This document shows, piece by piece, positions 1-64,000 of a stretch of 64,000 nt of DNA (the stretch's first letter is position 1; each line of letters starts with the position of its first letter). The translations under genes were made by a program, and so were the position numbers. The stretch lies in NCBI GenBank assembly GCA_022793815.1, contig JAAWDP010000011.1, positions 215,457-279,456 on the forward strand, read 5' to 3'. Below the pieces are notes generated by a model. The model ran no database searches. It was not told the DNA's origin and worked only from the letters and a program-made list of their open reading frames with translations. This stretch comes from Clostridia bacterium (GTDB lineage Bacteria; Bacillota; Clostridia; Christensenellales; Pumilibacteraceae).

Positions 1-174
1 GCGGCACGAAGCGACGAAGCGGCAGTTGCGCTGCGCGGCTTCGGAATACCCGTCACGCAGATAGGCAAGGTTACAAGCGGCGACATATTGCTTGTAAAAG
101 CCGACGGCACAAGAATTTCGGTCAGACCCGAGACTGACGAAATGTACAAATACTATGAGAGGTGCGGAACATGA
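1..174 (+). CDS. C-terminal fragment, AIR synthase (PurM/HypE)-like protein
   Basis: Only the last 57 codons lie in the window, so the start is outside. The fragment reads through GIPVTQIGKVTSGD and ends near DEMYKYYERCGT. The pattern of a short helix, then G-I-P-V-x-x-I-G-x-V-T-x-G, resembles the C-terminal lobe of AIR synthase-related proteins, which bind ATP-like substrates (PurM, HypE and relatives). That match is from memory of the family and rests on a short stretch. The stop overlaps the yicC ATG by three bases (ATGA), so the two are probably co-transcribed. The substrate cannot be inferred from this piece. Confidence 0.45.
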   Translation, partial: AARSDEAAVALRGFGIPVTQIGKVTSGDILLVKADGTRISVRPETDEMYKYYERCGT

Positions 175-1046
175 AGAGCATGACGGGCTACGGCAAAGGC
201 GTGGCAGCAGACGGAACCAGAACCTTCACCGTCGAATTGAAGGCGGTAAACAACCGTTATTTGGAAATAGGCTGTAAAGTGCCCAAGACGCTGGCATACA
301 CGGAAGAAATTCTGAGAACGTGCGTAAAGGAAACAATCCGCCGCGGCAGTGTGGATGTTTACGTAAATTACGAAAACAAGTCCGAAACCAATAAACATAT
401 AGAAGTCGATTTCGCGCTTGCGGGCGAGCTTGTCAAAACGTCGAAACTTTTGCGCACTCAGTATTGTTTGGACGACGATTTCCAGGTAACGGCGCTCATG
501 CGTACCGCCGACGTGCTGAAAGTGACGGCAGGCGACGACGATGAAAATATTGTCAAAGCGCTGGCTAAACGCGCGGCGAGTGAAGCCGTAAAAAACTTGG
601 ACGAAATGCGTGCCGTGGAAGGCGCCTCCTTAAAAGCCGACCTCAAACTTTTGACGGAAAACATTATAGGTTATCTCGAAAAAGCGGTGAAGCGTGCGCC
701 CTCGGTAGTTGCGGAGTATCGCGACAAACTCAAAGCCCGTATTCAAGAAGCGCTTGACGGCGTGGAAATCGACGAGTCGCGGCTGTTGAACGAAACGGCG
801 TTTTTTGCGGATAAGGCGGATATAAACGAAGAAATATCGCGTCTTACGTCACACATAAATCAGTTTTTGCACTGCCTCGATTCAAATGAACCGCAGGGCA
901 GAAAAATGGACTTCATTTCGCAGGAGATGAACCGCGAAATAAACACAATGGGAAGCAAATCCAACGACAAAGAGCTCACCGAATTGGTGGTGGCAATGAA
1001 AAACGAGTTGGAAAAAATCAAAGAACAGATAAGAAATGCGGAGTAG
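171..1046 (+). CDS. yicC: YicC family endoribonuclease-like protein
   Basis: A 291-residue protein beginning MKSMTGYGKG, the conserved start of the YicC/YloC family. It ends with the conserved DUF1732 tail, including EMNREINTMGSKSND and a charged C-terminal helix. E. coli YicC has been described as an RNase acting in small-RNA turnover; the clostridial role is less certain. I choose ATG 171 over an in-frame GTG at 162 because GAGAGGTG lies about 8 bases upstream of it and the family starts at M-x-S-M-T-G. The stop lies 7 bases before gmk. In many Clostridia remA sits between yicC and gmk; it is absent here. Confidence 0.93.
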   Translation: MKSMTGYGKGVAADGTRTFTVELKAVNNRYLEIGCKVPKTLAYTEEILRTCVKETIRRGSVDVYVNYENKSETNKHIEVDFALAGELVKTSKLLRTQYCLDDDFQVTALMRTADVLKVTAGDDDENIVKALAKRAASEAVKNLDEMRAVEGASLKADLKLLTENIIGYLEKAVKRAPSVVAEYRDKLKARIQEALDGVEIDESRLLNETAFFADKADINEEISRLTSHINQFLHCLDSNEPQGRKMDFISQEMNREINTMGSKSNDKELTELVVAMKNELEKIKEQIRNAE

Positions 1047-1053
1047 TTGCAAA

Positions 1054-1674
1054 ATGTACAAAGGATTATTGATTGTTATTTCGGGACCGTCGGGAGCAGG
1101 TAAGGGCACGATATACGGAAAAGTATTGGAGAAACTGCCCGAAATCAAAAAGTCCGTTTCCGTTACGACGCGTCAGCCCCGCCAGGGCGAAATCGACGGT
1201 GTGCACTATCATTTCAAAACCGAAGAGCAGTATAACCGAATGATAGCAAACGGCGAATTTTTGGAAACTGCGGCAGTCTATAAAAACTATTACGGAACGC
1301 CGAAAGCGCCCGTGTTCGAAATGCTCGAAGCGGGAAACGACGTAATGTTCGAAATAGATAATTACGGCAGCCGCCAGATTAAGGCTAAATATCCCGATGC
1401 CGTGACAATCTATGTTATGACGCCGTCTTTCGCGGAATTGAAAAGACGTCTTACCGCCCGCGGCACGGAGAGCGAAGACAGTTTAAAGACCAGACTCGGA
1501 AATGCGGGGCGAGAGCTGTCCGAGTACAAAAATTTCGACTATTTCATAGTCAATGACGATGCCGATGCGGCGGCGGAAAAAGTGGTCGATATTATACGCG
1601 CCGAAAAGTGCAGAATGTACCGCAACGAACAGTGTGTAAAATCTCTGTTAAGCGAACACAATTCAAGTAAATAA
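1054..1674 (+). CDS. gmk: guanylate kinase
   Basis: A 206-residue protein with the P-loop GPSGAGKGT near residues 10-18, followed by the GMP-binding segment SVTTRQPRQGEIDGVHYHF. The lid/adenine region includes RLTARGTESED. Length is normal for Gmk, which phosphorylates GMP to GDP with ATP in the cytosol. The start at ATG 1054 fits the family N-terminus (MYKGLLIVISGPSG); an upstream in-frame ATG at 1036 would add six residues inside the end of yicC. GGAG lies about 10 bases upstream. The pairing with rpoZ directly downstream is typical of Firmicutes. Confidence 0.97.
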   Translation: MYKGLLIVISGPSGAGKGTIYGKVLEKLPEIKKSVSVTTRQPRQGEIDGVHYHFKTEEQYNRMIANGEFLETAAVYKNYYGTPKAPVFEMLEAGNDVMFEIDNYGSRQIKAKYPDAVTIYVMTPSFAELKRRLTARGTESEDSLKTRLGNAGRELSEYKNFDYFIVNDDADAAAEKVVDIIRAEKCRMYRNEQCVKSLLSEHNSSK

Positions 1675-1697
1675 CCTTTCAAGGAGATATAAATTAT

Positions 1698-1895
1698 ATG
1701 ATGATTGACCCGCCTATCGATAAAATGATAGATAAAGTAGGATGCAAGTACGCACTTGTTTGTCTTGTGACGAAAAGAGCGCGCCAGCTCTTGGATAAGG
1801 ACGGCGAAAATTTGAACAACTCGGGCGAACGTGCGATAGCCGCAGCCGCGCGCGAAGTGTACGGCGATAAAGTTACCGCAGGATACGAGGACTGA
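1698..1895 (+). CDS. rpoZ: RNA polymerase omega subunit
   Basis: A 65-residue protein with the omega pattern: a short N-terminal segment, CKYALVCLVTKRARQL, then a Lys/Asp/Asn stretch and a helix ending in AAREVYGDK. Omega helps assemble and stabilise the beta-prime subunit of RNA polymerase. AAGGAGATAT ends 7 bases before ATG 1698; a second ATG follows immediately at 1701, so the protein may start with one or two methionines. The stop overlaps the coaBC start (TGATG). Size and position between gmk and coaBC are both standard. Confidence 0.95.
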   Translation: MMIDPPIDKMIDKVGCKYALVCLVTKRARQLLDKDGENLNNSGERAIAAAAREVYGDKVTAGYED

Positions 1896-3070
1896 TGCTT
1901 AAAGGCAAGACGGTAGTTGTCGGCGTCTGCGGCGGAATAGCGGCCTATAAAGTTTGCGAGCTTGTCAGCCGACTTAAAAAAGCCGCAGCGGATGTATACG
2001 TGGTTATGACAAAACATGCCACTGAATTTGTCGCGCCGTTGACTTTCGAAACGCTGTCGGGTAACCGTGTCGTCAGTGATATGTTCGACCGCGATTTTCC
2101 GTGGGAAGTCGAGCATATTTCTTTGGCAAAAAAAGCGGATTTGTTCATTCTCGCGCCGTGCACGGCAAATGTTATGGCAAAATATGCGTGCGGTATTGCG
2201 GACGACTTTCTGACTACGACGCTTCTTGCCGCCAAATGTCCCGTGCTTATTGCACCTGCGATGAATTGCGCCATGCTTGCCGCCGAAGCGACCGTGCACA
2301 ACATGGAAGTGCTCGAACGCCGCGGCAGTATATTTATCGATTCCCAAAGCGGACGGCTTGCCTGCGGCGATGTGGGGTCTGGCAGAATGGCAGAGCCGGA
2401 ACAAATATTCGGCAAAGCCGTCGAAATACTTTGTCCGAAACGTGATTTTACGGGAAAAACCGTGCTCATCACTGCGGGAGCGACGCGCGAGCCTATCGAC
2501 CCCGTTCGTTTTATTTCCAACCGCTCTGGCGGTAAAATGGGTATGGCTTTATGTCGCGCGGTCAAACGCCGCGGCGGAAAAGTAATTCTCGTTGCCGGAA
2601 TAACAGATGTGTCCGTTTGCGGTTGCGACGAACTTATCAATGTGCAAACTACCGAGCAGATGCATGAAGCCGTTATGGCAAACCTCGATAAATGCGACGT
2701 CGTAATAAAAGCGGCTGCTCCTGCGGACTACCGTTCCGTATTTCAGAGCGAAAAAATCAAGTCGGAATCATTCACGCTCAAAATGAAAAAAAATCCCGAT
2801 ATAGCAAAGGCTGTCGGGGAAAGGAAAGGCGATAAACGTCTTGTGATTTTCTGCGCCGAAACAAGCAATCTGAAAGAAAATGCGCGTAAAAAGCTTGCGG
2901 ATAAAAATGCCGATATGGTGGTCGCAAACGATGTTACGGCGAAAGGCGCGGGCTTTGACTGCGATACCAATATAGTGACTGTTATTACGCCGAAAAAAGA
3001 AACAGACTATCCGATTATGTCCAAGGCGGATGTGGCGGAAATCATTTTGGACGAATTATCCGCATTATGA
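1895..3070 (+). CDS. coaBC: bifunctional phosphopantothenoylcysteine decarboxylase / phosphopantothenate-cysteine ligase
   Basis: A 391-residue flavoprotein catalysing two successive steps of coenzyme A synthesis: ligation of cysteine to 4'-phosphopantothenate (CoaB) and decarboxylation to 4'-phosphopantetheine (CoaC). The N-terminal half carries the HFCD fold: GVCGGIAAYK near residue 10, the PAMN motif (APAMNCAML) and GRLACGDVGSGRM, the flexible flap with the catalytic Cys. The CoaB half starts near residue 185 with TVLITAGATREPIDPVRFI and contains SGGKMG and a KMKKNPDI segment. The gene overlaps rpoZ upstream and priA downstream (ATGA), indicating tight translational coupling. Confidence 0.96.
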   Translation: MLKGKTVVVGVCGGIAAYKVCELVSRLKKAAADVYVVMTKHATEFVAPLTFETLSGNRVVSDMFDRDFPWEVEHISLAKKADLFILAPCTANVMAKYACGIADDFLTTTLLAAKCPVLIAPAMNCAMLAAEATVHNMEVLERRGSIFIDSQSGRLACGDVGSGRMAEPEQIFGKAVEILCPKRDFTGKTVLITAGATREPIDPVRFISNRSGGKMGMALCRAVKRRGGKVILVAGITDVSVCGCDELINVQTTEQMHEAVMANLDKCDVVIKAAAPADYRSVFQSEKIKSESFTLKMKKNPDIAKAVGERKGDKRLVIFCAETSNLKENARKKLADKNADMVVANDVTAKGAGFDCDTNIVTVITPKKETDYPIMSKADVAEIILDELSAL

Positions 3071-5271
3071 TAGCCGAAGTGATAGTTGATATAAGCAGCA
3101 GCGAAGTCGATAAGGTATTCGACTATAAAGTGTCCGAATTAAAGGATATAAAGCGCGGAAGCAGAGTCGGCGTGCCGTTCGGCAATAGGGAAATCGAAGG
3201 ATATGTTGTCGGATTCAAGGAAGAGAGCGATGTCCCCGACAGTAAATTGAAAGATATAGTGCGGCTTATTGACGACTATCCCGTAATCACGGAAGAAATG
3301 TTCGAGTTGATGTCGTTTATGCGCAAGAAATACCGCTTGCGCATAGTGGACGTTTTAAGATTGTTTATTCCGTCGCAAATGCGCGGCGGCAGGGTGAAGG
3401 AACTGAAAAAACAGTATGTTTCGGTTCGTGACGAATTTATAAACGCCGATATCGATACGTTTATAAAGCCGGCGGCAAAAGCACAGCGCGATGTTTATTA
3501 TCATCTTTGCGATGTAGGCAGTGCTTCTTTGACGGAAATGAACGAAAACTTTTCGGCTTCCGCAGTGCGTAATCTTATAACAAGAGATATTTTGCGGGTC
3601 GATTCGGTCGAGATAAAGCGCACACCGTACAAAGAATTAAAGGACGGCGTTTCCGAACCGAGGGTTCTTACCGATGAACAAAAAAACGCTTACGATAAGA
3701 TAAGCGCGGGTGCGGGAGACACGTTTTTACTGCACGGGGTTACGGGCAGCGGCAAAACCGAGGTTTATATGCGCTGTATAGCCGATGCATTAAATGCAGG
3801 GAAAAGCGCAGTCATGCTGGTGCCCGAAATATCGTTGACTCCGCAGGTGTTCAGGGTATTCAAAGCCCGTTTCGGAAACAGCGTGGCGATTCTGCACAGC
3901 GGTTTGTCTGCGGGCGAACGTTTCGACGAGTGGCGCAGGCTTATAAGCGGAGAAGCGTCCGTGGTAATCGGCGCACGTTCCGCGATATTCGCGCCCGTGA
4001 AAAATGTCGGTATAATAATCATAGACGAAGAACACGATTCAAGCTATGTTTCGGAAAGCAATCCGAGGTATCAGACTTACGACGTTGCGCGTTTCCGTGC
4101 TGATTACAATCATTGCAACTTGATAATGGGCAGCGCTACGCCGTCTATCGAATCATATTATTATGCTTCGGTCGGCAAGTACAGTTTGCTTGAAATGAAT
4201 ACCCGCGTAAACAAACGCAGTCTGCCCGAAATCGATATTGTCGATATGTCCAAAGAATATGCGGCAGGAAACAACGGGATTTTTTCCCGAAAGTTGGAGT
4301 CGGAACTGCATGAGTGCGTGGACGGAGGGAATCAAGCGATAATTTTTTTGAACCGCCGAGGATACTCGTCGTATGTGATGTGCCGCAGCTGCGGTTATGT
4401 TGCGAAATGCGAAAGGTGCGATGTATCCCTTGTCTATCACAAGGAAGAAAATGTTTTGAAGTGCCATTATTGCGGAAACAGATATTCCATGCTGGATGTA
4501 TGTCCCGCGTGCAAAAGTCCGCATATAAAGCGCGGTTACGTGGGCACTCAGCAAGTCGTGGAAAAACTTTCCCAAATGTTTCCGGGCAAAGAAATATTGC
4601 GCATGGATAACGACACTACGCAGACAAAAGACTCGCATGCGCTTATACTCGAACGGTTTGCGTCGGGCAAAGCGCCGCTGCTTGTCGGAACGCAAATGAT
4701 AGCAAAAGGTCACGATTTTCCCGACGTGACGCTGGTGGGTATAGTGGATGCGGACATGAGCCTGCATTTCAACGATTACCGCAGCACGGAACGTACATAC
4801 CAACTGATAACGCAGGTTTCGGGGCGTGCCGGGCGCGATACGAAGTTCGGCAGAGTGGTTTTGCAGACCTTTACGCCGAATCACTATGCTTATAAGTTTG
4901 CGGTCGATGGCAATTACAAAGGTTTTTTCGAAAAAGAAATCAATCTGCGCGAGATAACCAAATATCCGCCTTTTGCCGTAATAGTACGGGTGTTGGTATC
5001 ATCGGAAACGGAAGATGCGGCGTTCGGTGTGTTGAAAAATATTTACGGCGATGTTATGGATTATGTTACCGCTCATCGAAGCGATTTTGCGTATGCGGCG
5101 GCAATGAAGTCGCCCGTCAAGAAAATACAGTCCAAGTTCAGAATGCAGCTGCTTGCGCGTGTCGTTTCGGGAGCAGAAAGCGCATTGGACTGCATATATG
5201 CGGCGGCGGAAAGATACAGGACGGCAAAAACGACGTGTTTCGTCGAAGTAAATCCAAGTAATTTGAGTTGA
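3067..5271 (+). CDS. priA: primosomal protein N' (replication restart helicase)
   Basis: A 734-residue superfamily 2 helicase that recognises stalled or repaired forks and reloads the replicative helicase. The N-terminal 3'-DNA-binding domain begins IAEVIVDISSSEVDKVFDYKV. Walker A is GVTGSGKT near residues 224-231 and Walker B is DEEH near 320. The zinc-binding insertion has cysteines in C-x2-C, C-x2-C, C-x2-C and C-x2-C pairs (CRSCG, CERCD, CHYCG, CPACK). The helicase C-terminal segment includes VGTQMIAKGHDFPDV and QVSGRAGR. Length is standard. It overlaps coaBC by four bases, the usual clostridial arrangement. Confidence 0.97.
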   Translation: MIAEVIVDISSSEVDKVFDYKVSELKDIKRGSRVGVPFGNREIEGYVVGFKEESDVPDSKLKDIVRLIDDYPVITEEMFELMSFMRKKYRLRIVDVLRLFIPSQMRGGRVKELKKQYVSVRDEFINADIDTFIKPAAKAQRDVYYHLCDVGSASLTEMNENFSASAVRNLITRDILRVDSVEIKRTPYKELKDGVSEPRVLTDEQKNAYDKISAGAGDTFLLHGVTGSGKTEVYMRCIADALNAGKSAVMLVPEISLTPQVFRVFKARFGNSVAILHSGLSAGERFDEWRRLISGEASVVIGARSAIFAPVKNVGIIIIDEEHDSSYVSESNPRYQTYDVARFRADYNHCNLIMGSATPSIESYYYASVGKYSLLEMNTRVNKRSLPEIDIVDMSKEYAAGNNGIFSRKLESELHECVDGGNQAIIFLNRRGYSSYVMCRSCGYVAKCERCDVSLVYHKEENVLKCHYCGNRYSMLDVCPACKSPHIKRGYVGTQQVVEKLSQMFPGKEILRMDNDTTQTKDSHALILERFASGKAPLLVGTQMIAKGHDFPDVTLVGIVDADMSLHFNDYRSTERTYQLITQVSGRAGRDTKFGRVVLQTFTPNHYAYKFAVDGNYKGFFEKEINLREITKYPPFAVIVRVLVSSETEDAAFGVLKNIYGDVMDYVTAHRSDFAYAAAMKSPVKKIQSKFRMQLLARVVSGAESALDCIYAAAERYRTAKTTCFVEVNPSNLS

Positions 5272-5280
5272 GGTGCGTTT

Positions 5281-5730
5281 ATGGCTACAAGAGGAATAGT
5301 GAAACTCGGTGAAAACATTTTACGCGAGCGTTCCAGGGAAGTTACCGTTTTCGACGGCAGGCTGTCCGATTTGATTGACGATATGTTTGAAACAATGTTC
5401 AAAGAAGACGGTGTGGGATTGGCTGCGCCTCAGGTCGGAATATTAAAGCGTATCTGCGTCGTATGCGTGGACGGCATGACTCGGTACGAACTGGTAAATC
5501 CGACTGTCGTCAAGGCAAGCGGTGCGCAGATAGGACCGGAGGGGTGTTTGAGTGTTCCGGGCAGACACGGAAAGGTGGAGCGTCCGAAAAAACTTACGGT
5601 AAAAGCATTTGACCGCCACGGTAAAGAACATATATACCATGTTACCGATATGGAAGCGGTGGCATTCTGTCATGAAATGGATCACCTCGACGGCATATTG
5701 TTTATCGACAAAATAACGGAAGAAATTTAG
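5281..5730 (+). CDS. def: peptide deformylase
   Basis: A 149-residue metalloenzyme that removes the N-formyl group from nascent proteins. All three active-site motifs are visible: GVGLAAPQVG near residue 45, EGCLSVPG near residue 90 (metal-ligand Cys) and HEMDHLDG near residue 130 (HExxH-type metal ligands and catalytic Glu). The short form fits the clostridial and Gram-negative-like type 1 class. It lies 9 bases after priA and is followed by fmt, so formylation and deformylation genes are adjacent. Confidence 0.97.
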   Translation: MATRGIVKLGENILRERSREVTVFDGRLSDLIDDMFETMFKEDGVGLAAPQVGILKRICVVCVDGMTRYELVNPTVVKASGAQIGPEGCLSVPGRHGKVERPKKLTVKAFDRHGKEHIYHVTDMEAVAFCHEMDHLDGILFIDKITEEI

Positions 5731-5798
5731 ATTTTCTATTGTCTATCCCATAAAACCCCCAATTGACGGGACTTATGTCTGACATAAAGGAGTAAGGT

Positions 5799-6719
5799 TT
5801 GAAAGTAATATTTCTCGGAACACCCGAATTTGCCGTTACCGTGTTAAAGGCTTTGTATAGCTCCGACCATGAAGTCGTTGCCGTAATATCGCAGCCCGAC
5901 AGAGCCAAGGACAGGAAGGGTAATCCGCTGCCTACTCCCGTTAAGGCTTTTGCTTTGCAGGTCGGACTGCCGTTATACCAATTTGCGAGTATTCGCAACG
6001 AGGGCGTGGATATTTTAAAGTCTTTCGGGGCGGATATAATGGTTACTGCGGCATACGGACAGATTTTAACGAAAGAAATTTTGGATATAGCGCCTTACGG
6101 CGTGGTAAATGTTCACGCATCGCTGCTCCCCAAATACAGAGGCAGTGCTCCCGTACAATGGGCTGTAATCAACGGAGAAAAGCAAACAGGTGTGACAGTC
6201 ATGCAGACGGCGGTGGGCGTGGACGACGGCGATATGCTTGCCGCCGTCAAAACCGAAATAGGCGAAAACGAAACTTCGGGCGAGTTGATGTCGAGATTAT
6301 CGGAAATGGGCGCGCTACTGCTGTTGGACACGCTCAAAGGACTCGAATCGGGTGCCGTAAAGGCTGTTCCGCAGAACGACGCCGAATCAAGTCGGTGCCG
6401 CATGCTGAAAAAGCAAGACGGTCATATCGATTTCGGAAAATCCGTGAAAAGTATCGTTTGTCGGTGTAACGGCGTAACCCCGAGCCCCGGGGCTTTCGCG
6501 TTTTGCGGAAACGATGTTTGGAAAATAGGGAAAATCGCCGTGGGCGAAAGCGTCGGCTTGGCTGTCGGCGAAGTGAAAGCCGTGAATGGGAAAATAGAAG
6601 TGGGATGTCTCGGCGGCAGTGTTTCGCTGGAACGATTGCAGCTTCCCGGAAAAAAGATGTTGGATGCGGTGGATTTTTTGCGGGGACATAAGATAGCGGA
6701 CGGAACAAGATTGTCATGA
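5799..6719 (+). CDS. fmt: methionyl-tRNA formyltransferase
   Basis: A 306-residue enzyme that transfers the formyl group of 10-formyl-tetrahydrofolate to Met-tRNA-fMet. It opens with MKVIFLGTPEFAV and carries the 10-formyl-THF-binding core VNVHASLLPKYRGSAPVQWA near residues 105-125; the C-terminal tRNA-binding domain follows from about residue 205. The start is TTG 5799, supported by AAAGGAG at 5786-5792 and by the conserved N-terminus. The stretch just upstream (5771-5789) is a small palindrome, TTATGTC-T-GACATAA, close to the ribosome-binding site. The gene overlaps rsmB by four bases. Confidence 0.96.
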   Translation: MKVIFLGTPEFAVTVLKALYSSDHEVVAVISQPDRAKDRKGNPLPTPVKAFALQVGLPLYQFASIRNEGVDILKSFGADIMVTAAYGQILTKEILDIAPYGVVNVHASLLPKYRGSAPVQWAVINGEKQTGVTVMQTAVGVDDGDMLAAVKTEIGENETSGELMSRLSEMGALLLLDTLKGLESGAVKAVPQNDAESSRCRMLKKQDGHIDFGKSVKSIVCRCNGVTPSPGAFAFCGNDVWKIGKIAVGESVGLAVGEVKAVNGKIEVGCLGGSVSLERLQLPGKKMLDAVDFLRGHKIADGTRLS

Positions 6720-8050
6720 ATGTCGAAAGAGAAAAAATATGCTATAATGCTCTTTCCCGCGTGTTTTCGGACGGCGCGTATTCGTCGATTGCATTGAATG
6801 AGTTTCTTGACGGTAAGTGCGCCGAAAGGGAGTTTATTACCCGTTTGTTTTACGGCGTTTTGGAGCGTAATATTACGTTGCAATACATAATCGACAGACT
6901 TGCGGAAAAGAAACCTAAATCATCCGTGTCGGTTATTCTCAAAATGGGAATATATATGATAAGATACATGGACGTTGCGGATTATGCGGCGGTGGACAAG
7001 TGTGTCGAGCTTGCTAAAATATTGGGCAAGGGCGGAGTAAGCGGTTTTGTAAACGCGGTTTTGAGAAAGGCAAAAACAGTGAATCTGCCTGCAACGGGAG
7101 AAGTCCCCGATTACGAATATCTGTCGGTAAATTACGGTTTGCCTGTGTGGCTGAGTAAAAAATTGATAAAACAGTACTCGACGGCTTTTGTTGAAGACAT
7201 GATGCGAAGCGAGGAGCTTCGCACTCATATAAGGCTGAATGCAGGGGTGGATACGGGAAGATTCGAGTCGGAATTGTCGAAAACGGGCAAATTAAACTCA
7301 TCGAAAACGGAATACGGGTATTATGTCACACATAATATAATTAATGACTTGACGGCACGTAAAATTTTGTCTGCCCGCGATTATGCGGTGCAGTCGTTTG
7401 CCTCTACCGTTGCGGTTCATTGCTATGCGGACGGATTGAAAGAAAATTCGCGTGTTCTCGATTTGTGTGCCGCTCCCGGGGGTAAGTCTGTTTATCTTGC
7501 CGGGTTGGCAGATTGTGTTCCGATTGCTTGCGACATACATGAACATCGTCTGAATCTTATACGTTCCTATGCTAATCGGATGGGGGTAAAGGTTGAGGTA
7601 GTCGAAAACGACGCCTGTGTTTTTCGCGAAGATTGGTCTGAAAAGTTTGACTGTGTCATTTGCGACGTTCCTTGCAGCGGCAGCGGTGATTTGCGAAGTA
7701 AACCAGACATACTCTTGCGCCGCGACGCCGCTTCGGTGGATGAGCTGAGTAAATTGCAGGCGAAAATTTTGCGTTGCGCAAGCAGATACGTTAAAGCGGG
7801 CGGAAAACTCTGCTATTCGACGTGTTCGATTTTGCGTGAAGAAAACGAAAATGTCGTCGAAAGTTTTCTTGCGCATAACTCCGATTACAAAACGGTCGAC
7901 TGTTCGCGTTTCGGCACCGAAACTGCGGTTGAGGGAGCGATGCTTTCGGATAAAAACGACGGTTTTGTGAGGTTGTTTCCGCATACGCATGCTACCGACG
8001 GGTTCTTTGTCGCCGTCATGAAAAAATGCGGCAAGGAGGATATGTCATGA
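6716..8050 (+). CDS. rsmB: 16S rRNA (cytosine-967-C5) methyltransferase
   Basis: A 444-residue SAM-dependent methyltransferase of the RsmB/Sun family. The N-terminal 130 residues form a NusB-like RNA-binding domain. The catalytic domain shows LDLCAAPGGKSVYLA (SAM binding), CDVPCSGSGD with the PC motif, and YSTCSI with the catalytic Cys. Length matches family members of about 430-450 residues. It overlaps fmt (ATGA) and rlmN (ATGA), so this block forms a translationally coupled translation-apparatus operon. Confidence 0.95.
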   Translation: MNVEREKICYNALSRVFSDGAYSSIALNEFLDGKCAEREFITRLFYGVLERNITLQYIIDRLAEKKPKSSVSVILKMGIYMIRYMDVADYAAVDKCVELAKILGKGGVSGFVNAVLRKAKTVNLPATGEVPDYEYLSVNYGLPVWLSKKLIKQYSTAFVEDMMRSEELRTHIRLNAGVDTGRFESELSKTGKLNSSKTEYGYYVTHNIINDLTARKILSARDYAVQSFASTVAVHCYADGLKENSRVLDLCAAPGGKSVYLAGLADCVPIACDIHEHRLNLIRSYANRMGVKVEVVENDACVFREDWSEKFDCVICDVPCSGSGDLRSKPDILLRRDAASVDELSKLQAKILRCASRYVKAGGKLCYSTCSILREENENVVESFLAHNSDYKTVDCSRFGTETAVEGAMLSDKNDGFVRLFPHTHATDGFFVAVMKKCGKEDMS

Positions 8051-9075
8051 TTTTGAGCGATTTGAATTACGACGAGCTGAAAACGCTGTTTTTGCAGGCG
8101 GGATACCAACCGTTCCGTGCCGAACAGGTTTACCGTTGGCTGCTTGACGGAAAAGATTTTTTTCAAATGAGCAATCTTCCGTTGCAATTTCGGGAATCCC
8201 TGGCGAAAGAGCATATCGCATGTCCCGTCAAAATCGAAGAGATTTTGAAATCGAAAGACGGTTCGGAAAAATATCTTTACGGGTTGAGTGACGGAAATAT
8301 TATCGAGGGTGTTTTTATGCCTCACGATTACGGCGACACATTGTGTGTGTCGACGCAAGTCGGGTGCAGAATGGGGTGTGAATTTTGTGCGTCCGGTATA
8401 GGGGGACTTGTCAGAAACCTTACATCGGGTGAAATTCTCGGTCAGGTTATTGCCGTAAACGCTTTGCGCGGCGGTAATATGAAAGACAGAAAAATTTCCA
8501 ACATAGTTTTAATGGGGAGCGGCGAGCCGCTCGACAACTTCGATAACGTAGTGCGATTTGTGAAAAATGTTTCCGACAGCCGCGGTTTGAACATCGGCAG
8601 ACGTTCGATTTCCCTTTCTACGTGCGGACTTACCGATAAAATGCGCGAGTTGGCGGATTTGAATTTGGGCGTTACTCTTTCCGTTTCGTTGCATGCCACT
8701 TTGGATGAGTATCGGCAGCGACTTATGCCGATAGCGAAAAAATATTCGGTTTCGCAGGTTATTGACGCCGCTCGGTATTATTTCGAAAAAACGGGTCGTC
8801 GCGTTGTGTTCGAGTATTCCATGGTGAAAGGTGTAAATATGAATTATGCGGACGCAAGAAGACTGTCCGAATATCTTGCCGGAATGTCGGCGCACGTAAA
8901 TCTCATCATGCTGAATAAGGTGGACGGAAAAAATATCGATGGTTGCAGCAAACTTGAAGGGGAAAGGTTTTGTGCCAAACTCAATGCACTCGGGGTGTCG
9001 GCAACGGTAAGGCGTTCCATGGGTTCCGATATCGAGGGCGCCTGTGGGCAGCTTCGCCGTCGGCGACTGACATGA
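8047..9075 (+). CDS. rlmN: dual-specificity 23S rRNA A2503 / tRNA A37 C2-methyltransferase
   Basis: A 342-residue radical SAM enzyme. The 4Fe-4S cluster motif C-x3-C-x2-C is at Cys107, Cys111 and Cys114 (CRMGCEFCASG). Other family marks are LMGSGEPLDNFDNV, SLSTCGL and the C-terminal SMGSDIEGACGQL with the Cys that forms the protein-RNA adduct. I start it at ATG 8047, which overlaps the rsmB stop and has AAGGAGGA ending 6 bases upstream, not at an in-frame upstream ATG at 8026. The Firmicute neighbours prpC, prkC and rsgA do not follow; rpe does. Confidence 0.96.
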   Translation: MILSDLNYDELKTLFLQAGYQPFRAEQVYRWLLDGKDFFQMSNLPLQFRESLAKEHIACPVKIEEILKSKDGSEKYLYGLSDGNIIEGVFMPHDYGDTLCVSTQVGCRMGCEFCASGIGGLVRNLTSGEILGQVIAVNALRGGNMKDRKISNIVLMGSGEPLDNFDNVVRFVKNVSDSRGLNIGRRSISLSTCGLTDKMRELADLNLGVTLSVSLHATLDEYRQRLMPIAKKYSVSQVIDAARYYFEKTGRRVVFEYSMVKGVNMNYADARRLSEYLAGMSAHVNLIMLNKVDGKNIDGCSKLEGERFCAKLNALGVSATVRRSMGSDIEGACGQLRRRRLT

Positions 9076-9147
9076 TATGTTATGTCACGCATAGTATATC
9101 AATTTAAGTAATTTTCAAAGTAAATTGTATCTTACGAGGAGTAAATA

Positions 9148-9816
9148 ATGAAAAGCAAAAGAATACTTGTTGCACCGTCCGTATTGAGCGCCGATTTCAG
9201 TGAAATCGGCTCTGTTGTCGAAAAGTTACGGCATACGGAAGCGGACATGATACATTGTGACGTAATGGACGGGCATTTTGTTCCGAATATCACGTTCGGT
9301 GCGAAGTTTGTCAAGGATTTGCGGCAGCACACGTCTTTGCCGTTGGATATACATTTGATGATTTCGGATCCGGGTAAATATGCGGACGATTTTATAGATG
9401 CCGGTGCGGATTGCATTTCTTTTCATATAGAAGCCGTCAAAGACTGCGAGAGTCTGATTCGCAGAATACGTTCTGCCGATGTCGAATGCGGTTTGGCGAT
9501 AAGTCCCGATACCGACGTGGAAAAAGCGGCGGAATATCTTTCTTTATTGAACAAAGTAGTGCTGATGAGTGTATATCCGGGATTCGGCGGTCAAAAATTT
9601 ATGGAGAGCGCATACGGCCGAATGTGCAAACTGAAAAATATGATTTCCGAATCGGGGGCAAATACGCTTGTCGAAGTGGACGGCGGCGTGAGTTTTTCCA
9701 ATGCCTGCGATATAGTCGAAGGCGGTGCGGACATATTGGTTGCGGGTAACGCCGTATTCGGGTCCGATGATATGGGCAAAGCAATTTCCGAACTGAAAAG
9801 CGCGAAACGAAAATGA
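9148..9816 (+). CDS. rpe: ribulose-phosphate 3-epimerase
   Basis: A 222-residue TIM-barrel enzyme that interconverts ribulose 5-phosphate and xylulose 5-phosphate. Recognisable segments are APSVLSADF near residue 9, CDVMDGHFVPNITFG (metal ligands), DIHLMI, SVYPGFGGQKF near residue 145, and EVDGGV with VAGNAVFG (phosphate binding). GAGGAG precedes ATG 9148. A 72-base gap separates it from rlmN; I see only an imperfect 11-base inverted repeat (GATATGTTATG and its near complement) and no clear promoter there. It overlaps thiN by four bases. Confidence 0.96.
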   Translation: MKSKRILVAPSVLSADFSEIGSVVEKLRHTEADMIHCDVMDGHFVPNITFGAKFVKDLRQHTSLPLDIHLMISDPGKYADDFIDAGADCISFHIEAVKDCESLIRRIRSADVECGLAISPDTDVEKAAEYLSLLNKVVLMSVYPGFGGQKFMESAYGRMCKLKNMISESGANTLVEVDGGVSFSNACDIVEGGADILVAGNAVFGSDDMGKAISELKSAKRK

Positions 9817-10454
9817 GTAAAAGGGCTGTAATATTTTTAAACGGAAATCCTCCGAGTGACGATTTGGCGGAAAAAATCGATTTCGGGGACGCTTTTGTCG
9901 TATGTGCCGACGGCGCTTATGATTACGCCTCGAAATTTTGCCGTCCCGATTTGCTTGTCGGCGACTTTGATTCATTGTCCTCCGAGGCGGACGAAAGTGT
10001 TTGCATCGAACGTGTGCCCGTGAAAAAGGATTTTACGGATTCGCAGCTTGCGGTGCATCGTGCTGTCGAAAACGGTTGCGATACAATCGATATTTACGGC
10101 GCTTTCGGCGGAAGACGCGACCACGAACTTGTTAATTATTCGCTGCTTGCCCTTGCCGACAGACTGGGTGCCGCTGCGGTCTTGCGAGGCGAAGAAGGCG
10201 ACGTGGCTTTTGTGACGCCGTCTCGGCCTTTTTCGGCGAGACTGGAAAAGGGTGCTACCGTGTCGTTGGTACCTTACTCCGATAATGTGCATATATTATA
10301 CACAAAGGGACTTCTTTTCGAAGCGGCTGATGTTTCGGTGGATAAAACCGAGATTTTCACAACCTCGAATGTTGTGAGCGGCGATGCGGTTGAGTATCGT
10401 TTGACCTGTGGAACGGCTCTTTTGCTGTATGAGAACCGCCGAATACGCACTTGA
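9813..10454 (+). CDS. thiN: thiamine pyrophosphokinase
   Basis: A 213-residue ThiN/Tnr3-type enzyme that pyrophosphorylates thiamine to thiamine diphosphate. Visible are the CADGAYDYA segment near residue 32, LLVGDFDSLS near residue 50, DFTDSQLAV (substrate/metal-binding Asp) and IYGAFGGRRDHELVN near residue 95. The C-terminal beta domain follows. It overlaps rpe and is followed by spoVM, the same rpe-thiN-spoVM order found in Bacillus. Confidence 0.93.
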   Translation: MSKRAVIFLNGNPPSDDLAEKIDFGDAFVVCADGAYDYASKFCRPDLLVGDFDSLSSEADESVCIERVPVKKDFTDSQLAVHRAVENGCDTIDIYGAFGGRRDHELVNYSLLALADRLGAAAVLRGEEGDVAFVTPSRPFSARLEKGATVSLVPYSDNVHILYTKGLLFEAADVSVDKTEIFTTSNVVSGDAVEYRLTCGTALLLYENRRIRT

Positions 10455-10505
10455 AGCATCGCTTTATGAGGACTCTTGTCAAAGTCGTTTATCGGAGGTA
10501 TTCTT

Positions 10506-10589
10506 ATGAAAATTATATGCATCAAAGCACCGATTGTGCTGCGCGGTATATTAAGGTGTTTGTTTTTAAAGAAATCTAAAAAAACTTAA
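10506..10589 (+). CDS. spoVM: stage V sporulation protein M (small membrane-curvature peptide)
   Basis: A 27-codon ORF, too short for routine gene calling. The peptide starts MKIICIKAPIVLRGILR and ends KKSKKT. B. subtilis SpoVM is 26 residues, begins MKFYTIKLPKFLGGIVR, and forms an amphipathic helix that recognises the convex forespore membrane and anchors the SpoIVA coat base. The shared K-x-P-x-x-L-x-G-I-x-R core, the size, a good GGAGG at 10494-10498 and the position directly after thiN all agree. An intrinsic terminator follows 24 bases after the stop. The sigma-E promoter expected from Bacillus was not identified with confidence. Confidence 0.88.
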   Translation: MKIICIKAPIVLRGILRCLFLKKSKKT

Positions 10590-10612
10590 TTTTATTCGCT
10601 TAATATTTTGTC

Positions 10613-10661
10613 TATGCGTGCTGAATCCATTATAAAATAGGATTTAGCGCGCATATTTTTT
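10613..10661 (+). terminator. intrinsic terminator after spoVM
   Basis: Inverted repeat TATGCGTGCTGAATCC (10613-10628) with GGATTTAGCGCGCATA (10640-10655) forms a 16-bp stem with two G-T pairs and an 11-base loop. A run of T follows. It closes the long housekeeping operon. Confidence 0.85.
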
Positions 10662-10723
10662 ATCATATTTTTTATAAAACATTAAAATATTTTAAATTTT
10701 TACATTTTAATATGTAATTTTGC

Positions 10724-10752
10724 TTGCATTATTAAAATAGTTGAGTTATAAT
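10724..10752 (+). promoter_or_regulatory. sigma-A-type promoter for the Spo0A-like gene
   Basis: -35 TTGCAT (10724-10729), 17-base spacer, -10 TATAAT (10747-10752), inside an AT-rich intergenic stretch of about 150 bases. The predicted start near 10759 leaves a leader of about 55 bases before ATG 10815. The rest of 10662-10814 shows only AT-rich sequence. Confidence 0.75.
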
Positions 10753-10814
10753 AATGCCGTATTTGAGGATTTTCTTTTCAAATGTTAAAAAATTTTTCAA
10801 TCACGGAGACTATT

Positions 10815-11252
10815 ATGAGAAACGGAAGATTTAAATCGAGTGACGGTTGTATAGGCGAGAGCGAGCTTAGGCACTTTATTTCGGGTGAAATGATACGTGT
10901 CGGATTCGACCCGTCGTTAAAAGGATTTCGTTACTTTTGCGAGCTGCTCTATTTGTCGATACTGAATCGCTCAACCGATAATTTGATTGACATGTACAAG
11001 CCGGCGGCAGACAAGTTTTCAATAAATTGGAAAGCCTTGGAGCGTAATTTGAGAACATTGGTATACAGTTCGTTTTATAACGGGACGAAATTCATTCATG
11101 TTTACGAGTATTTCGGTTTGCCGCCGGAAGACCGCGCTCCGACAGTAAGACGCATTTTGGCTCTCATGAGTGAATACATAGTTTACAATCTCTTCGAAAA
11201 CGATATAAGTTTTATAAAATCGGATAAACTCAATGCCGACGACGACGATTAA
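10815..11252 (+). CDS. stand-alone Spo0A C-terminal-domain-like protein
   Basis: A 145-residue protein without a receiver domain. The segment VGFDPSLKGFRYFCELL aligns by eye with the start of the Spo0A DNA-binding domain (IGVPAHIKGYLYLREAI in Bacillus). MYKPAADKFSINWKALERN aligns with LYPDIAKKFNTTASRVERA, and EYFGL...PTVRRILALMSEYI with the Spo0A C-terminus. So it looks like a Spo0A effector domain alone, preceded by about 25 residues. I choose ATG 10815 (GGAG 6 bases upstream) over an in-frame ATG at 10782. It lies just before spoIVB, whereas spo0A normally lies just after spoIVB. The recognition helix differs from canonical Spo0A, so DNA binding and target are unknown. Confidence 0.7.
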   Translation: MRNGRFKSSDGCIGESELRHFISGEMIRVGFDPSLKGFRYFCELLYLSILNRSTDNLIDMYKPAADKFSINWKALERNLRTLVYSSFYNGTKFIHVYEYFGLPPEDRAPTVRRILALMSEYIVYNLFENDISFIKSDKLNADDDD

Positions 11253-11311
11253 GTCCCGTCATTTTTGTCGGATTTCGTATAATTTTCGGCTCAGTACATC
11301 TAAATATTGGT

Positions 11312-12490
11312 ATGGAAAAGCGAAAGTCTGTTAAATTCGGTTTATTTGTGATAGCCGCTATCGCGGTATATTTTCTTATAACATATATTCAGGCGGCTAT
11401 TTATGTTTGCAGCGTGCCGACCGGCATAACCGTTACGCCGTACAATGTTTCCAAAAGCGGCTTCGGCGCCGTCGCGTGCGAATTGAGCATGGACGACGGC
11501 GAAGCAAGCACATCGAGCGGCAAGCTTTCTTTTAAACTGTTCGGACTTTTGCCTTTGAGGACCGTGGACATTTTATGCGCAAAAGACAAGCAGGTGCGGC
11601 TCGGCGGATTTCCGTTGGGCATTGTCATGAATGTAGACGGTGTATTGGTGGACGAAATCGGTTTTGTGGATACCGCCGCGGGACGTGTAAGTATCGACGG
11701 GAATATCAAATCGGGTGACATCATACTCAATCTCAACGATACTAAAATAGCAAACGCGGAAGATTTCGCGTCCTTTATGGATTTTTACGACGGCGGCGAT
11801 AAAATCAAGGTTACGCTGAATCGAAACGGGCGTATTCTTTGCGTAGGCGTTTATCCGCTGAAAGACGAACTGAGCGGAAAATACAAACTCGGTCTTTGGG
11901 TAAAAGATACGGTTTCGGGAGTAGGAACGACAAGTTTTGTAAAGAGCGACAATACGTTTGCCGCATTGGGACACGGTATTGCGGTAAATGACAATGTCCT
12001 GCCCATAACGGGCGGCAATGCTTACGACTGCGATATAGTCGGAGTAAACAAAGGAGCAAAGGGCGTGCCCGGCGAACTGAAAGGCGTTCTGAAAGATTTG
12101 GACAATCCCATAGGAAGCGTGTACCGCAATACGCAGTACGGCGTTTACGGAAAATTCGACTCCGAAACTCAATTGCCCGAAAAATACTATCATATCGGAA
12201 GCCGACTCAATGTAAGAAACGGCAAAGCGAAAATATACACTACGGTCGACGGCAAAGCGGATTTTTATGACATTGAGATTATCCGTGCAATGCCTCAGTC
12301 CGAACGCTCCGACAAGAGCATGGTTGTACGAGTGACCGACAAACGGCTGTTGGAGCTTTGCGGCGGAATAGTGCGCGGCATGAGCGGCAGTCCGATTATA
12401 CAGAACGATATGGTGGTCGGAGCATTGACGCACGTATTTGTAAACGACCCGACGAAAGGCTACGGACTTTATTTGGACTGGATGTACTGA
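11312..12490 (+). CDS. spoIVB: SpoIVB serine peptidase (sporulation sigma-K checkpoint signal)
   Basis: A 392-residue S55 peptidase. One N-terminal membrane segment (residues about 8-28) is followed by a PDZ domain (RVSIDGNIKSGDIILNLNDTKI, near residues 130-150). The catalytic domain has the His motif AALGHGIA and the Ser motif GMSGSPI near residues 356-362. In Bacillus the forespore-made enzyme enters the intermembrane space and cleaves SpoIVFA to trigger sigma-K processing; many Clostridia use a shorter version of this pathway. No strong ribosome-binding site precedes ATG 11312, which is odd. Its usual downstream partner spo0A is missing here. Confidence 0.93.
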   Translation: MEKRKSVKFGLFVIAAIAVYFLITYIQAAIYVCSVPTGITVTPYNVSKSGFGAVACELSMDDGEASTSSGKLSFKLFGLLPLRTVDILCAKDKQVRLGGFPLGIVMNVDGVLVDEIGFVDTAAGRVSIDGNIKSGDIILNLNDTKIANAEDFASFMDFYDGGDKIKVTLNRNGRILCVGVYPLKDELSGKYKLGLWVKDTVSGVGTTSFVKSDNTFAALGHGIAVNDNVLPITGGNAYDCDIVGVNKGAKGVPGELKGVLKDLDNPIGSVYRNTQYGVYGKFDSETQLPEKYYHIGSRLNVRNGKAKIYTTVDGKADFYDIEIIRAMPQSERSDKSMVVRVTDKRLLELCGGIVRGMSGSPIIQNDMVVGALTHVFVNDPTKGYGLYLDWMY

Positions 12491-12543
12491 TTTCTTTCGA
12501 CTCGGTTCGGGATAATTCGACAAACGGTTTCATATATTGTTAT

Positions 12544-13158
12544 ATGAAACGTACTCAGCGTCTTTGGAACATTTATTATTGTTTCGCCGATTTTTTGAAA
12601 TCGCACAAAATCAAATTGATTGTGCTTCTTGCCGTATTCATAACGGCATGTGCGTTCGGCGTGCGCATTGCGTGCGGTGCGGACGCGGAAACCGTGCTTT
12701 CCGAAAGAGTCGACCTCGCTTTGCTTTTCAATGCGGAAAAGCGCAATGCGGTTGCGTTTTTGTTTTTTAATTTATTATGCTACGTTTTGTGCTTCGGCGT
12801 TTTGATAATTACGGGCTTTAATTTTTGGTTGGCGCTTGGCGGAGTGTTTGTATTTTTTCATATTTCGTATACTGTCGGATACAATATCACCGTTTGTATT
12901 TCGTATTTCAAATTGGCGGCATTGCCCTTCGTCATAATCGCCTACGTTCCTTTTTATGCGATTGTTTCCTTTGCCGCGGCATGTGCCGTATCGCTGGCTT
13001 TCGAATGCGGCTGCGAAAACAGAAAGAGGGGATGCTGCGACATTCAAATAATAAAAGAGCGGCTGCCCGTGTTTTCGGTTGCCGTTGCGGCAATGGCGGT
13101 ATCCGTGATTTATTTGGGGATAGCGGGCGGAATTTTCAGCATAGGACTTGCGGTTTGA
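12544..13158 (+). CDS. polytopic membrane protein, possible SpoIIM
   Basis: A 204-residue protein starting MKRTQRLWNIYYCFADFLKSH, with a first hydrophobic segment near residues 27-43 and about four more. A soluble stretch (ADAETVLSERVDLALLF) follows the first segment, and the tail ends in hydrophobic AVSVIYLGIAGGIFSIGLAV. Layout and the pattern N-L-L-C-Y-V-L-C-F-G...V-G-Y-N...P-F-V-I-I-A-Y-V-P recall SpoIIM, a component of the DMP peptidoglycan-remodelling complex in engulfment. SpoIIM is often found upstream of a D,D-carboxypeptidase/M50/scpAB block, as here. Sequence identity looks low, so SpoIIM is a suggestion. ATG 12544 is chosen because upstream in-frame codons lie within spoIVB. Confidence 0.5.
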   Translation: MKRTQRLWNIYYCFADFLKSHKIKLIVLLAVFITACAFGVRIACGADAETVLSERVDLALLFNAEKRNAVAFLFFNLLCYVLCFGVLIITGFNFWLALGGVFVFFHISYTVGYNITVCISYFKLAALPFVIIAYVPFYAIVSFAAACAVSLAFECGCENRKRGCCDIQIIKERLPVFSVAVAAMAVSVIYLGIAGGIFSIGLAV

Positions 13159-13221
13159 TACATAATAAATGCCGTTAAAGTGCATATTAGAAACAAGAAT
13201 AAATTTTCACGGAGAAACAAC

Positions 13222-14406
13222 ATGAAAGTAAAAAACTTGTTTTTAAAAGTATGCGCGGTTGCTCTGACTGCTCTTGTCTGTGCGTTGGCTGTTCCTGCCG
13301 TAACGGCAAAAGCGGCAAGCGCGCCTGCATCGGAGTCGTCCGTTTTGAAGGTAGACGGCGCTCGCGCGGCAATGCTGTTGGATTACGATACGGGTACGGT
13401 TATATACGAACAAAATTCCACCGAACGTCAGCCTATTGCAAGTATGGTCAAAATAATGACTCTTTTGTTGGCATTCGAACAAGCGGACTCGGGACTGCTC
13501 GATTATGAGGAAGAGGTTTCTGTAAGTCAAACCGCAAGCTCGATGGGCGGTTCGCAAGCGTTCCTCGATGCAGGCAGCTCTTATAAAGTGAACGACCTTT
13601 TGCAAAGTATAGTCGTTGCATCGGCAAACGATTCGTGTGTTGCGATTGCGGAAAAAATAGACGGCAGCGTGGATGCGTTTGTTTCCCGAATGAACAAGAG
13701 AGCGGCGGAACTCGGCATGGAGAACACTTGCTTCGTAAATTGTACGGGACTTCCTTCTTCGGGACAGTATAGCTGTGCGAAAGACGTTGCCGCAATGTCC
13801 AGAGAACTTTTTTCACATAAAAAGTTCTTCGAATATTCGGGTATTTGGATGTACGATTTTGCTCATCCGAGCGGACGAACAACCCGTCTTACCAATACTA
13901 ATAAACTTATAAAGGCATACGAGGGCTGTGACGGCGGCAAAACCGGTTTCACCAACGAAGCCATGTCTTGCTTATCCGCCACCGCAAAAAGAGGCAATAC
14001 GCGTCTTATGAGCATTGTAATCGGTGCGACCGACAGTAAAACGCGCAACGCTCAGATATGCAAATTATTCAATTACGGTTTTGCGGGTTATGAAACGAAA
14101 GAGGTAATCAAAGGCGGCGAAAAGCTCTCCGAACCGATTTGCGTAAAGGGCGGCAAGGAAAAAACAGTGGAAGCGGCATATCAATCTTCGGTGTATATGT
14201 TCGGCAAAAAAGGTTCGACTTCCGATTATGAAATAACATACGAAATTCCTTCGGCGACCGCACCCGTGGCGGAAAACGATATCCTCGGCAAAGCAGTGGT
14301 ATCGGTTGACGGTAAATCCGTCGGAGAAACTTCCGTTGTCGCCGTAAGCAAATCCGATAAAATGGGATATATAGACATAGTTGACGAATTCATTGCCGAA
14401 TGGTAA
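13222..14406 (+). CDS. D-alanyl-D-alanine carboxypeptidase (PBP5/DacA-like)
   Basis: A 394-residue S11 peptidase that trims the terminal D-Ala from peptidoglycan stem peptides. A signal peptide (residues 1-32, LTALVCALAVPAVTAKAAS) precedes the catalytic domain with S74-M-V-K77, S134-A-N136 and K240-T-G. A C-terminal beta domain follows from about residue 285. Family relatives anchor with a C-terminal amphipathic helix, but here the tail ends DIVDEFIAEW without one. ATG 13222, with GGAG upstream, starts the signal peptide; the upstream in-frame ATG would add 14 charged residues. A second homologue, dacF, lies at 17760. A terminator follows. Confidence 0.92.
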   Translation: MKVKNLFLKVCAVALTALVCALAVPAVTAKAASAPASESSVLKVDGARAAMLLDYDTGTVIYEQNSTERQPIASMVKIMTLLLAFEQADSGLLDYEEEVSVSQTASSMGGSQAFLDAGSSYKVNDLLQSIVVASANDSCVAIAEKIDGSVDAFVSRMNKRAAELGMENTCFVNCTGLPSSGQYSCAKDVAAMSRELFSHKKFFEYSGIWMYDFAHPSGRTTRLTNTNKLIKAYEGCDGGKTGFTNEAMSCLSATAKRGNTRLMSIVIGATDSKTRNAQICKLFNYGFAGYETKEVIKGGEKLSEPICVKGGKEKTVEAAYQSSVYMFGKKGSTSDYEITYEIPSATAPVAENDILGKAVVSVDGKSVGETSVVAVSKSDKMGYIDIVDEFIAEW

Positions 14407-14419
14407 AATGAATTCCCGT

Positions 14420-14449
14420 AAAAAAGGAGGGCAACCTCCTTTTTTTTGT
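14420..14449 (+). terminator. intrinsic terminator
   Basis: AAAAAGGAGG-GCAA-CCTCCTTTTT with a T run of ten (14421-14448), immediately downstream of the carboxypeptidase stop at 14406. The stem is short but perfect. Confidence 0.9.
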
Positions 14450-14518
14450 TTTCGCAAGAATTCTTTGTTCTTCCGTAAAAGTTCCGACTAAAATCTTTTT
14501 TGCCGCGGTCACAATCGA

Positions 14519-14548
14519 TTGACTAAGTGCATGAAGATATGATATCAT
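14519..14548 (+). promoter_or_regulatory. sigma-A-type promoter for the M50-scp operon
   Basis: -35 TTGACT (14519-14524), 18-base spacer, -10 TATCAT (14543-14548). The predicted start near 14555 puts the purine-rich ribosome-binding site (AGGAGAGAGG, 14571-14580) just inside a short leader. Confidence 0.7.
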
Positions 14549-14586
14549 TATAAAGATTTTTCCGTAAGAGAGGAGAGAGGAAAACT

Positions 14587-15267
14587 ATTTTTGCAGAGCG
14601 TTTAATCGATATATTATTCATAGCCATTGCCGTGGTTATTTCCATGGTACTGCATGAGCTCGCTCACGGATATGTCGCTTTGTGGAACGGCGACCCGACG
14701 GCGAAAGTAAACGGACGGCTCACCGTGAATCCGCTTGCTCATTTCGATTTGATAGGATTCGCTATGCTTATGACTGTGGGGTTCGGTTACGCAAAGCCGG
14801 TGCCGGTCAACCCGTACAATTTCAAACACCGCAAACGCGGTATTTTTACGGTGGCGATAGCAGGCGTGATAGTGAATTTAGTATTGGCATTTTTGTCCTG
14901 CGGTTTTTTGATGCTGATGATGTTTCTTGCAAGGACGTTTCAGGGCGGCGCTTCCGTATTTACGGGATTTGCGGATTTTTTCTCCATAATGGCGCGGCTC
15001 AACTTGAATCTGTTTTTCTTTAATTTGCTGCCGATACATCCGCTCGACGGTTTCAGGATAGTCGAAGCATTTACCAAGTTTACAAACCCGTATACGAAAT
15101 TCATCCGTGATTACGGTCAATATTTCCTGTTGATTCTCATTGTACTCGGCGTGTTCGTCGACATATTCGGACTGCCTTGGTACATCGACATTTTGGGGAC
15201 TTACGTTTCTACGTTTACGGGTTGGGTATTTAAAGTGTTCATGATGTTTTGGCAATTGATTTTTTAA
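14587..15267 (+). CDS. M50 site-2 protease family membrane metalloprotease
   Basis: A protein of about 226 residues with HELAH at residues 23-27 (zinc ligands and catalytic Glu), GDPTAKVNGRLTVNPLAHFD after it, and NLLPIHPLDGFRI, whose Asp is the third ligand. Five or six membrane segments are visible. This is the minimal YwhC/S2P-like class common upstream of scpA. The first in-frame ATG or GTG (GTG 14632, ATG 14644) would remove most of the helix before HELAH. The well-placed AGGAGAGAGG points to ATT 14587 as start, giving the usual 20 or so residues before HExxH. The stop is 12 bases before scpA. Substrate unknown. Confidence 0.88.
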   Translation: MFAERLIDILFIAIAVVISMVLHELAHGYVALWNGDPTAKVNGRLTVNPLAHFDLIGFAMLMTVGFGYAKPVPVNPYNFKHRKRGIFTVAIAGVIVNLVLAFLSCGFLMLMMFLARTFQGGASVFTGFADFFSIMARLNLNLFFFNLLPIHPLDGFRIVEAFTKFTNPYTKFIRDYGQYFLLILIVLGVFVDIFGLPWYIDILGTYVSTFTGWVFKVFMMFWQLIF

Positions 15268-15279
15268 ACGGTGACCGAT

Positions 15280-16065
15280 ATGGAAGACATAAACGAAAAC
15301 GAAATAGCGGAAGAATCGGGCGTCGCTTCCGATTCTTATTGTGTCAAAGTCAACCGTTTCAGCGGACCTCAGTTTGACGGACCTTTGGAGCTTTTGGTCA
15401 GTTTGGTAAAAAAAGCCCGTATCGATATTCAGGATTTTTTTGTATCCGATATAACCGAGCAGTACATCGCATTCATGGAAGAAATGAACGTGTTCGATTT
15501 GGAAGGCGCATCCGAATTTATAGAGATTGCCGCGCTTCTTATAGAAATCAAATCCAAATCGCTGCTGCCGAGAGCGGAAGAGGCGGTCGAGGATACCGAC
15601 GCACAGCAGCTCCAACAGGAGATTATGCGTAGAATGTACAGCGAGGAATATGAGGTCTATAAGGGTGCAAGCGTAAAGATGAAGGACTTGGAAACGGTCG
15701 GCACTCATTACAGAGAACCCGATATGTCCATGTTGGAGCCCAAACTCGTATTGAAAGATATGACGATGGACGGCTTGATAAAAGCTTTGCAGAAAATGCT
15801 TTTGAAACTCGAAAGCCGTGCCAAGACTCCCGTCGAACGTGAAATAAAAAGAGACCGTTTTACGGTTGATGAAATGGTGAGCAGAATAAAGGATACGATG
15901 TCCTTGTGCGACAAAATCGGATTTTTCGAATTGTTCGACGATGATTTTACCAAGACCGAAATAATTACTACTTTTCAGGCAATGCTCGAACTGATGAAAG
16001 CGCAGTTCATTCGTGTCGAACAGCACGGAACATTCGAAGAAATTACTATACATAAGGTGGCGTGA
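15280..16065 (+). CDS. scpA: segregation and condensation protein A (kleisin)
   Basis: A 261-residue kleisin that links the two SMC heads and recruits ScpB in the SMC-ScpAB chromosome-organising complex. Recognisable are FDGPLELLVSLVKKARIDIQDFFVSDITEQY near residues 30-60, EFIEIAALLIEIKSKSLLP, and the C-terminal winged helix region ending FIRVEQHGTFEEITI. The N-terminal 25 residues are acidic. ATG 15280 has GGTG six bases upstream; an in-frame GTG at 15271 is the alternative. It overlaps the possible GTG start of scpB. Confidence 0.95.
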   Translation: MEDINENEIAEESGVASDSYCVKVNRFSGPQFDGPLELLVSLVKKARIDIQDFFVSDITEQYIAFMEEMNVFDLEGASEFIEIAALLIEIKSKSLLPRAEEAVEDTDAQQLQQEIMRRMYSEEYEVYKGASVKMKDLETVGTHYREPDMSMLEPKLVLKDMTMDGLIKALQKMLLKLESRAKTPVEREIKRDRFTVDEMVSRIKDTMSLCDKIGFFELFDDDFTKTEIITTFQAMLELMKAQFIRVEQHGTFEEITIHKVA

Positions 16066-16070
16066 CAGAC

Positions 16071-16709
16071 ATGGATTTGGAAGATTTGGATTATGTGCTC
16101 GAATCGCTGTTGTTGGTTTCGGGTAACGGAATAAGCGTGGACGAAATCACGGATACATTGGGACTGCAACGCAGCGAAGTGAACGATTCGATAAGACGTC
16201 TGAAAAAGAAATACAGCGGCAAAAGAGGTATATTGCTTCTTTCTTACAGCAATAAAATACAGTTCGCGTCCAATCCCAAGTATGCGGAGTCGGTCGAAAG
16301 CGTGCTCAGACCCGTGCGCGAAAAGGAACTGTCTTCCGCGGCGCTGGAAACCGTTGCAATCGTCGCATACCGTCAGCCGGTGACGCGGTTGGAGATAGAG
16401 CAGGTTCGCGGAGTGAACAGCGATTATGCCATACAGGTATTGCAGAAACATAATCTTATAGAAATAAAAGGACGTAAAGATGCTGTCGGAAAGCCGCTTC
16501 TTTTCGGAACGACCGATAACTTTTTGAAGCGTTTCCGTATAGAAGATATAAACCAGCTGCCCGACTACGAAAAGCTGTTGGAAAGCATAACGGTGATAGA
16601 GGAAAGCGGTCGGGCGCAGGCGGCAAGCATTTACAACGAGTTCGAAATTCCGCCCGAGCAAGTCCCCGAATTTCTCGACGGAGAAGAGAATATCGAAAAA
16701 ATAGAATAG
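16071..16709 (+). CDS. scpB: segregation and condensation protein B
   Basis: A 212-residue protein with the two winged-helix domains of ScpB: LEDLDYVLESLLLVSGNGISVDEI near the start and the conserved ALETVAIVAYRQPVTRLEIEQVRGV near residues 85-110, followed by LFGTTDNFLKRFRI. It works as a dimer on ScpA in the SMC complex. ATG 16071 is preferred because AAGGTGG lies about 9 bases upstream. GTG 16062, which overlaps the scpA stop, is too close to that site. Confidence 0.95.
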   Translation: MDLEDLDYVLESLLLVSGNGISVDEITDTLGLQRSEVNDSIRRLKKKYSGKRGILLLSYSNKIQFASNPKYAESVESVLRPVREKELSSAALETVAIVAYRQPVTRLEIEQVRGVNSDYAIQVLQKHNLIEIKGRKDAVGKPLLFGTTDNFLKRFRIEDINQLPDYEKLLESITVIEESGRAQAASIYNEFEIPPEQVPEFLDGEENIEKIE

Positions 16710-16729
16710 AAGTCGGTCGGAATAAAAAA

Positions 16730-17365
16730 ATGCGGCGGTGGCATATTACGGATATGCTCATCGCCGTTTCAGTTATTATATTACTGCTTACGTTAAGCGT
16801 CATGCCGTTTGTGTTTACGGTGGACGTTTCTGCGGACATGTTCGCCAATTACGGCGAAATCCGTGTCAAAGTATTTTTCATAAGCGTGTTCAAAGCCTCC
16901 GTAAGCTTGGAAAGCGTAAGCCCCTTGGAAAAAAATATAGTCATCGTTTCGGGAAAAAAGCGTGACGAAATTCATATCAATGCGGATAAAAACGATAAGA
17001 AATCCATCGTGGCGCTGTTTCATACCGTTCCGATAATGTCGTATATAAGAGTGGCGGGCATGAATTTCGATATCAAAATCGGATTTTGCGACAATGCATT
17101 TACGACAACCATGACGGTGGGTACTCTGCGCGCGCTGCTGTGCGGAGTATCGTCTTTTCTGCTTTCCAGACAAAAAACTCAAATTACGGGCAGCGTTATG
17201 CCTTGCTATAACGGCAACGCGCTCGATTTCAAGATTTTCGGCATATTTAAGCTGTCGCTTGCAGATATTATAAACGGATTTATTGCGGGACTTTTAAGCA
17301 AATCGGGCGTCAAAGCAAAACGCAACGGCAAGAAAAGAGCGTTAAAGTCCGCTGTTAAAACATAA
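16730..17365 (+). CDS. DUF2953 family protein
   Basis: A 211-residue protein with an N-terminal membrane segment (residues 10-30, MLIAVSVIILLLTLSVMPFV) and a basic C-terminus (KAKRNGKKRALKSAVKT). The middle has the beta-rich pattern of DUF2953 proteins, found in spore-forming Firmicutes between scpB and ytfJ. Position supports the assignment as much as sequence does. It probably belongs to the sporulation set of the operon, with unknown function. The ribosome-binding site is weak (CGGAAT). Confidence 0.75.
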   Translation: MRRWHITDMLIAVSVIILLLTLSVMPFVFTVDVSADMFANYGEIRVKVFFISVFKASVSLESVSPLEKNIVIVSGKKRDEIHINADKNDKKSIVALFHTVPIMSYIRVAGMNFDIKIGFCDNAFTTTMTVGTLRALLCGVSSFLLSRQKTQITGSVMPCYNGNALDFKIFGIFKLSLADIINGFIAGLLSKSGVKAKRNGKKRALKSAVKT

Positions 17366-17376
17366 AGGAGAATGTC

Positions 17377-17763
17377 ATGATAGTACAACAACAAGAACAT
17401 CCGATTGAAAGAATAATGGACAATGCTTTTATGAAAATGAAAACGCTTGTCGAAGCGGATACGGTGGTGGGAACTCCCGTAGTTACGTCGGACGGAGTAA
17501 GCATAATTCCCGTCAGCAAAATCACTGCGGGCTTTTTGACGGGCGGCGGAGAATACAGCGATATGTCGCGTCAAACGTATACCGAATATCCGTTTGCCGG
17601 CGGAAGCGGCGCGGGGGTTTCCGTATCGCCGATAGGATTTCTCGTCAGCGACGGAAAATCGGTAAAGTTGGTAAACGTCGACGATAAAAATCCATTGGAA
17701 AAACTGCTCGATATTATTCCGGAAGTAGTGGAAGGAATCATGGACGGAGTGAACAAAAAATGA
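17377..17763 (+). CDS. ytfJ: GerW/YtfJ family spore protein
   Basis: A 128-residue protein with the family core ADTVVGTPVVTSDGVSIIPVSKITAGFLTGGGEY, then a Gly-rich stretch (FAGGSGAGVSVSPIGFLV) and a short C-terminal helix ending in MDGVNKK. YtfJ/GerW is a forespore protein required for normal germination in Bacillus. AAGGAG precedes ATG 17377. The gene overlaps dacF by four bases, the usual clostridial pairing. Confidence 0.93.
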   Translation: MIVQQQEHPIERIMDNAFMKMKTLVEADTVVGTPVVTSDGVSIIPVSKITAGFLTGGGEYSDMSRQTYTEYPFAGGSGAGVSVSPIGFLVSDGKSVKLVNVDDKNPLEKLLDIIPEVVEGIMDGVNKK

Positions 17764-18887
17764 AACGCTTGGTATGCGGCATTATGGCGGCAGTGGCGCT
17801 GATTTTCGGGCTTGCTTCGCTGAACACCCCCAAATTCGCCACATCGGCTCAATCCATGCTGCTTTTGGAAAACTCCACGAACAGAGTGCTCTATGAGAAA
17901 AATGCGGACAAAAAGCTCCCAATGGCAAGCACTACGAAAATCGCAACGGCAATAACGGTAATCGAAAATTGCTCTGATTTGGAAAAAACGGTGAAAGTGC
18001 CCGAGAAGGCAGTCGGCGTAGAGGGTTCGTCTATCTATCTCGAAGAAGGCGAGGAACTGAAAGTAATCGACCTTTTGTACGGATTGATGTTGCAGTCGGG
18101 AAACGATTGTGCCGTCGCGCTTGCGCTGACCGTCGGCGGCAGTATCGAAAAGTTTGCCGAACTGATGAACGAAACGGCATTGAAAGCAGGCGCGATAAAC
18201 TCCAATTTCGTCAACCCTCACGGACTTCACGACGACAATCACTTTACAACCGCTCGGGATTTGGCTTTGATATCGTCCTATGCCATGAAAAATCCGATAT
18301 TCGAAAAAATAGTTTCCGCAAAGCGTTATACAATGCCTTGGAAAGGACGTGAATACGACAGAGTGGTGCTTAACAAAAATAAGATTCTCAGCACTTTCGA
18401 CGGCGGCGACGGCATAAAGACTGGATTTACGAAGAAAGCGGGAAGATGCCTTGTATCCAGCGCAAAGCGCAACGGCATGCGCGTTATATGCGTGGTTCTC
18501 AATTGCGGACCGATGTTCGAGGACTGCTCTGCGCTTATGGAAAAGGCGTTCGGCGAGTTTAAAATGGAGAAAGTCTGTTCGCGCGAAGATGTTTTGCGCA
18601 TTCCCGTAGTCGAAGGCAAAAGCGACGGTGTCGACTGCGCGCCCGAAAATGAAAGATACTATCCGCTCAGAGAAGGGGAAACGGCATTGTTGAAAACCGA
18701 AGCGGAAACCGCGCAAAAGCTGACCGCACCCGTGAAAATCGGCGAGCAGGTCGGGAAAATTAAAATAACCCTTGAAAATCATTTGCTTTTTGAGGAAAAA
18801 TTGGTTACTATTAACAGTGTCGACGCACCGGATTATCTCGACCGTCTCGGTCAGATAATCGGCGGGTGGACGCAAAGTAACGAATAG
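17760..18887 (+). CDS. dacF: sporulation-type D-alanyl-D-alanine carboxypeptidase
   Basis: A 375-residue S11 peptidase with a signal peptide (residues 1-30) and active-site motifs S57-T-T-K60, S113-G-N115 and K220-T-G222. The C-terminal beta domain follows from about residue 275. The gene overlaps ytfJ (ATGA), which links it to sporulation. In Bacillus DacF acts in the forespore and, with DacB, controls cross-linking of spore cortex peptidoglycan. dacF is the best symbol by context, since the S11 enzymes are hard to tell apart by sequence alone. Confidence 0.88.
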   Translation: MKRLVCGIMAAVALIFGLASLNTPKFATSAQSMLLLENSTNRVLYEKNADKKLPMASTTKIATAITVIENCSDLEKTVKVPEKAVGVEGSSIYLEEGEELKVIDLLYGLMLQSGNDCAVALALTVGGSIEKFAELMNETALKAGAINSNFVNPHGLHDDNHFTTARDLALISSYAMKNPIFEKIVSAKRYTMPWKGREYDRVVLNKNKILSTFDGGDGIKTGFTKKAGRCLVSSAKRNGMRVICVVLNCGPMFEDCSALMEKAFGEFKMEKVCSREDVLRIPVVEGKSDGVDCAPENERYYPLREGETALLKTEAETAQKLTAPVKIGEQVGKIKITLENHLLFEEKLVTINSVDAPDYLDRLGQIIGGWTQSNE

Positions 18888-18900
18888 GACGGACGGATTT

Positions 18901-19611
18901 TTGAGGATAAACAAATACCTTGCTCTGTGTGGTTTGAGCAGCAGAAGAAACAGCGAAATTTTCGTGAGAGAGGGAAAAGTAAAAATTAACGGTCGCACGG
19001 TAACCGATTTGTCTACGGACGTCAAAGACACGGACATCGTGACTGTGAATAACGAAAGATTGCTTCCGACGGAAGAACACATATATATAATGTTGAATAA
19101 GCCTAAGGGCTATGTCTGCACGACAAGCGACGAACTGGGACGAAAAACGGTTTTGCAGCTGCTCGGAAGCAAGTACGAAGGAAAGAGGATTTTTCCTATC
19201 GGACGTCTTGATTACGATACGGAAGGACTGCTTTTGCTGACAACGGACGGAGACGTCGCAAACAGGATTATGCACCCGAAAAGCGAAGTGCCGAAAACTT
19301 ATGTCGCAAAAATCGAGGGGGAAATCACCGAAGCCGAACTTGCCAAACTCCGCGGCGGAGTAATTCTCGACGGCGTGAAGACAAAAAAGTGTAAAGTAAG
19401 ATTAAAGGATTTTACCGACAATATCAGCCGTGTGGAAGTAGTAATAACGGAAGGACGGAACAGACAGGTTCGACGCATGTTCGACAGTATAAACAGAGAA
19501 GTCGTTTTTTTGAAGCGTGTTGCGATAGGAGAACTTAAGCTTGGCGGACTGTACCGCGGAACAAGCAGAGAACTCAATGCAAAAGAAATAGAATATTTGA
19601 AAAAAGTATAA
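18901..19611 (+). CDS. rluB: ribosomal large subunit pseudouridine synthase B
   Basis: A 236-residue RsuA/RluB-family enzyme. The N-terminal S4 RNA-binding domain begins RINKYLALCGLSSRRNSE and includes REGKVKINGRTV. The catalytic motif is GRLDYDTEGLLLLT, with the Asp nucleophile near residue 105, and NRQVRRMFDSI follows near residue 195. It isomerises a specific uridine in 23S rRNA. The start is TTG 18901, fixed by the conserved N-terminus, with AGGACGGA upstream. A terminator follows the stop. Confidence 0.93.
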   Translation: MRINKYLALCGLSSRRNSEIFVREGKVKINGRTVTDLSTDVKDTDIVTVNNERLLPTEEHIYIMLNKPKGYVCTTSDELGRKTVLQLLGSKYEGKRIFPIGRLDYDTEGLLLLTTDGDVANRIMHPKSEVPKTYVAKIEGEITEAELAKLRGGVILDGVKTKKCKVRLKDFTDNISRVEVVITEGRNRQVRRMFDSINREVVFLKRVAIGELKLGGLYRGTSRELNAKEIEYLKKV

Positions 19612-19617
19612 TGCGTT

Positions 19618-19647
19618 AAAGAAGGACCTTTGAAAGGTTCTTTTTTT
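19618..19647 (+). terminator. intrinsic terminator after rluB
   Basis: AGGACCTT-TGA-AAGGTTCT with one G-T pair, then seven T. It ends the M50-scp-dacF-rluB unit. Confidence 0.88.
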
Positions 19648-19672
19648 ACGGTAAAGACGATAAACAAATTGG

Positions 19673-19697
19673 GTTTACGGTATAAAACTTTGTAAAC
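19673..19697 (+). repeat. GTTTAC/GTAAAC inverted repeat upstream of the decarboxylase promoter
   Basis: GTTTAC at 19673-19678 and its exact complement GTAAAC at 19692-19697, 13 bases apart, end 16 bases before the -35 hexamer. Spacing and position suit a dimeric regulator site, but a 6-base repeat can arise by chance in AT-rich DNA. Confidence 0.3.
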
Positions 19698-19712
19698 GAC
19701 GGGTTAAAACGC

Positions 19713-19741
19713 TTGTAAAATCTTTCGAGTTACTGTATAAT
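19713..19741 (+). promoter_or_regulatory. sigma-A-type promoter of the decarboxylase operon
   Basis: -35 TTGTAA (19713-19718), 17-base spacer, -10 TATAAT (19736-19741). The predicted start near 19748 leaves a leader of about 60 bases. No other good promoter was seen before the terminator at 30353, so it may drive genes from 19810 to 30341. Confidence 0.75.
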
Positions 19742-19809
19742 AAAATAGTGGAAGTTTGCGGAATTTCGCAAACTCTCCGCGGATTACTGTTCGGAGGATT
19801 TGTTTTCAA

Positions 19810-21192
19810 ATGGCTCAATCAAGAAGCTTGACTTCGCAGACGAAAGCAAAAGAAAAGGATACGCTCGCTTTTATAAACGGTTTTATCGACGATAATTCGT
19901 TTATGGAAACGGATATGCTTGTTAAGTCCGTCACGCCGCTCGGAGAAGCGACTGGCGAAGGCGTGGTAAGCGGTTTCGGTTGCATAGGCGGTATGCAGAC
20001 GGCTATATTCGCTACCGACGCCGCCGTAATGAAAGGCAGCATAGGCGAAGGCGCAGTTGAAAAAATAACGCGCATCATAAACAGCGCGGTCAAAACGGGC
20101 GCACCGCTCATAGCCGTTATAGATACAAGCGGCGCGCGCTTCGGAGAGGGGGCGCGCATACTCGGCGGCTACGGAAAAATATTCGACGCAATGGCAAAAG
20201 CATACGACTCGGTTACGACGGTATGTATTCTGAAAGGCAATAATTTCGGAATGATGTCTTATTTTACCGCTTTTTGCGATTTTGTGGTGGCATTGGATAA
20301 ATCGGTAATGGCTACAAGCAGTCCGCTTATTCTTGCGTCCAAGACCAAAGAGGACGTTGCGAAAGTCGGCTCGGTGGCTGTCCATACGGCAAAAACAGGA
20401 TTGATTCATGCCGTTGTCAAAACAACCGCCGAACTCAAAAAGACAGTCAAAGAGTTTATTTCTCTTACGGAAGAAAGAATAGCCGATTCGGCAGACGATT
20501 TAAACAGAGCGTGCAAAGGACTCAAAGTCGGAGCAAAGCCGTCCGCAATTATCAAAGAGGTATTCGATAAAGATACGTTCTTGGAATTGAGAGCGGATTA
20601 TGCGCCCGAGGTTGTAACGGGGCTTGCAAGGCTCGGCGGTATAACTGTCGGTATAGCGGCAAACAACGCCTCGGTGAACGAAGGCAGGCTTTCGTCAAAC
20701 TCCGCCGTCAAAATCAGCGAGTTGGTCATACTTTGCGACAACATGGGAATCCCCGTAATAAATTTGGTGGATTGCGCGGGTGCCGTAAACGATTTGAGCG
20801 AGGAGAACTCGCGGCTTATTCGTGATGTCGGCATAATGCTGTACAATTACGCGAATACCACCAAGAAAATTTCGCTCGTGGTCGGAAAGGCAATCGGCGT
20901 GGGATATACGGCGTTTGCGGCAAATTCGATGTACGATTACAGTGCGGCTTGGACGGACGCGGAAATAGGCGTTATGGACGCAAGCGCAACGGCTCGGCTT
21001 ATTTACGGCGAGGAAATAGCCAAAGCCAAGGACAAGAAAAAAGCCGAAGAAAAATTTGCCGACGCTTATTCGGAAGAAAATATGTCTGCGCAGAACGTAG
21101 CCACGCTCGGATTGCTGGATAACGTGATAAAACCCGAACATACCCGCAGATTTTTGGTCGGTATAGTTCAGACTTTTCTGTCTGCGAGGTGA
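19810..21192 (+). CDS. acyl-CoA-type carboxyltransferase subunit (MmdA/AccD-like)
   Basis: A 460-residue protein of the crotonase-fold carboxyltransferase family. N-half marks are EGVVSGFGCIGG, DTSGARFGEGARILGGYG near residue 115 and FTAFCDFVV. C-half marks are the FLELRADYAPEVVTGLARLGG region, LVDCAGAVNDLSEE and WTDAEIGVMDASATARLIYG. Family members move carboxyl groups between a CoA thioester and biotin (propionyl-CoA carboxylase beta, methylmalonyl- and glutaconyl-CoA decarboxylase alpha, transcarboxylase 12S). It is somewhat shorter than the usual 510 or so. Which CoA ester it uses cannot be read from sequence. GGAGG lies 11-12 bases before ATG 19810. It is first in an operon with pump subunits. 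Confidence 0.88.
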   Translation: MAQSRSLTSQTKAKEKDTLAFINGFIDDNSFMETDMLVKSVTPLGEATGEGVVSGFGCIGGMQTAIFATDAAVMKGSIGEGAVEKITRIINSAVKTGAPLIAVIDTSGARFGEGARILGGYGKIFDAMAKAYDSVTTVCILKGNNFGMMSYFTAFCDFVVALDKSVMATSSPLILASKTKEDVAKVGSVAVHTAKTGLIHAVVKTTAELKKTVKEFISLTEERIADSADDLNRACKGLKVGAKPSAIIKEVFDKDTFLELRADYAPEVVTGLARLGGITVGIAANNASVNEGRLSSNSAVKISELVILCDNMGIPVINLVDCAGAVNDLSEENSRLIRDVGIMLYNYANTTKKISLVVGKAIGVGYTAFAANSMYDYSAAWTDAEIGVMDASATARLIYGEEIAKAKDKKKAEEKFADAYSEENMSAQNVATLGLLDNVIKPEHTRRFLVGIVQTFLSAR

Positions 21193-21197
21193 GCCGT

Positions 21198-21581
21198 ATG
21201 AAAGGATTGTTGCTGGCGGCATCGGGTGCCGATATAGATATGAGTAAATATTTCGAATTTTTCAATTCGGATATGTCGCTCGGAAAAGCGGCTTTGATTG
21301 CTGTTTTGGGAATATCGGTTGTCCTTGTTATTCTGCTTGTTCTTGTGGGATTGCTTACGGTGTTTGAAAAGATTTTTTCGTCGCTGTCCAAGAAATCCGA
21401 AGCAAAATCGAAACAGACGGCAAACGCCGTGTCTGCGGAAGATGAAAGCGACGAGGAAACGGTTGCCGCGATTGTCGCGGCGGTCACAATGTTATATGCG
21501 GAGGATTGCGGCGAAGACAGCGTTCCGCCGTTTGTCGTCAGACGCATAAAACAGGTAAGCCAATTAAATTCAAAGAGATAA
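21198..21581 (+). CDS. OadG-type gamma subunit of sodium-pumping decarboxylase
   Basis: A 127-residue protein with one membrane helix (residues about 31-54, ALIAVLGISVVLVILLVLVGLLTVF), a charged linker, then a conserved helical tail with EETVAAIVAAVTMLY and ending FVVRRIKQVSQLNSKR. This is the pattern of gamma/delta chains that join the carboxyltransferase to the membrane beta subunit. ATG 21198 with GAGGTG upstream is preferred over GTG 21189. It lies between the carboxyltransferase and the biotin carrier. Confidence 0.8.
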   Translation: MKGLLLAASGADIDMSKYFEFFNSDMSLGKAALIAVLGISVVLVILLVLVGLLTVFEKIFSSLSKKSEAKSKQTANAVSAEDESDEETVAAIVAAVTMLYAEDCGEDSVPPFVVRRIKQVSQLNSKR

Positions 21582-21602
21582 TGCATCGGAGGAATGTAAA
21601 CA

Positions 21603-21947
21603 ATGCGTAAATTCAATGTAAATGTAAACGGTAAAAGTTATGTCGTCGAAGTGGACGAAGTCGGCGCGGAAACAGCAGCGCCCGCGCCCGTGGCGGCAGC
21701 GGCTGCTCCCGTCGCGGTTGCGGCAGCGCCAGCAGGCGGAAGCATCGTCAAGGCGCCCATGCCCGGACTTGTTCTCAGATTCGGAGCCGAGAACGGCGCG
21801 ACGGTCAAAAAAGGCGATAAAATAGTGGTTCTCGAAGCGATGAAAATGGAAAACGACATCGTTGCCAATGCGGACGGCAAAGTCACGTTTTTGGTCAAAC
21901 CCGGCGATAACGTGGTATCGGGCGCCGATTTGGCTTCGATAAATTGA
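21603..21947 (+). CDS. biotin carboxyl carrier protein of the decarboxylase complex
   Basis: A 114-residue protein. Residues 1-20 form a short start domain, residues about 23-45 an Ala/Pro/Val-rich flexible hinge, and the C-terminal 70 residues a biotinyl domain. The biotinylation motif EAMKMEN is near residues 80-86, preceded by KAPMPGLVLRF. The lysine carries biotin, which shuttles carboxyl between the carboxyltransferases and the membrane beta subunit. Layout matches MmdC/GcdC and the 1.3S transcarboxylase chain. No other biotin domain is encoded in the operon, so it should serve both carboxyltransferases. Confidence 0.93.
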   Translation: MRKFNVNVNGKSYVVEVDEVGAETAAPAPVAAAAAPVAVAAAPAGGSIVKAPMPGLVLRFGAENGATVKKGDKIVVLEAMKMENDIVANADGKVTFLVKPGDNVVSGADLASIN

Positions 21948-21973
21948 CCGTCGGCAGCGGAGGTTTACCGTAA

Positions 21974-23125
21974 ATGAATTTTTTGGAAATACTGCAAAAC
22001 CTATGGGAAAGCACGGGCATTTACGCATCTACCGATTGGCGTAACTATGTTATGATAGCGGTTTCGCTTGTGCTGTTCTATCTTGCGATAGGACGCGGTT
22101 ACGAGCCGCTGCTGCTGCTTCCCATTGCGTTCGGAATGCTGATTGTCAATATTCCGGGCGGTTACGAGATATTGTATGCGGACGGTTCCGACGGAACGGC
22201 GGGCGGTCTGTTATACTATCTTTACATGGGTGTAGACAAAGTTATATTCCCGCCGCTTATTTTCCTCGGCATCGGAGCTATGACGGATTTCGGTCCGCTG
22301 ATTGCCAATCCCAGAAGTCTGCTTCTCGGTGCGGCGGCGCAGCTCGGCATATTCGTCACGTTCTTCGGCGCGGTTTTTTTGGGATTCAAAGGCGCGGCGG
22401 CGGCGGCTACCGCCATAATCGGCGGAGCGGACGGACCTACGGCAATTTGGCTTACTCAAATGCTGGGGCAGAAAGATTTGTTGCCGATAATCGCCATTGC
22501 CGCATATTCGTACATGGCGCTTATTCCTATAATACAGCCGCCCATAATGAAACTGCTTACCACGAAAAAGGAACGCAGTATCCGCATGGAGCAGCTTCGC
22601 GAAGTGAGCAAGCGGGAAAAAATAATTTTCCCCATACTCGTAACAGCGCTGTGCGGACTTATTCTGCCGTCGGCATTGCCGCTTGTGGGAATGCTTATGC
22701 TCGGCAATCTGCTTAAAGAGAGCGGAGTTACCGACAGACTCGCAAAGACCGCAAGCAACGAGCTCATAAACATAGTCACGATATTGCTCGGTGTCGTTGT
22801 AGGCTCGAAAGCGCTCGGACCCGTGTTCCTTGCGCCCACTACGATATTTATAATCATACTCGGTCTGGTTGCCTTCGTAATAGGTACGATGGGCGGCGTG
22901 CTTATGGCGAAGCTTATGAATGTTTTGTCTGGCGGAAAGATAAATCCGCTTATAGGCAGTGCGGGTGTTTCGGCTGTTCCCATGGCGGCGCGCGTGTCGC
23001 AGAAAGTCGGTCAGAAAGAAGTGCCCGATAACTATTTGCTTATGCATGCAATGGGACCCAACGTGGCAGGCGTAATAGGTTCGGCTGTCGCCGCAGGATT
23101 GCTTCTTGCCGTGTTCGGCGGTTAA
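21974..23125 (+). CDS. oadB: sodium ion-translocating decarboxylase beta subunit
   Basis: A 383-residue polytopic membrane protein. It decarboxylates carboxybiotin and couples the energy to Na+ export. Family marks are [32 protein letters not shown] near residues 90-110, [12 protein letters not shown] near residue 150 (the conserved Asp region for Na+ binding), [13 protein letters not shown], and the C-terminal [19 protein letters not shown] with [17 protein letters not shown]. About nine hydrophobic segments are visible. Oad, Mmd and Gcd beta chains are very similar, so the symbol does not define the substrate. Confidence 0.95.
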
Positions 23126-23144
23126 ATAATTAGGAGATAACGAT

Positions 23145-24542
23145 ATGGCTAAGGTTAAAATAATGGAAACGGTTCTTCGCGACGCACATCAATCGCAGGC
23201 TGCGACGCGAATGAAAATAGAAGAAATGCTTCCTATTGCCGACAAACTCGACAAAGTCGGTTATTATGCTTTGGAAGCGTGGGGCGGAGCTACTTTCGAT
23301 TCGTGCCTTCGTTATTTGAACGAAGACCCGTGGGAAAGATTGCGTATGCTTAGAAAAGCGCTTCCCAATACGAAGTTGCAAATGCTGCTCCGCGGACAGA
23401 ATTTGCTCGGCTACAAGCACTATGCCGACGACGTCGTCGACAGTTTCTGCCGTCTGTCCGTTAAAAACGGTATCGACATTATACGTATATTCGATGCGCT
23501 TAACGACCCGCGCAATATGCGGCAGGCAATCGAAAGTACGAAAAAATACAAAGGAACCGTAGAAGCGGCTATAAGTTATACGACAAGCAAGGTGCACACC
23601 ATAGACTATTTTGTCAATCTTGCGGTCGAACTCGAAAAAATGGGCGCGGATATAATCTGTATAAAGGATATGGCAAATCTTTTGCTGCCTTATACCGCTT
23701 ACGAACTTGTATCGCGCTTGAAAGAAAAAGTAAAAGTGCCTCTTCACCTTCACACGCACAATACCGCGGGAACAGGCGATATGACCAACCTCAAAGCGGT
23801 CGAAGCGGGTTGCGATATAGTGGACTGCGCGCTTTCGCCTCTCGGAAACGGAACAAGTCAGCCCGCTACCGAATCGTTTGTCGCTACGCTTCAAGGCACC
23901 GAATACGATACGGGACTCGATTTGCATGCGCTCAACGAACTCACAGTTTATTTCAAAAAAGTCGCACAGCGTTTGACCGAAGACGGATTCCTCAGTCCGC
24001 AGGTATTGAAAGTAGACGTAAATGCACTCATTTATCAAGTGCCGGGAGGAATGCTGTCAAATTTGATAAGCCAACTGAAACAGCAGGGTGCATCGGATAA
24101 ACTGCTTGCCGTTTTGGAAGAAGTTCCCCGCGTAAGAGCCGACCTCGGTTATCCTCCTCTTGTAACGCCGTCCAGTCAGATAGTCGGCACGCAGGCTGTG
24201 CTCAACGTGATTTCCGGCGAGCGTTATCAAATGGTTACAAAAGAAACCAAAGGAATGCTTATCGGCGAATACGGCAAATTGCCCGTAGAACCCGATGCGA
24301 AGATAGTCAAGAAGATTATCGGCGATACGCCGAGAATAACATGCCGCCCCGCAGACAACATAAAGCCCGAATTGGAAACTTATAAAAACGAAATTGCGGA
24401 GTATATCGAGCAAGAAGAGGATATACTTACTTATGCGCTGTTTCCGCAGCTTGCGGTTCCGTTTTTCAAACGCCGTCAAGCGGCTGAAAGCGGCATAGAT
24501 AAAACTATTTTCGATAAGGAGAATCAAGTTCATCCCGTATGA
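23145..24542 (+). CDS. oadA: oxaloacetate decarboxylase alpha / pyruvate carboxylase subunit B-like carboxyltransferase without biotin domain
   Basis: A 465-residue protein with the HMGL-like TIM barrel: MAKVKIMETVLRDAHQSQAATRM at the start (metal-binding Asp), ALEAWGGATFD, LRGQNLLGYKHYADDVV, IKDMANLL with the carboxybiotin-site Lys, and PLHLHTHNTAGTG (metal-ligand His pair). The post-barrel region contains VPGGMLSNLISQL and GTQAVLNV. It stops near residue 465 without the EAMKM biotinyl domain found in many OadA proteins, so it must use the separate carrier at 21603. This resembles the 5S transcarboxylase chain. Its stop overlaps surE (ATGA). Confidence 0.94.
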   Translation: MAKVKIMETVLRDAHQSQAATRMKIEEMLPIADKLDKVGYYALEAWGGATFDSCLRYLNEDPWERLRMLRKALPNTKLQMLLRGQNLLGYKHYADDVVDSFCRLSVKNGIDIIRIFDALNDPRNMRQAIESTKKYKGTVEAAISYTTSKVHTIDYFVNLAVELEKMGADIICIKDMANLLLPYTAYELVSRLKEKVKVPLHLHTHNTAGTGDMTNLKAVEAGCDIVDCALSPLGNGTSQPATESFVATLQGTEYDTGLDLHALNELTVYFKKVAQRLTEDGFLSPQVLKVDVNALIYQVPGGMLSNLISQLKQQGASDKLLAVLEEVPRVRADLGYPPLVTPSSQIVGTQAVLNVISGERYQMVTKETKGMLIGEYGKLPVEPDAKIVKKIIGDTPRITCRPADNIKPELETYKNEIAEYIEQEEDILTYALFPQLAVPFFKRRQAAESGIDKTIFDKENQVHPV

Positions 24543-25285
24543 AAGTGCTGATTGTCAACGACGACGGAATAGATTCCGCAGGGATTCGTATTCTTGCGGA
24601 GCGTTTCCGTGTCGGGAATGATATAATGGTGGTGGCCCCGATGCGTCAGCGTTCGGGGTTTAGCCATTCTCTTACCATTGACGATGACATTTTTTACGAA
24701 AAAAGAGATTTTCCTTATCCAGCATTTGCCATATCGGGAACTCCTGCCGATTGTACAAAAACGGGGATACTTTATTTTAATAAAGGCGAACCGTTTGATT
24801 TGGTTCTTTCGGGCATCAACAACGGACCGAATTTGGGAACGGATATACTTTACAGCGGCACGGTTGCCGCGGCAACGGAGGGCGCTTTGCATTCGGTGCC
24901 TTCGATTGCGGTCAGCTTGGAAAAATGGAACTGCGACGAAATGTTTTACCGTCAAGCCGCCGATTTTTTATTCGAAAATATTGACGGTTTCATGCGTGCC
25001 TGCGCCGAATTCGGAGGGGTTCTTAACATAAACTATCCCGTAGTAAAACCGTTTTGCGGCATTAAATTTACCGCATCGGGTATAAATTTGTATAACGACC
25101 GTTATGCCGAGGGGTCGAAATCGGGTTCTGTCCGTATCGTGGGACAGCCTACGCCGCATACGCTTAACTCCGCCGACTGCGACGTAGAGCTGATTAAAAA
25201 AGGTTATGTAACCGTGACGCCTCTTTCTTCCGAGAGAAACGATACCGCGGCTTTGAATACAATTAAAGGAATGAAGATTTTTTGA
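24539..25285 (+). CDS. surE: 5'/3'-nucleotidase SurE
   Basis: A 248-residue phosphatase that dephosphorylates nucleoside monophosphates. The signature start MKVLIVNDDGIDSAGI carries the metal-ligand Asp pair. VVAPMRQRSGFSHSLT follows near residue 35 (conserved Ser), then GTPADCTKTG and SGINNGPNLGTDILYSGTVAAATEG near residues 92-118. It overlaps oadA by four bases and the next gene by four (TTGA). Its place in the decarboxylase run is probably operon-building only, without a functional tie. Confidence 0.95.
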   Translation: MKVLIVNDDGIDSAGIRILAERFRVGNDIMVVAPMRQRSGFSHSLTIDDDIFYEKRDFPYPAFAISGTPADCTKTGILYFNKGEPFDLVLSGINNGPNLGTDILYSGTVAAATEGALHSVPSIAVSLEKWNCDEMFYRQAADFLFENIDGFMRACAEFGGVLNINYPVVKPFCGIKFTASGINLYNDRYAEGSKSGSVRIVGQPTPHTLNSADCDVELIKKGYVTVTPLSSERNDTAALNTIKGMKIF

Positions 25286-26514
25286 CGGACGTAATAGTCA
25301 TAGGCGCGGGAGCGTCGGGGCTTGCCGCCGCGGGCATGTGCGCAAGCTGCAATAAAAGCGTACTGGTATTGGACAGAAACGAAAAAACCGGTAAAAAGCT
25401 TTACATCACGGGCAAGGGGCGTTGCAACTTGACCAACAATTGCGAACCTCGGGACTTTCTGCGTAATGTCGTTTCGGGAAGCAAATTCCTGTACAGCAGT
25501 CTGTTTCGTTATCCGCCGTATCGGACAATGGAATTTTTCGAGAACTTGGGACTTAAAGTCAAGACCGAGCGCGGAGGACGCGTGTTTCCGATAAGCGACA
25601 AGTCCTCGGACGTCATTAAAGCGCTTACCGCGTATGCCGCGGATAACGGCGCGCAAATCCGTTTAAACAGCAGAGCCGTAAAAATAGATAAGGAAAACGG
25701 CGTGTTCTGCGTTCGTTTGGACGGCGGCGAGGTTTTGAAAAGCCGCAAACTGATAATCGCGTGCGGAGGAAAAAGTTATTCGTCGACGGGAAGCAGCGGC
25801 GACGGTTATATATTTGCCGAGCGTTTCGGACATACAGTCGTGAAAACCGTGGGAGCGCTTGTACCGCTCAGACTTAAAGACGATGTAAAAGCCCTCGAAG
25901 GACTGGCATTGAAAAACGTGTCCGTTACGGCAGAGGGAAACGGTTTTAGCGAAAGCGCATTCGGCGAAATGCTGTTTACGTCCGACGGCGTTTCGGGTCC
26001 TACGGTTCTTACGCTTTCCAGTATGATTAACCGAAAAGACCTCAAAGGCGCAAAACTCGTGATTGACCTTAAACCCGCGCTCGACTGTAAAAAACTCGAC
26101 GAGCGCATTTTGAGCGATTTTGCAAAACAGTCGAACAAGCAGCTTAAAAATGCGCTTTTCGACCTATTGCCGCGTTCTCTGATACCGTTTATAATCTCTT
26201 ACTGTTCATTCGACGGCACGACATACATAAATTCCGTTACGAAAGAACAGCGCGATAAGTTGTTGAACGCAATTAAGAGGCTGACTTTTCATATCGACTC
26301 GCTTTACGGCGTCGAAAATGCAATAGTTACGGCAGGCGGTGTGGATTTGAAGGAAATCGACCCCACGACAATGGAAAGTAAACTTGTCGAAAACTTGTAC
26401 TTCGCAGGAGAAACATTGGATGTCGACGCTCTCACGGGCGGTTACAATATACAGATAGCGCTTTCCACGGGCTTTGCGGCAGGCGAGAGCGCGGGAGGAA
26501 ACAATGGCAATTGA
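25282..26514 (+). CDS. NAD(P)/FAD-dependent oxidoreductase, HI0933/YhiN family
   Basis: A 410-residue flavoprotein. It starts with the Rossmann motif VIVIGAGASGLAAAGMCA and has KTGKKLYITGKGRCNLTNN near residue 35, a family hallmark. The middle has CGGKSYSSTGSSGDGY, and the end FAGETLDVDALTGGYNIQIALSTGFAAG binds FAD. The family is widespread with poorly defined chemistry. TTG 25282 is the start, fixed by the need to retain the Rossmann strand and by the TTGA overlap with surE. It overlaps the AroH-Cmk gene by 11 bases. Confidence 0.9.
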   Translation: MTDVIVIGAGASGLAAAGMCASCNKSVLVLDRNEKTGKKLYITGKGRCNLTNNCEPRDFLRNVVSGSKFLYSSLFRYPPYRTMEFFENLGLKVKTERGGRVFPISDKSSDVIKALTAYAADNGAQIRLNSRAVKIDKENGVFCVRLDGGEVLKSRKLIIACGGKSYSSTGSSGDGYIFAERFGHTVVKTVGALVPLRLKDDVKALEGLALKNVSVTAEGNGFSESAFGEMLFTSDGVSGPTVLTLSSMINRKDLKGAKLVIDLKPALDCKKLDERILSDFAKQSNKQLKNALFDLLPRSLIPFIISYCSFDGTTYINSVTKEQRDKLLNAIKRLTFHIDSLYGVENAIVTAGGVDLKEIDPTTMESKLVENLYFAGETLDVDALTGGYNIQIALSTGFAAGESAGGNNGN

Positions 26515-27556
26515 AAAAATATCGGCAATACGCGGCGCGACAACTGCGGAAGAAAACAGTGCGGCGGCAATACGCGAGAGTACGGAAGAACTTGTCCGCA
26601 TTATGATTGCGGAGAATAAAATAGACAAAAGTGCGCGAAGCGCTGTTTCTTGCATTGTGAGCACAAGTGCCGATATTACGGCGCTTTATCCTGCGCGTGT
26701 AATCAGAGAGAGCGGGCTTTTGGATTGCCCGATGTTCAGCTGTCTTGAACCCGATATGGACGGGGCACTGCCTTTTTGTATCAGGATTATGCTTACGGTA
26801 AGCGATACGAAGAAAGCATGCGCGGATATTAAGCACGTTTATTTGCATGAGGCTAAGCGTCTGCGCCCCGATTTGTCAAAACCGTTTGCCGTCGCGATAG
26901 ACGGACCGAGCGGCGCAGGAAAGAGCACTGTGGCAAAATTGCTTTCCAAAGCCCATAATATGACTTACCTCGATACGGGGGCTATGTACCGCGCCATCGG
27001 TTTGAAAATGCATAACTGCGGTGTGGCTTTGGATGATACCCGTAAAATAGAGCATACTCTTGAAAACACCGACATAACGGTAACGTCAAAAGACGGAGTG
27101 CAGCACGTCTTGCTCGACGGACAAGACGTGAGCGAAGAAATCCGCAAACATTTTGTTTCGAAATTGGCAAGCGATTTTTCGGCGGTCAAACAGGTCAGAC
27201 TCAAACTTGTAGAGATGCAGCGCAAGATTGCAAGCGGAAAGGATTGCATTCTCGACGGCAGGGATATCGGCACATACGTGCTTCCCGACGCGGCGGTTAA
27301 GATATATTTGACTGCCGGCGTAAAGGTACGGGCACGCCGCCGTTTCGACGAACTTACCGCAAAAGGCGAAAAATGCGAATTGGATAAAATCGAAAAAGAC
27401 ATAGAAAGCCGCGACTATAACGATATGCACCGCGATTTCGCACCGCTCAGAAAAGCGGAGGATGCCGTAGAAGTGGTTACGGATAATATGGATATAGAGG
27501 AAGTTGTGCGCCGTATCGGCGAAATAATCGAAAATAAGAGGAGCAATGCAAAGTGA
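26504..27556 (+). CDS. fused AroH-type chorismate mutase and cytidylate kinase
   Basis: A 350-residue protein in two parts. Residues 1 to about 120 match monofunctional AroH chorismate mutase: AIRGATTAEENSAAAIRESTEEL at the start (active-site Arg), PARVIRESGLL, GALPFCIRIML (second Arg) and KHVYLHEAKRLRPDLSK (Tyr and C-terminal motif). From about residue 126 a complete CMP kinase follows: AIDGPSGAGKSTVAKLL (P-loop), YLDTGAMYRAIG, CILDGRDIGTYVLPDA, and ARRRFDELTAKGE (lid). Reading is continuous, so it is one gene. It may link prephenate synthesis with CMP/dCMP phosphorylation, or simply be a fusion of neighbours. GGAGG precedes ATG 26504. Confidence 0.92.
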   Translation: MAIEKISAIRGATTAEENSAAAIRESTEELVRIMIAENKIDKSARSAVSCIVSTSADITALYPARVIRESGLLDCPMFSCLEPDMDGALPFCIRIMLTVSDTKKACADIKHVYLHEAKRLRPDLSKPFAVAIDGPSGAGKSTVAKLLSKAHNMTYLDTGAMYRAIGLKMHNCGVALDDTRKIEHTLENTDITVTSKDGVQHVLLDGQDVSEEIRKHFVSKLASDFSAVKQVRLKLVEMQRKIASGKDCILDGRDIGTYVLPDAAVKIYLTAGVKVRARRRFDELTAKGEKCELDKIEKDIESRDYNDMHRDFAPLRKAEDAVEVVTDNMDIEEVVRRIGEIIENKRSNAK

Positions 27557-28251
27557 ATCTGTTTTATTCGATTGCCAAAGCAATAGTTTATTTGCCGTTT
27601 AAAATTTTGTTTCCGACCAAAATCATCGGCAAAAGAAATTTTCCGCGAAAAACCAAAGTGATTACGGTCAGCAACCATATTTCATGGACGGACATTCCCG
27701 TCGTTGCGGTCTCGCTGCCCGGATACCGCCACTTTATAGCCAAAAAAGAGATAGGGCGCAAGCCGTTCGTCAGGTGGCTTACAAAGTCGCTCGGCGCGGT
27801 TTTCGTAGACCGCGGCAAAGCGGATATGGCGTCCATGAGGGAAACGATAGGTTTACTTAAAAAAGGCGAAAGCATTTCCATATTTCCCGAGGGCACGCGC
27901 AATAAGGTCGATACGTCGATGAATGAGGTAAAGAGCGGTATTGTAATGTTTTCGGTTAAAGGAGACGCGCCCGTCGTGCCGGTCATGATTTACGGAAAAG
28001 GCAGGGTATTCAGACGCAATTATATTTACGTCGGAGTGCCTTTCGAGCTCACTCAAATAAAAAACCGCAGATTGGATACGCCTGCTATGAACGAGGGAGT
28101 CGCGGCTGTTACCGCAAAAATGGAACAGGCAAAAGAACTGCTTGATTTCTATGTGGAAAACCGCAAAAAAAAGGATTTCAAATTACTGTGCAAGCAGGCA
28201 AAACGTGCGCGTAAAAAGGCGCTGAAATATGCGGCGGGGTGTGATGCGTGA
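27553..28251 (+). CDS. plsC: 1-acyl-sn-glycerol-3-phosphate acyltransferase
   Basis: A 232-residue acyltransferase making phosphatidic acid. The catalytic motif is NHISWTDIP (H-x4-D) near residues 36-44, and the glycerophosphate-binding motif FPEGTRNK is near residue 115. An N-terminal hydrophobic segment suits membrane association. The C-terminal 30 residues are strongly basic (RKKKDFKLLCKQAKRARKKALK), more than usual. The start is GTG 27553, overlapping the fused cmk stop. The cmk-plsC-ispH order is conserved in Clostridia. Confidence 0.94.
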   Translation: MNLFYSIAKAIVYLPFKILFPTKIIGKRNFPRKTKVITVSNHISWTDIPVVAVSLPGYRHFIAKKEIGRKPFVRWLTKSLGAVFVDRGKADMASMRETIGLLKKGESISIFPEGTRNKVDTSMNEVKSGIVMFSVKGDAPVVPVMIYGKGRVFRRNYIYVGVPFELTQIKNRRLDTPAMNEGVAAVTAKMEQAKELLDFYVENRKKKDFKLLCKQAKRARKKALKYAAGCDA

Positions 28252-30341
28252 AAATAACGGTGGCGAAATACAGCGGATTTTGTTTCGGCGTAAAGGCGGC
28301 GGTCGAAATTGCCGAAAAACATTCGGCAGAGGGAGCATACTGCCTCGGAGAGATTATACATAACGAAAGCGTCGTATCGTCGCTTAAACGCAAAGGTCTT
28401 AAATTTGTCGATTCTCCCGATAAAGCGGACGGCGGCAAAATCATAATACGTTCGCACGGAGTCGGACGCAACGTATACAAAGAAATATCGGATATGGGGT
28501 TGACGGTAATAGACGCTACGTGTCCGTTTGTCAAAAAGATTCATTCTCTTGTGGACAAGTACAGTTCGGACGGCTATAAAATAGTTATAATAGGCAAACG
28601 CGGTCATCCCGAAGTAAAGGGAATAGAGGGATGGTGCCGCGGCGGAGCAACCGTTACAGAAAACGAGAACGAAGTTTTGCGTCTGCTGGAAAAGCATGAT
28701 AAAGAAGAAAAACTGTGTTTTGTGGCGCAAACTACTTATTCCCAAAAAAAATATGATGAAATAGTGAAAAAAATAGCAAATAGCGGATTGAAAACAGTTG
28801 AAATATTCGACACAATTTGCTATACTACTACTGAGCGGCAATTTGAAGCATTGCAGTTGGCTTCCGAGAACGACAAGGTGTTGGTCGTGGGCAGCAAAAG
28901 CAGTTCCAATACGACAAAGTTGTATGAAACCTGCAAATCCGTCCAATCGGAAATTTACCACATAGAGAAAGTTGCGGACTTAAAAAATATTAAATTTAAT
29001 CCCTACGACAGTGTTGCTGTTGTTGCGGGGGCGTCAACTCCCGAAGAGTTGATTTTGGAGGTAAAAGGTTACATGAGCGACAATTTTGAAGGCGTTAGCA
29101 AAGAGTTCGAAGACTTGATAAACGAGTCATTCGTACAGTACAAAGACGGCATGCGTATCAAAGGCACCGTTATCCATGCTAACGAGAGCGGCATCAAGGT
29201 GAATATCGGCGGAAAGAAAGACGGTTTCATCAAGAAAGAAGAGGTAAATGTAGACGGACGTTACGACCCGTCGCAGTACCCCGAGGGAACGGCTATCGAG
29301 GCGATAATCACAAACAAGAGCGATGCCGACAGCGGCTGCGTGCTTTTGTCCAAAAAGAAAGTGGACAAGATTAAAGAGGGCGACAAGGTCGTCGAAACGG
29401 TGCGCGGCGGCGAAGTGTTCGAGCTTGACGGAACACGCTCGATAAAGGGCGGTTTGCTCGGACATCTCGGAACCTATTCCGTATTCATTCCTGCATCTCA
29501 AATAAGAGAGAGAGGCGGATTCATTAAAGATTTGAAAGCCTTCGAAGGACAGAAACTTCGTCTTACGGCAATAGAAATCGACGATGAAAAACACGAGATA
29601 GTCGCAAGTCAGAGAAAAGTTCTCGAAGAAGAAAGAAAGGAAAAAGAAGACGTATTTTGGGCAAATGTCCGCCCGAACGTGGTTGTCAGCGGCGTGGTAA
29701 AGCGTGCGACAAACTTCGGAGCGTTTGTCAGTGTCGACGGCATCGATTGTCTTGCGCACATCGTGGATTTGTCGTGGTCGCACATAAAGTCGGTCGAAGA
29801 TGTTTTGAAAATCGGCGAAACATACGATTTCTTGGTGTTGAGTGCCGACAGAGAAAAGAACCGCGTTTCTCTCGGCTATAAACAGTTGCAGCCTCATCCG
29901 TTTGTGAAGGCAATGGAAAATCATCCCGTAGGTTCTGTCACCAAAGGCAAAGTAGTAAGCGTATTGCCGTTCGGTGCGTTTGTGGAAATCGAACCGGGAA
30001 TAGAGGGATTGGTGCACGTGTCCGAAGCCGCACACAACTTCGTCAAAAACATCAACGAAGTAGTAAAAGTGGGCGACGAAGTCGAAGTCAAAGTTCTTGC
30101 GGTAGACGAGCCCAATAAAAAAATCACGCTCAGCATAAAGGCTTGCCAGCAGGCACCCGAACAGCCCGTTTCGGAAAAGCCCGCTAAGACCGAAGAGCAA
30201 GGCGATTCGGCAGCAAAGCCCGATAGAAAACCCGCAAAAAAAGTACGGCAGGAAAAATCCGCGGAAGACCGTAGCGAATGGAGCGAAGAAATAAGCAATA
30301 ATCCGTTTGCGGACCTTTTGAAGGATTTGGACGTAAAATAA
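28248..30341 (+). CDS. ispH: fused IspH (HMBPP reductase) and S1 RNA-binding protein
   Basis: A 697-residue fusion. Residues 1 to about 280 are IspH, the last MEP-pathway enzyme, which reduces HMBPP to IPP and DMAPP; the three 4Fe-4S cysteines are in SGFCFGVKAA, DATCPFVKK and FDTICYTT. From about residue 295 four S1 domains follow; the third and fourth are clearest (GVVKRATNFGAFVSVDGIDCLAHI and GKVVSVLPFGAFVEIEPGIEGLVHV). The last 60 residues are Lys/Glu-rich. IspH-S1 fusions are known in Clostridia. The start is GTG 28248 (GTGA overlap with plsC). A terminator follows. Confidence 0.95.
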   Translation: MKITVAKYSGFCFGVKAAVEIAEKHSAEGAYCLGEIIHNESVVSSLKRKGLKFVDSPDKADGGKIIIRSHGVGRNVYKEISDMGLTVIDATCPFVKKIHSLVDKYSSDGYKIVIIGKRGHPEVKGIEGWCRGGATVTENENEVLRLLEKHDKEEKLCFVAQTTYSQKKYDEIVKKIANSGLKTVEIFDTICYTTTERQFEALQLASENDKVLVVGSKSSSNTTKLYETCKSVQSEIYHIEKVADLKNIKFNPYDSVAVVAGASTPEELILEVKGYMSDNFEGVSKEFEDLINESFVQYKDGMRIKGTVIHANESGIKVNIGGKKDGFIKKEEVNVDGRYDPSQYPEGTAIEAIITNKSDADSGCVLLSKKKVDKIKEGDKVVETVRGGEVFELDGTRSIKGGLLGHLGTYSVFIPASQIRERGGFIKDLKAFEGQKLRLTAIEIDDEKHEIVASQRKVLEEERKEKEDVFWANVRPNVVVSGVVKRATNFGAFVSVDGIDCLAHIVDLSWSHIKSVEDVLKIGETYDFLVLSADREKNRVSLGYKQLQPHPFVKAMENHPVGSVTKGKVVSVLPFGAFVEIEPGIEGLVHVSEAAHNFVKNINEVVKVGDEVEVKVLAVDEPNKKITLSIKACQQAPEQPVSEKPAKTEEQGDSAAKPDRKPAKKVRQEKSAEDRSEWSEEISNNPFADLLKDLDVK

Positions 30342-30352
30342 TTCCGAGCATC

Positions 30353-30384
30353 TTAAAAGCCGCAGGTTTTCTTGCGGCTTTTAA
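30353..30384 (+). terminator. intrinsic terminator after ispH-S1
   Basis: TTAAAAGCCGCA (30353-30364) pairs perfectly with TGCGGCTTTTAA (30373-30384), with an 8-base loop; the A and T flanks also make it bidirectional. It closes the operon that begins at 19.7 kb. Confidence 0.9.
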
Positions 30385-30426
30385 ATCTTTCGTAACCGTA
30401 AAATCGTTTTAAACATAAAATAATAT

Positions 30427-31212
30427 GTGATATACGATTTACATAATGATTTTCTTACGGGATTGCCTCGTGAAAGACATCGCGATTATTTGATTCGCGG
30501 CTTGAAACAATCCGTCAAACATATCGTTCCTGCAATTTGGACTACCGAAATAAAGAATATTAAAGACGGTTTCTTTCGAAATTCGACTTCGCATATCGAT
30601 GATTCGGATTTCGGCGGTTTGATTGACGGCTACGCAATCGAGGATTTACATTTTCTCGATAGTTGTTCTCTCGGTATTTTGTCGGAAATTCCGCTGAAAT
30701 ATGTCGGACTGACCTGGAACTTCGATAATGCTTTGGCAGGCGGCGCGCTCGGAAACGACGGCTTGAAACCGCTCGGCAGGCAGGTCTTGGTCAAAGCTGA
30801 GAATCTCGGTATTACGGTGGATACGGCGCATTTGAACCGCAAAAGTTTTTTCGATGTCGCACAATATCATCGCGGCAGAATAATGAACAGTCATTGTGCT
30901 TTTTACGCAAAGCATGCTCATCCGCGCAATTTGACCGACGAGCAAATACAGACCGTTATAGATCGCGGCGGGATTATAGGATTGGCTCTGCATGAAGCGT
31001 TTTTGTCGGATAAAGACGTTACGCTGTCGGACGCGGTCGAACATATAGACTATTTCGTGCAGAAATTCGGCTGCGATAATTTATGTATAGGCACCGATTT
31101 TAACGGATGTACGCCGCCGCACGATTTATCGGATTATTGCGATTTCCGCATTTTAAAGGTGCGTCTTGCCAAACTCGGTTACGGTGAAAGCGACATCAAC
31201 TCGATTTTATAA
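30427..31212 (+). CDS. M19 (membrane/renal) dipeptidase family protein, 3' frameshift
   Basis: A 261-residue protein of the M19 dipeptidase family, zinc enzymes that cleave dipeptides. DLHND near residue 4 supplies two metal ligands, AIEDLHF near 71 the bridging Glu, MNSHCAFYAKHAHPRNLTDEQI near 155-175 the next His, and GTDFNG the substrate region. It starts at GTG 30427 with no Shine-Dalgarno site; a TAAAAT at 30416 suggests a near-leaderless transcript. The frame ends in DINSIL, about 11 residues short. Removing one T in the 31205-31208 run extends it by YKNAMDFFAQT to a TGA at 31243, which resembles the family C-terminus. Confidence 0.85.
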   Translation: MIYDLHNDFLTGLPRERHRDYLIRGLKQSVKHIVPAIWTTEIKNIKDGFFRNSTSHIDDSDFGGLIDGYAIEDLHFLDSCSLGILSEIPLKYVGLTWNFDNALAGGALGNDGLKPLGRQVLVKAENLGITVDTAHLNRKSFFDVAQYHRGRIMNSHCAFYAKHAHPRNLTDEQIQTVIDRGGIIGLALHEAFLSDKDVTLSDAVEHIDYFVQKFGCDNLCIGTDFNGCTPPHDLSDYCDFRILKVRLAKLGYGESDINSIL

Positions 31213-31263
31213 AAACGCAATGGATTTTTTTGCACAGACATGATATAGACCAAGGAGATATTT

Positions 31264-32694
31264 ATGAACGAAATTTACGAAAATCCGCTTATAACACGTT
31301 ATGCATCTAAGGAAATGGCGGCAAACTTTTCGGACGAAACAAGATTTCGTCTTTGGCGTAAATTGTGGATTGCCCTTGCCGAGAGCGAGAGAGAACTTGG
31401 GCTCGGTATAACGCAACAGCAAATCGACGAAATGAAAGCGAATGCCGATAACATCAACTACGAGGTTGCGGCGGCTCGTGAAAAAGAGGTCCGTCACGAC
31501 GTTATGGCGCATGTGTTTGCGTTCGGCGTACAAGCCCCGTCCGCGCGCCCCATAATCCATTTGGGAGCAACCAGCTGCTATGTTACCGATAACGCAGAAA
31601 TCATAATGATTAAGAATGCGCTTGAAATGATAAAAAACAAACTTGTTGCCGTAATGGACAAGTTATCGGTATTTGCGCTTAAATACAAAGATTTGCCTAC
31701 GCTCGGATTTACTCATCTGCAACCCGCGCAGCTCACCACTGTCGGAAAACGTGCTTGCCTGTGGCTGCAAGACCTTGCAATGGATTACGAAAACATCACG
31801 CATTTGTTGCAGTGCGTCAAGCTTCGCGGAGTGAAGGGTACTACGGGTACGCAGGCAAGTTTTATGAGTTTGTTCGACGGCGACGGCAGTAAAGTCAAGA
31901 AACTCGAACAAGCCGTCGTAAAGCGTTTGGGAATAGGTTGTGCCTACGGGGTTACGGGGCAGACTTACCCGCGCAAATTCGATTACAATGTGGTCGGCGT
32001 GCTTTCTCAAATTGCGCAGAGTGCGTATAAGTTTGCAAACGATTTACGCATTTTGCAAAACATGAAAGAAATGGAAGAGCCGTTTGAAAAATCGCAAATC
32101 GGTTCGTCCGCAATGGCTTACAAGCGCAATCCCATGCGCAGCGAAAGAATTTGCGGTCTTGCCCGTTTTGTAATATCCATGCCCGTGAACGAGGCTGTAA
32201 CAAGTTCCACGCAGTGGTTGGAGCGCACGCTCGACGACAGCGCAAACAAACGCATAACGATAGCGCAGGCATTTCTTGCTTTGGACGGAGTTTTGAACCT
32301 GTACCTTAACATTTCCGAAAATATGGTTGTGTACGAAAAAGTTATAGCGAAACATATTGCGGCGGAATTGCCGTTTATGTCCACCGAAGTCATTCTTATG
32401 GAATGCGTTAAAGCGGGCGGCGACCGTCAGCAACTGCATGAGTTGATACGTGAGCATTCAATGGAAAGCACGAAAGTCGTTAAACAGCAGGGCGGTGAGA
32501 ATGACCTTATACAGCGCATAAAGAAAGATTCGGCATTCAAGGCGATTCACGGAATAATAGACAGCATTCTCGAACCTAAAAATTTCATAGGCAGAGCTCC
32601 TCAACAGACCGAGGAATTCATTGCAGGAGAAATAAAGCCGATTTTGGATAAGAATAAAAACGCAAAAGAAATCAGTGCACAAATAAACGTATAG
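31264..32694 (+). CDS. purB: adenylosuccinate lyase
   Basis: A 476-residue enzyme of the fumarase/aspartase superfamily, acting twice in purine synthesis (SAICAR to AICAR and adenylosuccinate to AMP). Conserved pieces are NPLITRYASKEMAANFSDE at the N-terminus, HLGATSCYVTDNAE near residue 100, FTHLQPAQLTTVGKR with the catalytic His near 150, and the signature GSSAMAYKRNPMRSERI near 280 with the catalytic Ser. Length and motifs match the longer, eukaryote-like ASL clade also found in Clostridia. AAGGAG lies before ATG 31264. Nothing else of the purine pathway is nearby. Confidence 0.96.
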   Translation: MNEIYENPLITRYASKEMAANFSDETRFRLWRKLWIALAESERELGLGITQQQIDEMKANADNINYEVAAAREKEVRHDVMAHVFAFGVQAPSARPIIHLGATSCYVTDNAEIIMIKNALEMIKNKLVAVMDKLSVFALKYKDLPTLGFTHLQPAQLTTVGKRACLWLQDLAMDYENITHLLQCVKLRGVKGTTGTQASFMSLFDGDGSKVKKLEQAVVKRLGIGCAYGVTGQTYPRKFDYNVVGVLSQIAQSAYKFANDLRILQNMKEMEEPFEKSQIGSSAMAYKRNPMRSERICGLARFVISMPVNEAVTSSTQWLERTLDDSANKRITIAQAFLALDGVLNLYLNISENMVVYEKVIAKHIAAELPFMSTEVILMECVKAGGDRQQLHELIREHSMESTKVVKQQGGENDLIQRIKKDSAFKAIHGIIDSILEPKNFIGRAPQQTEEFIAGEIKPILDKNKNAKEISAQINV

Positions 32695-32732
32695 TATTTT
32701 TAGAATATTTTTCGAAAACAGCATTGAAATCC

Positions 32733-32761
32733 TTGATTTTTTTCAAATAATTTGTTATATT
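32733..32761 (+). promoter_or_regulatory. tRNA-Val promoter
   Basis: -35 TTGATT (32733-32738), 17-base spacer, -10 TATATT (32756-32761). The predicted start near 32768 falls inside the leader hairpin. Confidence 0.7.
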
Positions 32762-32764
32762 ATA

Positions 32765-32789
32765 CGGGTCACATGTTTTATGTGACCCG
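32765..32789 (+). repeat. perfect 10-bp hairpin in the tRNA-Val leader
   Basis: CGGGTCACAT (32765-32774) and ATGTGACCCG (32780-32789) with a 5-base loop. It ends 4 bases before the tRNA. No T run follows, so it is not a terminator. A comparable hairpin precedes tRNA-Gly at 51038. Confidence 0.75.
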
Positions 32790-32793
32790 ATAT

Positions 32794-32869
32794 GGAAGTT
32801 TAGCTCAGTTGGGAGAGCATCTGCCTTACAAGCAGAGGGTCACAGGTTCGAGCCCTGTAACTTCCACCA
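32794..32869 (+). tRNA. tRNA-Val (anticodon TAC)
   Basis: A 76-base cloverleaf: acceptor GGAAGTT with AACTTCC, D arm GCTC...GAGC, anticodon arm CTGCC-TTACAAG-type loop with TAC, T arm ACAGG-TTCGAGC-CCTGT. The CCA end is encoded. The AT-rich accessory stretch begins just beyond its terminator. Confidence 0.97.
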
Positions 32870-32875
32870 GTCCAC

Positions 32876-32925
32876 ACCTAAAACGAACTCCATTTGTTGG
32901 AATTGGTTTTAGGTTTTTTTATTTT
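32876..32925 (+). terminator. intrinsic terminator after tRNA-Val
   Basis: ACCTAAAAC...AACTCCA pairs with TGGAATT...GGTTTTAGGT (32876-32915), followed by seven T and ATTTT. The stem is interrupted by one or two mismatches. Confidence 0.8.
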
Positions 32926-32960
32926 GTGGTGCCAAAAGAAAAATTGCTATTATAATACCG

Positions 32961-32989
32961 TTGACTTTTATTTGTAAATATGCTATACT
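32961..32989 (+). promoter_or_regulatory. strong promoter of the putative RNA unit
   Basis: -35 TTGACT (32961-32966), 17-base spacer, -10 TATACT (32984-32989), with a TGC just before the -10. TGTAAATATGCTATA (32973-32987) is identical to the giant-gene promoter at 36768-36782. Confidence 0.75.
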
Positions 32990-32995
32990 AATTAT

Positions 32996-33203
32996 GCCAA
33001 ACAATCATTGTAGTCCTATTGAGGAGTACGGACTTTTTATTTTTTAATAGACAAAAAATGTTTTGTCATACACATTTTTGAATTTGGTAAAAATGCAAAT
33101 TCCATTTATTTGTGTATGACATTCCGTACTATGCAACGATTGTTTGGCGACAGTCGGAGTTTGCGTTTTTCGTGCGTTGGCTTTGGCTGGCGCACTTTTT
33201 TTA
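32996..33203 (+). ncRNA. putative structured small RNA with nested inverted repeats
   Basis: A transcription unit of about 210 bases between a good promoter and an intrinsic terminator, without a convincing ORF. Four nested complementary pairs are visible. P1 is 32996-33010 with 33134-33148 (15 pairs, one G-T). P2 is AGTACGGA 33025-33032 with TCCGTACT 33123-33130. P3 is TGTCATACACA 33064-33074 with 33111-33121. P4 is GAATTTG 33080-33086 with 33096-33102. The left arm has two extra stretches, including AGTCC...GGACT plus a T-rich run (33012-33046) that could itself be a terminator. GTGCGTTGGC-TTTG-GCTGGCGCAC plus seven T (33172-33202) ends the unit. It could instead be a palindromic mobile element or a leader attenuator for the broken lipoprotein gene. 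I do not recognise an RNA family. Confidence 0.5.
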
Positions 33204-33225
33204 TTAAACTTTCTTGGAGTTTTTT

Positions 33226-33537
33226 ATGAAAAAAATAGCATATATAGTATATTTGGTATTAACATTCATACTATTGCTTTTTAGCATTTTTTCCATAAAA
33301 GGTTGTAGTAATAATGTTAAAAATTCTACGCATTATGAAGTCATGGAAAAAGACCTTAAAGGCTATTGGTATCATACATATTCTAATGCGACATTATGTA
33401 AAATTTAAATATGAAAAAACTTGTTGCAATTTGTATATGTAAAGGTTGAAAAGGATATTGCACTTGTTATTAAAAGTGAAAGCGGTGAAACTAAATATAC
33501 AGCTAGTAGCTATCGAATCAATAAATTTTTAAGTTAG
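33226..33537 (+). pseudogene. broken small lipoprotein gene
   Basis: The first ORF (ATG 33226, GGAG upstream) encodes a signal segment (residues 1-24) with a lipobox-like SIKGC, then NNVKNSTHYEVMEKDLKGYWYH, and stops at 33408. Two in-frame stops (33406 and 33412) are followed in the same frame by an open stretch reading NLLQFVYVKVEKDIALVIKS... to RINKFLS (stop 33535-33537), which looks like the C-terminal half. Either small indels or two point mutations broke the gene. It could also be a real 60-residue lipoprotein followed by non-coding DNA. Function unknown. Confidence 0.5.
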
Positions 33538-33561
33538 TAATTTTAGTTTTTGGAGGAAACT

Positions 33562-34065
33562 ATGAAGAACAAATTTGGTAAAAATGATAAGCTTATCTTT
33601 CACGCTACGGTGTCAGCTGATGTTATTGCATGTATATATGCGGTAATTGGTTTACTTTATGGCATAGTGACAATAGTGAACGGTGCTCTGATTGAAAGCA
33701 CGGAAACTGTTTTAATTGGTATTTTTGTAATACTACTTGTATTTATTATAGTATTTGTTTCTTGGGTTTTCATTAAAATTTTTATTAATATGTGTTGTGA
33801 CATAAAGTTAATCCGCAATAAGCTCTATTCTATTGATAATTATTATTTGAATAAAATGGTTGCGGAAAAGCAAAGCAATATCGAGATGCAAGCAAATGGT
33901 ATTCAGGATGAACTCAACGCAGATTTATCACAGCAAAATATTCAACTTGCGAATAAGATTCAACAATTAAAGGCTCTAAAAGAATTATTGGATAGCGATA
34001 TCATATCGGATTCGGAATTTGAAAGAGAAAAGCAAAAAATATTGTCTATCGAGAACGAGCAATAA
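33562..34065 (+). CDS. membrane protein with C-terminal SHOCT domain
   Basis: A 167-residue protein. Two hydrophobic segments lie near residues 20-40 and 51-78. A charged, Gln/Asn-rich helical region follows (residues 90-135). The C-terminus IQQLKALKELLDSDIISDSEFEREKQKIL is a good match to the short SHOCT domain, often found at the ends of membrane proteins of unknown function and thought to mediate oligomerisation. GGAGG precedes ATG 33562. Base composition is visibly more AT-rich than the flanking core genes, in keeping with an accessory origin. Role unknown. Confidence 0.75.
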   Translation: MKNKFGKNDKLIFHATVSADVIACIYAVIGLLYGIVTIVNGALIESTETVLIGIFVILLVFIIVFVSWVFIKIFINMCCDIKLIRNKLYSIDNYYLNKMVAEKQSNIEMQANGIQDELNADLSQQNIQLANKIQQLKALKELLDSDIISDSEFEREKQKILSIENEQ

Positions 34066-34137
34066 ACCCATCGCCTTTAAAGTACATAAAAAGCAATGTG
34101 CAGACGATTATGAATATTAAATAAACAAGGAGATAAA

Positions 34138-34464
34138 ATGAAAGGTTCGACAAATAAATTTATAATTAAAAACGGAGTTTGTCCTCAATATATCGGTGCG
34201 CCGCTTCACATCAATGTTGGGGCTTTGCGCATATTGGTTTTTGATAAGAATGCTTGTGTAGGGGTAGTCTGGAAACATTTCGAAAACAGATATTCAGAAG
34301 CAAACGGACAAGCAGAGATACGCTTTTTTGAAAGATACAGAGAATCTTATGGTTTATGGCATAGAATGTTTGTAAATGAACAAAGAATATCGTATGACCG
34401 CTTACAATCTGCTCTAAATGAATCTAACGAATATATTTATTGGGCAAAAATCAAAGGGTATTAA
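34138..34464 (+). CDS. hypothetical protein, 108 residues
   Basis: A real-looking gene with AAGGAG seven bases before ATG 34138 and a terminator shortly after the stop, but no family I recognise. The product is soluble, without membrane segment or signal peptide. It is rich in Arg, Tyr and Trp (FFERYRESYGLWHRMF near residues 61-76) and ends NEYIYWAKIKGY. Two cysteines are far apart. It is AT-rich like its neighbours. It could be a small phage- or island-derived protein, but nothing around it (integrase, toxin, antitoxin) says so. Confidence 0.6.
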   Translation: MKGSTNKFIIKNGVCPQYIGAPLHINVGALRILVFDKNACVGVVWKHFENRYSEANGQAEIRFFERYRESYGLWHRMFVNEQRISYDRLQSALNESNEYIYWAKIKGY

Positions 34465-34506
34465 AAATTCGTTTTATGTTACTGCCGCTCCACCACAACA
34501 GTAATG

Positions 34507-34546
34507 ACGCGCACTTTGCTTTCGTATGGTGTGCGTTTTTCTTTTT
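34507..34546 (+). terminator. intrinsic terminator
   Basis: ACGCGCAC (34507-34514) pairs with GTGTGCGT (34529-34536), one G-T pair, 14-base loop, then TTTTTCTTTTT. Confidence 0.75.
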
Positions 34547-34626
34547 CGTATTTCCGTATACGATAAAATCCTATACTTAACAAAATATACCGCAGTATTG
34601 TCGTGTATAATTGTTTACGATTCTGC

Positions 34627-34656
34627 TTGAAAAATATATGTTACTTGTGTTATAAT
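34627..34656 (+). promoter_or_regulatory. promoter before the lipoprotein gene at 34710
   Basis: -35 TTGAAA (34627-34632), 18-base spacer, -10 TATAAT (34651-34656). The leader to ATG 34710 is about 45 bases. Confidence 0.65.
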
Positions 34657-34709
34657 AAAGCATAAACAGTAATTCGGCAAGATTGGTAAATAAAATCATG
34701 GAGTGGTTT

Positions 34710-34925
34710 ATGAAAAAGAAAACGATTTTTGCGGTGGCGTTATCGCTGATTATGTTAATATCAATGTTATCGCTGGCTGCTTGCAAAGATGAAGTCGTGT
34801 ATTATTCGGGAGAGTACGGACAGATAGACGCAGACAGTGAAAACTCCGTGATACCCAATGCAGTATCGCTTTTTGGGTTGAAGCGAACCTGTCAAAAAAG
34901 TAAAATGGAAATAACAGTGTACTAA
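34710..34925 (+). CDS. small lipoprotein, probably truncated
   Basis: A 71-residue product with a clear lipoprotein signal peptide: KKK, a hydrophobic core (TIFAVALSLIMLISMLS) and lipobox LAAC at residues 22-25. The mature part reads YYSGEYGQIDADSENSVIPNAVSLFG and then ends in a short basic tail. Most lipoproteins of this look are longer, so it may be the 5' remnant of a larger gene whose 3' part is lost. ATG 34710 with GGAG upstream is the best start; ATG 34698 is a weaker alternative. Function unknown. Confidence 0.6.
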   Translation: MKKKTIFAVALSLIMLISMLSLAACKDEVVYYSGEYGQIDADSENSVIPNAVSLFGLKRTCQKSKMEITVY

Positions 34926-34953
34926 TTGCCGAGCATTAAAGGTAAATACGTCA

Positions 34954-35421
34954 ATGAAATGGTGTAACTATTACGGCCTGATATTTATGGCAGTCTTGAT
35001 GATACCGAATACCGTTTATGCCATAAAGTGCAAAAACGGTTTTGACGGCGATTATCACAACAAATCGGCGGAAATTACGGAACAAATCAGCAGATACGCT
35101 TGCTTTATTTTAATGATTTTCAATATTCCTTACACTTGGTTGGGGTTTTGGTTTTCGTACGGATTGATTGTCTATGTTGTCGTAAATGCAGTTTTGGTTT
35201 CGGCATACTGTGTGATTTGGATAATTCTGTGGAAAAAATCCGGCATTGTAAAAGCATTGCTGCTTTCCATTCTTCCGTCGTTGACTTTTATTTTTTCGGC
35301 TGTAATGATTGTAAGCATACCGCTGTTTGTGTTTGCGGTGATTTTTGCTGTTACGCATATTCTGATTTCTGTGAAAAACGTAAAATCGTCGTGCAAAACA
35401 AAAATCGAGGAGAAAGTATAA
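34954..35421 (+). CDS. four-helix membrane protein of unknown function
   Basis: A 155-residue protein with hydrophobic segments near residues 6-24, 48-64, 68-92 and 103-136 (the last probably two helices), a short polar loop at 25-45 and a basic C-terminus (KNVKSSCKTKIEEKV). Cysteines and aromatic residues are common. I do not recognise a family. It lies 28 bases after the truncated lipoprotein and ends directly before the isochorismatase-like gene, which has its ribosome-binding site inside this gene, so the three are probably co-transcribed from the promoter at 34627. Confidence 0.65.
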   Translation: MKWCNYYGLIFMAVLMIPNTVYAIKCKNGFDGDYHNKSAEITEQISRYACFILMIFNIPYTWLGFWFSYGLIVYVVVNAVLVSAYCVIWIILWKKSGIVKALLLSILPSLTFIFSAVMIVSIPLFVFAVIFAVTHILISVKNVKSSCKTKIEEKV

Positions 35422-35919
35422 ATGAAAGATAAGGCATTGGTTGTAATAGACATTCAAAACGATATTACAAAAAATTATAAAGAAATAATCGGCAATATCA
35501 ATGCGGCTATTGATTGGGCGGTTGATAATTCGATTCATATCGTCTATATCAAGCATAATAATTTATCGGTCGGTACCCGAACGTTCAAACCCGATACTCG
35601 CGGGGCGGAATTGGTACCGGAGATGAAAATCGTGTCCGAAAATATATTTGTAAAGAGCAAGGGCAATGCATTGACAAGCGAAGATTTTTCCGCTTTTGTA
35701 AGCAAGAACGGCATTAAAGAGTTTTATGTGACAGGAGCAGACGCCGTTGCTTGCGTGAAGTCGACTTGCTATAATATGGCAAAGAGCGGTTATACGGTTC
35801 ATGTACTGTCAGACTGTGTTACAAGTTACGACAAAAAGAAAATCCCCGAAATGTTAGATTACTACGAGAGGCAAGGATGTCTTATCGAAACATCGGGCGG
35901 GCTGGAAACATCCGTATAA
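35422..35919 (+). CDS. isochorismatase-like cysteine hydrolase
   Basis: A 165-residue protein of the isochorismatase superfamily (nicotinamidase, ureidoacrylate hydrolase and related). The catalytic triad is visible: Asp10 in ALVVIDIQND, Lys78 in IFVKSKGNA, and Cys111 in GADAVACVKST, with TCYNMAKSGYTVHVLSDCVTSYD after it. Subfamily and substrate cannot be read from sequence. GAGGAG lies within the end of the preceding gene. It is the first clearly enzymatic gene of the accessory stretch; no NAD or pyrimidine pathway gene is nearby. Confidence 0.85.
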   Translation: MKDKALVVIDIQNDITKNYKEIIGNINAAIDWAVDNSIHIVYIKHNNLSVGTRTFKPDTRGAELVPEMKIVSENIFVKSKGNALTSEDFSAFVSKNGIKEFYVTGADAVACVKSTCYNMAKSGYTVHVLSDCVTSYDKKKIPEMLDYYERQGCLIETSGGLETSV

Positions 35920-35937
35920 AACATACATTGCGGCAGC

Positions 35938-35967
35938 TTGAAAAATTTGTTTGCTTTATGTTAAAAT
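35938..35967 (+). promoter_or_regulatory. promoter of the EFR1-type ferredoxin gene
   Basis: -35 TTGAAA (35938-35943), 18-base spacer, -10 TAAAAT (35962-35967). Predicted transcription start is 35973-35975, on the ATG itself. Confidence 0.65.
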
Positions 35968-35973
35968 AATGTC

Positions 35974-36723
35974 ATGAAAAATTTGGGAATATTTTATTTC
36001 AGTTCTACCGGCAACAGCCTCTATATTGCGCAAAAGGTCAGTGGAGAATTGGGCGGAAAAATCCTCTTTATCCCGACTTATAACGGAGACGGCAGCGAGT
36101 TTGACAACTTATTGATTGTTACGCCGATTTATTCTTTCGGCATGCCGATTCCCGTACTTGACTTGCTGCAACATTTTGAAAAAGGCAGAGAACTCATTGT
36201 CATACAAAACTACGGCGGAATGAAAGGCGGCGCCGACAAATTGTTTTGCGAATATGCCGAGAAAGAAGGCTTAAAGGTCAAAAGCATTTTTACGCTTAAA
36301 ATGCCGGAGAATTTCACTTTGGTTATGTCGCCGCCGAATTTTTATAAAAACGCGATTTTGAAAAGCGCAGATAGGCGAATAACCGCAATATTAAACGACA
36401 TAGCAGTCGGCAAATTCCGTATCCCCAAAAAGAAACGCACGAAAGAACACACCTATCTGAAAAATAAAAACAATTGGTATCTGATAGGCAAAAGATTCTC
36501 GGTCACCGAAAACTGTACGAAGTGCGGAAAATGTATTTCGCTATGCTGTGCGCATAATATATCTTTTGTCGACGGAGAAATAACTTTCGGCGAAAACTGT
36601 ATGGCATGTTTGGGGTGCTTTCACAGATGCTCCGCAAAGGCTGTAATATATAAAAATAAGGATAATAAGAAAAGATATATAAATCCGTTTGTCGACGAGA
36701 AACTTATCGGTAAAGATTTATAG
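35974..36723 (+). CDS. EFR1 family ferredoxin-flavodoxin protein
   Basis: A 249-residue protein. The N-terminal flavodoxin-like domain begins LGIFYFSSTGNSLYIAQKV (FMN phosphate loop) and contains TPIYSFGMPIPV and NYGGMKGGA. The C-terminus has two 4Fe-4S clusters: Cys181-184-187-191 (CTKCGKCISLC) and Cys209-212-215-219 (CMACLGCFHRC). EFR1 proteins are common in anaerobic Firmicutes and probably pass electrons between flavin and clusters; partners are unknown. There is no Shine-Dalgarno site before ATG 35974, and the predicted transcription start coincides with it. A weak hairpin (36731-36746) follows the stop. Confidence 0.9.
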   Translation: MKNLGIFYFSSTGNSLYIAQKVSGELGGKILFIPTYNGDGSEFDNLLIVTPIYSFGMPIPVLDLLQHFEKGRELIVIQNYGGMKGGADKLFCEYAEKEGLKVKSIFTLKMPENFTLVMSPPNFYKNAILKSADRRITAILNDIAVGKFRIPKKKRTKEHTYLKNKNNWYLIGKRFSVTENCTKCGKCISLCCAHNISFVDGEITFGENCMACLGCFHRCSAKAVIYKNKDNKKRYINPFVDEKLIGKDL

Positions 36724-36754
36724 GATACATGAGAATTTGTATTCTCTTTATGTG

Positions 36755-36784
36755 TTGACATAATAAATGTAAATATGCTATAAT
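36755..36784 (+). promoter_or_regulatory. consensus promoter of the giant-protein operon
   Basis: -35 TTGACA (36755-36760), 18-base spacer, -10 TATAAT (36779-36784), both perfect consensus. GGAGAG sits before ATG 36823, leaving a leader of about 32 bases. No operator-like repeat is obvious, so expression may be strong and constitutive. Confidence 0.8.
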
Positions 36785-36822
36785 ATCTAATATAAATCGT
36801 ATTCGTAAAGGAGAGAAACTTT

Positions 36823-39800
36823 ATGAAGTATTCGCGGAATTTGTTGCGGAGTCGCAAAATTGCTTATGTGTTTTGCGCGTTTTTGTTTTGCATTGCATTT
36901 CTGTTCGGAGCGGTGTTGCCTACGGTTTACGCCCGAACATCTATAAACGAGTTGCCGCAGACAAACCGCGAAAGCGTTCAGGCAAATCCTTTGAGAGAAT
37001 ACACTTCGCTGTCTGTTTCCGTTCCCGAAGGACTTTCTATTTATACGAAAATTACCACGGCGGGGGATTTAAAACGTAACATTGTCGTTATGGGTACATA
37101 TTCCTCCGAACAAGGCGACGAAACCGTTGCTCTCAAGCCCACGGAATACACCGTGCGTCTGGACGGCAGAACTTACGCCGATTCTCAAAAATTTTTCGAA
37201 ACCGACGAGGATTCTGGCGAAACGGCTACCGTTCAGTTAACCTGCGGCAAGCAAGTCGTCACTATTGACGAGATACCCGTCATTCTATCGGTACCAGAAT
37301 ACTTAAAACTTAAAGTTATACTGAAAAGCGGCATTACCCAAATAGAGGACGACCACACTGCCGACACGCTCAAAAACGTATTGGATGTATACGGTGTCGA
37401 CGCCGCGGATAAAGAAACGCTGATTGTAAATAAAGAACTGTATATTGTCGAAACAGTAGTTCTGACACTCGGTAAAAACACTGTTACGGTAAAATACTTA
37501 CCCGATGAAAGCTGCATGGGCACACTGGCGGTGACTGCCGTTGCCGCGACTATTCAAAGCATTTCCGTAGAACCCGACCCGAAACTCGAATTAAGAAACG
37601 GATATTACTATAAGGAAAACGGTAACTCGGCTTTTGTCGCAGGTATGACGGGAGCCGAAATAATTACTTCTTTGCAAGTAAACGTTCATTATCAAAACAG
37701 CAAACGCGCAATAGAATTGGACGACAACGGAGAAGTATCTTCCGAAGATACCGAAATCAGCAGCTGCCGCGTAACCAACAGCAATTTTTCCGTAGGCAGT
37801 CAACAGGTAAATGTCACGGTTCGAACGTCCAGCAACTATTCATTTGCAGGAACCGTTTCTGTTCAGTTCGAGTCGCTGTCGGTAAAAAGTATAGCCCCGA
37901 CCTATATAAATACTTCTAAAATACTCACCACGGCAACGGAACTTATCGAAGATGATTTCGAGGTAATTCCCACGTACAATAACGGTACGGAGGGTTCGAA
38001 ACTGGATTCGGATAAATATACGGTCGAATCGTCTTTGATACCCACCGCCGCCGAATATGCGAGAATAACCGACGGCAAATACAGCAAGACCGTTTGGGTG
38101 ACATGTCCCAACGGAGTAAAAAATTCCGTTACGTTGAACAATGTTGAATATATTCCTCCGACGGAGATTATTCAGTTCGAGGGCAGGGCGGTAAGCCAGC
38201 CCGTGCTTAAAGAATTTGATTGCAGCGGTATCAATGTTATATTGTCGATAGACGGCAACGAAGTATATGCATCGCTCGAATCTTTGAGAAGTTATTGCAC
38301 ATTCACATACTACGAAGGAAGCGCAGTTTCCGAATTCGATTATATAACGCGCAATACAACCAAGGTCAAAGTCGAATGCAGCTATCCGGGAATAGAGCCG
38401 AAAAGCAGGGATTTTTCTTTCGGGTCTACTATTCAAGCCGATTATGCGATTCCGGATTTGGATGTTTCCGATTTGGATTTCAGCGAAGGCGTTTCCAAAA
38501 TCATAAAAGATATAGGCAGATTCGTTTCCGATAAATCCAATGTCAAAGTGTCCGTAACCGATATCGGCAGCGGTGAAATCGGCGCAATTTATAAAAACGA
38601 CGGCACTGTCGAAGTTTTCGATACGACATCCGAATCGCAGAAAGTAGGGGCAACATTCGATTCCTATTCGGGCGAAATAACTTTCACCCGCGGCGGAATT
38701 TTCACGGTTACTTTCGAACTTTTGGACGGAACGGATGGAAGTTACCGTTGGGCACAGCCGTCTGCGTCTAATCCCGACAGAGTGACGCCGCATCTTTTGA
38801 AATATACTCTTACGGTAAATAAAGCTTCGCTCGACGTTCGTTTGACAAAGAACGGCGCGGAGATTAAAAATTTAGAAGCCGTTTACGGAAGCCTTGACGA
38901 AGTGTTGGCGCAAATCGGTATCGACTGCATTACGGTCGGAAGCAATGTTTCCGTTGTCGATAAACCCGATTTCGAATTGAGGTATTACGGTAACGGTATT
39001 TCCTATGCAAATGCCACGACCGAGAAACCCAAAAATGTCGGGACGTATTACGTAGTTGCAGTAACCAAACCGACCGACGCATACGAGCAGTCCAAGACGT
39101 TTTCGGGTTTTGCCGTAAATCTTACCATAAAGCCGCGCCCCGTAAGCGTCGGTAACGTAATTAACAATCAGACGTATGACCGCAGAGCGTTTGAGTTAAC
39201 GGATTTTATAAAACTTTCGTCGGATGATGTGCTCGGCGAAGATTTGGTAGGCGGAAAGCTTCCCATTGAAATTGCGCCTTACGGAACGCAAACCGAATAC
39301 TTCCATGTCGATACATATCAAGCGAAACTTACTATCGCCAATCCGAATTACGTTTGGGAAAATCCCACGGACGCAAGTAAGCCGTTGGAAGTCATTGCCG
39401 AATTTCAAATCACGGAACCGCTCCAATCATTTGCGGTGGATTTCGTAGATGCGTTCGAATACTCCGACACATTGGCAAGCGCACCGCAAACACACAAGAC
39501 CAGCGAAAAATTTTTTGCAAGCATAGGCGAAGCAAAAATTTACCGTGTGGAAGCGGACGGCACCAAAACGGAAGTGCTTTTTGCCGATTATCAAACTTGG
39601 ACTGTCGGCAATTACATTGTCGAATTTACGGCGAGTGTCAACAAAGAAGCAGGCGATAACGAAAACGACTATCAGCCTTTTACGGTCGGCAAACAGTTCA
39701 AAGTCATAACCAAAAAAATAGACCGAGTTACGATTGAAACCGCTCCCGCCGTATATGACGGGGCTTCGCATGAATTTGTTCTCGAAAATTACCGCTCTGA

Positions 39801-42800
39801 TATAATGTCCTATACTGTTAAAGGACTCACATTCGGCAATACGGCTTTTGTTCAGGGAATCGTGTATGACAACTCGAATGCGCATGTTTCCGTAAAATAC
39901 GCAGGTACTTATACGGCAACCGTTTCCATAACCGATTCCAATTACGAATGGAAAACCGTGTCTTCGGACGGAAACGTATGCAAACCCGAATATACGCTCG
40001 GGCAGGAAGAAATTATAATAGTCTACGAGCAAGAGGATGTTTATCCCGCATATAAATTCCCGTACAATGCCGCAGTGCAGGAAACCCCTAAGTTCTCTGT
40101 CGGAAACATAAGGGTGGAAGCGGACGGATTGAATATAACATATTCAACTTATGCCGACGCGGATTTTTCGGCGGAAAAGCCTGTCGGAGGAATAGGCGTA
40201 TACTATATTAAATTTACTTTAACGGCAGGGTCTGCTGCGGACGGGTTCGATTTGTCCGAAAACTATGTTATGCCGACGAATTTACCCGAAAGTTTCGAAA
40301 TACTTTCGGCAAAATTGAATATACCCACTCTCAAAGGCGACTTATCGGACGGCGTTTCTTTGAAAGACGGTGCACTTTTCGCAACGTATAAAGGCGGAAT
40401 ATACAGCGCAGAAAAATATTTCAACGAAAACATTTCCGTATTCGAGATTACAGTTACAAAAGACACATCTAATGCCGATATTATAAACGTAGGTACTTGC
40501 ACGCTTCATATCGTTCCTGGGGAGAATTATTCCTGGGAAGACGGTCTTATTTTTAACGGAGTGCCTCTCGGGGAAAACGGCGAGGTTGTTTATACTTTTA
40601 CCGTAGAGCAGCTTGAAGTCGAAATAAGCTGGGATTCGAAAACTCTTACAAGCGTTTTCGATGCCGATAACAGGAATCAAAAACCTGCGGCAGGCATCGA
40701 CAACAAAAAGGGCGACGATAAGGTAAGCCTTGTTATCGAAGTCGGTTTTTCTGCCGAAGATGCCACTGCCGACGGAGTTTACGAAGCAGGCGTTTATACG
40801 GCTTACATCAAAAAATTGAACGGAGAAGATAAAGATAATTATAAAATCTCGTTCACATACACGCGTACATTCGTCATTCAAAAGCAAACCGTAGCAAGAC
40901 CGATTCCTACAAAAAACGAAATGGAATATGCAGACGGTACAACTGCGGGATTTGCAAACGATGCCGATTACTGGCAGTTTCTTTCGGGGTTGAATGTAAC
41001 AGAAAAAGTAGCGGGAACGAATCCTTGGTATACGGTGGACGGAGCAAACCCGAGTGTAACGGGCGGAGCGTTTGTTGTTTCAAGCGGAAAGTTTACATAC
41101 GAAAATGCAGGTAAATACACAGTTACCTTAACCTTGGGCGATGCGAAAAATTATTGCTGGGCGCCCGTCGGCAACGAAGCTTACGATATATATTCCGCTT
41201 ATTTCGAAACGGAATTTACGTTGACCGTTACTCCCAAATCACTGGTTGCTCCGACGATAGGCGATGACAGAGCCATGCGCTGGGACAATGACAATCCCTT
41301 GACGCCGACTCTTGATTTGTCGTCGCTTTCGGGTATGGATTTAACCGTACTTTACGGCAAATACGACGGCGGATATCAGGGTGTGGAATCGGCGACAAGC
41401 GTCGCTGCTTCACGCGGAGAATACTATGTCCGCTTCAAATTGAACGGTGACGGAATATACAATTACAGATTTACGGCAAATACGGACGACCATACAAGCA
41501 GTCTGCCTTCGTATTTATCGAAGTGGGAAGAATGTGTATATGTTGACGGAGATGTAAGCGTTTACATACATTTTGCCGTTACGAATACAATTCTCGATAT
41601 CGGATTCGAATTCGAAAACTTTGTTTTCGGCGATAATTACCAAAGTACCGAAATCGTTCTCGAAAATGTTATCGGCGCAACGGGAAACGACAGTGCGCTT
41701 TTGGAAGTAGAGTTTTCCGCCGGAAGAATAACCTTTGCGGAAGTTTTGTTTGAAGGTAAAGACGGCATTGTGGGTTCGTATGTTTACGAGGCGGGCAAAC
41801 CTTCTGTTATCGGCGAAGCACTGGTCGGCGGCTTGCCGTGGCATGCCGATACGTATACGGTAAGTATAGAGATACGTTTTGCGGCAGAAGGCGACAATGC
41901 TTCAAACTACGAAGATATAAAGAGTACTGCGACTTTGATTGTTTCTCCCCGTGTAATAGAAGCGGTATGGAGTAACGACGATTCGCTTATTGCGGAAGCG
42001 GCAGGCGGCGGCTACGAAGTTGTGTACGACGGAGAAGAACATACGTTGGTCGCCGAAATTGCCGACAGTGTTTTATACGGTAACGACAAAAACAAGTTTT
42101 CGCTTACGGTCGCTCTTTCCGAAAATCGCAATCAGCCTTCCGCCGTCAAGGGCGACGAAGAAGCATATATTCTCAAAGTAGTCGATATTTTGTTTGACGG
42201 AACGGCAACCGGGGATTATACCGTCAAGAAAAACGACGGCGAAACTTACGCATGCGAAAACAGACTTACCGTGAAACGCCGCGCCGTTAAACTTATACCG
42301 GAAATTTCAGGACATATTTACGGAAATGACGTAGGTATCGCCGATTGGAAATACGCCGTCGATTCGCTTGAATTCGCCGAAAAAGACAAAGCAAACGCAA
42401 AAACATTTATAGAAGTCAAGTTTCTCGATTTATCTGGCATGGCGGTGACTTCGCAGTCGTCCGTCGGAAGCGGTTACAAAGTTGTTCTTGCGAAAAAGGA
42501 CGGTCACGACGCATTTTTCGCAAATTACGACCTCAATATTTCCTCGACTGCCGCATATACGATTTCCCGCCGCAGTGTCGTTGTGACCATAGATACCGCG
42601 AAGGCTGCGAGCAAATACGGAGAAGCGATAAATCTGGGTGACGGCGTTTGGTCGGTGTCCGACGGCGCTATACCGCAGTTTGACGCCGAAAAATCGTTGT
42701 TTACGCTTACGGCAAAAGACGGGGACGCCGAAATCGATATCGAAACGCATGTCGGTTCGTATCCGATTGAATTCAAAAATACCGATTCCAATTATGAGTT

Positions 42801-45800
42801 TTCTTTCCGTGAGGTTTACAGTTATACTGTCACTAAAAACGTGCTGACCGTAGATGTTTCCCTTACTGTTTTCTGCGGGGAAAACAATCCCTCCGATTAC
42901 GACGGAAACGGTGTGACGTATCATGCGACAAGAGATTATTTGCGTACCGATACCGAAATGTATACCGTCAAGGGATTCAAAAACGGAGAAGAAACGGCAT
43001 GGGAGCAGGGCAGTCTTGACGGGTACGGCGGAACATTCGATTACGCTGTGGATTACGACCCCGCAAATTGCACCGCGCGTGATTATGAAATAACGCTCAT
43101 ACTTGACGGAGCAAATCCGCTTGTTTCGAAAAACTATGAGTTTGTTGCCGGAAATTGTGTGCTGCATGTTGTGCCCGTATCTCTTGTTGTCAAAGTGAAA
43201 AGCACCTATGCGATTTACAATACTTCGGATGTTTTGGCTTTGGATTACAATGTAGAGCTTCCGCTTTCCAAATACGGTACGGGTTTGTTCGTAGCCGAAC
43301 CGTCCGATTATGCGGATATATTCGAATTGAAAACCGAAGCTTTTGACGCGGTTGTCGGTTCTACTACGAATAATGCCGATTTTTACACTGTCGTTTGCAA
43401 TGTAAAGAACGGCAATTATTCCGTGGATTTAAGAGCCGCCGACGGTTCGAAAAATCCTACGTTCGAAATACGCAGAGCAGAATTAAATATGGCTACGGTA
43501 AATGCATACGGCGGAGATTACGACGAGAAAGCGCATTTTGTACTTATCCTCGACGGAGAGGAAGAAGTCGAAGTGACAGACGGCGTGACATTACCCGAAT
43601 ATGTCGCACGTTTTGCGTCGGCAAGCGACGGCGGTACGATTACCGTTTACTTTATTATGAGCAGCACCAGGCTTTCTTCCGTCGATTGGAACAAGGCAAG
43701 CGAATCTATGCCTACGGTAACGGATGCAGGCGAATATTATGTTTATTACCGCATAGTTTCGGATAACGGAAACTATGAACCCAAAGACCGTAATGCTCTT
43801 ATTTTAGTCGAGCAGTCCGAAAACAAATTTATCGATAAAGCCGTTTTCGGTAACGGAAGCGATATCAAAGCAAGTTCCGAAGTTCTCGGCGAAGATTTTG
43901 CGGTACTCGCCGAATTCGCTTGGGGATACGGCTTGTACGACGAAAAAGATAATCTTTACGGTTATAACTCTGCAAGTGCAGACCATTGTGCTACAATGCC
44001 GGAAACGGTTTTCAAAAAAGGCGCGAGTACGGTTACGGTAAAACTTTATTACTATTCGGACATCAATGAGGTCGGGCTTGAAATAGGCTCGGGCACCGAC
44101 ATTTCCGCGCTTATCGGGCAGGCGTTTGCCGACGGACGAATCAATGCGGGATATTACCGCTTCGAATTTGCAATGAATGGAACGGCAAACTATTTCGATG
44201 CGGTGGGAAGTCGTGTGTTTAAAGTAGACAAAAAGACGCTTTCCGTCACGCCTCACGATAAAGAAACGATTTACGGAAGCACAGATATTCCCGAATTCAC
44301 ATTTGAATACAGCGGATTCGTATGCGGCGGTAAAACCGAAAACGGCAGTTTGGTTAAGGATACTTTGCAAGACGTTGCGCTTAGCGTAGTCCCCGTGTTC
44401 GGCGCGGTTTACAGTGTGGGTGACAATGCTGGTGACTATACGATTTCGTGCGATAACGAAACCGATTGTGTTTCACGGAACTACCGCCTTATTTGCAATA
44501 CGGCGACGCTTACCGTAACACCCAGAGAGGTTACAATCGCTATTGCGGATTTGGAAAATTTCTTCAACCTCGACGACGGAACCGCCGTACCGCAAAGCAA
44601 ACATGAATTAGTCTATACGGTTTCTTCACAGCTGAAATTCTATGAACCCGACGGCGATGTAATAAATTTGTTCAGCGACGCTTACAATCCTTGCGACGAG
44701 AGCGAAAAGACCAACAATGTCGGACTTTACCCGATTTTTGCAAAGTGGACAAATGCCGAACATAAAGGCAACTATATAATAAAGTTCGTATGCAGCGAAA
44801 AAGGCAAAGACCTTGTATTGCCTTCGGATTCCGATATCGTAGTCGATTCCGAGGAAGGGGTCGTGAGTTGGGGCACATTCGAAATAAAGAGTGCGCAGCT
44901 TGTAATAGGTTATGACGCGCCGTCCGAAACATACGACGGGAACGAACGCATTATAGTTCCGCAATTGAGCGGAAAATACGAGAAGCTTAAATTCGTAACT
45001 AAATATTATTCGGTAGTAAACGATGAAGACATCTTGCTTGCCGACGGCGTATATCCGATTGATGTGGGCTCGTATAAGTTCGAATTCATTTACGATTCGC
45101 AGTATCAGAACTATATATCTGCCCGTTCGCAGTTCGGCTTCGAGATTAAACCTGCGGACTTGACCGTAGAAGTCAATAATACGGATATACCTTACGGAAC
45201 CGATTTCTCGCAGATGTTCGGTGTCGGCAATGTGGAATACGTCACGTACAGAATAGGGTCGCTTTCCGCGGCAGCCGTGGAAAACGCGATAAAACGCGAA
45301 AAAGACAAGAATACGCAAAGCGTTACATATTTCGACGACAGCGCTATTCGATACACATGTGCCGATTATACTGCTACGCAGAATGCAGGACGCAATTTCA
45401 CTGTCGAAGTCGATACAGACAGCATAATTTCCAAAAATTACAAGGTTACATTCAATAAGATATCGGGCAATCTCAGAGTCGTGAAACGAGATGTTATATT
45501 TACCGTACTCGGTTACGACAATGCAGATAAAATAAATGCGCAGGGATTGTACGGGCAGCATCATAAGGATGTTTTGAACGAGCAGTTCAACGGCAATATG
45601 GGTCGGTTTCTTTCTCCCGTGACAGCAGGCTGGAACGGAAGCAGCCGTGACGGCTACGAAGCGCTGTGCGTGGAATTGGCTGTAAATGCCACATATTTGA
45701 GCGATGTCGGCGACACTTACGTTATTACGGCAACGTCGTCGTCCTTGAATTATAATGTTCGGTTCGAATACGGTGCGGGTGCATTTTATAAAGTAAATCA

Positions 45801-48800
45801 AGCTCCGCTTACGGTTCGTGCGGTGACCGATTCCACCGTCATCTACGGCAATGCGGCAAATTATTCCTATTCGTTCAGCGGATTCAAAAACGACCAGGAT
45901 TACAGACAGTTGGTCGATAATGCGGGTGCGGAATACGTAACGGGACAGCTTGTCGCATCTTCCGATTATACACGTTGGAGCAGTCAGGCGGGGCAGGTTT
46001 GCACCGTGACTTACGAAGGTTCTACACTTTGGTTCAAAAACTACGAAGTAACTTATGCGTCGGTGAAGTTCACCGTGGTTTCTCGGGTTGTGTCGTTGGG
46101 CGAGTTAAAGTCGCTTACGTACACCGAGGACGGCGACGATTATCACGGCGGCGAATACGGCGCAAAACATGTCCCGACATTGAATTTCTCAAACGCGTAT
46201 GTCGGCAGCGACAATACGTATAAGCCCGTATTTACTTTGTCCTATTACAATACCAGAACGGGGCAGACTCTTTCCGACGCAAGAACGGCAGACGAATATC
46301 GCGTGACCGTCACGCTTAGTGCAAACGGTGTTGCGGGAGGAACCTATTATAACTATGTATTCGAAGGCGAGCTTACAAGCATTACCGCCGCCCGTGATTT
46401 CACGGTTAATAAAAAGAGCATAGGGCTTGCGTGGAGTCCTTCGTATATCAATTTCGATACGGCGACCGATAAGTCTAGCTCGGTTTACGATGTAATAGAG
46501 TCGATAATGAATGTCGACGAGGTTTACAGACAATACAATCTGGATTCCTCTACGGTTGCGACCGAACCTTTGGAAAAAGGTGACGGATACGAGTGGAACG
46601 GCGTTACGTTGTCGCTGACGGCAAAAAATACGGGAAATTTCCATGCCGTAATAACGCTTAACGAAAAAGCGGTGCAAAACTATATTCTCGGCGACGGTGT
46701 CAATGTCGGCACAAGCGTAAGACTTATACTTCGCGTGGTATCCGATAACGAATCCGTCAATCTCGGCGTCGAAATCAAAGGCTGGGTATATAACGAACCG
46801 CAAAACAGTCCGATAGGAACTATTGTGGGAGACGGCGATACGAATCTCATACATTATACCTACGCGCTTGCAGAACCTAATGTCGAATACAAGGATTTAC
46901 CCGAATACCTGAAAGTATGTTTTACCGACGAAATGCTTTTGAACGAACTGGGAATACGAAACGGCAATGCGGCGTTCGGCGATAAGCCTTTTGAGGCAGG
47001 TATATATGTTGTACGCGCTTACTATCCCACGGGTCAAAGTGCATACTATGTATTCGAAATCAAGCAGGCTGTTATGACGGCTCCGAGTGCGCCGAGTACC
47101 GATTATCGGTATAACGGCAGCAGACAGGAACTTCGCTATACGTTTGAAGATGCCATGAAAGTTTCGGCGCATTACGACGGAGATAAAACATATACGTCTT
47201 CGGCAATCACTCTTTTTGCGACCGATGCGGGCAGATACGTAATAGAGTTTTCTCTGTCCGATACGAGAAACTATAAATGGACCGACGGAGTCGTGCTTAA
47301 TTCCGACGGAAAAGTGGAGATAGTTTGGATTATCGATAAAGCAGCCGACGAGATAATCGATTTCGGAGATTATTCCGAAACTTACGGTGACGGCGGAGTG
47401 CCTTCGGCAAATGCCGTATCGCGCGAGCACGTGTATTTGGTTTACAGACCTATGACCGATGCCGAACTTTCGTATACTCCCGACGATTATGTTAAATTAG
47501 ACGCTTACACGGACGGTTGGGGCGATAAACCGAAAGACCACGGAAACTATTGGATAAAGGCGGTCAGCAACGGTAACGGAAACTATGAAACCGCTTGGGC
47601 GTATGCAAGACTGACCATAGATAAAAAGACGCTTATAGCCACGCCGAATGCCACAATCGTTTACGGCACTATGTTCAACCCGAACGCTACGATAAAAGAC
47701 GGCTACGGCTATACGTTAAGCGGATTCGTCGGAACGGATACGGAAAGCGATTCTGCGCCTGTCGGTACGGTTACATATAAACTTGTCGGCAGCTACGGGG
47801 TCGGCGACATTCTCGACGCATCCGACACCCGCTATAAAATCACTTTGGAAACCGAAAACGGCGAAGTACTCGGGCTTACGTCAAGAAACTATCGTGTTAT
47901 CGCGGCGGAAGGAAACTTTATCGTATTGAAGCGAACAGTCAATGTCAGAATCGGCGATACCGAAGTCATATACGGCGATATTCTCGATACCGATAAAGTC
48001 AAGCTGGATATAGCCGAAAAAGACATAAGCCCAGTCGCGCTGGGCATAACGCTCAAACTTGACAATGCGGATATTACGGCAAAACTGAATGTCGGAAGCT
48101 ATACGCTTATGATTGCGTCTTATTCCGACGGAAATTACGATATATCCGTAACGACCGGTATTTACAGAGTCATTGCGCGTTCGATAGAAATTGCAACCAT
48201 GCATTCCGACGGGGGCACGGTGGGAGCAACCGACGGCGCGGAAGTTCTGTCCATGTACGATGCTTCCGACCCGTTTAACAAAAAGCCTCTCGGTGCCGCC
48301 GCTTTCGGAACAATCAAGAACATGCTTGCTTATACTTATACGGGAACGACTGACGGCAGTATGCCGACTTCGGCGGGTACTTATTATGTAACGGTGTCCG
48401 TGGACAGTGCAAACTATGTCTTGGTAGGACAGACCAGTTACCTGTTCGAAATATCGAGGCGTGTGATAGACGCAAGTGAAATTTCGCTTGAAAGCATGCA
48501 GTATACGGGCGATGTAATCGATGTGTCGTCAATTCGTGTAAATTACGGTTCGTACGATTCTTCCGTATTTACGGTGAGTTTTGACGGAACTTTGAAAGAA
48601 GTCGGGTTCTATACGCTTACGCTTGTATTGACCGACTTCGACAATACCAAATGGCTGTCTGTCGATACCGTTCAAAGAAGTATATCTTTCGAAATAACGC
48701 AAGCGGATAACGTATTGGAGTCGCTGAGCGTTAAAGGCTGGGTATACGGCAGTTATGACCGAGTGGAAAACGCGCCGCATGCGGTAACGAAATTCGGCAA

Positions 48801-49644
48801 TCCGTCGGACTATGTGTATACTTACTATGCCGACAGCAACGGTCGGCCTCAATGGTCCGAACCGCTTTTGGGAGTGCCTGTCAATGCGGGAAAATATTGG
48901 GTTACCGTATATGTGCCCGAGTCCAAAAATTTCAAGAGTCTGCCTGCCGACAAGCCGACGCAGTTTACCGTCGAAAAGGCTGTGCAAAACACGCCTTCAC
49001 TCGGAATTATTACAGAGGGCGACGGAAAGAACGATACATATACAGGGGCGAATTTACAAGCCGAAATAGTCGGCTTCGATACTTCGCTCATGGAAATTTA
49101 TTATGACGGAATTTCCAATATCAGCGGAAACCGTGTCAGCGTGTATGCCGTTAATGCCGGAATCTATACGGTAAAACTTGTTTTGAAAAATGCGGATAAT
49201 TACCGCTGGTCCGATAATGCGGAGATTGATTCCGACGGAAATGCTTTGCTTAAATGGACAGTCGCCCGCAAGAAACTGTCAAGTCCCTCTGCCGATACGG
49301 GAATTTACGTGGTAAACGGAAATGTTTTGACTTATGTTCCCGTCGGTTTCGATTCCGAAACCATGAATATAAGCGGCAATACGACAAGTTACGGCGGAGA
49401 TTATCAAGTCGTAGTTACGTTGAAGGATACGGATAACTATGAGTGGGAGGACGGAACCGCATCGAGTTACGTATTTGTTTGGCATGTTGTCGGAGCGGAT
49501 ACGGTATTTGTCGCTGTCGTTGCAAGTCTTTGTGTTTTGACCGTTGTGACGGGCGGTATTGCTCTTATTCAATTTTTGGGGCATAAGCGTCGTATATCGG
49601 ATTTGTCCGTTGCAAGCGAAACGAAAGAGGGAGGTGACGAATAA
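36823..49644 (+). CDS. giant surface protein of tandem MBG/Ig-like repeats
   Basis: A 4273-residue ORF without interruption. Residues 1-38 are a signal peptide (basic start, hydrophobic core, VYA-R cleavage). Residues 38 to about 660 are beta-rich, lower-similarity domains. From about 665 to 4220 roughly 30 divergent repeats of 70-150 residues follow, many starting with a linker such as KKTLSVTP or RRAVKLIP and a Y-G-x or Y-D-G turn; several match the MBG domain pattern (TIYGSTDIPEFTFEYSGF near 2482). A membrane helix near 4227-4251 precedes HKRR and an acidic tail. There is no LPxTG motif, so anchoring is by the helix. It probably acts as a long adhesive or stalk protein. It overlaps the next gene by one base. 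Confidence 0.9.
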   Translation: MKYSRNLLRSRKIAYVFCAFLFCIAFLFGAVLPTVYARTSINELPQTNRESVQANPLREYTSLSVSVPEGLSIYTKITTAGDLKRNIVVMGTYSSEQGDETVALKPTEYTVRLDGRTYADSQKFFETDEDSGETATVQLTCGKQVVTIDEIPVILSVPEYLKLKVILKSGITQIEDDHTADTLKNVLDVYGVDAADKETLIVNKELYIVETVVLTLGKNTVTVKYLPDESCMGTLAVTAVAATIQSISVEPDPKLELRNGYYYKENGNSAFVAGMTGAEIITSLQVNVHYQNSKRAIELDDNGEVSSEDTEISSCRVTNSNFSVGSQQVNVTVRTSSNYSFAGTVSVQFESLSVKSIAPTYINTSKILTTATELIEDDFEVIPTYNNGTEGSKLDSDKYTVESSLIPTAAEYARITDGKYSKTVWVTCPNGVKNSVTLNNVEYIPPTEIIQFEGRAVSQPVLKEFDCSGINVILSIDGNEVYASLESLRSYCTFTYYEGSAVSEFDYITRNTTKVKVECSYPGIEPKSRDFSFGSTIQADYAIPDLDVSDLDFSEGVSKIIKDIGRFVSDKSNVKVSVTDIGSGEIGAIYKNDGTVEVFDTTSESQKVGATFDSYSGEITFTRGGIFTVTFELLDGTDGSYRWAQPSASNPDRVTPHLLKYTLTVNKASLDVRLTKNGAEIKNLEAVYGSLDEVLAQIGIDCITVGSNVSVVDKPDFELRYYGNGISYANATTEKPKNVGTYYVVAVTKPTDAYEQSKTFSGFAVNLTIKPRPVSVGNVINNQTYDRRAFELTDFIKLSSDDVLGEDLVGGKLPIEIAPYGTQTEYFHVDTYQAKLTIANPNYVWENPTDASKPLEVIAEFQITEPLQSFAVDFVDAFEYSDTLASAPQTHKTSEKFFASIGEAKIYRVEADGTKTEVLFADYQTWTVGNYIVEFTASVNKEAGDNENDYQPFTVGKQFKVITKKIDRVTIETAPAVYDGASHEFVLENYRSDIMSYTVKGLTFGNTAFVQGIVYDNSNAHVSVKYAGTYTATVSITDSNYEWKTVSSDGNVCKPEYTLGQEEIIIVYEQEDVYPAYKFPYNAAVQETPKFSVGNIRVEADGLNITYSTYADADFSAEKPVGGIGVYYIKFTLTAGSAADGFDLSENYVMPTNLPESFEILSAKLNIPTLKGDLSDGVSLKDGALFATYKGGIYSAEKYFNENISVFEITVTKDTSNADIINVGTCTLHIVPGENYSWEDGLIFNGVPLGENGEVVYTFTVEQLEVEISWDSKTLTSVFDADNRNQKPAAGIDNKKGDDKVSLVIEVGFSAEDATADGVYEAGVYTAYIKKLNGEDKDNYKISFTYTRTFVIQKQTVARPIPTKNEMEYADGTTAGFANDADYWQFLSGLNVTEKVAGTNPWYTVDGANPSVTGGAFVVSSGKFTYENAGKYTVTLTLGDAKNYCWAPVGNEAYDIYSAYFETEFTLTVTPKSLVAPTIGDDRAMRWDNDNPLTPTLDLSSLSGMDLTVLYGKYDGGYQGVESATSVAASRGEYYVRFKLNGDGIYNYRFTANTDDHTSSLPSYLSKWEECVYVDGDVSVYIHFAVTNTILDIGFEFENFVFGDNYQSTEIVLENVIGATGNDSALLEVEFSAGRITFAEVLFEGKDGIVGSYVYEAGKPSVIGEALVGGLPWHADTYTVSIEIRFAAEGDNASNYEDIKSTATLIVSPRVIEAVWSNDDSLIAEAAGGGYEVVYDGEEHTLVAEIADSVLYGNDKNKFSLTVALSENRNQPSAVKGDEEAYILKVVDILFDGTATGDYTVKKNDGETYACENRLTVKRRAVKLIPEISGHIYGNDVGIADWKYAVDSLEFAEKDKANAKTFIEVKFLDLSGMAVTSQSSVGSGYKVVLAKKDGHDAFFANYDLNISSTAAYTISRRSVVVTIDTAKAASKYGEAINLGDGVWSVSDGAIPQFDAEKSLFTLTAKDGDAEIDIETHVGSYPIEFKNTDSNYEFSFREVYSYTVTKNVLTVDVSLTVFCGENNPSDYDGNGVTYHATRDYLRTDTEMYTVKGFKNGEETAWEQGSLDGYGGTFDYAVDYDPANCTARDYEITLILDGANPLVSKNYEFVAGNCVLHVVPVSLVVKVKSTYAIYNTSDVLALDYNVELPLSKYGTGLFVAEPSDYADIFELKTEAFDAVVGSTTNNADFYTVVCNVKNGNYSVDLRAADGSKNPTFEIRRAELNMATVNAYGGDYDEKAHFVLILDGEEEVEVTDGVTLPEYVARFASASDGGTITVYFIMSSTRLSSVDWNKASESMPTVTDAGEYYVYYRIVSDNGNYEPKDRNALILVEQSENKFIDKAVFGNGSDIKASSEVLGEDFAVLAEFAWGYGLYDEKDNLYGYNSASADHCATMPETVFKKGASTVTVKLYYYSDINEVGLEIGSGTDISALIGQAFADGRINAGYYRFEFAMNGTANYFDAVGSRVFKVDKKTLSVTPHDKETIYGSTDIPEFTFEYSGFVCGGKTENGSLVKDTLQDVALSVVPVFGAVYSVGDNAGDYTISCDNETDCVSRNYRLICNTATLTVTPREVTIAIADLENFFNLDDGTAVPQSKHELVYTVSSQLKFYEPDGDVINLFSDAYNPCDESEKTNNVGLYPIFAKWTNAEHKGNYIIKFVCSEKGKDLVLPSDSDIVVDSEEGVVSWGTFEIKSAQLVIGYDAPSETYDGNERIIVPQLSGKYEKLKFVTKYYSVVNDEDILLADGVYPIDVGSYKFEFIYDSQYQNYISARSQFGFEIKPADLTVEVNNTDIPYGTDFSQMFGVGNVEYVTYRIGSLSAAAVENAIKREKDKNTQSVTYFDDSAIRYTCADYTATQNAGRNFTVEVDTDSIISKNYKVTFNKISGNLRVVKRDVIFTVLGYDNADKINAQGLYGQHHKDVLNEQFNGNMGRFLSPVTAGWNGSSRDGYEALCVELAVNATYLSDVGDTYVITATSSSLNYNVRFEYGAGAFYKVNQAPLTVRAVTDSTVIYGNAANYSYSFSGFKNDQDYRQLVDNAGAEYVTGQLVASSDYTRWSSQAGQVCTVTYEGSTLWFKNYEVTYASVKFTVVSRVVSLGELKSLTYTEDGDDYHGGEYGAKHVPTLNFSNAYVGSDNTYKPVFTLSYYNTRTGQTLSDARTADEYRVTVTLSANGVAGGTYYNYVFEGELTSITAARDFTVNKKSIGLAWSPSYINFDTATDKSSSVYDVIESIMNVDEVYRQYNLDSSTVATEPLEKGDGYEWNGVTLSLTAKNTGNFHAVITLNEKAVQNYILGDGVNVGTSVRLILRVVSDNESVNLGVEIKGWVYNEPQNSPIGTIVGDGDTNLIHYTYALAEPNVEYKDLPEYLKVCFTDEMLLNELGIRNGNAAFGDKPFEAGIYVVRAYYPTGQSAYYVFEIKQAVMTAPSAPSTDYRYNGSRQELRYTFEDAMKVSAHYDGDKTYTSSAITLFATDAGRYVIEFSLSDTRNYKWTDGVVLNSDGKVEIVWIIDKAADEIIDFGDYSETYGDGGVPSANAVSREHVYLVYRPMTDAELSYTPDDYVKLDAYTDGWGDKPKDHGNYWIKAVSNGNGNYETAWAYARLTIDKKTLIATPNATIVYGTMFNPNATIKDGYGYTLSGFVGTDTESDSAPVGTVTYKLVGSYGVGDILDASDTRYKITLETENGEVLGLTSRNYRVIAAEGNFIVLKRTVNVRIGDTEVIYGDILDTDKVKLDIAEKDISPVALGITLKLDNADITAKLNVGSYTLMIASYSDGNYDISVTTGIYRVIARSIEIATMHSDGGTVGATDGAEVLSMYDASDPFNKKPLGAAAFGTIKNMLAYTYTGTTDGSMPTSAGTYYVTVSVDSANYVLVGQTSYLFEISRRVIDASEISLESMQYTGDVIDVSSIRVNYGSYDSSVFTVSFDGTLKEVGFYTLTLVLTDFDNTKWLSVDTVQRSISFEITQADNVLESLSVKGWVYGSYDRVENAPHAVTKFGNPSDYVYTYYADSNGRPQWSEPLLGVPVNAGKYWVTVYVPESKNFKSLPADKPTQFTVEKAVQNTPSLGIITEGDGKNDTYTGANLQAEIVGFDTSLMEIYYDGISNISGNRVSVYAVNAGIYTVKLVLKNADNYRWSDNAEIDSDGNALLKWTVARKKLSSPSADTGIYVVNGNVLTYVPVGFDSETMNISGNTTSYGGDYQVVVTLKDTDNYEWEDGTASSYVFVWHVVGADTVFVAVVASLCVLTVVTGGIALIQFLGHKRRISDLSVASETKEGGDE
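38820..49500 (+). repeat. tandem MBG/Ig-like protein repeats inside the giant gene
   Basis: The repeat is at protein level; the DNA has diverged, so no long direct repeats are seen. Recurring marks are N-Y-x-W motifs with Asn at residues 842, 1040, 1235, 1443, 3483, 4126 and 4205 (for example NYKWTDG, NYRWSDN, NYEWEDG), two KGWVY motifs at 3319 and 3971, and linkers of the form (K/R)(K/R)-x-(L/V/I). The count of about 30 units is my estimate by eye. Confidence 0.7.
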
Positions 49645-50681
49645 TGGAATCGGCACTGATATTTTCTCCGGGGCAGCTTACCTTATGCATAGCGATAGGA
49701 CTTATTTTTGCCGGGCTTGTCGCTTTGAATATTTTGTTTGCCGTGATTTACAGGGTAAAGGCGGAACGGAAACTGCATAGCGAACAATTACAGCAGAAAC
49801 GTCAGGCACTGTTGGATAAACTTGCGTATTTGAAAGCGGGAGGCGAAGTCGAGTCTACCAGCTGGTTGAATTATGTTGTCGAGGATGAGGACGAAGAAGA
49901 CGTCCCCGACAAAAAATACGTAACCGTGAGAATGGCTGTCGGCGAGCAACCGCCTAATACGGAAATAATCGAAGTGAGCGGAATGTCGCCGCGTATGCGC
50001 CGCAAACTCGGTTTCCGTGCAAAAAGATATAACGGCAAGCGCTTTTATGTTCGTTATTTGCTCGGGTTCGATGCACGCCTGCGTTTTTCGGACGATGAAA
50101 CAAAAGCGCGTTATATCGATTTTATGGAATATGTTAAATCGTATGTCGGCGTGTCTGTTTCAAAGCACTTCGGATGCCATAAGATATGTCTGGGAAAAGA
50201 TGTTATAGGCATGGTCTTATTCGGCGGTAAAAGAATTTGCATTGCGTTTGCTCTTAATCCATCCGATTACGAAAATACAAAGTACAAGGCTGAGGATAAG
50301 TCCGATAAACGCCGTTTTGCAAAAACTCCCATGTTTGTGCGTGTGGGCAGCGACGATAAACTGAACAATGCCAAATATTTGTTCGGGGAATTGGCTCGTG
50401 AACGCGGATTGCAGCAAATATCACGCAAGAAAGGTAAATATGATTTGACGGAACTTACGCGCGAGGAGATGATTGTTACGGGTTCGGTGAGAGTCGTTAT
50501 AATCGATGAAGCTCCGAATTTTGCGCCAACAAAAGACAACAGGTCGGAATTTGAAAAAGCAATATCCGAACCGAATGCGGTTGCGGAAGAAAAAGAAGAG
50601 TTCGAACGGCTTGAAGCCGTAACGTCGGAAGCCGCCGCAACATGTATTAACGCAGGCTTGGAGGAAGTTGAAAATGTCTAA
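49644..50681 (+). CDS. bitopic membrane protein with cytosolic domain, partner of the giant protein
   Basis: A 345-residue protein with one N-terminal membrane helix (residues about 10-35), a helical KAERKLHSEQLQQKRQ stretch, an acidic linker (VVEDEDEEDVPDKK, 74-87), a basic MSPRMRRKLGFRAKRY segment, then a globular domain (about 130-260). Its marks are RLRFSDDETKARYIDFM, FALNPSDYENTKYKAED and NNAKYLFGEL. I recall that pattern from uncharacterised clostridial proteins, with no known function. The C-terminus is Glu-rich. It shares one base with the giant gene and has no promoter of its own, so the two should be made together. A cytoplasmic role tied to the giant protein is inference. Confidence 0.75.
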   Translation: MESALIFSPGQLTLCIAIGLIFAGLVALNILFAVIYRVKAERKLHSEQLQQKRQALLDKLAYLKAGGEVESTSWLNYVVEDEDEEDVPDKKYVTVRMAVGEQPPNTEIIEVSGMSPRMRRKLGFRAKRYNGKRFYVRYLLGFDARLRFSDDETKARYIDFMEYVKSYVGVSVSKHFGCHKICLGKDVIGMVLFGGKRICIAFALNPSDYENTKYKAEDKSDKRRFAKTPMFVRVGSDDKLNNAKYLFGELARERGLQQISRKKGKYDLTELTREEMIVTGSVRVVIIDEAPNFAPTKDNRSEFEKAISEPNAVAEEKEEFERLEAVTSEAAATCINAGLEEVENV

Positions 50682-50901
50682 AAAAAGCGAATTGAAAAAA
50701 GCCATAGTGGAAAGCAAACAAGAAATCGACAATTTGGAAAAAAAGCTTTTCCGCTCCCAAACGGCGCTTTTATCTGCTGTCTTGAATCATGAAAAGCCGA
50801 GCGACAGGGATGCCGAGTATTTTCGGTTGTATACGTCGCTTATAAATGTAGAGCGCGAAAATTTGCAAGAATTGACCGAAGAATTGAAAAATGCGGATTA
50901 G
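50674..50901 (+). CDS. small coiled-coil protein, third gene of the giant-protein operon
   Basis: A 75-residue, highly charged helical protein: SKKSELKKAIVESKQEIDNLEKKLFRS near the start shows heptad-like Leu/Ile spacing (residues 5-30), and ERENLQELTEELKNA ends a second helix. There are no cysteines, no signal peptide and no membrane segment, so it should stay in the cytosol. GGAGG lies upstream of ATG 50674 inside the previous gene, which it overlaps by eight bases. I do not recognise a family. It may help the cytosolic domain of the neighbouring protein oligomerise. Confidence 0.65.
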   Translation: MSKKSELKKAIVESKQEIDNLEKKLFRSQTALLSAVLNHEKPSDRDAEYFRLYTSLINVERENLQELTEELKNAD

Positions 50902-50998
50902 CGGTTTAATAACATTTCGAGTAATCGCCGCATATAATTAAATGCGGAGTTAATATGAAAATAATTTTTATTGCACGTAAAAAACCACGTTGATTTGC

Positions 50999-51027
50999 TT
51001 GCAATTATAAAGTATTTCATATATAAT
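50999..51027 (+). promoter_or_regulatory. promoter of the tRNA Gly-Cys-Leu cluster
   Basis: -35 TTGCAA (50999-51004), 17-base spacer, -10 TATAAT (51022-51027). Between 50902 and 50998 I see only a short hairpin (CCGCAT/ATGCGG, 50928-50947) without a T run. Confidence 0.75.
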
Positions 51028-51037
51028 AGTCGGGTAA

Positions 51038-51058
51038 GGGTTGGAATTGCTCCAACCT
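51038..51058 (+). repeat. leader hairpin upstream of tRNA-Gly
   Basis: GGGTTGGA (51038-51045) pairs with TCCAACCT (51051-51058), with a 5-base loop and one G-T pair. It starts at the predicted transcription start and ends 5 bases before the tRNA, the same layout as at tRNA-Val. Confidence 0.65.
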
Positions 51059-51063
51059 CGTTT

Positions 51064-51138
51064 GCGGAAGTGGCTCAGTGGTAGAGCGTTGCCTTGCCAA
51101 GGCAAATGTCGCGAGTTCGAATCTCGTCTTCCGCTCCA
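51064..51138 (+). tRNA. tRNA-Gly (anticodon GCC)
   Basis: A 75-base cloverleaf with acceptor GCGGAAG/CTTCCGC, anticodon arm TTGCC-TTGCCAA-GGCAA, T arm GCGAG-TTCGAAT-CTCGT, and encoded CCA. First of three closely packed tRNAs. Confidence 0.97.
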
Positions 51139-51141
51139 TAA

Positions 51142-51215
51142 GGCACCATAGCCAAGCGGTAAGGCAGAGGCCTGCAAAGCCTTTATCCCCGGTCCGATTC
51201 CGGGTGGTGCCTCCA
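51142..51215 (+). tRNA. tRNA-Cys (anticodon GCA)
   Basis: A 74-base cloverleaf with acceptor GGCACCA/TGGTGCC, anticodon arm AGGCC-TGCAAAG loop with GCA, T arm CCCGG-TCCGATT-CCGGG, and encoded CCA. It lies 3 bases after tRNA-Gly, so they are cut from one precursor. Confidence 0.97.
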
Positions 51216-51223
51216 ATTTATTT

Positions 51224-51309
51224 GCCCAAGTGGCGGAATGGCAGACGCAAAGGACTTAAAATCCTTCGGAGGAAACTCCGTACCGGTTCGAGTCCGGTCT
51301 TGGGCACCA
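51224..51309 (+). tRNA. tRNA-Leu (anticodon TAA)
   Basis: An 86-base class II tRNA with acceptor GCCCAAG/CTTGGGC, anticodon loop CTTAAAA with TAA, a variable arm CGGAGG-AAA-CTCCG, T arm CCGG-TTCGAGT-CCGG and encoded CCA. Confidence 0.97.
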
Positions 51310-51327
51310 TTTCGCCGAAAGGCAGCG

Positions 51328-51353
51328 GGAGCGGTCAGTCCGTTCCTTTTTTA
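51328..51353 (+). terminator. intrinsic terminator after the tRNA cluster
   Basis: GGAGCGG (51328-51334) pairs with CCGTTCC (51340-51346) including one G-T pair, 5-base loop, then six T. Confidence 0.8.
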
Positions 51354-51510
51354 TTTGTCGAAAAAAGGACATGTGGGGTGATGTCCATAATCTTATACAA
51401 AGGCATTATTGATACGAAAAACTCATAACATAAGAAGTACGCCGAGAGTGTTTTTTTACGGCAATGTGTAAAATGCACGGCGGCGGCATAAAATATTAGC
51501 GGGGATTGTC

Positions 51511-52269
51511 ATGTATCAAATCAATGTCAGTGTCAACAATAACAGAGCTTTTTGGATTTATGCGCTTAGTAAAATCGTGGAGCAAAGAATAAAAGCATTC
51601 TGCGGTATCTGTGCCGTAGCCAATGTGCATGGTAAAGTCAGCCTTGCCGTTGCGTGTGAATTCGATAAAAAAGATGCATTGGATTCCGTTGTGCGTGACG
51701 GAATAGTCGAGCTAATGGAAACGGTCGGCAAAATGTGCTATATCGACGGAAAGCTGGGCTACCTGAAAATCAACAAATCCACTTACAGATTGCTCTTGCA
51801 CACGCTTGTTGCTTTTGACAGAGAATGTGAACGGCAGTTGATGTATGACAGCATTAAAATAAACGATAGCATAAGTTTGGACGGAATATATAATTTCAGA
51901 TTATCCGAATTAAAGAACAGGTGGGACGAAATATGCACTCTCATAACAGGCAATGCGGCATTTTTGCATGACGAATTGACACTGAACGAGCTCTTGCGAT
52001 TTTTGGTAAGCGCCATCGACCCTAAGATAATGAAACTCGAACTGTCCAGACAGGGTGACGAATTTTTGCTTACGGGGACCCATAACGACTGTGATTTCAA
52101 ACTTGTTACAAAGGGCGGAGACAATCTTTTGCTGTATCTTATAGACCTTGCTCCGATAGAGCTGGAAATAAGCGGCGAATTGGCAGACAATAAACTGTAT
52201 TGTCGATTAGTGGAAATTTTTGACGCAAAAGTCAAGAATCAATCAAAGAATTTTGTGACAAATCGGTGA
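51511..52269 (+). CDS. YtxC-like putative sporulation protein
   Basis: A 252-residue protein without membrane segments. The C-terminal half resembles YtxC, a poorly described family of spore-forming Firmicutes: a S-x-x-L-D-G-I-Y-N-F-R-L-S-E-L entry near residue 127, followed by DELTLNELLRFLVSAIDPKIMKLEL near residues 154-178, where family members have a similar ...LLRYFV..Q.PK...V stretch. Identity is low and the match is from memory. It stands alone behind the tRNA terminator, with a weak ribosome-binding site (GCGGGG) before ATG 51511. The 150 bases upstream hold a small hairpin (GGACAT/ATGTCC) and no clear sigma-A promoter. Confidence 0.5.
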   Translation: MYQINVSVNNNRAFWIYALSKIVEQRIKAFCGICAVANVHGKVSLAVACEFDKKDALDSVVRDGIVELMETVGKMCYIDGKLGYLKINKSTYRLLLHTLVAFDRECERQLMYDSIKINDSISLDGIYNFRLSELKNRWDEICTLITGNAAFLHDELTLNELLRFLVSAIDPKIMKLELSRQGDEFLLTGTHNDCDFKLVTKGGDNLLLYLIDLAPIELEISGELADNKLYCRLVEIFDAKVKNQSKNFVTNR

Positions 52270-52295
52270 AATTGATTTTGCAGCGGGTTATTTGC

Positions 52296-52324
52296 TTGCT
52301 TATTGACGTTTACTGTGTTAAAAT
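52296..52324 (+). promoter_or_regulatory. promoter of yajC
   Basis: -35 TTGCTT (52296-52301), 17-base spacer, -10 TAAAAT (52319-52324). CGGAGA precedes ATG 52355. Confidence 0.55.
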
Positions 52325-52354
52325 TATCGTATACCAGTAAGACGGAGATAAGAA

Positions 52355-53011
52355 ATGCAATTTTCCAGTTTATTTGCGGCATGGGGTGAAACCGTTGCCG
52401 TTGTTGTAATCATAGTGGCGTTATTCGCGGTAGTATTTGTCTTTCCAATGTTTTCAAACAAGAAAAGACAAAAACAGGCGAATGCATTGTTCGATTCTGC
52501 AAAGGTCGGAGCAATCGTGGAAACCGTCGGCGGCATAATCGGTAAAGTAATCGAAATAAGAGAAACCTCGCCGGTGGATAAAGAGATGGTTATAGAAACA
52601 GGTGTGGGCGACAATAAAACCACGATAGTTTTCGATATCCGCGCTCTCGGAAGAGTTATAACGCCTGTAATAGAAGTAGTTGCGGATATACCGCTTGCGC
52701 AACCGAAGCAGGAAAACGATACTGCGCAGGAAACACATTCGGAAAGTACTTCCGCAGAGCAAACCTCTGCCGCCGACGCGGTCGACGCAACGGAGAGCGA
52801 AGCCGCTCCTAAGACTGAATCCGAAAAAGATTCGTCGGTCCAAGCCCAAGTCGGAGACGAACAGGCTGCGGTTTTTGACGATAGCGCGCAAAGTGCGCCG
52901 TCCGAGGAAAAAAGCGATGACAAAGCTGCGCTGACGCCTTCCGCAAATTCGTCCAAAGCCAAATCCAATGCGAGAAAATCCACAGGTTCTTCAACGAAAA
53001 AATCCAAATAA
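52355..53011 (+). CDS. yajC: YajC family preprotein translocase subunit with long acidic tail
   Basis: A 218-residue protein. Residues 12-32 form the membrane helix (VAVVVIIVALFAVVFVFPMF), followed by NKKRQKQANALFDSAKVGAIVETVGGIIGKVIEI, the conserved YajC cytosolic segment (G-x-x-V-x-T-x-G-G-I-x-G-x-V). YajC binds SecDF at the translocon. Typical YajC is about 90-120 residues; here a low-complexity Ser/Ala/Glu/Asp-rich tail (about 112-205) ends in a Lys/Ser-rich stretch. The YajC/SecDF linkage is preserved nearby with scfAB between. Confidence 0.85.
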   Translation: MQFSSLFAAWGETVAVVVIIVALFAVVFVFPMFSNKKRQKQANALFDSAKVGAIVETVGGIIGKVIEIRETSPVDKEMVIETGVGDNKTTIVFDIRALGRVITPVIEVVADIPLAQPKQENDTAQETHSESTSAEQTSAADAVDATESEAAPKTESEKDSSVQAQVGDEQAAVFDDSAQSAPSEEKSDDKAALTPSANSSKAKSNARKSTGSSTKKSK

Positions 53012-53028
53012 AAAATCATAACATTGCA

Positions 53029-53069
53029 AACCTCCGCATATCTTATACCAAGTTATGCGGAGGTTTTTT
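53029..53069 (+). terminator. terminator whose 3' arm holds the next gene's ribosome-binding site
   Basis: AACCTCCGCATA (53029-53040) pairs perfectly over 12 bp with TATGCGGAGGTT (53054-53065), then TTTTC. GGAGG at 53059-53063 lies 7 bases before ATG 53071, so the hairpin both ends yajC and can mask the site for the downstream gene. Confidence 0.85.
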
Positions 53070-53070
53070 C

Positions 53071-53460
53071 ATGGAAAACGAAGTTAAAGTAAAGAAAAAA
53101 AGTGCGGTTCTCGAAGTTTTGAAGGCTGTTATAATCGCAATCATCATATCTTTGGTTGCGGTGTTGCTGGCTGCTCTTATAATAAAATTATTCAATATTC
53201 CGTCGGGAGCCATTCCAATCATAAATCAGGTAATCAAGGGCGTAAGCGTGCTTGTAGCGTGCCTTATCAGTTTCAAAATGCCGATAAACGGATGGGTCAA
53301 AGGAATAGCCGCAGGCTTCTTTTATACGGCAATTGCTTTCGTTATATTTTCGTTGCTTGACGGCGCATTTAAATTCGACCTTTCTATTTTAAACGATTTG
53401 GCTATCGGTTGCGTCAGCGGCTGTGTAAGCGGCGTAATAGCGGCAAACATCAGAAAATAG
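53071..53460 (+). CDS. TIGR04086 family membrane protein
   Basis: A 129-residue protein with four hydrophobic segments: about 19-40 (IIAIIISLVAVLLAALIIKLF), 51-66, 72-92 and 107-125. Segments of this size, with conserved FNIPSGAIPIINQVIKGVSVLVACLI and the C-terminal GCVSGCVSGVIAANIRK, match the TIGR04086 family, which in Clostridia lies between yajC and scfA, as here. No function is established. ATG 53071 is close behind the yajC terminator, whose 3' arm provides its Shine-Dalgarno sequence. Confidence 0.85.
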   Translation: MENEVKVKKKSAVLEVLKAVIIAIIISLVAVLLAALIIKLFNIPSGAIPIINQVIKGVSVLVACLISFKMPINGWVKGIAAGFFYTAIAFVIFSLLDGAFKFDLSILNDLAIGCVSGCVSGVIAANIRK

Positions 53461-53491
53461 TACGCTCTGCTGAAAAGTCCACGCAATTTAC

Positions 53492-53520
53492 TTGATTTTT
53501 CTTTCCGTATTTAGTATACT
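53492..53520 (+). promoter_or_regulatory. promoter of scfA
   Basis: -35 TTGATT (53492-53497), 17-base spacer, -10 TATACT (53515-53520). GCGGAGG precedes ATG 53554. Confidence 0.7.
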
Positions 53521-53553
53521 TTATTTAAATGAAAGTAATTGCGGAGGTCAGCC

Positions 53554-53727
53554 ATGAAACACATTAAGACTATTGTAAAGTCCACACTCGACAGAAGTTG
53601 CGACAGCGGTTGCGGCGAATGCCAGACCAGTTGCCAGTCTGCGTGCAAAACCAGTTGCACGGTAGGCAATCAGTCGTGCGAGCGTAAAACGGTCAAAGTA
53701 AACAGACCGGTTGCGGAAGAGAAATAA
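53554..53727 (+). CDS. scfA: SCIFF ranthipeptide precursor
   Basis: A 57-residue precursor peptide. It starts MKHIKTIVKSTL, the conserved leader, and contains CGECQTSCQSACKTSC and VGNQSCER. SCIFF (six cysteines in forty-five) is a near-universal clostridial ranthipeptide in which a radical SAM enzyme links Cys sulfurs to nearby residues; its biological role is unsettled. Here cysteines are at 16, 20, 23, 27, 31, 35 and 42, one more than the standard six, the extra one being Cys16 in RSCDSG. GGAGG precedes ATG 53554. scfB follows. Confidence 0.95.
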   Translation: MKHIKTIVKSTLDRSCDSGCGECQTSCQSACKTSCTVGNQSCERKTVKVNRPVAEEK

Positions 53728-53759
53728 TACGGTTAAGGGATAAAAATAGACGCGGATTT

Positions 53760-53779
53760 ATTCCGAGTTTATTCGGAAT
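53760..53779 (+). repeat. hairpin directly before the scfB start codon
   Basis: ATTCCGA (53760-53766) and TCGGAAT (53773-53779) with a 6-base loop, ending 4 bases before ATG 53784. No T run follows, and no ribosome-binding site lies between the hairpin and the start codon. Confidence 0.6.
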
Positions 53780-53783
53780 TTGA

Positions 53784-55121
53784 ATGGTACATACTTTCGA
53801 GTGTATCGGTCGCAATTTCATGCTTGATGTGGAAAGCGGCTCGTTATTTGAGATAGACGAACTTACAAAACTTTCCGTCGAAAGACGAAAAGCTCCCGAA
53901 GAAGTTTCGGCGGGGGCTTTTTCGCGTTATTCCGCCGAGGATATTTCGGCAGTCGAGAAAGAAATAGACGAATTGATAAAAGAGGGCGTACTGTTTACAG
54001 AGCCTCAAAAACATGCAGAGCCAAAGTACAGCGGAATAATCAAAGCAATGTGTCTTAATATTTCGCACAATTGCAATTTGCGCTGCGAATACTGTTTTGC
54101 CGACGGCGGTACGTACAGCAAAGAGCGCAAGAACATGCCTCTTGACGTTGCAATCAAAGCAATCGATTTTCTTGTCGCGCACAGCGGGAAAAGACGCAAT
54201 CTCGAAGTGGACTTTTTCGGCGGGGAGCCGCTTCTCAATTTAGAAGTAGTGAAAAAAACCGTTGAATATGCCCGCAGTTTGGAAAAAAAATGCGGCAAGA
54301 ATTTTCGTTTTACAATCACTACCAATGCCGTATTGCTTAACGACGAAATAACCGAATACTGCAATAAAGAAATGTATAATGTGGTTGTCAGTATAGACGG
54401 GAGAAAAAGTGTACATAATTCGGTGAGAAAAACCGTCGGCGGCAAGGAGTCGTTTGATGTAATATTGCAAAACGCTTTGCGTTTCCGTGAAAAGCGCGGC
54501 GACAGACAGTATTTCGTCCGCGGAACGTATACCGCGCTTAATACGGACTTTTCCGAAGACGTGCTTGCTCTCAATGATTTCGGATTCGACTGTATATCGG
54601 TCGAGCCCGTGGTTCTTCCCGAAACGCACCGTCTTGCGCTCAAAGACGAGCATACGGATACGCTTTTAAAACAGTACGACATTCTTGCCGAGGAGTATAT
54701 TAAAAGGCGTTACACCGAAAAGCATTTCGAATTTTTCCATTTTCTCATGAACTTGAACGAGGGGCCGTGCGAAGCGAAACGGTTGACTGGGTGCGGAGCG
54801 GGTTGCGAATATGTCGCAGTTTCGCCGGACGGCAGTATTTATCCCTGTCATCAGTTCGACGGTAACGATGCTTTCATAATCGGCAATGTCTGCGACGGTT
54901 CGTTCGATACTGCCATTCCGAAAAAGTTTGCCGCATGCAATGTGACAACGAAAGAAGATTGTCCTAATTGCTGGGCAAAGTATTATTGCAGCGGCGGCTG
55001 CAATGCCAATGCGCTTAATTTTAACGGTAATATAAACAAGCCGTATCGCGGCGCATGTGCTCTTATGAAAAAACGCATAGAATGTGCTCTTGCGGTAAAC
55101 AGCATTTCCGATAAAAATTAA
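53784..55121 (+). CDS. scfB: radical SAM SCIFF maturase (thioether-forming)
   Basis: A 445-residue radical SAM/SPASM enzyme. An N-terminal domain of about 75 residues binds the peptide leader. The radical SAM cluster motif is Cys97-Cys101-Cys104 (CNLRCEYC). The C-terminal SPASM region includes CGAGCEYVAVSPDGSIYPCHQFDG and CPNCWAKYYCSGGCNANA, ligands of two auxiliary 4Fe-4S clusters. It installs thioether bridges in the scfA product. Start ATG 53784 fits the family N-terminus (MVHTFE), but no Shine-Dalgarno site is visible, only a hairpin ending four bases upstream. Confidence 0.95.
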   Translation: MVHTFECIGRNFMLDVESGSLFEIDELTKLSVERRKAPEEVSAGAFSRYSAEDISAVEKEIDELIKEGVLFTEPQKHAEPKYSGIIKAMCLNISHNCNLRCEYCFADGGTYSKERKNMPLDVAIKAIDFLVAHSGKRRNLEVDFFGGEPLLNLEVVKKTVEYARSLEKKCGKNFRFTITTNAVLLNDEITEYCNKEMYNVVVSIDGRKSVHNSVRKTVGGKESFDVILQNALRFREKRGDRQYFVRGTYTALNTDFSEDVLALNDFGFDCISVEPVVLPETHRLALKDEHTDTLLKQYDILAEEYIKRRYTEKHFEFFHFLMNLNEGPCEAKRLTGCGAGCEYVAVSPDGSIYPCHQFDGNDAFIIGNVCDGSFDTAIPKKFAACNVTTKEDCPNCWAKYYCSGGCNANALNFNGNINKPYRGACALMKKRIECALAVNSISDKN

Positions 55122-55155
55122 ATTCCACTTATCATCAAATAATGGCTTGTTTTGT

Positions 55156-55185
55156 TTGACGAAACCAACTATTTTATTATATAAT
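55156..55185 (+). promoter_or_regulatory. promoter of secDF
   Basis: -35 TTGACG (55156-55161), 18-base spacer, -10 TATAAT (55180-55185). AGGAGG precedes ATG 55214. Confidence 0.75.
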
Positions 55186-55213
55186 TATCTCATTGTAAAC
55201 AGGAGGCTTTCAG

Positions 55214-56620
55214 ATGAAGAAAAAATCGTCAATCGTAAAATTATCTGTAATTGGCGTTGTTCTTATAATCGGAATCGTTTTATCCTTCTGTTCTTTCGAT
55301 ATCGGTCTTACGACTTACAAGTCTTTTGCAAGTTCGATTAAACTCGGTTTGGACCTTAAAGGCGGTGTTTATGCCGTTTACGAATCCGTAGATGAAAATA
55401 CCGAAAATCTCGATGAAAGAATGGAAGGCACGAGAACTATGTTGCTTAACCTTTTGCAGAAAAAAGGTTATCCCGAAGCAACGATAGTCAAAGAGGGTAC
55501 GTCACGTTTGCGTGTCGAAGTTCCCGATGTGGACAACCCTCAGGAAATATTCAGTATAATAGGCAAACCCGCTTCGATACGTTTTGTCCTCGACGAAACA
55601 AACGAGCAGGTCATCACCGGCGACCATATAGAAAGGGCAGAGCCGGGATATACTGCTACCGACGGTTATGTGGTTCAGCTCACGCTTAACTCCGAAGGTG
55701 CGGACAGGTTCGCCGACGCAACTACGAATAACATAAACAAAACCATGTCCATTTATGTTCAGGTTGCAGGAGAGGAAGAACAGAAAATTTCGTCACCGAC
55801 CATTTCCGTTGCCATCACGAACGGCAGAGCGGTTATTAACGGTATGCGCGATTACGACGAAGCAAAAAATCTTTCCGACCAAATCATGAGCGGTACGTTC
55901 TCCGTCAAGCTTTCCCTTATGGACAGTTCTACCGTGTCCGCCACTTTGGGCGAACAAGCCCTGTTTTACGGCTTGCTTGCGGGAGCAATCGGTCTTGCGC
56001 TTGTCATAGTCTTTATGTGTGTCGTGTATAAATTGCTCGGTGCTGCGGCATCCGTAAGTTTGATTGTTTATACGATTTTGATGTTGTTCTTTTTGGCGGT
56101 TATTCCGGGAGTTCAGCTTACGCTTCCTGGTATCGCGGGCATAATACTCAGTTTGGGTATGGCTGTCGACGCAAACGTCATCATATACGAAAGAATGAAG
56201 TACGAATATCGCAACGGCAAATCCATTATGGCGTCGTCTTTTGCGGGTTTCCGCCGTGCCACTATGGCTATTGTAGACAGTAACGTCACAACGATAATAG
56301 CCGGTATAATGCTGTTTATATTCGGAACGGGAAGTATTCGCGGCTTTGCGATTACGCTTCTTATAGGTATAGTGCTTTCATTATTTACCTCCATGATTGT
56401 TACAAGAGGAATAGTGAAGTATTTTATAAACATCAATTCCACAAATCCCAAGCTCTACGGTTTCCGTCGCGGTAAGGGCTTTGAGAATGTAGAAGCCGAC
56501 CAAACGGATGTTTCGGTTCAGCAGCAAATGGATAAAGAGCGTGAAGAAAAAGAAGAGAAAAAACGCGCTAAGAAAGATAAGGATAAAAACGCAGGAGGAT
56601 TAGCAAATGAAAATATCTAA
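55214..56620 (+). CDS. secD: protein translocase subunit SecD
   Basis: A 468-residue RND-type membrane protein that uses the proton or sodium motive force to finish protein export. Its first helix is near residues 12-30, followed by LGLDLKGGVYAVYE, the conserved D1 motif. The external domain extends to about 250. The C-terminal five helices contain GIAGIILSLGMAVDANVIIYERMKYE, the D4 motif. A charged Lys/Glu tail closes the protein. It overlaps secF by 14 bases. Confidence 0.96.
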   Translation: MKKKSSIVKLSVIGVVLIIGIVLSFCSFDIGLTTYKSFASSIKLGLDLKGGVYAVYESVDENTENLDERMEGTRTMLLNLLQKKGYPEATIVKEGTSRLRVEVPDVDNPQEIFSIIGKPASIRFVLDETNEQVITGDHIERAEPGYTATDGYVVQLTLNSEGADRFADATTNNINKTMSIYVQVAGEEEQKISSPTISVAITNGRAVINGMRDYDEAKNLSDQIMSGTFSVKLSLMDSSTVSATLGEQALFYGLLAGAIGLALVIVFMCVVYKLLGAAASVSLIVYTILMLFFLAVIPGVQLTLPGIAGIILSLGMAVDANVIIYERMKYEYRNGKSIMASSFAGFRRATMAIVDSNVTTIIAGIMLFIFGTGSIRGFAITLLIGIVLSLFTSMIVTRGIVKYFININSTNPKLYGFRRGKGFENVEADQTDVSVQQQMDKEREEKEEKKRAKKDKDKNAGGLANENI

Positions 56621-57893
56621 TCTTCTCGAAAAAGATTTTAAATTGGTGGAAAAGAAAAAGATTTTCTTTTTGATTCCCGTTGCAATAGTTTTGATTGCTG
56701 CGATATTCATGTTGATTTACGGACTTGTGTTCGGCTCTCCGCTGAATCTCGGCACCGATTTCACGGGCGGATATTCTTTGGATGTAAGACTCGGTACAAA
56801 ACTTACCGAAGCCAACCGCAGCGAATATGAAAAACAAGTACGCAGCATTATCGAAAATCTCGAAAATGAGAACGGCACTTCTTACGGCATTAAAGTCAAA
56901 GCTATTCAATTGCAGGGCAGCGGTGATTCGTCGGCATTGCATATCATGTATGAAGCGGTTGCCGAAGGCGTCGTTATGGATTCCGAGATAAATCCAAAAT
57001 TGCAGGAAACGCTTCAATCGGCAATATTCAAGATTATTCCCGCCGTTACCGTCGACGGCAGTGAAGTTACTCTTGCATATCAGTTTTCGTTTAAGGACGG
57101 TCAAAATACGGATTCGGCAAACAGGACTTTCGATTCCGTCAAAACGCGCATAGAGGGCATAGACGGCTTGCAAGTGAGCTCTGTTGTTTGTTCCGAGGAT
57201 TACCGTTCCATAATCGTCACTTTGGGTTCTGCGCCCGCCGACGAAATGTTGGATAATATAAGAAATGCGGCTACGATAGACGATAAATATTCGGGTCTTG
57301 TTTCAATGGGCAGTGCTACCAGTGCGGCGTTTTCTTCCGAACTGTTATGGAGCGCGTTTGCGGCAATACTCGCATCCGTCGTTTTGATGTTGGTTTATAT
57401 CGCATTCAGATTCGAATTGACAAGCGGTATATCCGCTATAATAGCGCTTTTCCACGATATATTGATAATGTTCTGCTTTATGGTTATTTTCCATATAGAA
57501 ATCAACAGCACGTTCATTGCGGCTTTGATAACGATTTTGGGATATTCCATAAACAATACGATAATCGTGTTCGACCGTATAAGAGAGAACAAAAAGACAA
57601 TGCTTTCGGGAGAAGGCAATGCAGCGCTTATTGCAAACAAGTCGGTTTCCGAAACACTTTTGCGTTCGTTGAATACGACTTTGACTACATTGCTTACAAT
57701 CGGCATGGTTGCGATTTTGGGCGTAAGAGATATCAAAATTTTCGCATTGCCGATAATCATAGGTCTGCTTGCGGGAACATATTCCTCTATATGCATTTCT
57801 CCTGCTGTATGGGCTTCTTGGAAAGACAGAAAAAAGAGAAAAGGCGTACAGTCCGAATCCAAAGAGCCGACGAAGGCTGTTGCCATCAAATAA
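56607..57893 (+). CDS. secF: protein translocase subunit SecF
   Basis: A 428-residue partner of SecD. It starts with a cytosolic segment, then a helix near 20-42, and LGTDFTGGYSLDVRLG, the conserved F1 motif. The C-terminal part has FIAALITILGYSINNTIIVFDRIRENKK (F4 motif) and LNTTLTTLLTIGMVAI. Typical SecF is about 300-320 residues; here the external domain (about 60-235) is enlarged by roughly 100 residues. A terminator follows the stop. Confidence 0.95.
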   Translation: MKISNLLEKDFKLVEKKKIFFLIPVAIVLIAAIFMLIYGLVFGSPLNLGTDFTGGYSLDVRLGTKLTEANRSEYEKQVRSIIENLENENGTSYGIKVKAIQLQGSGDSSALHIMYEAVAEGVVMDSEINPKLQETLQSAIFKIIPAVTVDGSEVTLAYQFSFKDGQNTDSANRTFDSVKTRIEGIDGLQVSSVVCSEDYRSIIVTLGSAPADEMLDNIRNAATIDDKYSGLVSMGSATSAAFSSELLWSAFAAILASVVLMLVYIAFRFELTSGISAIIALFHDILIMFCFMVIFHIEINSTFIAALITILGYSINNTIIVFDRIRENKKTMLSGEGNAALIANKSVSETLLRSLNTTLTTLLTIGMVAILGVRDIKIFALPIIIGLLAGTYSSICISPAVWASWKDRKKRKGVQSESKEPTKAVAIK

Positions 57894-57907
57894 CGGTACA
57901 AAATTTT

Positions 57908-57938
57908 AAAATAAGCCTTCGTAAGAGGGCTTATTTTT
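57908..57938 (+). terminator. intrinsic terminator after secF
   Basis: AAAATAAGCC (57908-57917) pairs perfectly with GGCTTATTTT (57928-57937), a stem of ten pairs with a 10-base loop, followed by T. Confidence 0.9.
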
Positions 57939-57960
57939 GTAAAAGCATCGGAAAAAATAA

Positions 57961-60339
57961 ATGAATGTAAAATTGAAAAAACGAAATAACAGCGAAGTCG
58001 ACTCGGCTGCAATCGAAAAAATTGCGGCAAATCTGTCATTGCATCCGAAGTTCGTCGAGATACTTTTTTCTCGCGGCATAAACAGCGAGAGCGACATAAT
58101 TCGTTTTTTAAGTTCCGATTCGGACGGATTGCATGACCCTTTTAAAATGAAGGGAATGAGTAAGGCGGTCGAACGCTTGAAAAGCGCGGTGGAGAATGAC
58201 GAAACCGTTGTCGTGTACGGCGATTACGATGCCGACGGAATTTGTGCTGCCGCGATTTTGTCGCTTTATCTGAGAGCGTGCGGACTTGATGTCAGAACGC
58301 ATATTCCCAACAGAATCGGCGACGGATACGGACTGAATATTTCTTCTTTGGAAAAAATAATAGAAGATGTTTGCCCCGATTTGATTCTTACTTGCGATTG
58401 CGGTATTTCGGGGTATGACGAAATCGAATATTGTTTGGACTTGGGCGTGGATGTGATAGTTACAGACCACCATGAAGTTTCAGAAAAAATTCCCGAATGC
58501 ATTGTGCTTAATCCCAAACAAAGCGATTGTAACTATCCGTGCAAATTTCTGTGCGGCGCAGGTGTTGCGCTGAAACTTGTCGAGGCTATGGGTGGCAGAG
58601 AGGCAATGCTCGAATACTGCGATTTGGCATGTGTGGCTACAATCGCGGATTTAGTCCCCATGTTGGATGAAAACCGTCTTATCGTTCGGCTCGGCATGAA
58701 GGCTGTGACAGAAGGGAAGAATATCGGACTACACTTTTTATTGGACAGTCAGGATTTGACCGAGTCCGCAACATGTTCCGATATCGCATTTAAAATTGCG
58801 CCCAGAATCAACGCGGCAGGACGTATCGGAGATGCTTACCGTGCGTTTGAGATGCTGACAAGCGACGATACCGAAGTTATCAATTCCATTATCGAAGAAA
58901 TAAACGAGGCAAATGTCAAAAGAAAAGCGGCATGCGATAAGTTATATGACGAAGCGGTTGCCGACCTTGTTTATGAAGATTTGGTGAATTTTCGTTGTAT
59001 AGTTTTGAGCAGCCCCGATTGGGAAAAGGGCATCACGGGAATAGTGGCTGCGCGCCTTTCAAACGAGTTCAGACGTCCGGCATTTATCATGGTTCCGTCT
59101 GGCGACGGCTTTTATAAAGGTACTTGCCGCAGTGTGGAGGGTATAAACATTTACGACGCGCTGTCGTCTGTCGGAGATATTTTGACCGAGTTCGGCGGAC
59201 ATAGCCAAGCAGCCGGTTTTTCCATCAAGTCCGAAAATATAGATATTTTCAAGACGCGCATGAACGAGTATTTGCTGCGTTTTCCGATAGAACATTTTTT
59301 GCCGTATTGCTTATACGACGTGGAGTTAAAACCCGAGGAAGTCAATTTCGAATTTATCAGGGATTTGGACAGATTGGAGCCTACGGGAAACAGTTTTCCG
59401 AAGCCGCTTTTCAAGATGTCTGTTTCGGATTTGTCGGTGGCTTTTTGCAAAACCAATATAAATCATACGACATTGACTACGGCGAGCGGATTACAGATAT
59501 TCGCATTCAATTTCTATAATAAAAATCATTATGCTTTGGGCGATGGCATAAAAGATATGATTGTCGAACTGCAATTGAACGAGTTCAACAACAAAGAGTA
59601 TTCCCGCGGAGTTCTCAAAGAGATATCGCCAGAAACTTTATACATTAACGACGAAACCGCGTCGGCTGTGTATGTGAAATATTCCGAAATGTATGCTTAC
59701 GCCAAAAGAGCGGAGTATTCTCTGTACGATTTCGACGACTTGAAAAAGGTTGTGGGCGATAATCCGTTCGGCACAATGATTATTGCATTCGACAGAAAAA
59801 ACTATGAAGAATTTAATAATTTGTGCGGCGCGCAAACGGCAGTTTTACACGATTATATGTTTCCTTCCTTAAAAAACAATTACACAAGAATCGCCGTTGC
59901 ACCGGATTTGAATTCGGGCTTTATGCTTTCCGCTTACAATAGAATAATTCTTTTGGATAAGCCGATTACAGACGGCTTTATAGGATATTTGAATTCCAAA
60001 ACAAAAGCCGAAATATTTGTTCCGTCAAGGGACGAGCGGGCACGATTTGTCGCAGGACTGCATACTTCCAGACTCGAACTCGGGAAATATTACGATTACA
60101 TACGGAAGAATACCGATTTATCCGCCGCCAATATTTTCGCGTTTGTAAAGAGTATGAAAGGACGAGTTGCGGAGCTTGATATATCTCAAATGATGTTGGC
60201 AATCAATGTATTTGCGGAGCTCGGGCTTATAAAAACGCAGAGCGACAGATTCCGTATAACTCTTGTCAAAGGCGAGCGTCGCGAATTATCCGAATCCAAA
60301 ATTCTTTCGGAAATGGAAAATTTGAAAAGTAAGCTATGA
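57961..60339 (+). CDS. recJ: single-stranded-DNA-specific exonuclease RecJ
   Basis: A 792-residue DHH-family 5'-3' exonuclease that trims single strands in recombination and mismatch repair. DHH motifs are VVYGDYDADGICAAAIL near residue 80, LTCDCGIS near 140, TDHHE near 165 and CGAGVALKL near 200. The DHHA1 motif RINAAGRIGDA is near 281, and FGGHSQAAGFSI near 415. A C-terminal extension of about 220 residues is typical of Firmicute RecJ and may include a primase/OB-type region. Start ATG 57961 has only a weak ribosome-binding site. It overlaps relA (ATGA). Confidence 0.94.
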   Translation: MNVKLKKRNNSEVDSAAIEKIAANLSLHPKFVEILFSRGINSESDIIRFLSSDSDGLHDPFKMKGMSKAVERLKSAVENDETVVVYGDYDADGICAAAILSLYLRACGLDVRTHIPNRIGDGYGLNISSLEKIIEDVCPDLILTCDCGISGYDEIEYCLDLGVDVIVTDHHEVSEKIPECIVLNPKQSDCNYPCKFLCGAGVALKLVEAMGGREAMLEYCDLACVATIADLVPMLDENRLIVRLGMKAVTEGKNIGLHFLLDSQDLTESATCSDIAFKIAPRINAAGRIGDAYRAFEMLTSDDTEVINSIIEEINEANVKRKAACDKLYDEAVADLVYEDLVNFRCIVLSSPDWEKGITGIVAARLSNEFRRPAFIMVPSGDGFYKGTCRSVEGINIYDALSSVGDILTEFGGHSQAAGFSIKSENIDIFKTRMNEYLLRFPIEHFLPYCLYDVELKPEEVNFEFIRDLDRLEPTGNSFPKPLFKMSVSDLSVAFCKTNINHTTLTTASGLQIFAFNFYNKNHYALGDGIKDMIVELQLNEFNNKEYSRGVLKEISPETLYINDETASAVYVKYSEMYAYAKRAEYSLYDFDDLKKVVGDNPFGTMIIAFDRKNYEEFNNLCGAQTAVLHDYMFPSLKNNYTRIAVAPDLNSGFMLSAYNRIILLDKPITDGFIGYLNSKTKAEIFVPSRDERARFVAGLHTSRLELGKYYDYIRKNTDLSAANIFAFVKSMKGRVAELDISQMMLAINVFAELGLIKTQSDRFRITLVKGERRELSESKILSEMENLKSKL

Positions 60340-62474
60340 ATCCTATTCAAGAAAGGTATAAAAGCATATTCGGTGCGGAGCAGTCCGAATTACTCGATAA
60401 TGTTTACGAGTATGCTTTTCGCATGCATGACGGGCAGTTCCGCGACAGCGGCGAGCCGTATATTATTCATCCGACTGCTGTTGCGAGCATACTGCTCGAT
60501 TTGGGGCTGGACTGCAATACCATAGCAGCCGCTCTTTTGCATGATTGTATAGAAGATACTCCTGCTACGGAAAGCGAATTGCGCACGCTTTTCGGCGATA
60601 AGATTACAGAGCTTGTTTTGGGTGTTACCAAACTTGATAAAATTACATTCAAGTCAAAGGAAGAAGAGCAGGCGGAGAATTTTAGGAGAATGTTTTTTGC
60701 TATGGCAAAAGACATTCGTGTCATTCTCATCAAACTTGCGGACAGACTGCACAATATGCGCACAGTCGACAGCATTTCCGAAGAAAGACGCCGCGCCATG
60801 GCAAAAGAAACTTTGGAAATATATGCGCCTCTCGCGTCGCGGCTCGGACTCAGTTATTTCAAATGCGAGCTTGAAGACCTTTGCTTAAAAGTATTGCATC
60901 CGCAGGTATACGGTTCGCTGGTAGACGAAGTTTCTTTGAAACGTGCGGAAAGAACCGAGCTTGTCGCGGCTATTTGCTCTCGGCTCACAAATCTTTTGAG
61001 CGAGTTGAATATCAAAGGCGAGGTCAGCGGAAGACCCAAGCATTTTTACAGCATCTATAAAAAAATGACCAAGGATAACCGCACGTTTGACCAAATTTAC
61101 GATTTGACCGCAGTCCGCGTGATTGTCGATACGGTCAGAGACTGCTACGAAGTGCTCGGTATGATTCATACAATGTGGAAACCGTTGCCGGGTCGATTCA
61201 AAGATTATATAGCGGTGCCGAAGCCAAACAATTATCGTTCCTTGCATACCACCGTAATAACTTCCTACGGCATGCCTTTCGAAATTCAAATAAGAACTTA
61301 CGAAATGCATAAGATTGCGGAATACGGTATCGCGGCTCACTGGAAATATAAAGAGAACAGAAGCGGCAACAATGACCTCGACGAGAAACTTCAATGGCTT
61401 CGCGGTGTAATGGACGTTCAAAGCGAGTCTTCGTCGCCGCAGGAGTTTTACGAATCGCTCAAACTGGATTTATACAGCGAACAAGTATTTATTTTTACGC
61501 CCAAAGGCGATGTTCTTGCTTTGCCGGAAGGCGCCACGCCCGTGGATTTTGCGTATTGTGTTCACAGTGCGATAGGCAATAAATGCATCGGAGCAAAGAT
61601 AAACGGAAAAATAGTACCGCTGGAAACCAAATTGCAAATGGGTGATTATGTCGAAATAATCACTGCAAACAATTCCAAAGGTCCCAGCCGAGATTGGTTG
61701 CGTTTTGTAAAAACAGGTCAGGCAAAAACAAAAATCAAGGCGTTCTTAAAAAAAGAGTTAAAAGAGGACAATATAAAAAAGGGCAAGGAAATGTTGGAGC
61801 GCGAGGCGAAAAACAGAGGTTATTCGTTATCTGCGCTTATGATGCCCAAATGGCTTGATATAGTCATGCAAAGGTATTCCATTTCGTCAATAGACGACCT
61901 TTATGCGTCTGTCGGTTACGGCGGATTTACAGTCAATCAAATCCTTTTGAAACTTATCGATTTTTACAATAAAGAAATTGCAACGACGCGAGAGTTTCAT
62001 AAGGAAGGTTCCAAGCAGAACCGTCATGACGGACAGGGCATCGTCGTCAACGGACACAGCGATTTGCTTGTTCGTTTGGCAAAATGCTGTTCACCCGTAC
62101 CGGGCGACGAAATCGTGGGATTTATTTCGCGCGGAAGAGGAGTCGCCATACACCGCACAAGCTGTCCCAATCTGAAAAATGCCGAGCAATTCAGGCTTAT
62201 CGAAGCACATTGGGAAAACGTGCCTACTTCGTCGTTTGTGGTGAATTTGCAGGTTCATGCGACCAACAGCAGCGGTTTGCTTCTTAAACTTACTGCGCTT
62301 ATATCGGAAATGAAACTGTCTATCGACAGTCTTAACGCCCGTGTCGACAAAAGCCGAAAGGCAGTCATCGATGTCGGGGTGAAAGTATACCGTTTGGAAG
62401 ATATAGATGCACTGATGAAAAAAATTCAGTCCATCTCCGAAGTCGAAAATGTTTTCAGGAGTACGGGAGCATGA
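60336..62474 (+). CDS. relA: bifunctional (p)ppGpp synthetase/hydrolase
   Basis: A 712-residue long RelA/SpoT homologue (Rel). The N-terminal HD hydrolase has IIHPTAVASILLDL, LLHDCIEDT near residue 69 and KLADRLHNMRT near 134, so hydrolysis is likely intact. The synthetase domain includes GRPKHFYSIYKKM near residue 231, YDLTAVRVIVD and YRSLHTTVI. The TGS domain (IFTPKGDVLALPEGATPVDFAYCVH) begins near 388, and the ACT-type domain is at the end (LKLTALISEMKLSIDSLNARV). It sets the stringent response. It overlaps recJ and the next gene by four bases each. Confidence 0.96.
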   Translation: MNPIQERYKSIFGAEQSELLDNVYEYAFRMHDGQFRDSGEPYIIHPTAVASILLDLGLDCNTIAAALLHDCIEDTPATESELRTLFGDKITELVLGVTKLDKITFKSKEEEQAENFRRMFFAMAKDIRVILIKLADRLHNMRTVDSISEERRRAMAKETLEIYAPLASRLGLSYFKCELEDLCLKVLHPQVYGSLVDEVSLKRAERTELVAAICSRLTNLLSELNIKGEVSGRPKHFYSIYKKMTKDNRTFDQIYDLTAVRVIVDTVRDCYEVLGMIHTMWKPLPGRFKDYIAVPKPNNYRSLHTTVITSYGMPFEIQIRTYEMHKIAEYGIAAHWKYKENRSGNNDLDEKLQWLRGVMDVQSESSSPQEFYESLKLDLYSEQVFIFTPKGDVLALPEGATPVDFAYCVHSAIGNKCIGAKINGKIVPLETKLQMGDYVEIITANNSKGPSRDWLRFVKTGQAKTKIKAFLKKELKEDNIKKGKEMLEREAKNRGYSLSALMMPKWLDIVMQRYSISSIDDLYASVGYGGFTVNQILLKLIDFYNKEIATTREFHKEGSKQNRHDGQGIVVNGHSDLLVRLAKCCSPVPGDEIVGFISRGRGVAIHRTSCPNLKNAEQFRLIEAHWENVPTSSFVVNLQVHATNSSGLLLKLTALISEMKLSIDSLNARVDKSRKAVIDVGVKVYRLEDIDALMKKIQSISEVENVFRSTGA

Positions 62475-63082
62475 AGAACGTATACAGAATTTCGGGCGGT
62501 CCGCTGTTTTCCAATTCTTATATTCTTACCGAAAACAACAGCGACTGTATCGTAGTGGATTGCTGCGACGGAGACAAAATCTTGCGCTTTTTGCATGATA
62601 ACGGTCTTAAATGTCGGGCAGTGTTTCTCACGCATGCTCATTTCGACCATTGTATGAATGTTTCCGAACTTGCGAAAGAAGGAGCGGGAATTTATATGCA
62701 TGAAGCCGATATTCCGCTTATTCACTCATCGGATAATCTTGCGGAAACCATGGGTGCGGATTTCAAACCGTTCGACGTTGATGTCAAAGTTGCCGACGGC
62801 GATATTTACAGTTTGTGCTCAATGACGGTAAAAGTAATACATACGCCCGGGCATACTCGCGGAGGAGTGTGTTATTTGGTAGACGACGAAATAATTTTCA
62901 GCGGAGACACTCTTTTTCGTATGTCTGTCGGCAGAACGGATTTTCCGGGCGGCAATGCGCGCGAATTGGCTGATTCCGTGAAAGAAAAACTTTTTACTTT
63001 ACAGAAAAACTATTCGGTTTATCCGGGACATGACGAAGCGACGAATATTTTTTTCGAGAGAGAAAATAACAGATATGTATAA
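62471..63082 (+). CDS. metallo-beta-lactamase-fold hydrolase (glyoxalase II-like)
   Basis: A 203-residue MBL-fold protein. Metal-ligand motifs are THAHFDHC near residue 54 (H-x-H-x-D-H), HTPGHTRGGVCYLV near residue 122 and FSGDTLF near 142, with the final His in YPGHDEAT. The short form without the glyoxalase II C-terminal domain matches YcbL/GloB-like proteins found after relA and dtd in many Firmicutes. The substrate may be a thioester of glutathione-like or other thiols, but this is not known. It overlaps relA (ATGA) and hemZ. Confidence 0.9.
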   Translation: MKNVYRISGGPLFSNSYILTENNSDCIVVDCCDGDKILRFLHDNGLKCRAVFLTHAHFDHCMNVSELAKEGAGIYMHEADIPLIHSSDNLAETMGADFKPFDVDVKVADGDIYSLCSMTVKVIHTPGHTRGGVCYLVDDEIIFSGDTLFRMSVGRTDFPGGNARELADSVKEKLFTLQKNYSVYPGHDEATNIFFERENNRYV

Positions 63083-64000
63083 ACTTCAAGCGCAAAACCA
63101 TAAGACCGAAGCCGAATTAAACGAAGTGGCAAGACTTTTTTTCTTTGACACGGACGAGCAAATCGATATCAGTCACGCGAGCCATATCGAGGACGGCAAA
63201 TTAAATGTTAAAATAACCGTAAATGAACGGAAATTCGAATGCGAATATATGTTTGATGAGGAATACTTGTCTGAAAAACAAATTTCCAAATTGAATAAAT
63301 TGAGCATGTATAAAGCTTTGTCGGGGTTTACCGGCAGAAGTTTGCCTTGGGGCAGTTTGACCGGGGTTCGCCCGACAAAGCTTGCATACGAGCTTTTACA
63401 CGAAAATGGCGATATCAAAGCAGCCGTAGCTCAACTGCGCGATGTATTTATGGTAAGCGATGAAAAGGTAAAATTAACGGAGGAAATTCTGAATGCTCAG
63501 CGCGGATATTACGGTTTTGACGAGCATGCAGTCAATCTGTATGTTCATATCCCGTTCTGTGTATCCAAGTGTTCGTATTGTTCTTTTATCACCGATATTC
63601 TTACGCCCAAGTACCCGTATGTTAAGGACTATGTCGGCGCATTGATAAAAGAAATCCGAAGCACGGTGGATTTTCTGACTGAAAAGGGATGTCGTATAGC
63701 GTCTGTTTATGTCGGCGGAGGTACTCCGACCGCTCTTGATTCGGATAGTTTGGCGCGTGTTTTACAAGCCGCGTACTGCGGCAAAGTCGAGTATACTTGC
63801 GAGGCAGGCAGACCCGATACTATCACGGAAGAAAAACTCGAAGTCATGGCTCGATACGGTGTAAACCGAGTTTGCATAAACCCTCAAAGTTTATGTGACG
63901 AGACATTGAATCGAATCGGAAGAAGACACAGTGCAGACGATTTTTATGCGGCGTTCAATCATGCTCGGGGGTTCGGATTCGATATCAATACGGACTTGAT
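63075..64000 (+). CDS. hemZ: HemZ-type coproporphyrinogen III dehydrogenase-like radical SAM protein (5' part)
   Basis: Open to the window edge, so about 308 residues of a protein usually near 490 are present. The N-terminal 140 residues form the HemZ-specific domain (EYLSEKQISKLNKLSMYKALSGFTGRSLPWGSLTGVRPTKL). The radical SAM motif is Cys162-Cys166-Cys169 (CVSKCSYC), preceded by VNLYVHIPF. VYVGGGTPTALD and GVNRVCINPQS follow. HemZ homologues in Clostridia were named from similarity to HemN; true heme-pathway activity is unproven. ATG 63075 overlaps the previous stop by eight bases. Confidence 0.93.
   Translation, partial: MYKLQAQNHKTEAELNEVARLFFFDTDEQIDISHASHIEDGKLNVKITVNERKFECEYMFDEEYLSEKQISKLNKLSMYKALSGFTGRSLPWGSLTGVRPTKLAYELLHENGDIKAAVAQLRDVFMVSDEKVKLTEEILNAQRGYYGFDEHAVNLYVHIPFCVSKCSYCSFITDILTPKYPYVKDYVGALIKEIRSTVDFLTEKGCRIASVYVGGGTPTALDSDSLARVLQAAYCGKVEYTCEAGRPDTITEEKLEVMARYGVNRVCINPQSLCDETLNRIGRRHSADDFYAAFNHARGFGFDINTDL

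Follow-up and report, generated by a model that had tools for sequence, protein, structure and literature searches.

In this work, we analyzed a three-gene locus within a 64,000-nt stretch of DNA (the window), which lies on a 299-kb contig of a Clostridia genome of 1.71 Mb that is 98% complete. The genes encode a giant repeat protein (P1), a predicted bitopic partner (P2) that carries a domain designated D, and a small helical protein (P3). The features of the locus, in positions of the window, are the following:

36755..36784, + strand: sigma-70-like promoter TTGACA-N18-TATAAT with extended -10 TG (promoter scan and sequence)
36807..36815, + strand: ribosome-binding site AAAGGAGAG ahead of ATG 36823 (sequence)
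36823..49644, + strand: P1, 4,273-aa secreted repeat protein with C-terminal transmembrane (TM) anchor (open reading frame; collinear relatives of 4.3-4.7 kaa)
36823..36936, + strand: predicted signal peptide of P1, residues 1-38, ending in VYA (sequence and hydrophobic segment; putative cleavage site)
38692..49470, + strand: main block of divergent MBG/PKD/Ig-like repeats, ~26 profile copies (iterated profile, Pfam)
44239..44514, + strand: best MBG_2 (PF18676) unit, residues 2473-2564 (Pfam, 27.9 bits, cut-off 25)
49504..49569, + strand: predicted C-terminal TM anchor of P1, residues ~4228-4249 (hydrophobicity)
49644..50681, + strand: P2, 345-aa predicted bitopic partner (open reading frame, hydrophobicity)
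49683..49751, + strand: predicted TM segment of P2, residues ~14-36 (hydrophobicity; topology by the positive-inside rule)
50037..50522, + strand: D domain of P2, residues ~132-293, order-restricted, with a YdhG/YjbR-like predicted fold (profile searches, AlphaFold2)
50674..50901, + strand: P3, 75-aa helical hairpin protein (open reading frame, predicted fold)

The three genes overlap at their ends, as an earlier note on this DNA had stated: the stop codon of P1 and the ATG of P2 have 1 nt in common (TAATG), and P2 and P3 overlap by 8 nt. The promoter described there as a perfect consensus is the sole 12/12 match returned by the promoter scan in the 15-kb region, although its spacer is 18 nt long where 17 is optimal. 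Promoter-like sites of the whole class were found at chance level (28 against 24.2 expected in shuffled sequences), and the scan of the operon interior for internal promoters returned weak sites only, at chance frequency. Downstream of P3 lie three tRNA genes and, at 51327, a terminator-like hairpin ending in a run of T. Co-transcription of P1, P2 and P3 is predicted.

P1 is read from a single uninterrupted frame of 4,273 codons. Its N-terminus has a basic n-region and, from residue 13, a long hydrophobic core, and its predicted TM anchor is followed by a tail of ~24 residues with a basic start (GHKRRISDL...). A search of the whole protein with the pattern [LIVNQ]PxT[GAS] returned no LPxTG-like motif. 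The uninterrupted giant gene and the predicted signal peptide and C-terminal membrane helix in place of an LPxTG signal were thus all confirmed on the sequence, from which the membrane topology of P1 is predicted. An iterated profile built on P1 alone detected 26-27 repeat copies between residues ~310 and 4216, so that the estimate of about 30 divergent MBG/Ig-like repeats was fair in number, but most units fall below family thresholds: among the MBG families (PF18676/PF18887), MBG_2 passes the curated Pfam cut-off of 25 bits once (27.9 bits, and 36.7 bits in another scan), and MBG_2, MBG_3 and PKD matches elsewhere in the protein are sub-threshold.

The sortase family PF04203 was absent from the genome carrying the window and from all 74 family genomes searched (0/74), while three control genomes were positive. 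P1 therefore has neither of the two marks of sortase anchoring, a C-terminal LPxTG-type motif and a sortase in the genome. Mur ligases were found in the genome carrying the window, so that the host is a wall-making cell devoid of the usual wall-anchoring enzyme.

In P2, a short N-terminal tail is followed by one predicted TM segment, a highly basic juxtamembrane region, an acidic linker and the D domain of ~160 residues, which would lie on the cytosolic side; it thus corresponds to the bitopic protein with a cytosolic domain proposed before. Sequence searches of Pfam, NCBIfam and the PDB found neither a family nor a relative for D. Within the order, the domain occurs in 138 of 297 genomes, which represent 42 of 126 genera, while a sample of 398 genomes of the phylum yielded a single, marginal match outside the genome carrying the window. 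Relatives carry one to three copies, up to three of them in tandem, and a uL15-like tail (PF00828, E 6e-12) is present on two of the 18 D proteins scanned; the Pfam scan of the P2 from the window did not return this domain. The AlphaFold2 model of D, built with 92 relatives, is confident (pLDDT 89, pTM 0.81). The solved folds nearest to it are YdhG/DUF1801, YjbR/DUF419, the T4 MotA C-terminal domain and frataxin (Z 8.5-5), the top four chains giving Z 8.1-8.5 and rmsd 3.0-3.3 over 96-104 residues, which is near the level of a common arrangement; the best Foldseek match has an E of 4e-3. The viral structure library gave weak matches only, to a DUF5655-like phage protein (E 1.7e-3) and to uncharacterised phage proteins. 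The YdhG/YjbR (DUF1801/DUF419) family profiles did not match P2 and do not figure among the families listed for 18 relatives. The predicted likeness to YdhG/YjbR appears to concern the fold only and does not indicate a function. No signalling motif was recognised in D.

P3 is the small third protein for which a coiled coil had been suggested; it has 75 residues, and its confidently predicted fold is a two-helix hairpin (pLDDT 97). Pfam, NCBIfam and PDB sequence searches assigned it to no known family, FliT/DUF5660-type profiles matched it below threshold only, and the fold search with its model returned generic helical hairpins, which is uninformative. Weak matches of the P2 domain and of P3 to Tox-URI2, KIF9, ion channels and coiled coils were scattered and judged to be due to chance.

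We then considered the distribution of P1-type giants, for which the family genomes were probed with the N-terminus of P1 alone, independently of the partners. Such giants are present in other genera of the family. A giant from the same genus aligns with P1 end to end at 36% identity (its first ~230 residues lie outside the fetched stretch), and those of several other genera are collinear with P1 at ~28-31% identity. As this layout recurs, the arrangement is not a product of chance. Complete non-fused giants are exclusively of 4,273-4,664 aa, a nearly fixed size which implies that the number of repeats cannot drift freely, in contrast to many adhesins. In 8/8 giants for which the contig includes the 3' end (the complete giants G000, G033, G030, G048, G049, G050, G052 and G054), a P2 homologue lies directly downstream. 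The situation that the earlier note had named as contrary to its proposal, giant homologues occurring mostly without the partners, is hence not what was found for P2.

The association of D with surface proteins extends well beyond these giants. At loci from named genomes, namely Pumilibacter muris (NCBI taxonomy: Pumilibacteraceae, Clostridia) and many metagenome-assembled genomes (MAGs) of gut Clostridia, an open reading frame of at least 400 aa with a C-terminal TM segment lies directly upstream of 53/76 D genes and of 8/918 other genes. As this sample was drawn with a query of typical D domains, the family sample, in which the values are 29/63 and 17/1,176, gives a fairer estimate. The named relatives suggest that the genome carrying the window belongs to Pumilibacteraceae as well; in the cultured Pumilibacter muris they include an MBG giant with its partner and, separately, a trio. 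For some 30-50% of the sampled D proteins, the stretch examined contained no upstream surface gene that qualified, in part because of contig ends and fusions. The genome carrying the window has a second trio on contig 15, formed by a 1,714-aa LRR_5 protein with a C-terminal TM segment, a 304-aa D protein and a P3 homologue, which indicates that the ectodomain need not be of the MBG type.

Fusions provide information on the side of the membrane occupied by D. In single-TM fusions (L071, with two genes, L072, L083 and L089), signal peptide, ectodomain, TM segment and D follow each other in one chain, which places D on the cytosolic side of the surface protein's own anchor. Other fusions (L055, L057, L054, L049 and L061) retain both TM segments, and simple TM counting would place their D outside; each of them has a 15-residue segment with a mean hydropathy of 1.5-2.0 just ahead of the second TM segment, which could span the membrane or be a cut site.

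Pairwise distances between giant anchor regions and between D-protein TM regions correlate strongly (r=0.92, 78 pairs, permutation maximum 0.15). With the TM cores alone r is 0.76, and a partial correlation of 0.49 is left after removing the distances of the neighbouring ectodomain and of the D domain, whereas the latter two, given the TM segments, show a partial correlation of 0.03. In addition, the two anchor types among paralogues of one genome stay matched to two partner types. Co-inheritance of adjacent genes explains part of the TM correlation, so that a pairing of the P1 and P2 helices is supported but not proven. When TM segments were clustered into classes, one D class held nearly all members and the cluster concordance was uninformative. 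Altogether, as far as genome sequences can tell, the giant with its P2-type partner is a real and recurring surface module, and the proposal that a surface stalk has its own partner on the inside is supported by these data, with all eight P1 orthologues partnered, the layout spread over the order and the two proteins fused in several genomes.

The position of P3 in this module is less regular. Its own search found it in 19/297 genomes of the order, with up to five copies each. We inspected 49 P3 loci by hand: in 32 of them the neighbour of P3 is a giant, a D gene or some other surface protein that has a cytosolic tail, a AIRTKATVDATIAAVRA-like motif being common to most of these tails; in eight it has other neighbours and no surface gene was seen; and in nine it ends an operon of hybrid kinase, REC-HD-GYP-GGDEF regulator and HPt. 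In these operons, kinase, regulator and HPt were identified by visual inspection of the sequence in one example and by gene size in the others, and not by profile search. P3 lies downstream of P2 in the window; in G030, G048 and G054 it precedes the giant, and next to the giants of G033, G049, G050 and G052 no P3 was seen. At locus L043, a P3 ahead of a giant is preceded by the C-terminal end of a REC domain. Being variable in position and presence, P3 is a frequent but exchangeable member; the fixed set of three genes envisaged earlier therefore stands for the P1/P2 pair, but not for P3.

Taken together, these results lead us to favor, with somewhat better than even confidence, a sortase-independent surface stalk held by a two-protein membrane anchor of P1 and P2, with P3 as a soluble adaptor or regulator. 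P1 would be exported via its signal peptide, its ~26 small beta-rich repeats would build a stalk whose length hardly varies, and the final helix would stay in the membrane, leaving the ~24-residue tail in the cytosol. P2 would insert beside it and its TM segment would pair with the anchor helix of P1, whereas D would form the cytosolic end of the complex and dock it to cytosolic factors. P3 would be a soluble hairpin of two helices and a common adaptor or regulator of such surface proteins, which may engage their cytosolic parts and can come under phosphorelay control. The two-protein anchor derives mainly from the fusions and the obligate adjacency; the contact of P1 and P2 through their TM helices, the cytosolic side of D, the adaptor role of P3 and the purpose of the complex, adhesion or contact display, we infer. 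The two-TM fusions, the absence of P3 beside several giants and its eight loci with no surface gene seen, the D genes devoid of an upstream surface gene and the confounding by co-inheritance are points against this explanation. A broader version, in which exchangeable ectodomains (MBG stalks, LRR or other Ig-like domains) sit on a split anchor whose cytosolic half is a separate bitopic protein with a new domain and which, linked to a phosphorelay through P3, serves as sortase replacement and outside-in sensor order-wide in gut Clostridia of the Christensenellales type, is less likely than not.

The occurrence of P3 in phosphorelay operons makes a contact sensor a serious rival: P1 would bind a surface or polymer, and a signal would pass via P1-P2 to D and P3 and on to a phosphorelay (hybrid kinase, REC-HD-GYP-GGDEF regulator, HPt) that in turn controls cyclic-di-GMP or gene expression. 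The nine operons ended by P3 homologues and the P3 that follows a REC end at L043 speak for it. However, the stretch that surrounds the trio of the window showed no phosphorelay gene, and D, in which no signalling motif was recognised, has no direct link to a kinase; we regard this reading as unlikely. A tethering of nucleic acid or ribosomes to the membrane, in which D and the uL15-like tails of some relatives would keep ribosomes, or the mRNA of the giant, close to the translocon while the huge protein is exported, is suggested by the MotA C-terminal domain among the structural neighbours of D (Z 7.0) and by the PF00828 matches; yet the P2 of the window is devoid of the uL15 domain, the likeness to MotA is at the common-arrangement level, and D is also found with ectodomains only some hundreds of residues long, whose export calls for nothing special. 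This reading is weaker than that of a contact sensor, and we hold it to be improbable.

The tight translational overlap and the obligate pairing would also suit export or assembly factors, that is, chaperones of P1 that stay outside the finished surface complex. As the single-TM fusions fix D permanently on the surface protein and as many as three copies of D can stand in tandem, we give little credence to this explanation. Finally, as no function is assigned to P2 and P3, they might be unrelated small genes that happen to follow a large adhesin; this is contradicted by the association in the named genomes (53/76 against 8/918), the partnered P1 orthologues (8/8), the fusions and the paralogous trio, and is highly improbable.

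Mycoplasma gliding proteins such as Gli349 are likewise surface proteins of very large size that are coupled to partners inside the cell, and their likeness to P1 and its partner may be one of analogy only. Gram-positive MBG/Big-domain adhesins anchored by sortase share with P1 a signal peptide and a long ectodomain of Ig-like/MBG repeats, but P1 differs from them by its predicted TM anchor with neither LPxTG motif nor sortase, its bitopic partner and its near-constant length between genera. In Lactobacillus plantarum, the Csc clusters (CscA-D) have been described as genes for putative multi-protein cell-surface complexes, and CscA has, like P1, a signal peptide and a C-terminal TM anchor (PMC1534035); a membrane-tethered cytosolic partner does not figure in the passages considered. 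Csc has DUF916 and WxL domains and a small LPxTG protein, whereas sortase is absent from the family genomes searched here. Pfam searches for DUF916 and WxL were negative for P1-P3 at E<=1 and for pieces of P1 at E<=0.5. At the level of single domains, the predicted fold of D resembles YdhG/DUF1801, YjbR/DUF419, DUF5655, frataxin and the T4 MotA C-terminal domain (Z 8.5-7.0 over ~92-104 residues), but sequence identity to these proteins is 5-12% and they are mostly soluble and single-domain, while D is membrane-tethered; the resemblance to ribosomal protein uL15 concerns the C-terminal domain of two of 18 D proteins and is missing from the P2 of the window.

Giant repeat surface proteins and multi-gene surface complexes are thus known kinds. 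In the open-licence literature searched, we found no description of a membrane-tethered cytosolic partner that carries an order-restricted domain such as D and goes with exchangeable ectodomains in hosts devoid of sortase, in line with the earlier statement that no named system of this composition is known, and there is a real chance that the module is a distinct system. In pooled annotation, P1, P2 and P3 would all appear as "hypothetical protein", and partners with a uL15-like tail as "ribosomal protein". For many gut Clostridia, MAGs are almost the sole source of knowledge, and in these organisms the module bears on how walled bacteria that lack sortase display long surface proteins and couple them to the inside of the cell.

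Outside the surface-protein operon, P3-family genes also occur in other settings. In a second class of surface proteins, which carry a conserved cytosolic tail (AIRTKATVDATIAAVRA...), a P3-family gene follows directly and a D partner is absent. The loci of this tail-bearing class are:

L141, L143, L148-L150, L152, L155-L157, L160, L162 and L163

A P3-family gene is likewise the last gene of an operon at 4404-10181 of L127, behind the genes for a receiver-bearing hybrid histidine kinase, a regulator with REC-HD-GYP-GGDEF architecture and a protein of HPt size, all three named by eye from the sequence of one example and by gene sizes elsewhere; similar operons ending in a P3-family gene were found at L128-L131, L136, L137, L151 and L154. 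Such an operon could encode a phosphorelay with a new small partner.

The genome that holds the window has a third P3-family gene (L125; contig C23, 26610-26825), which is solitary, adjoins a small polytopic membrane protein and has a NusG-like gene downstream. It also contains a partial match to the D domain of P2 (L287; contig C7, 7493-7645; 51 residues, E 1e-7), possibly a remnant. Within the window, the stretch just before the operon (33550-34925) has a low GC content (35-37%) and small ORFs, one encoding a SHOCT-domain protein, and lies beside a tRNA-Val gene at 32794; it is possibly acquired DNA. Further upstream, a single 697-aa ORF (28248-30341) fuses LytB/IspH (PF02401) to S1 RNA-binding repeats (PF00575).

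In the giant/partner fusions of L055, L057, L054, L049 and L061, both TM segments are retained, which makes the topology of the D domain puzzling. Some D-domain proteins bear a uL15-like C-terminal stretch (L050:3601-5118, L070:3767-5362 and the C-terminus of L055), and PF00828 was detected in two of the 18 D-domain proteins scanned. Annotation would probably mislabel proteins with this tail as ribosomal.
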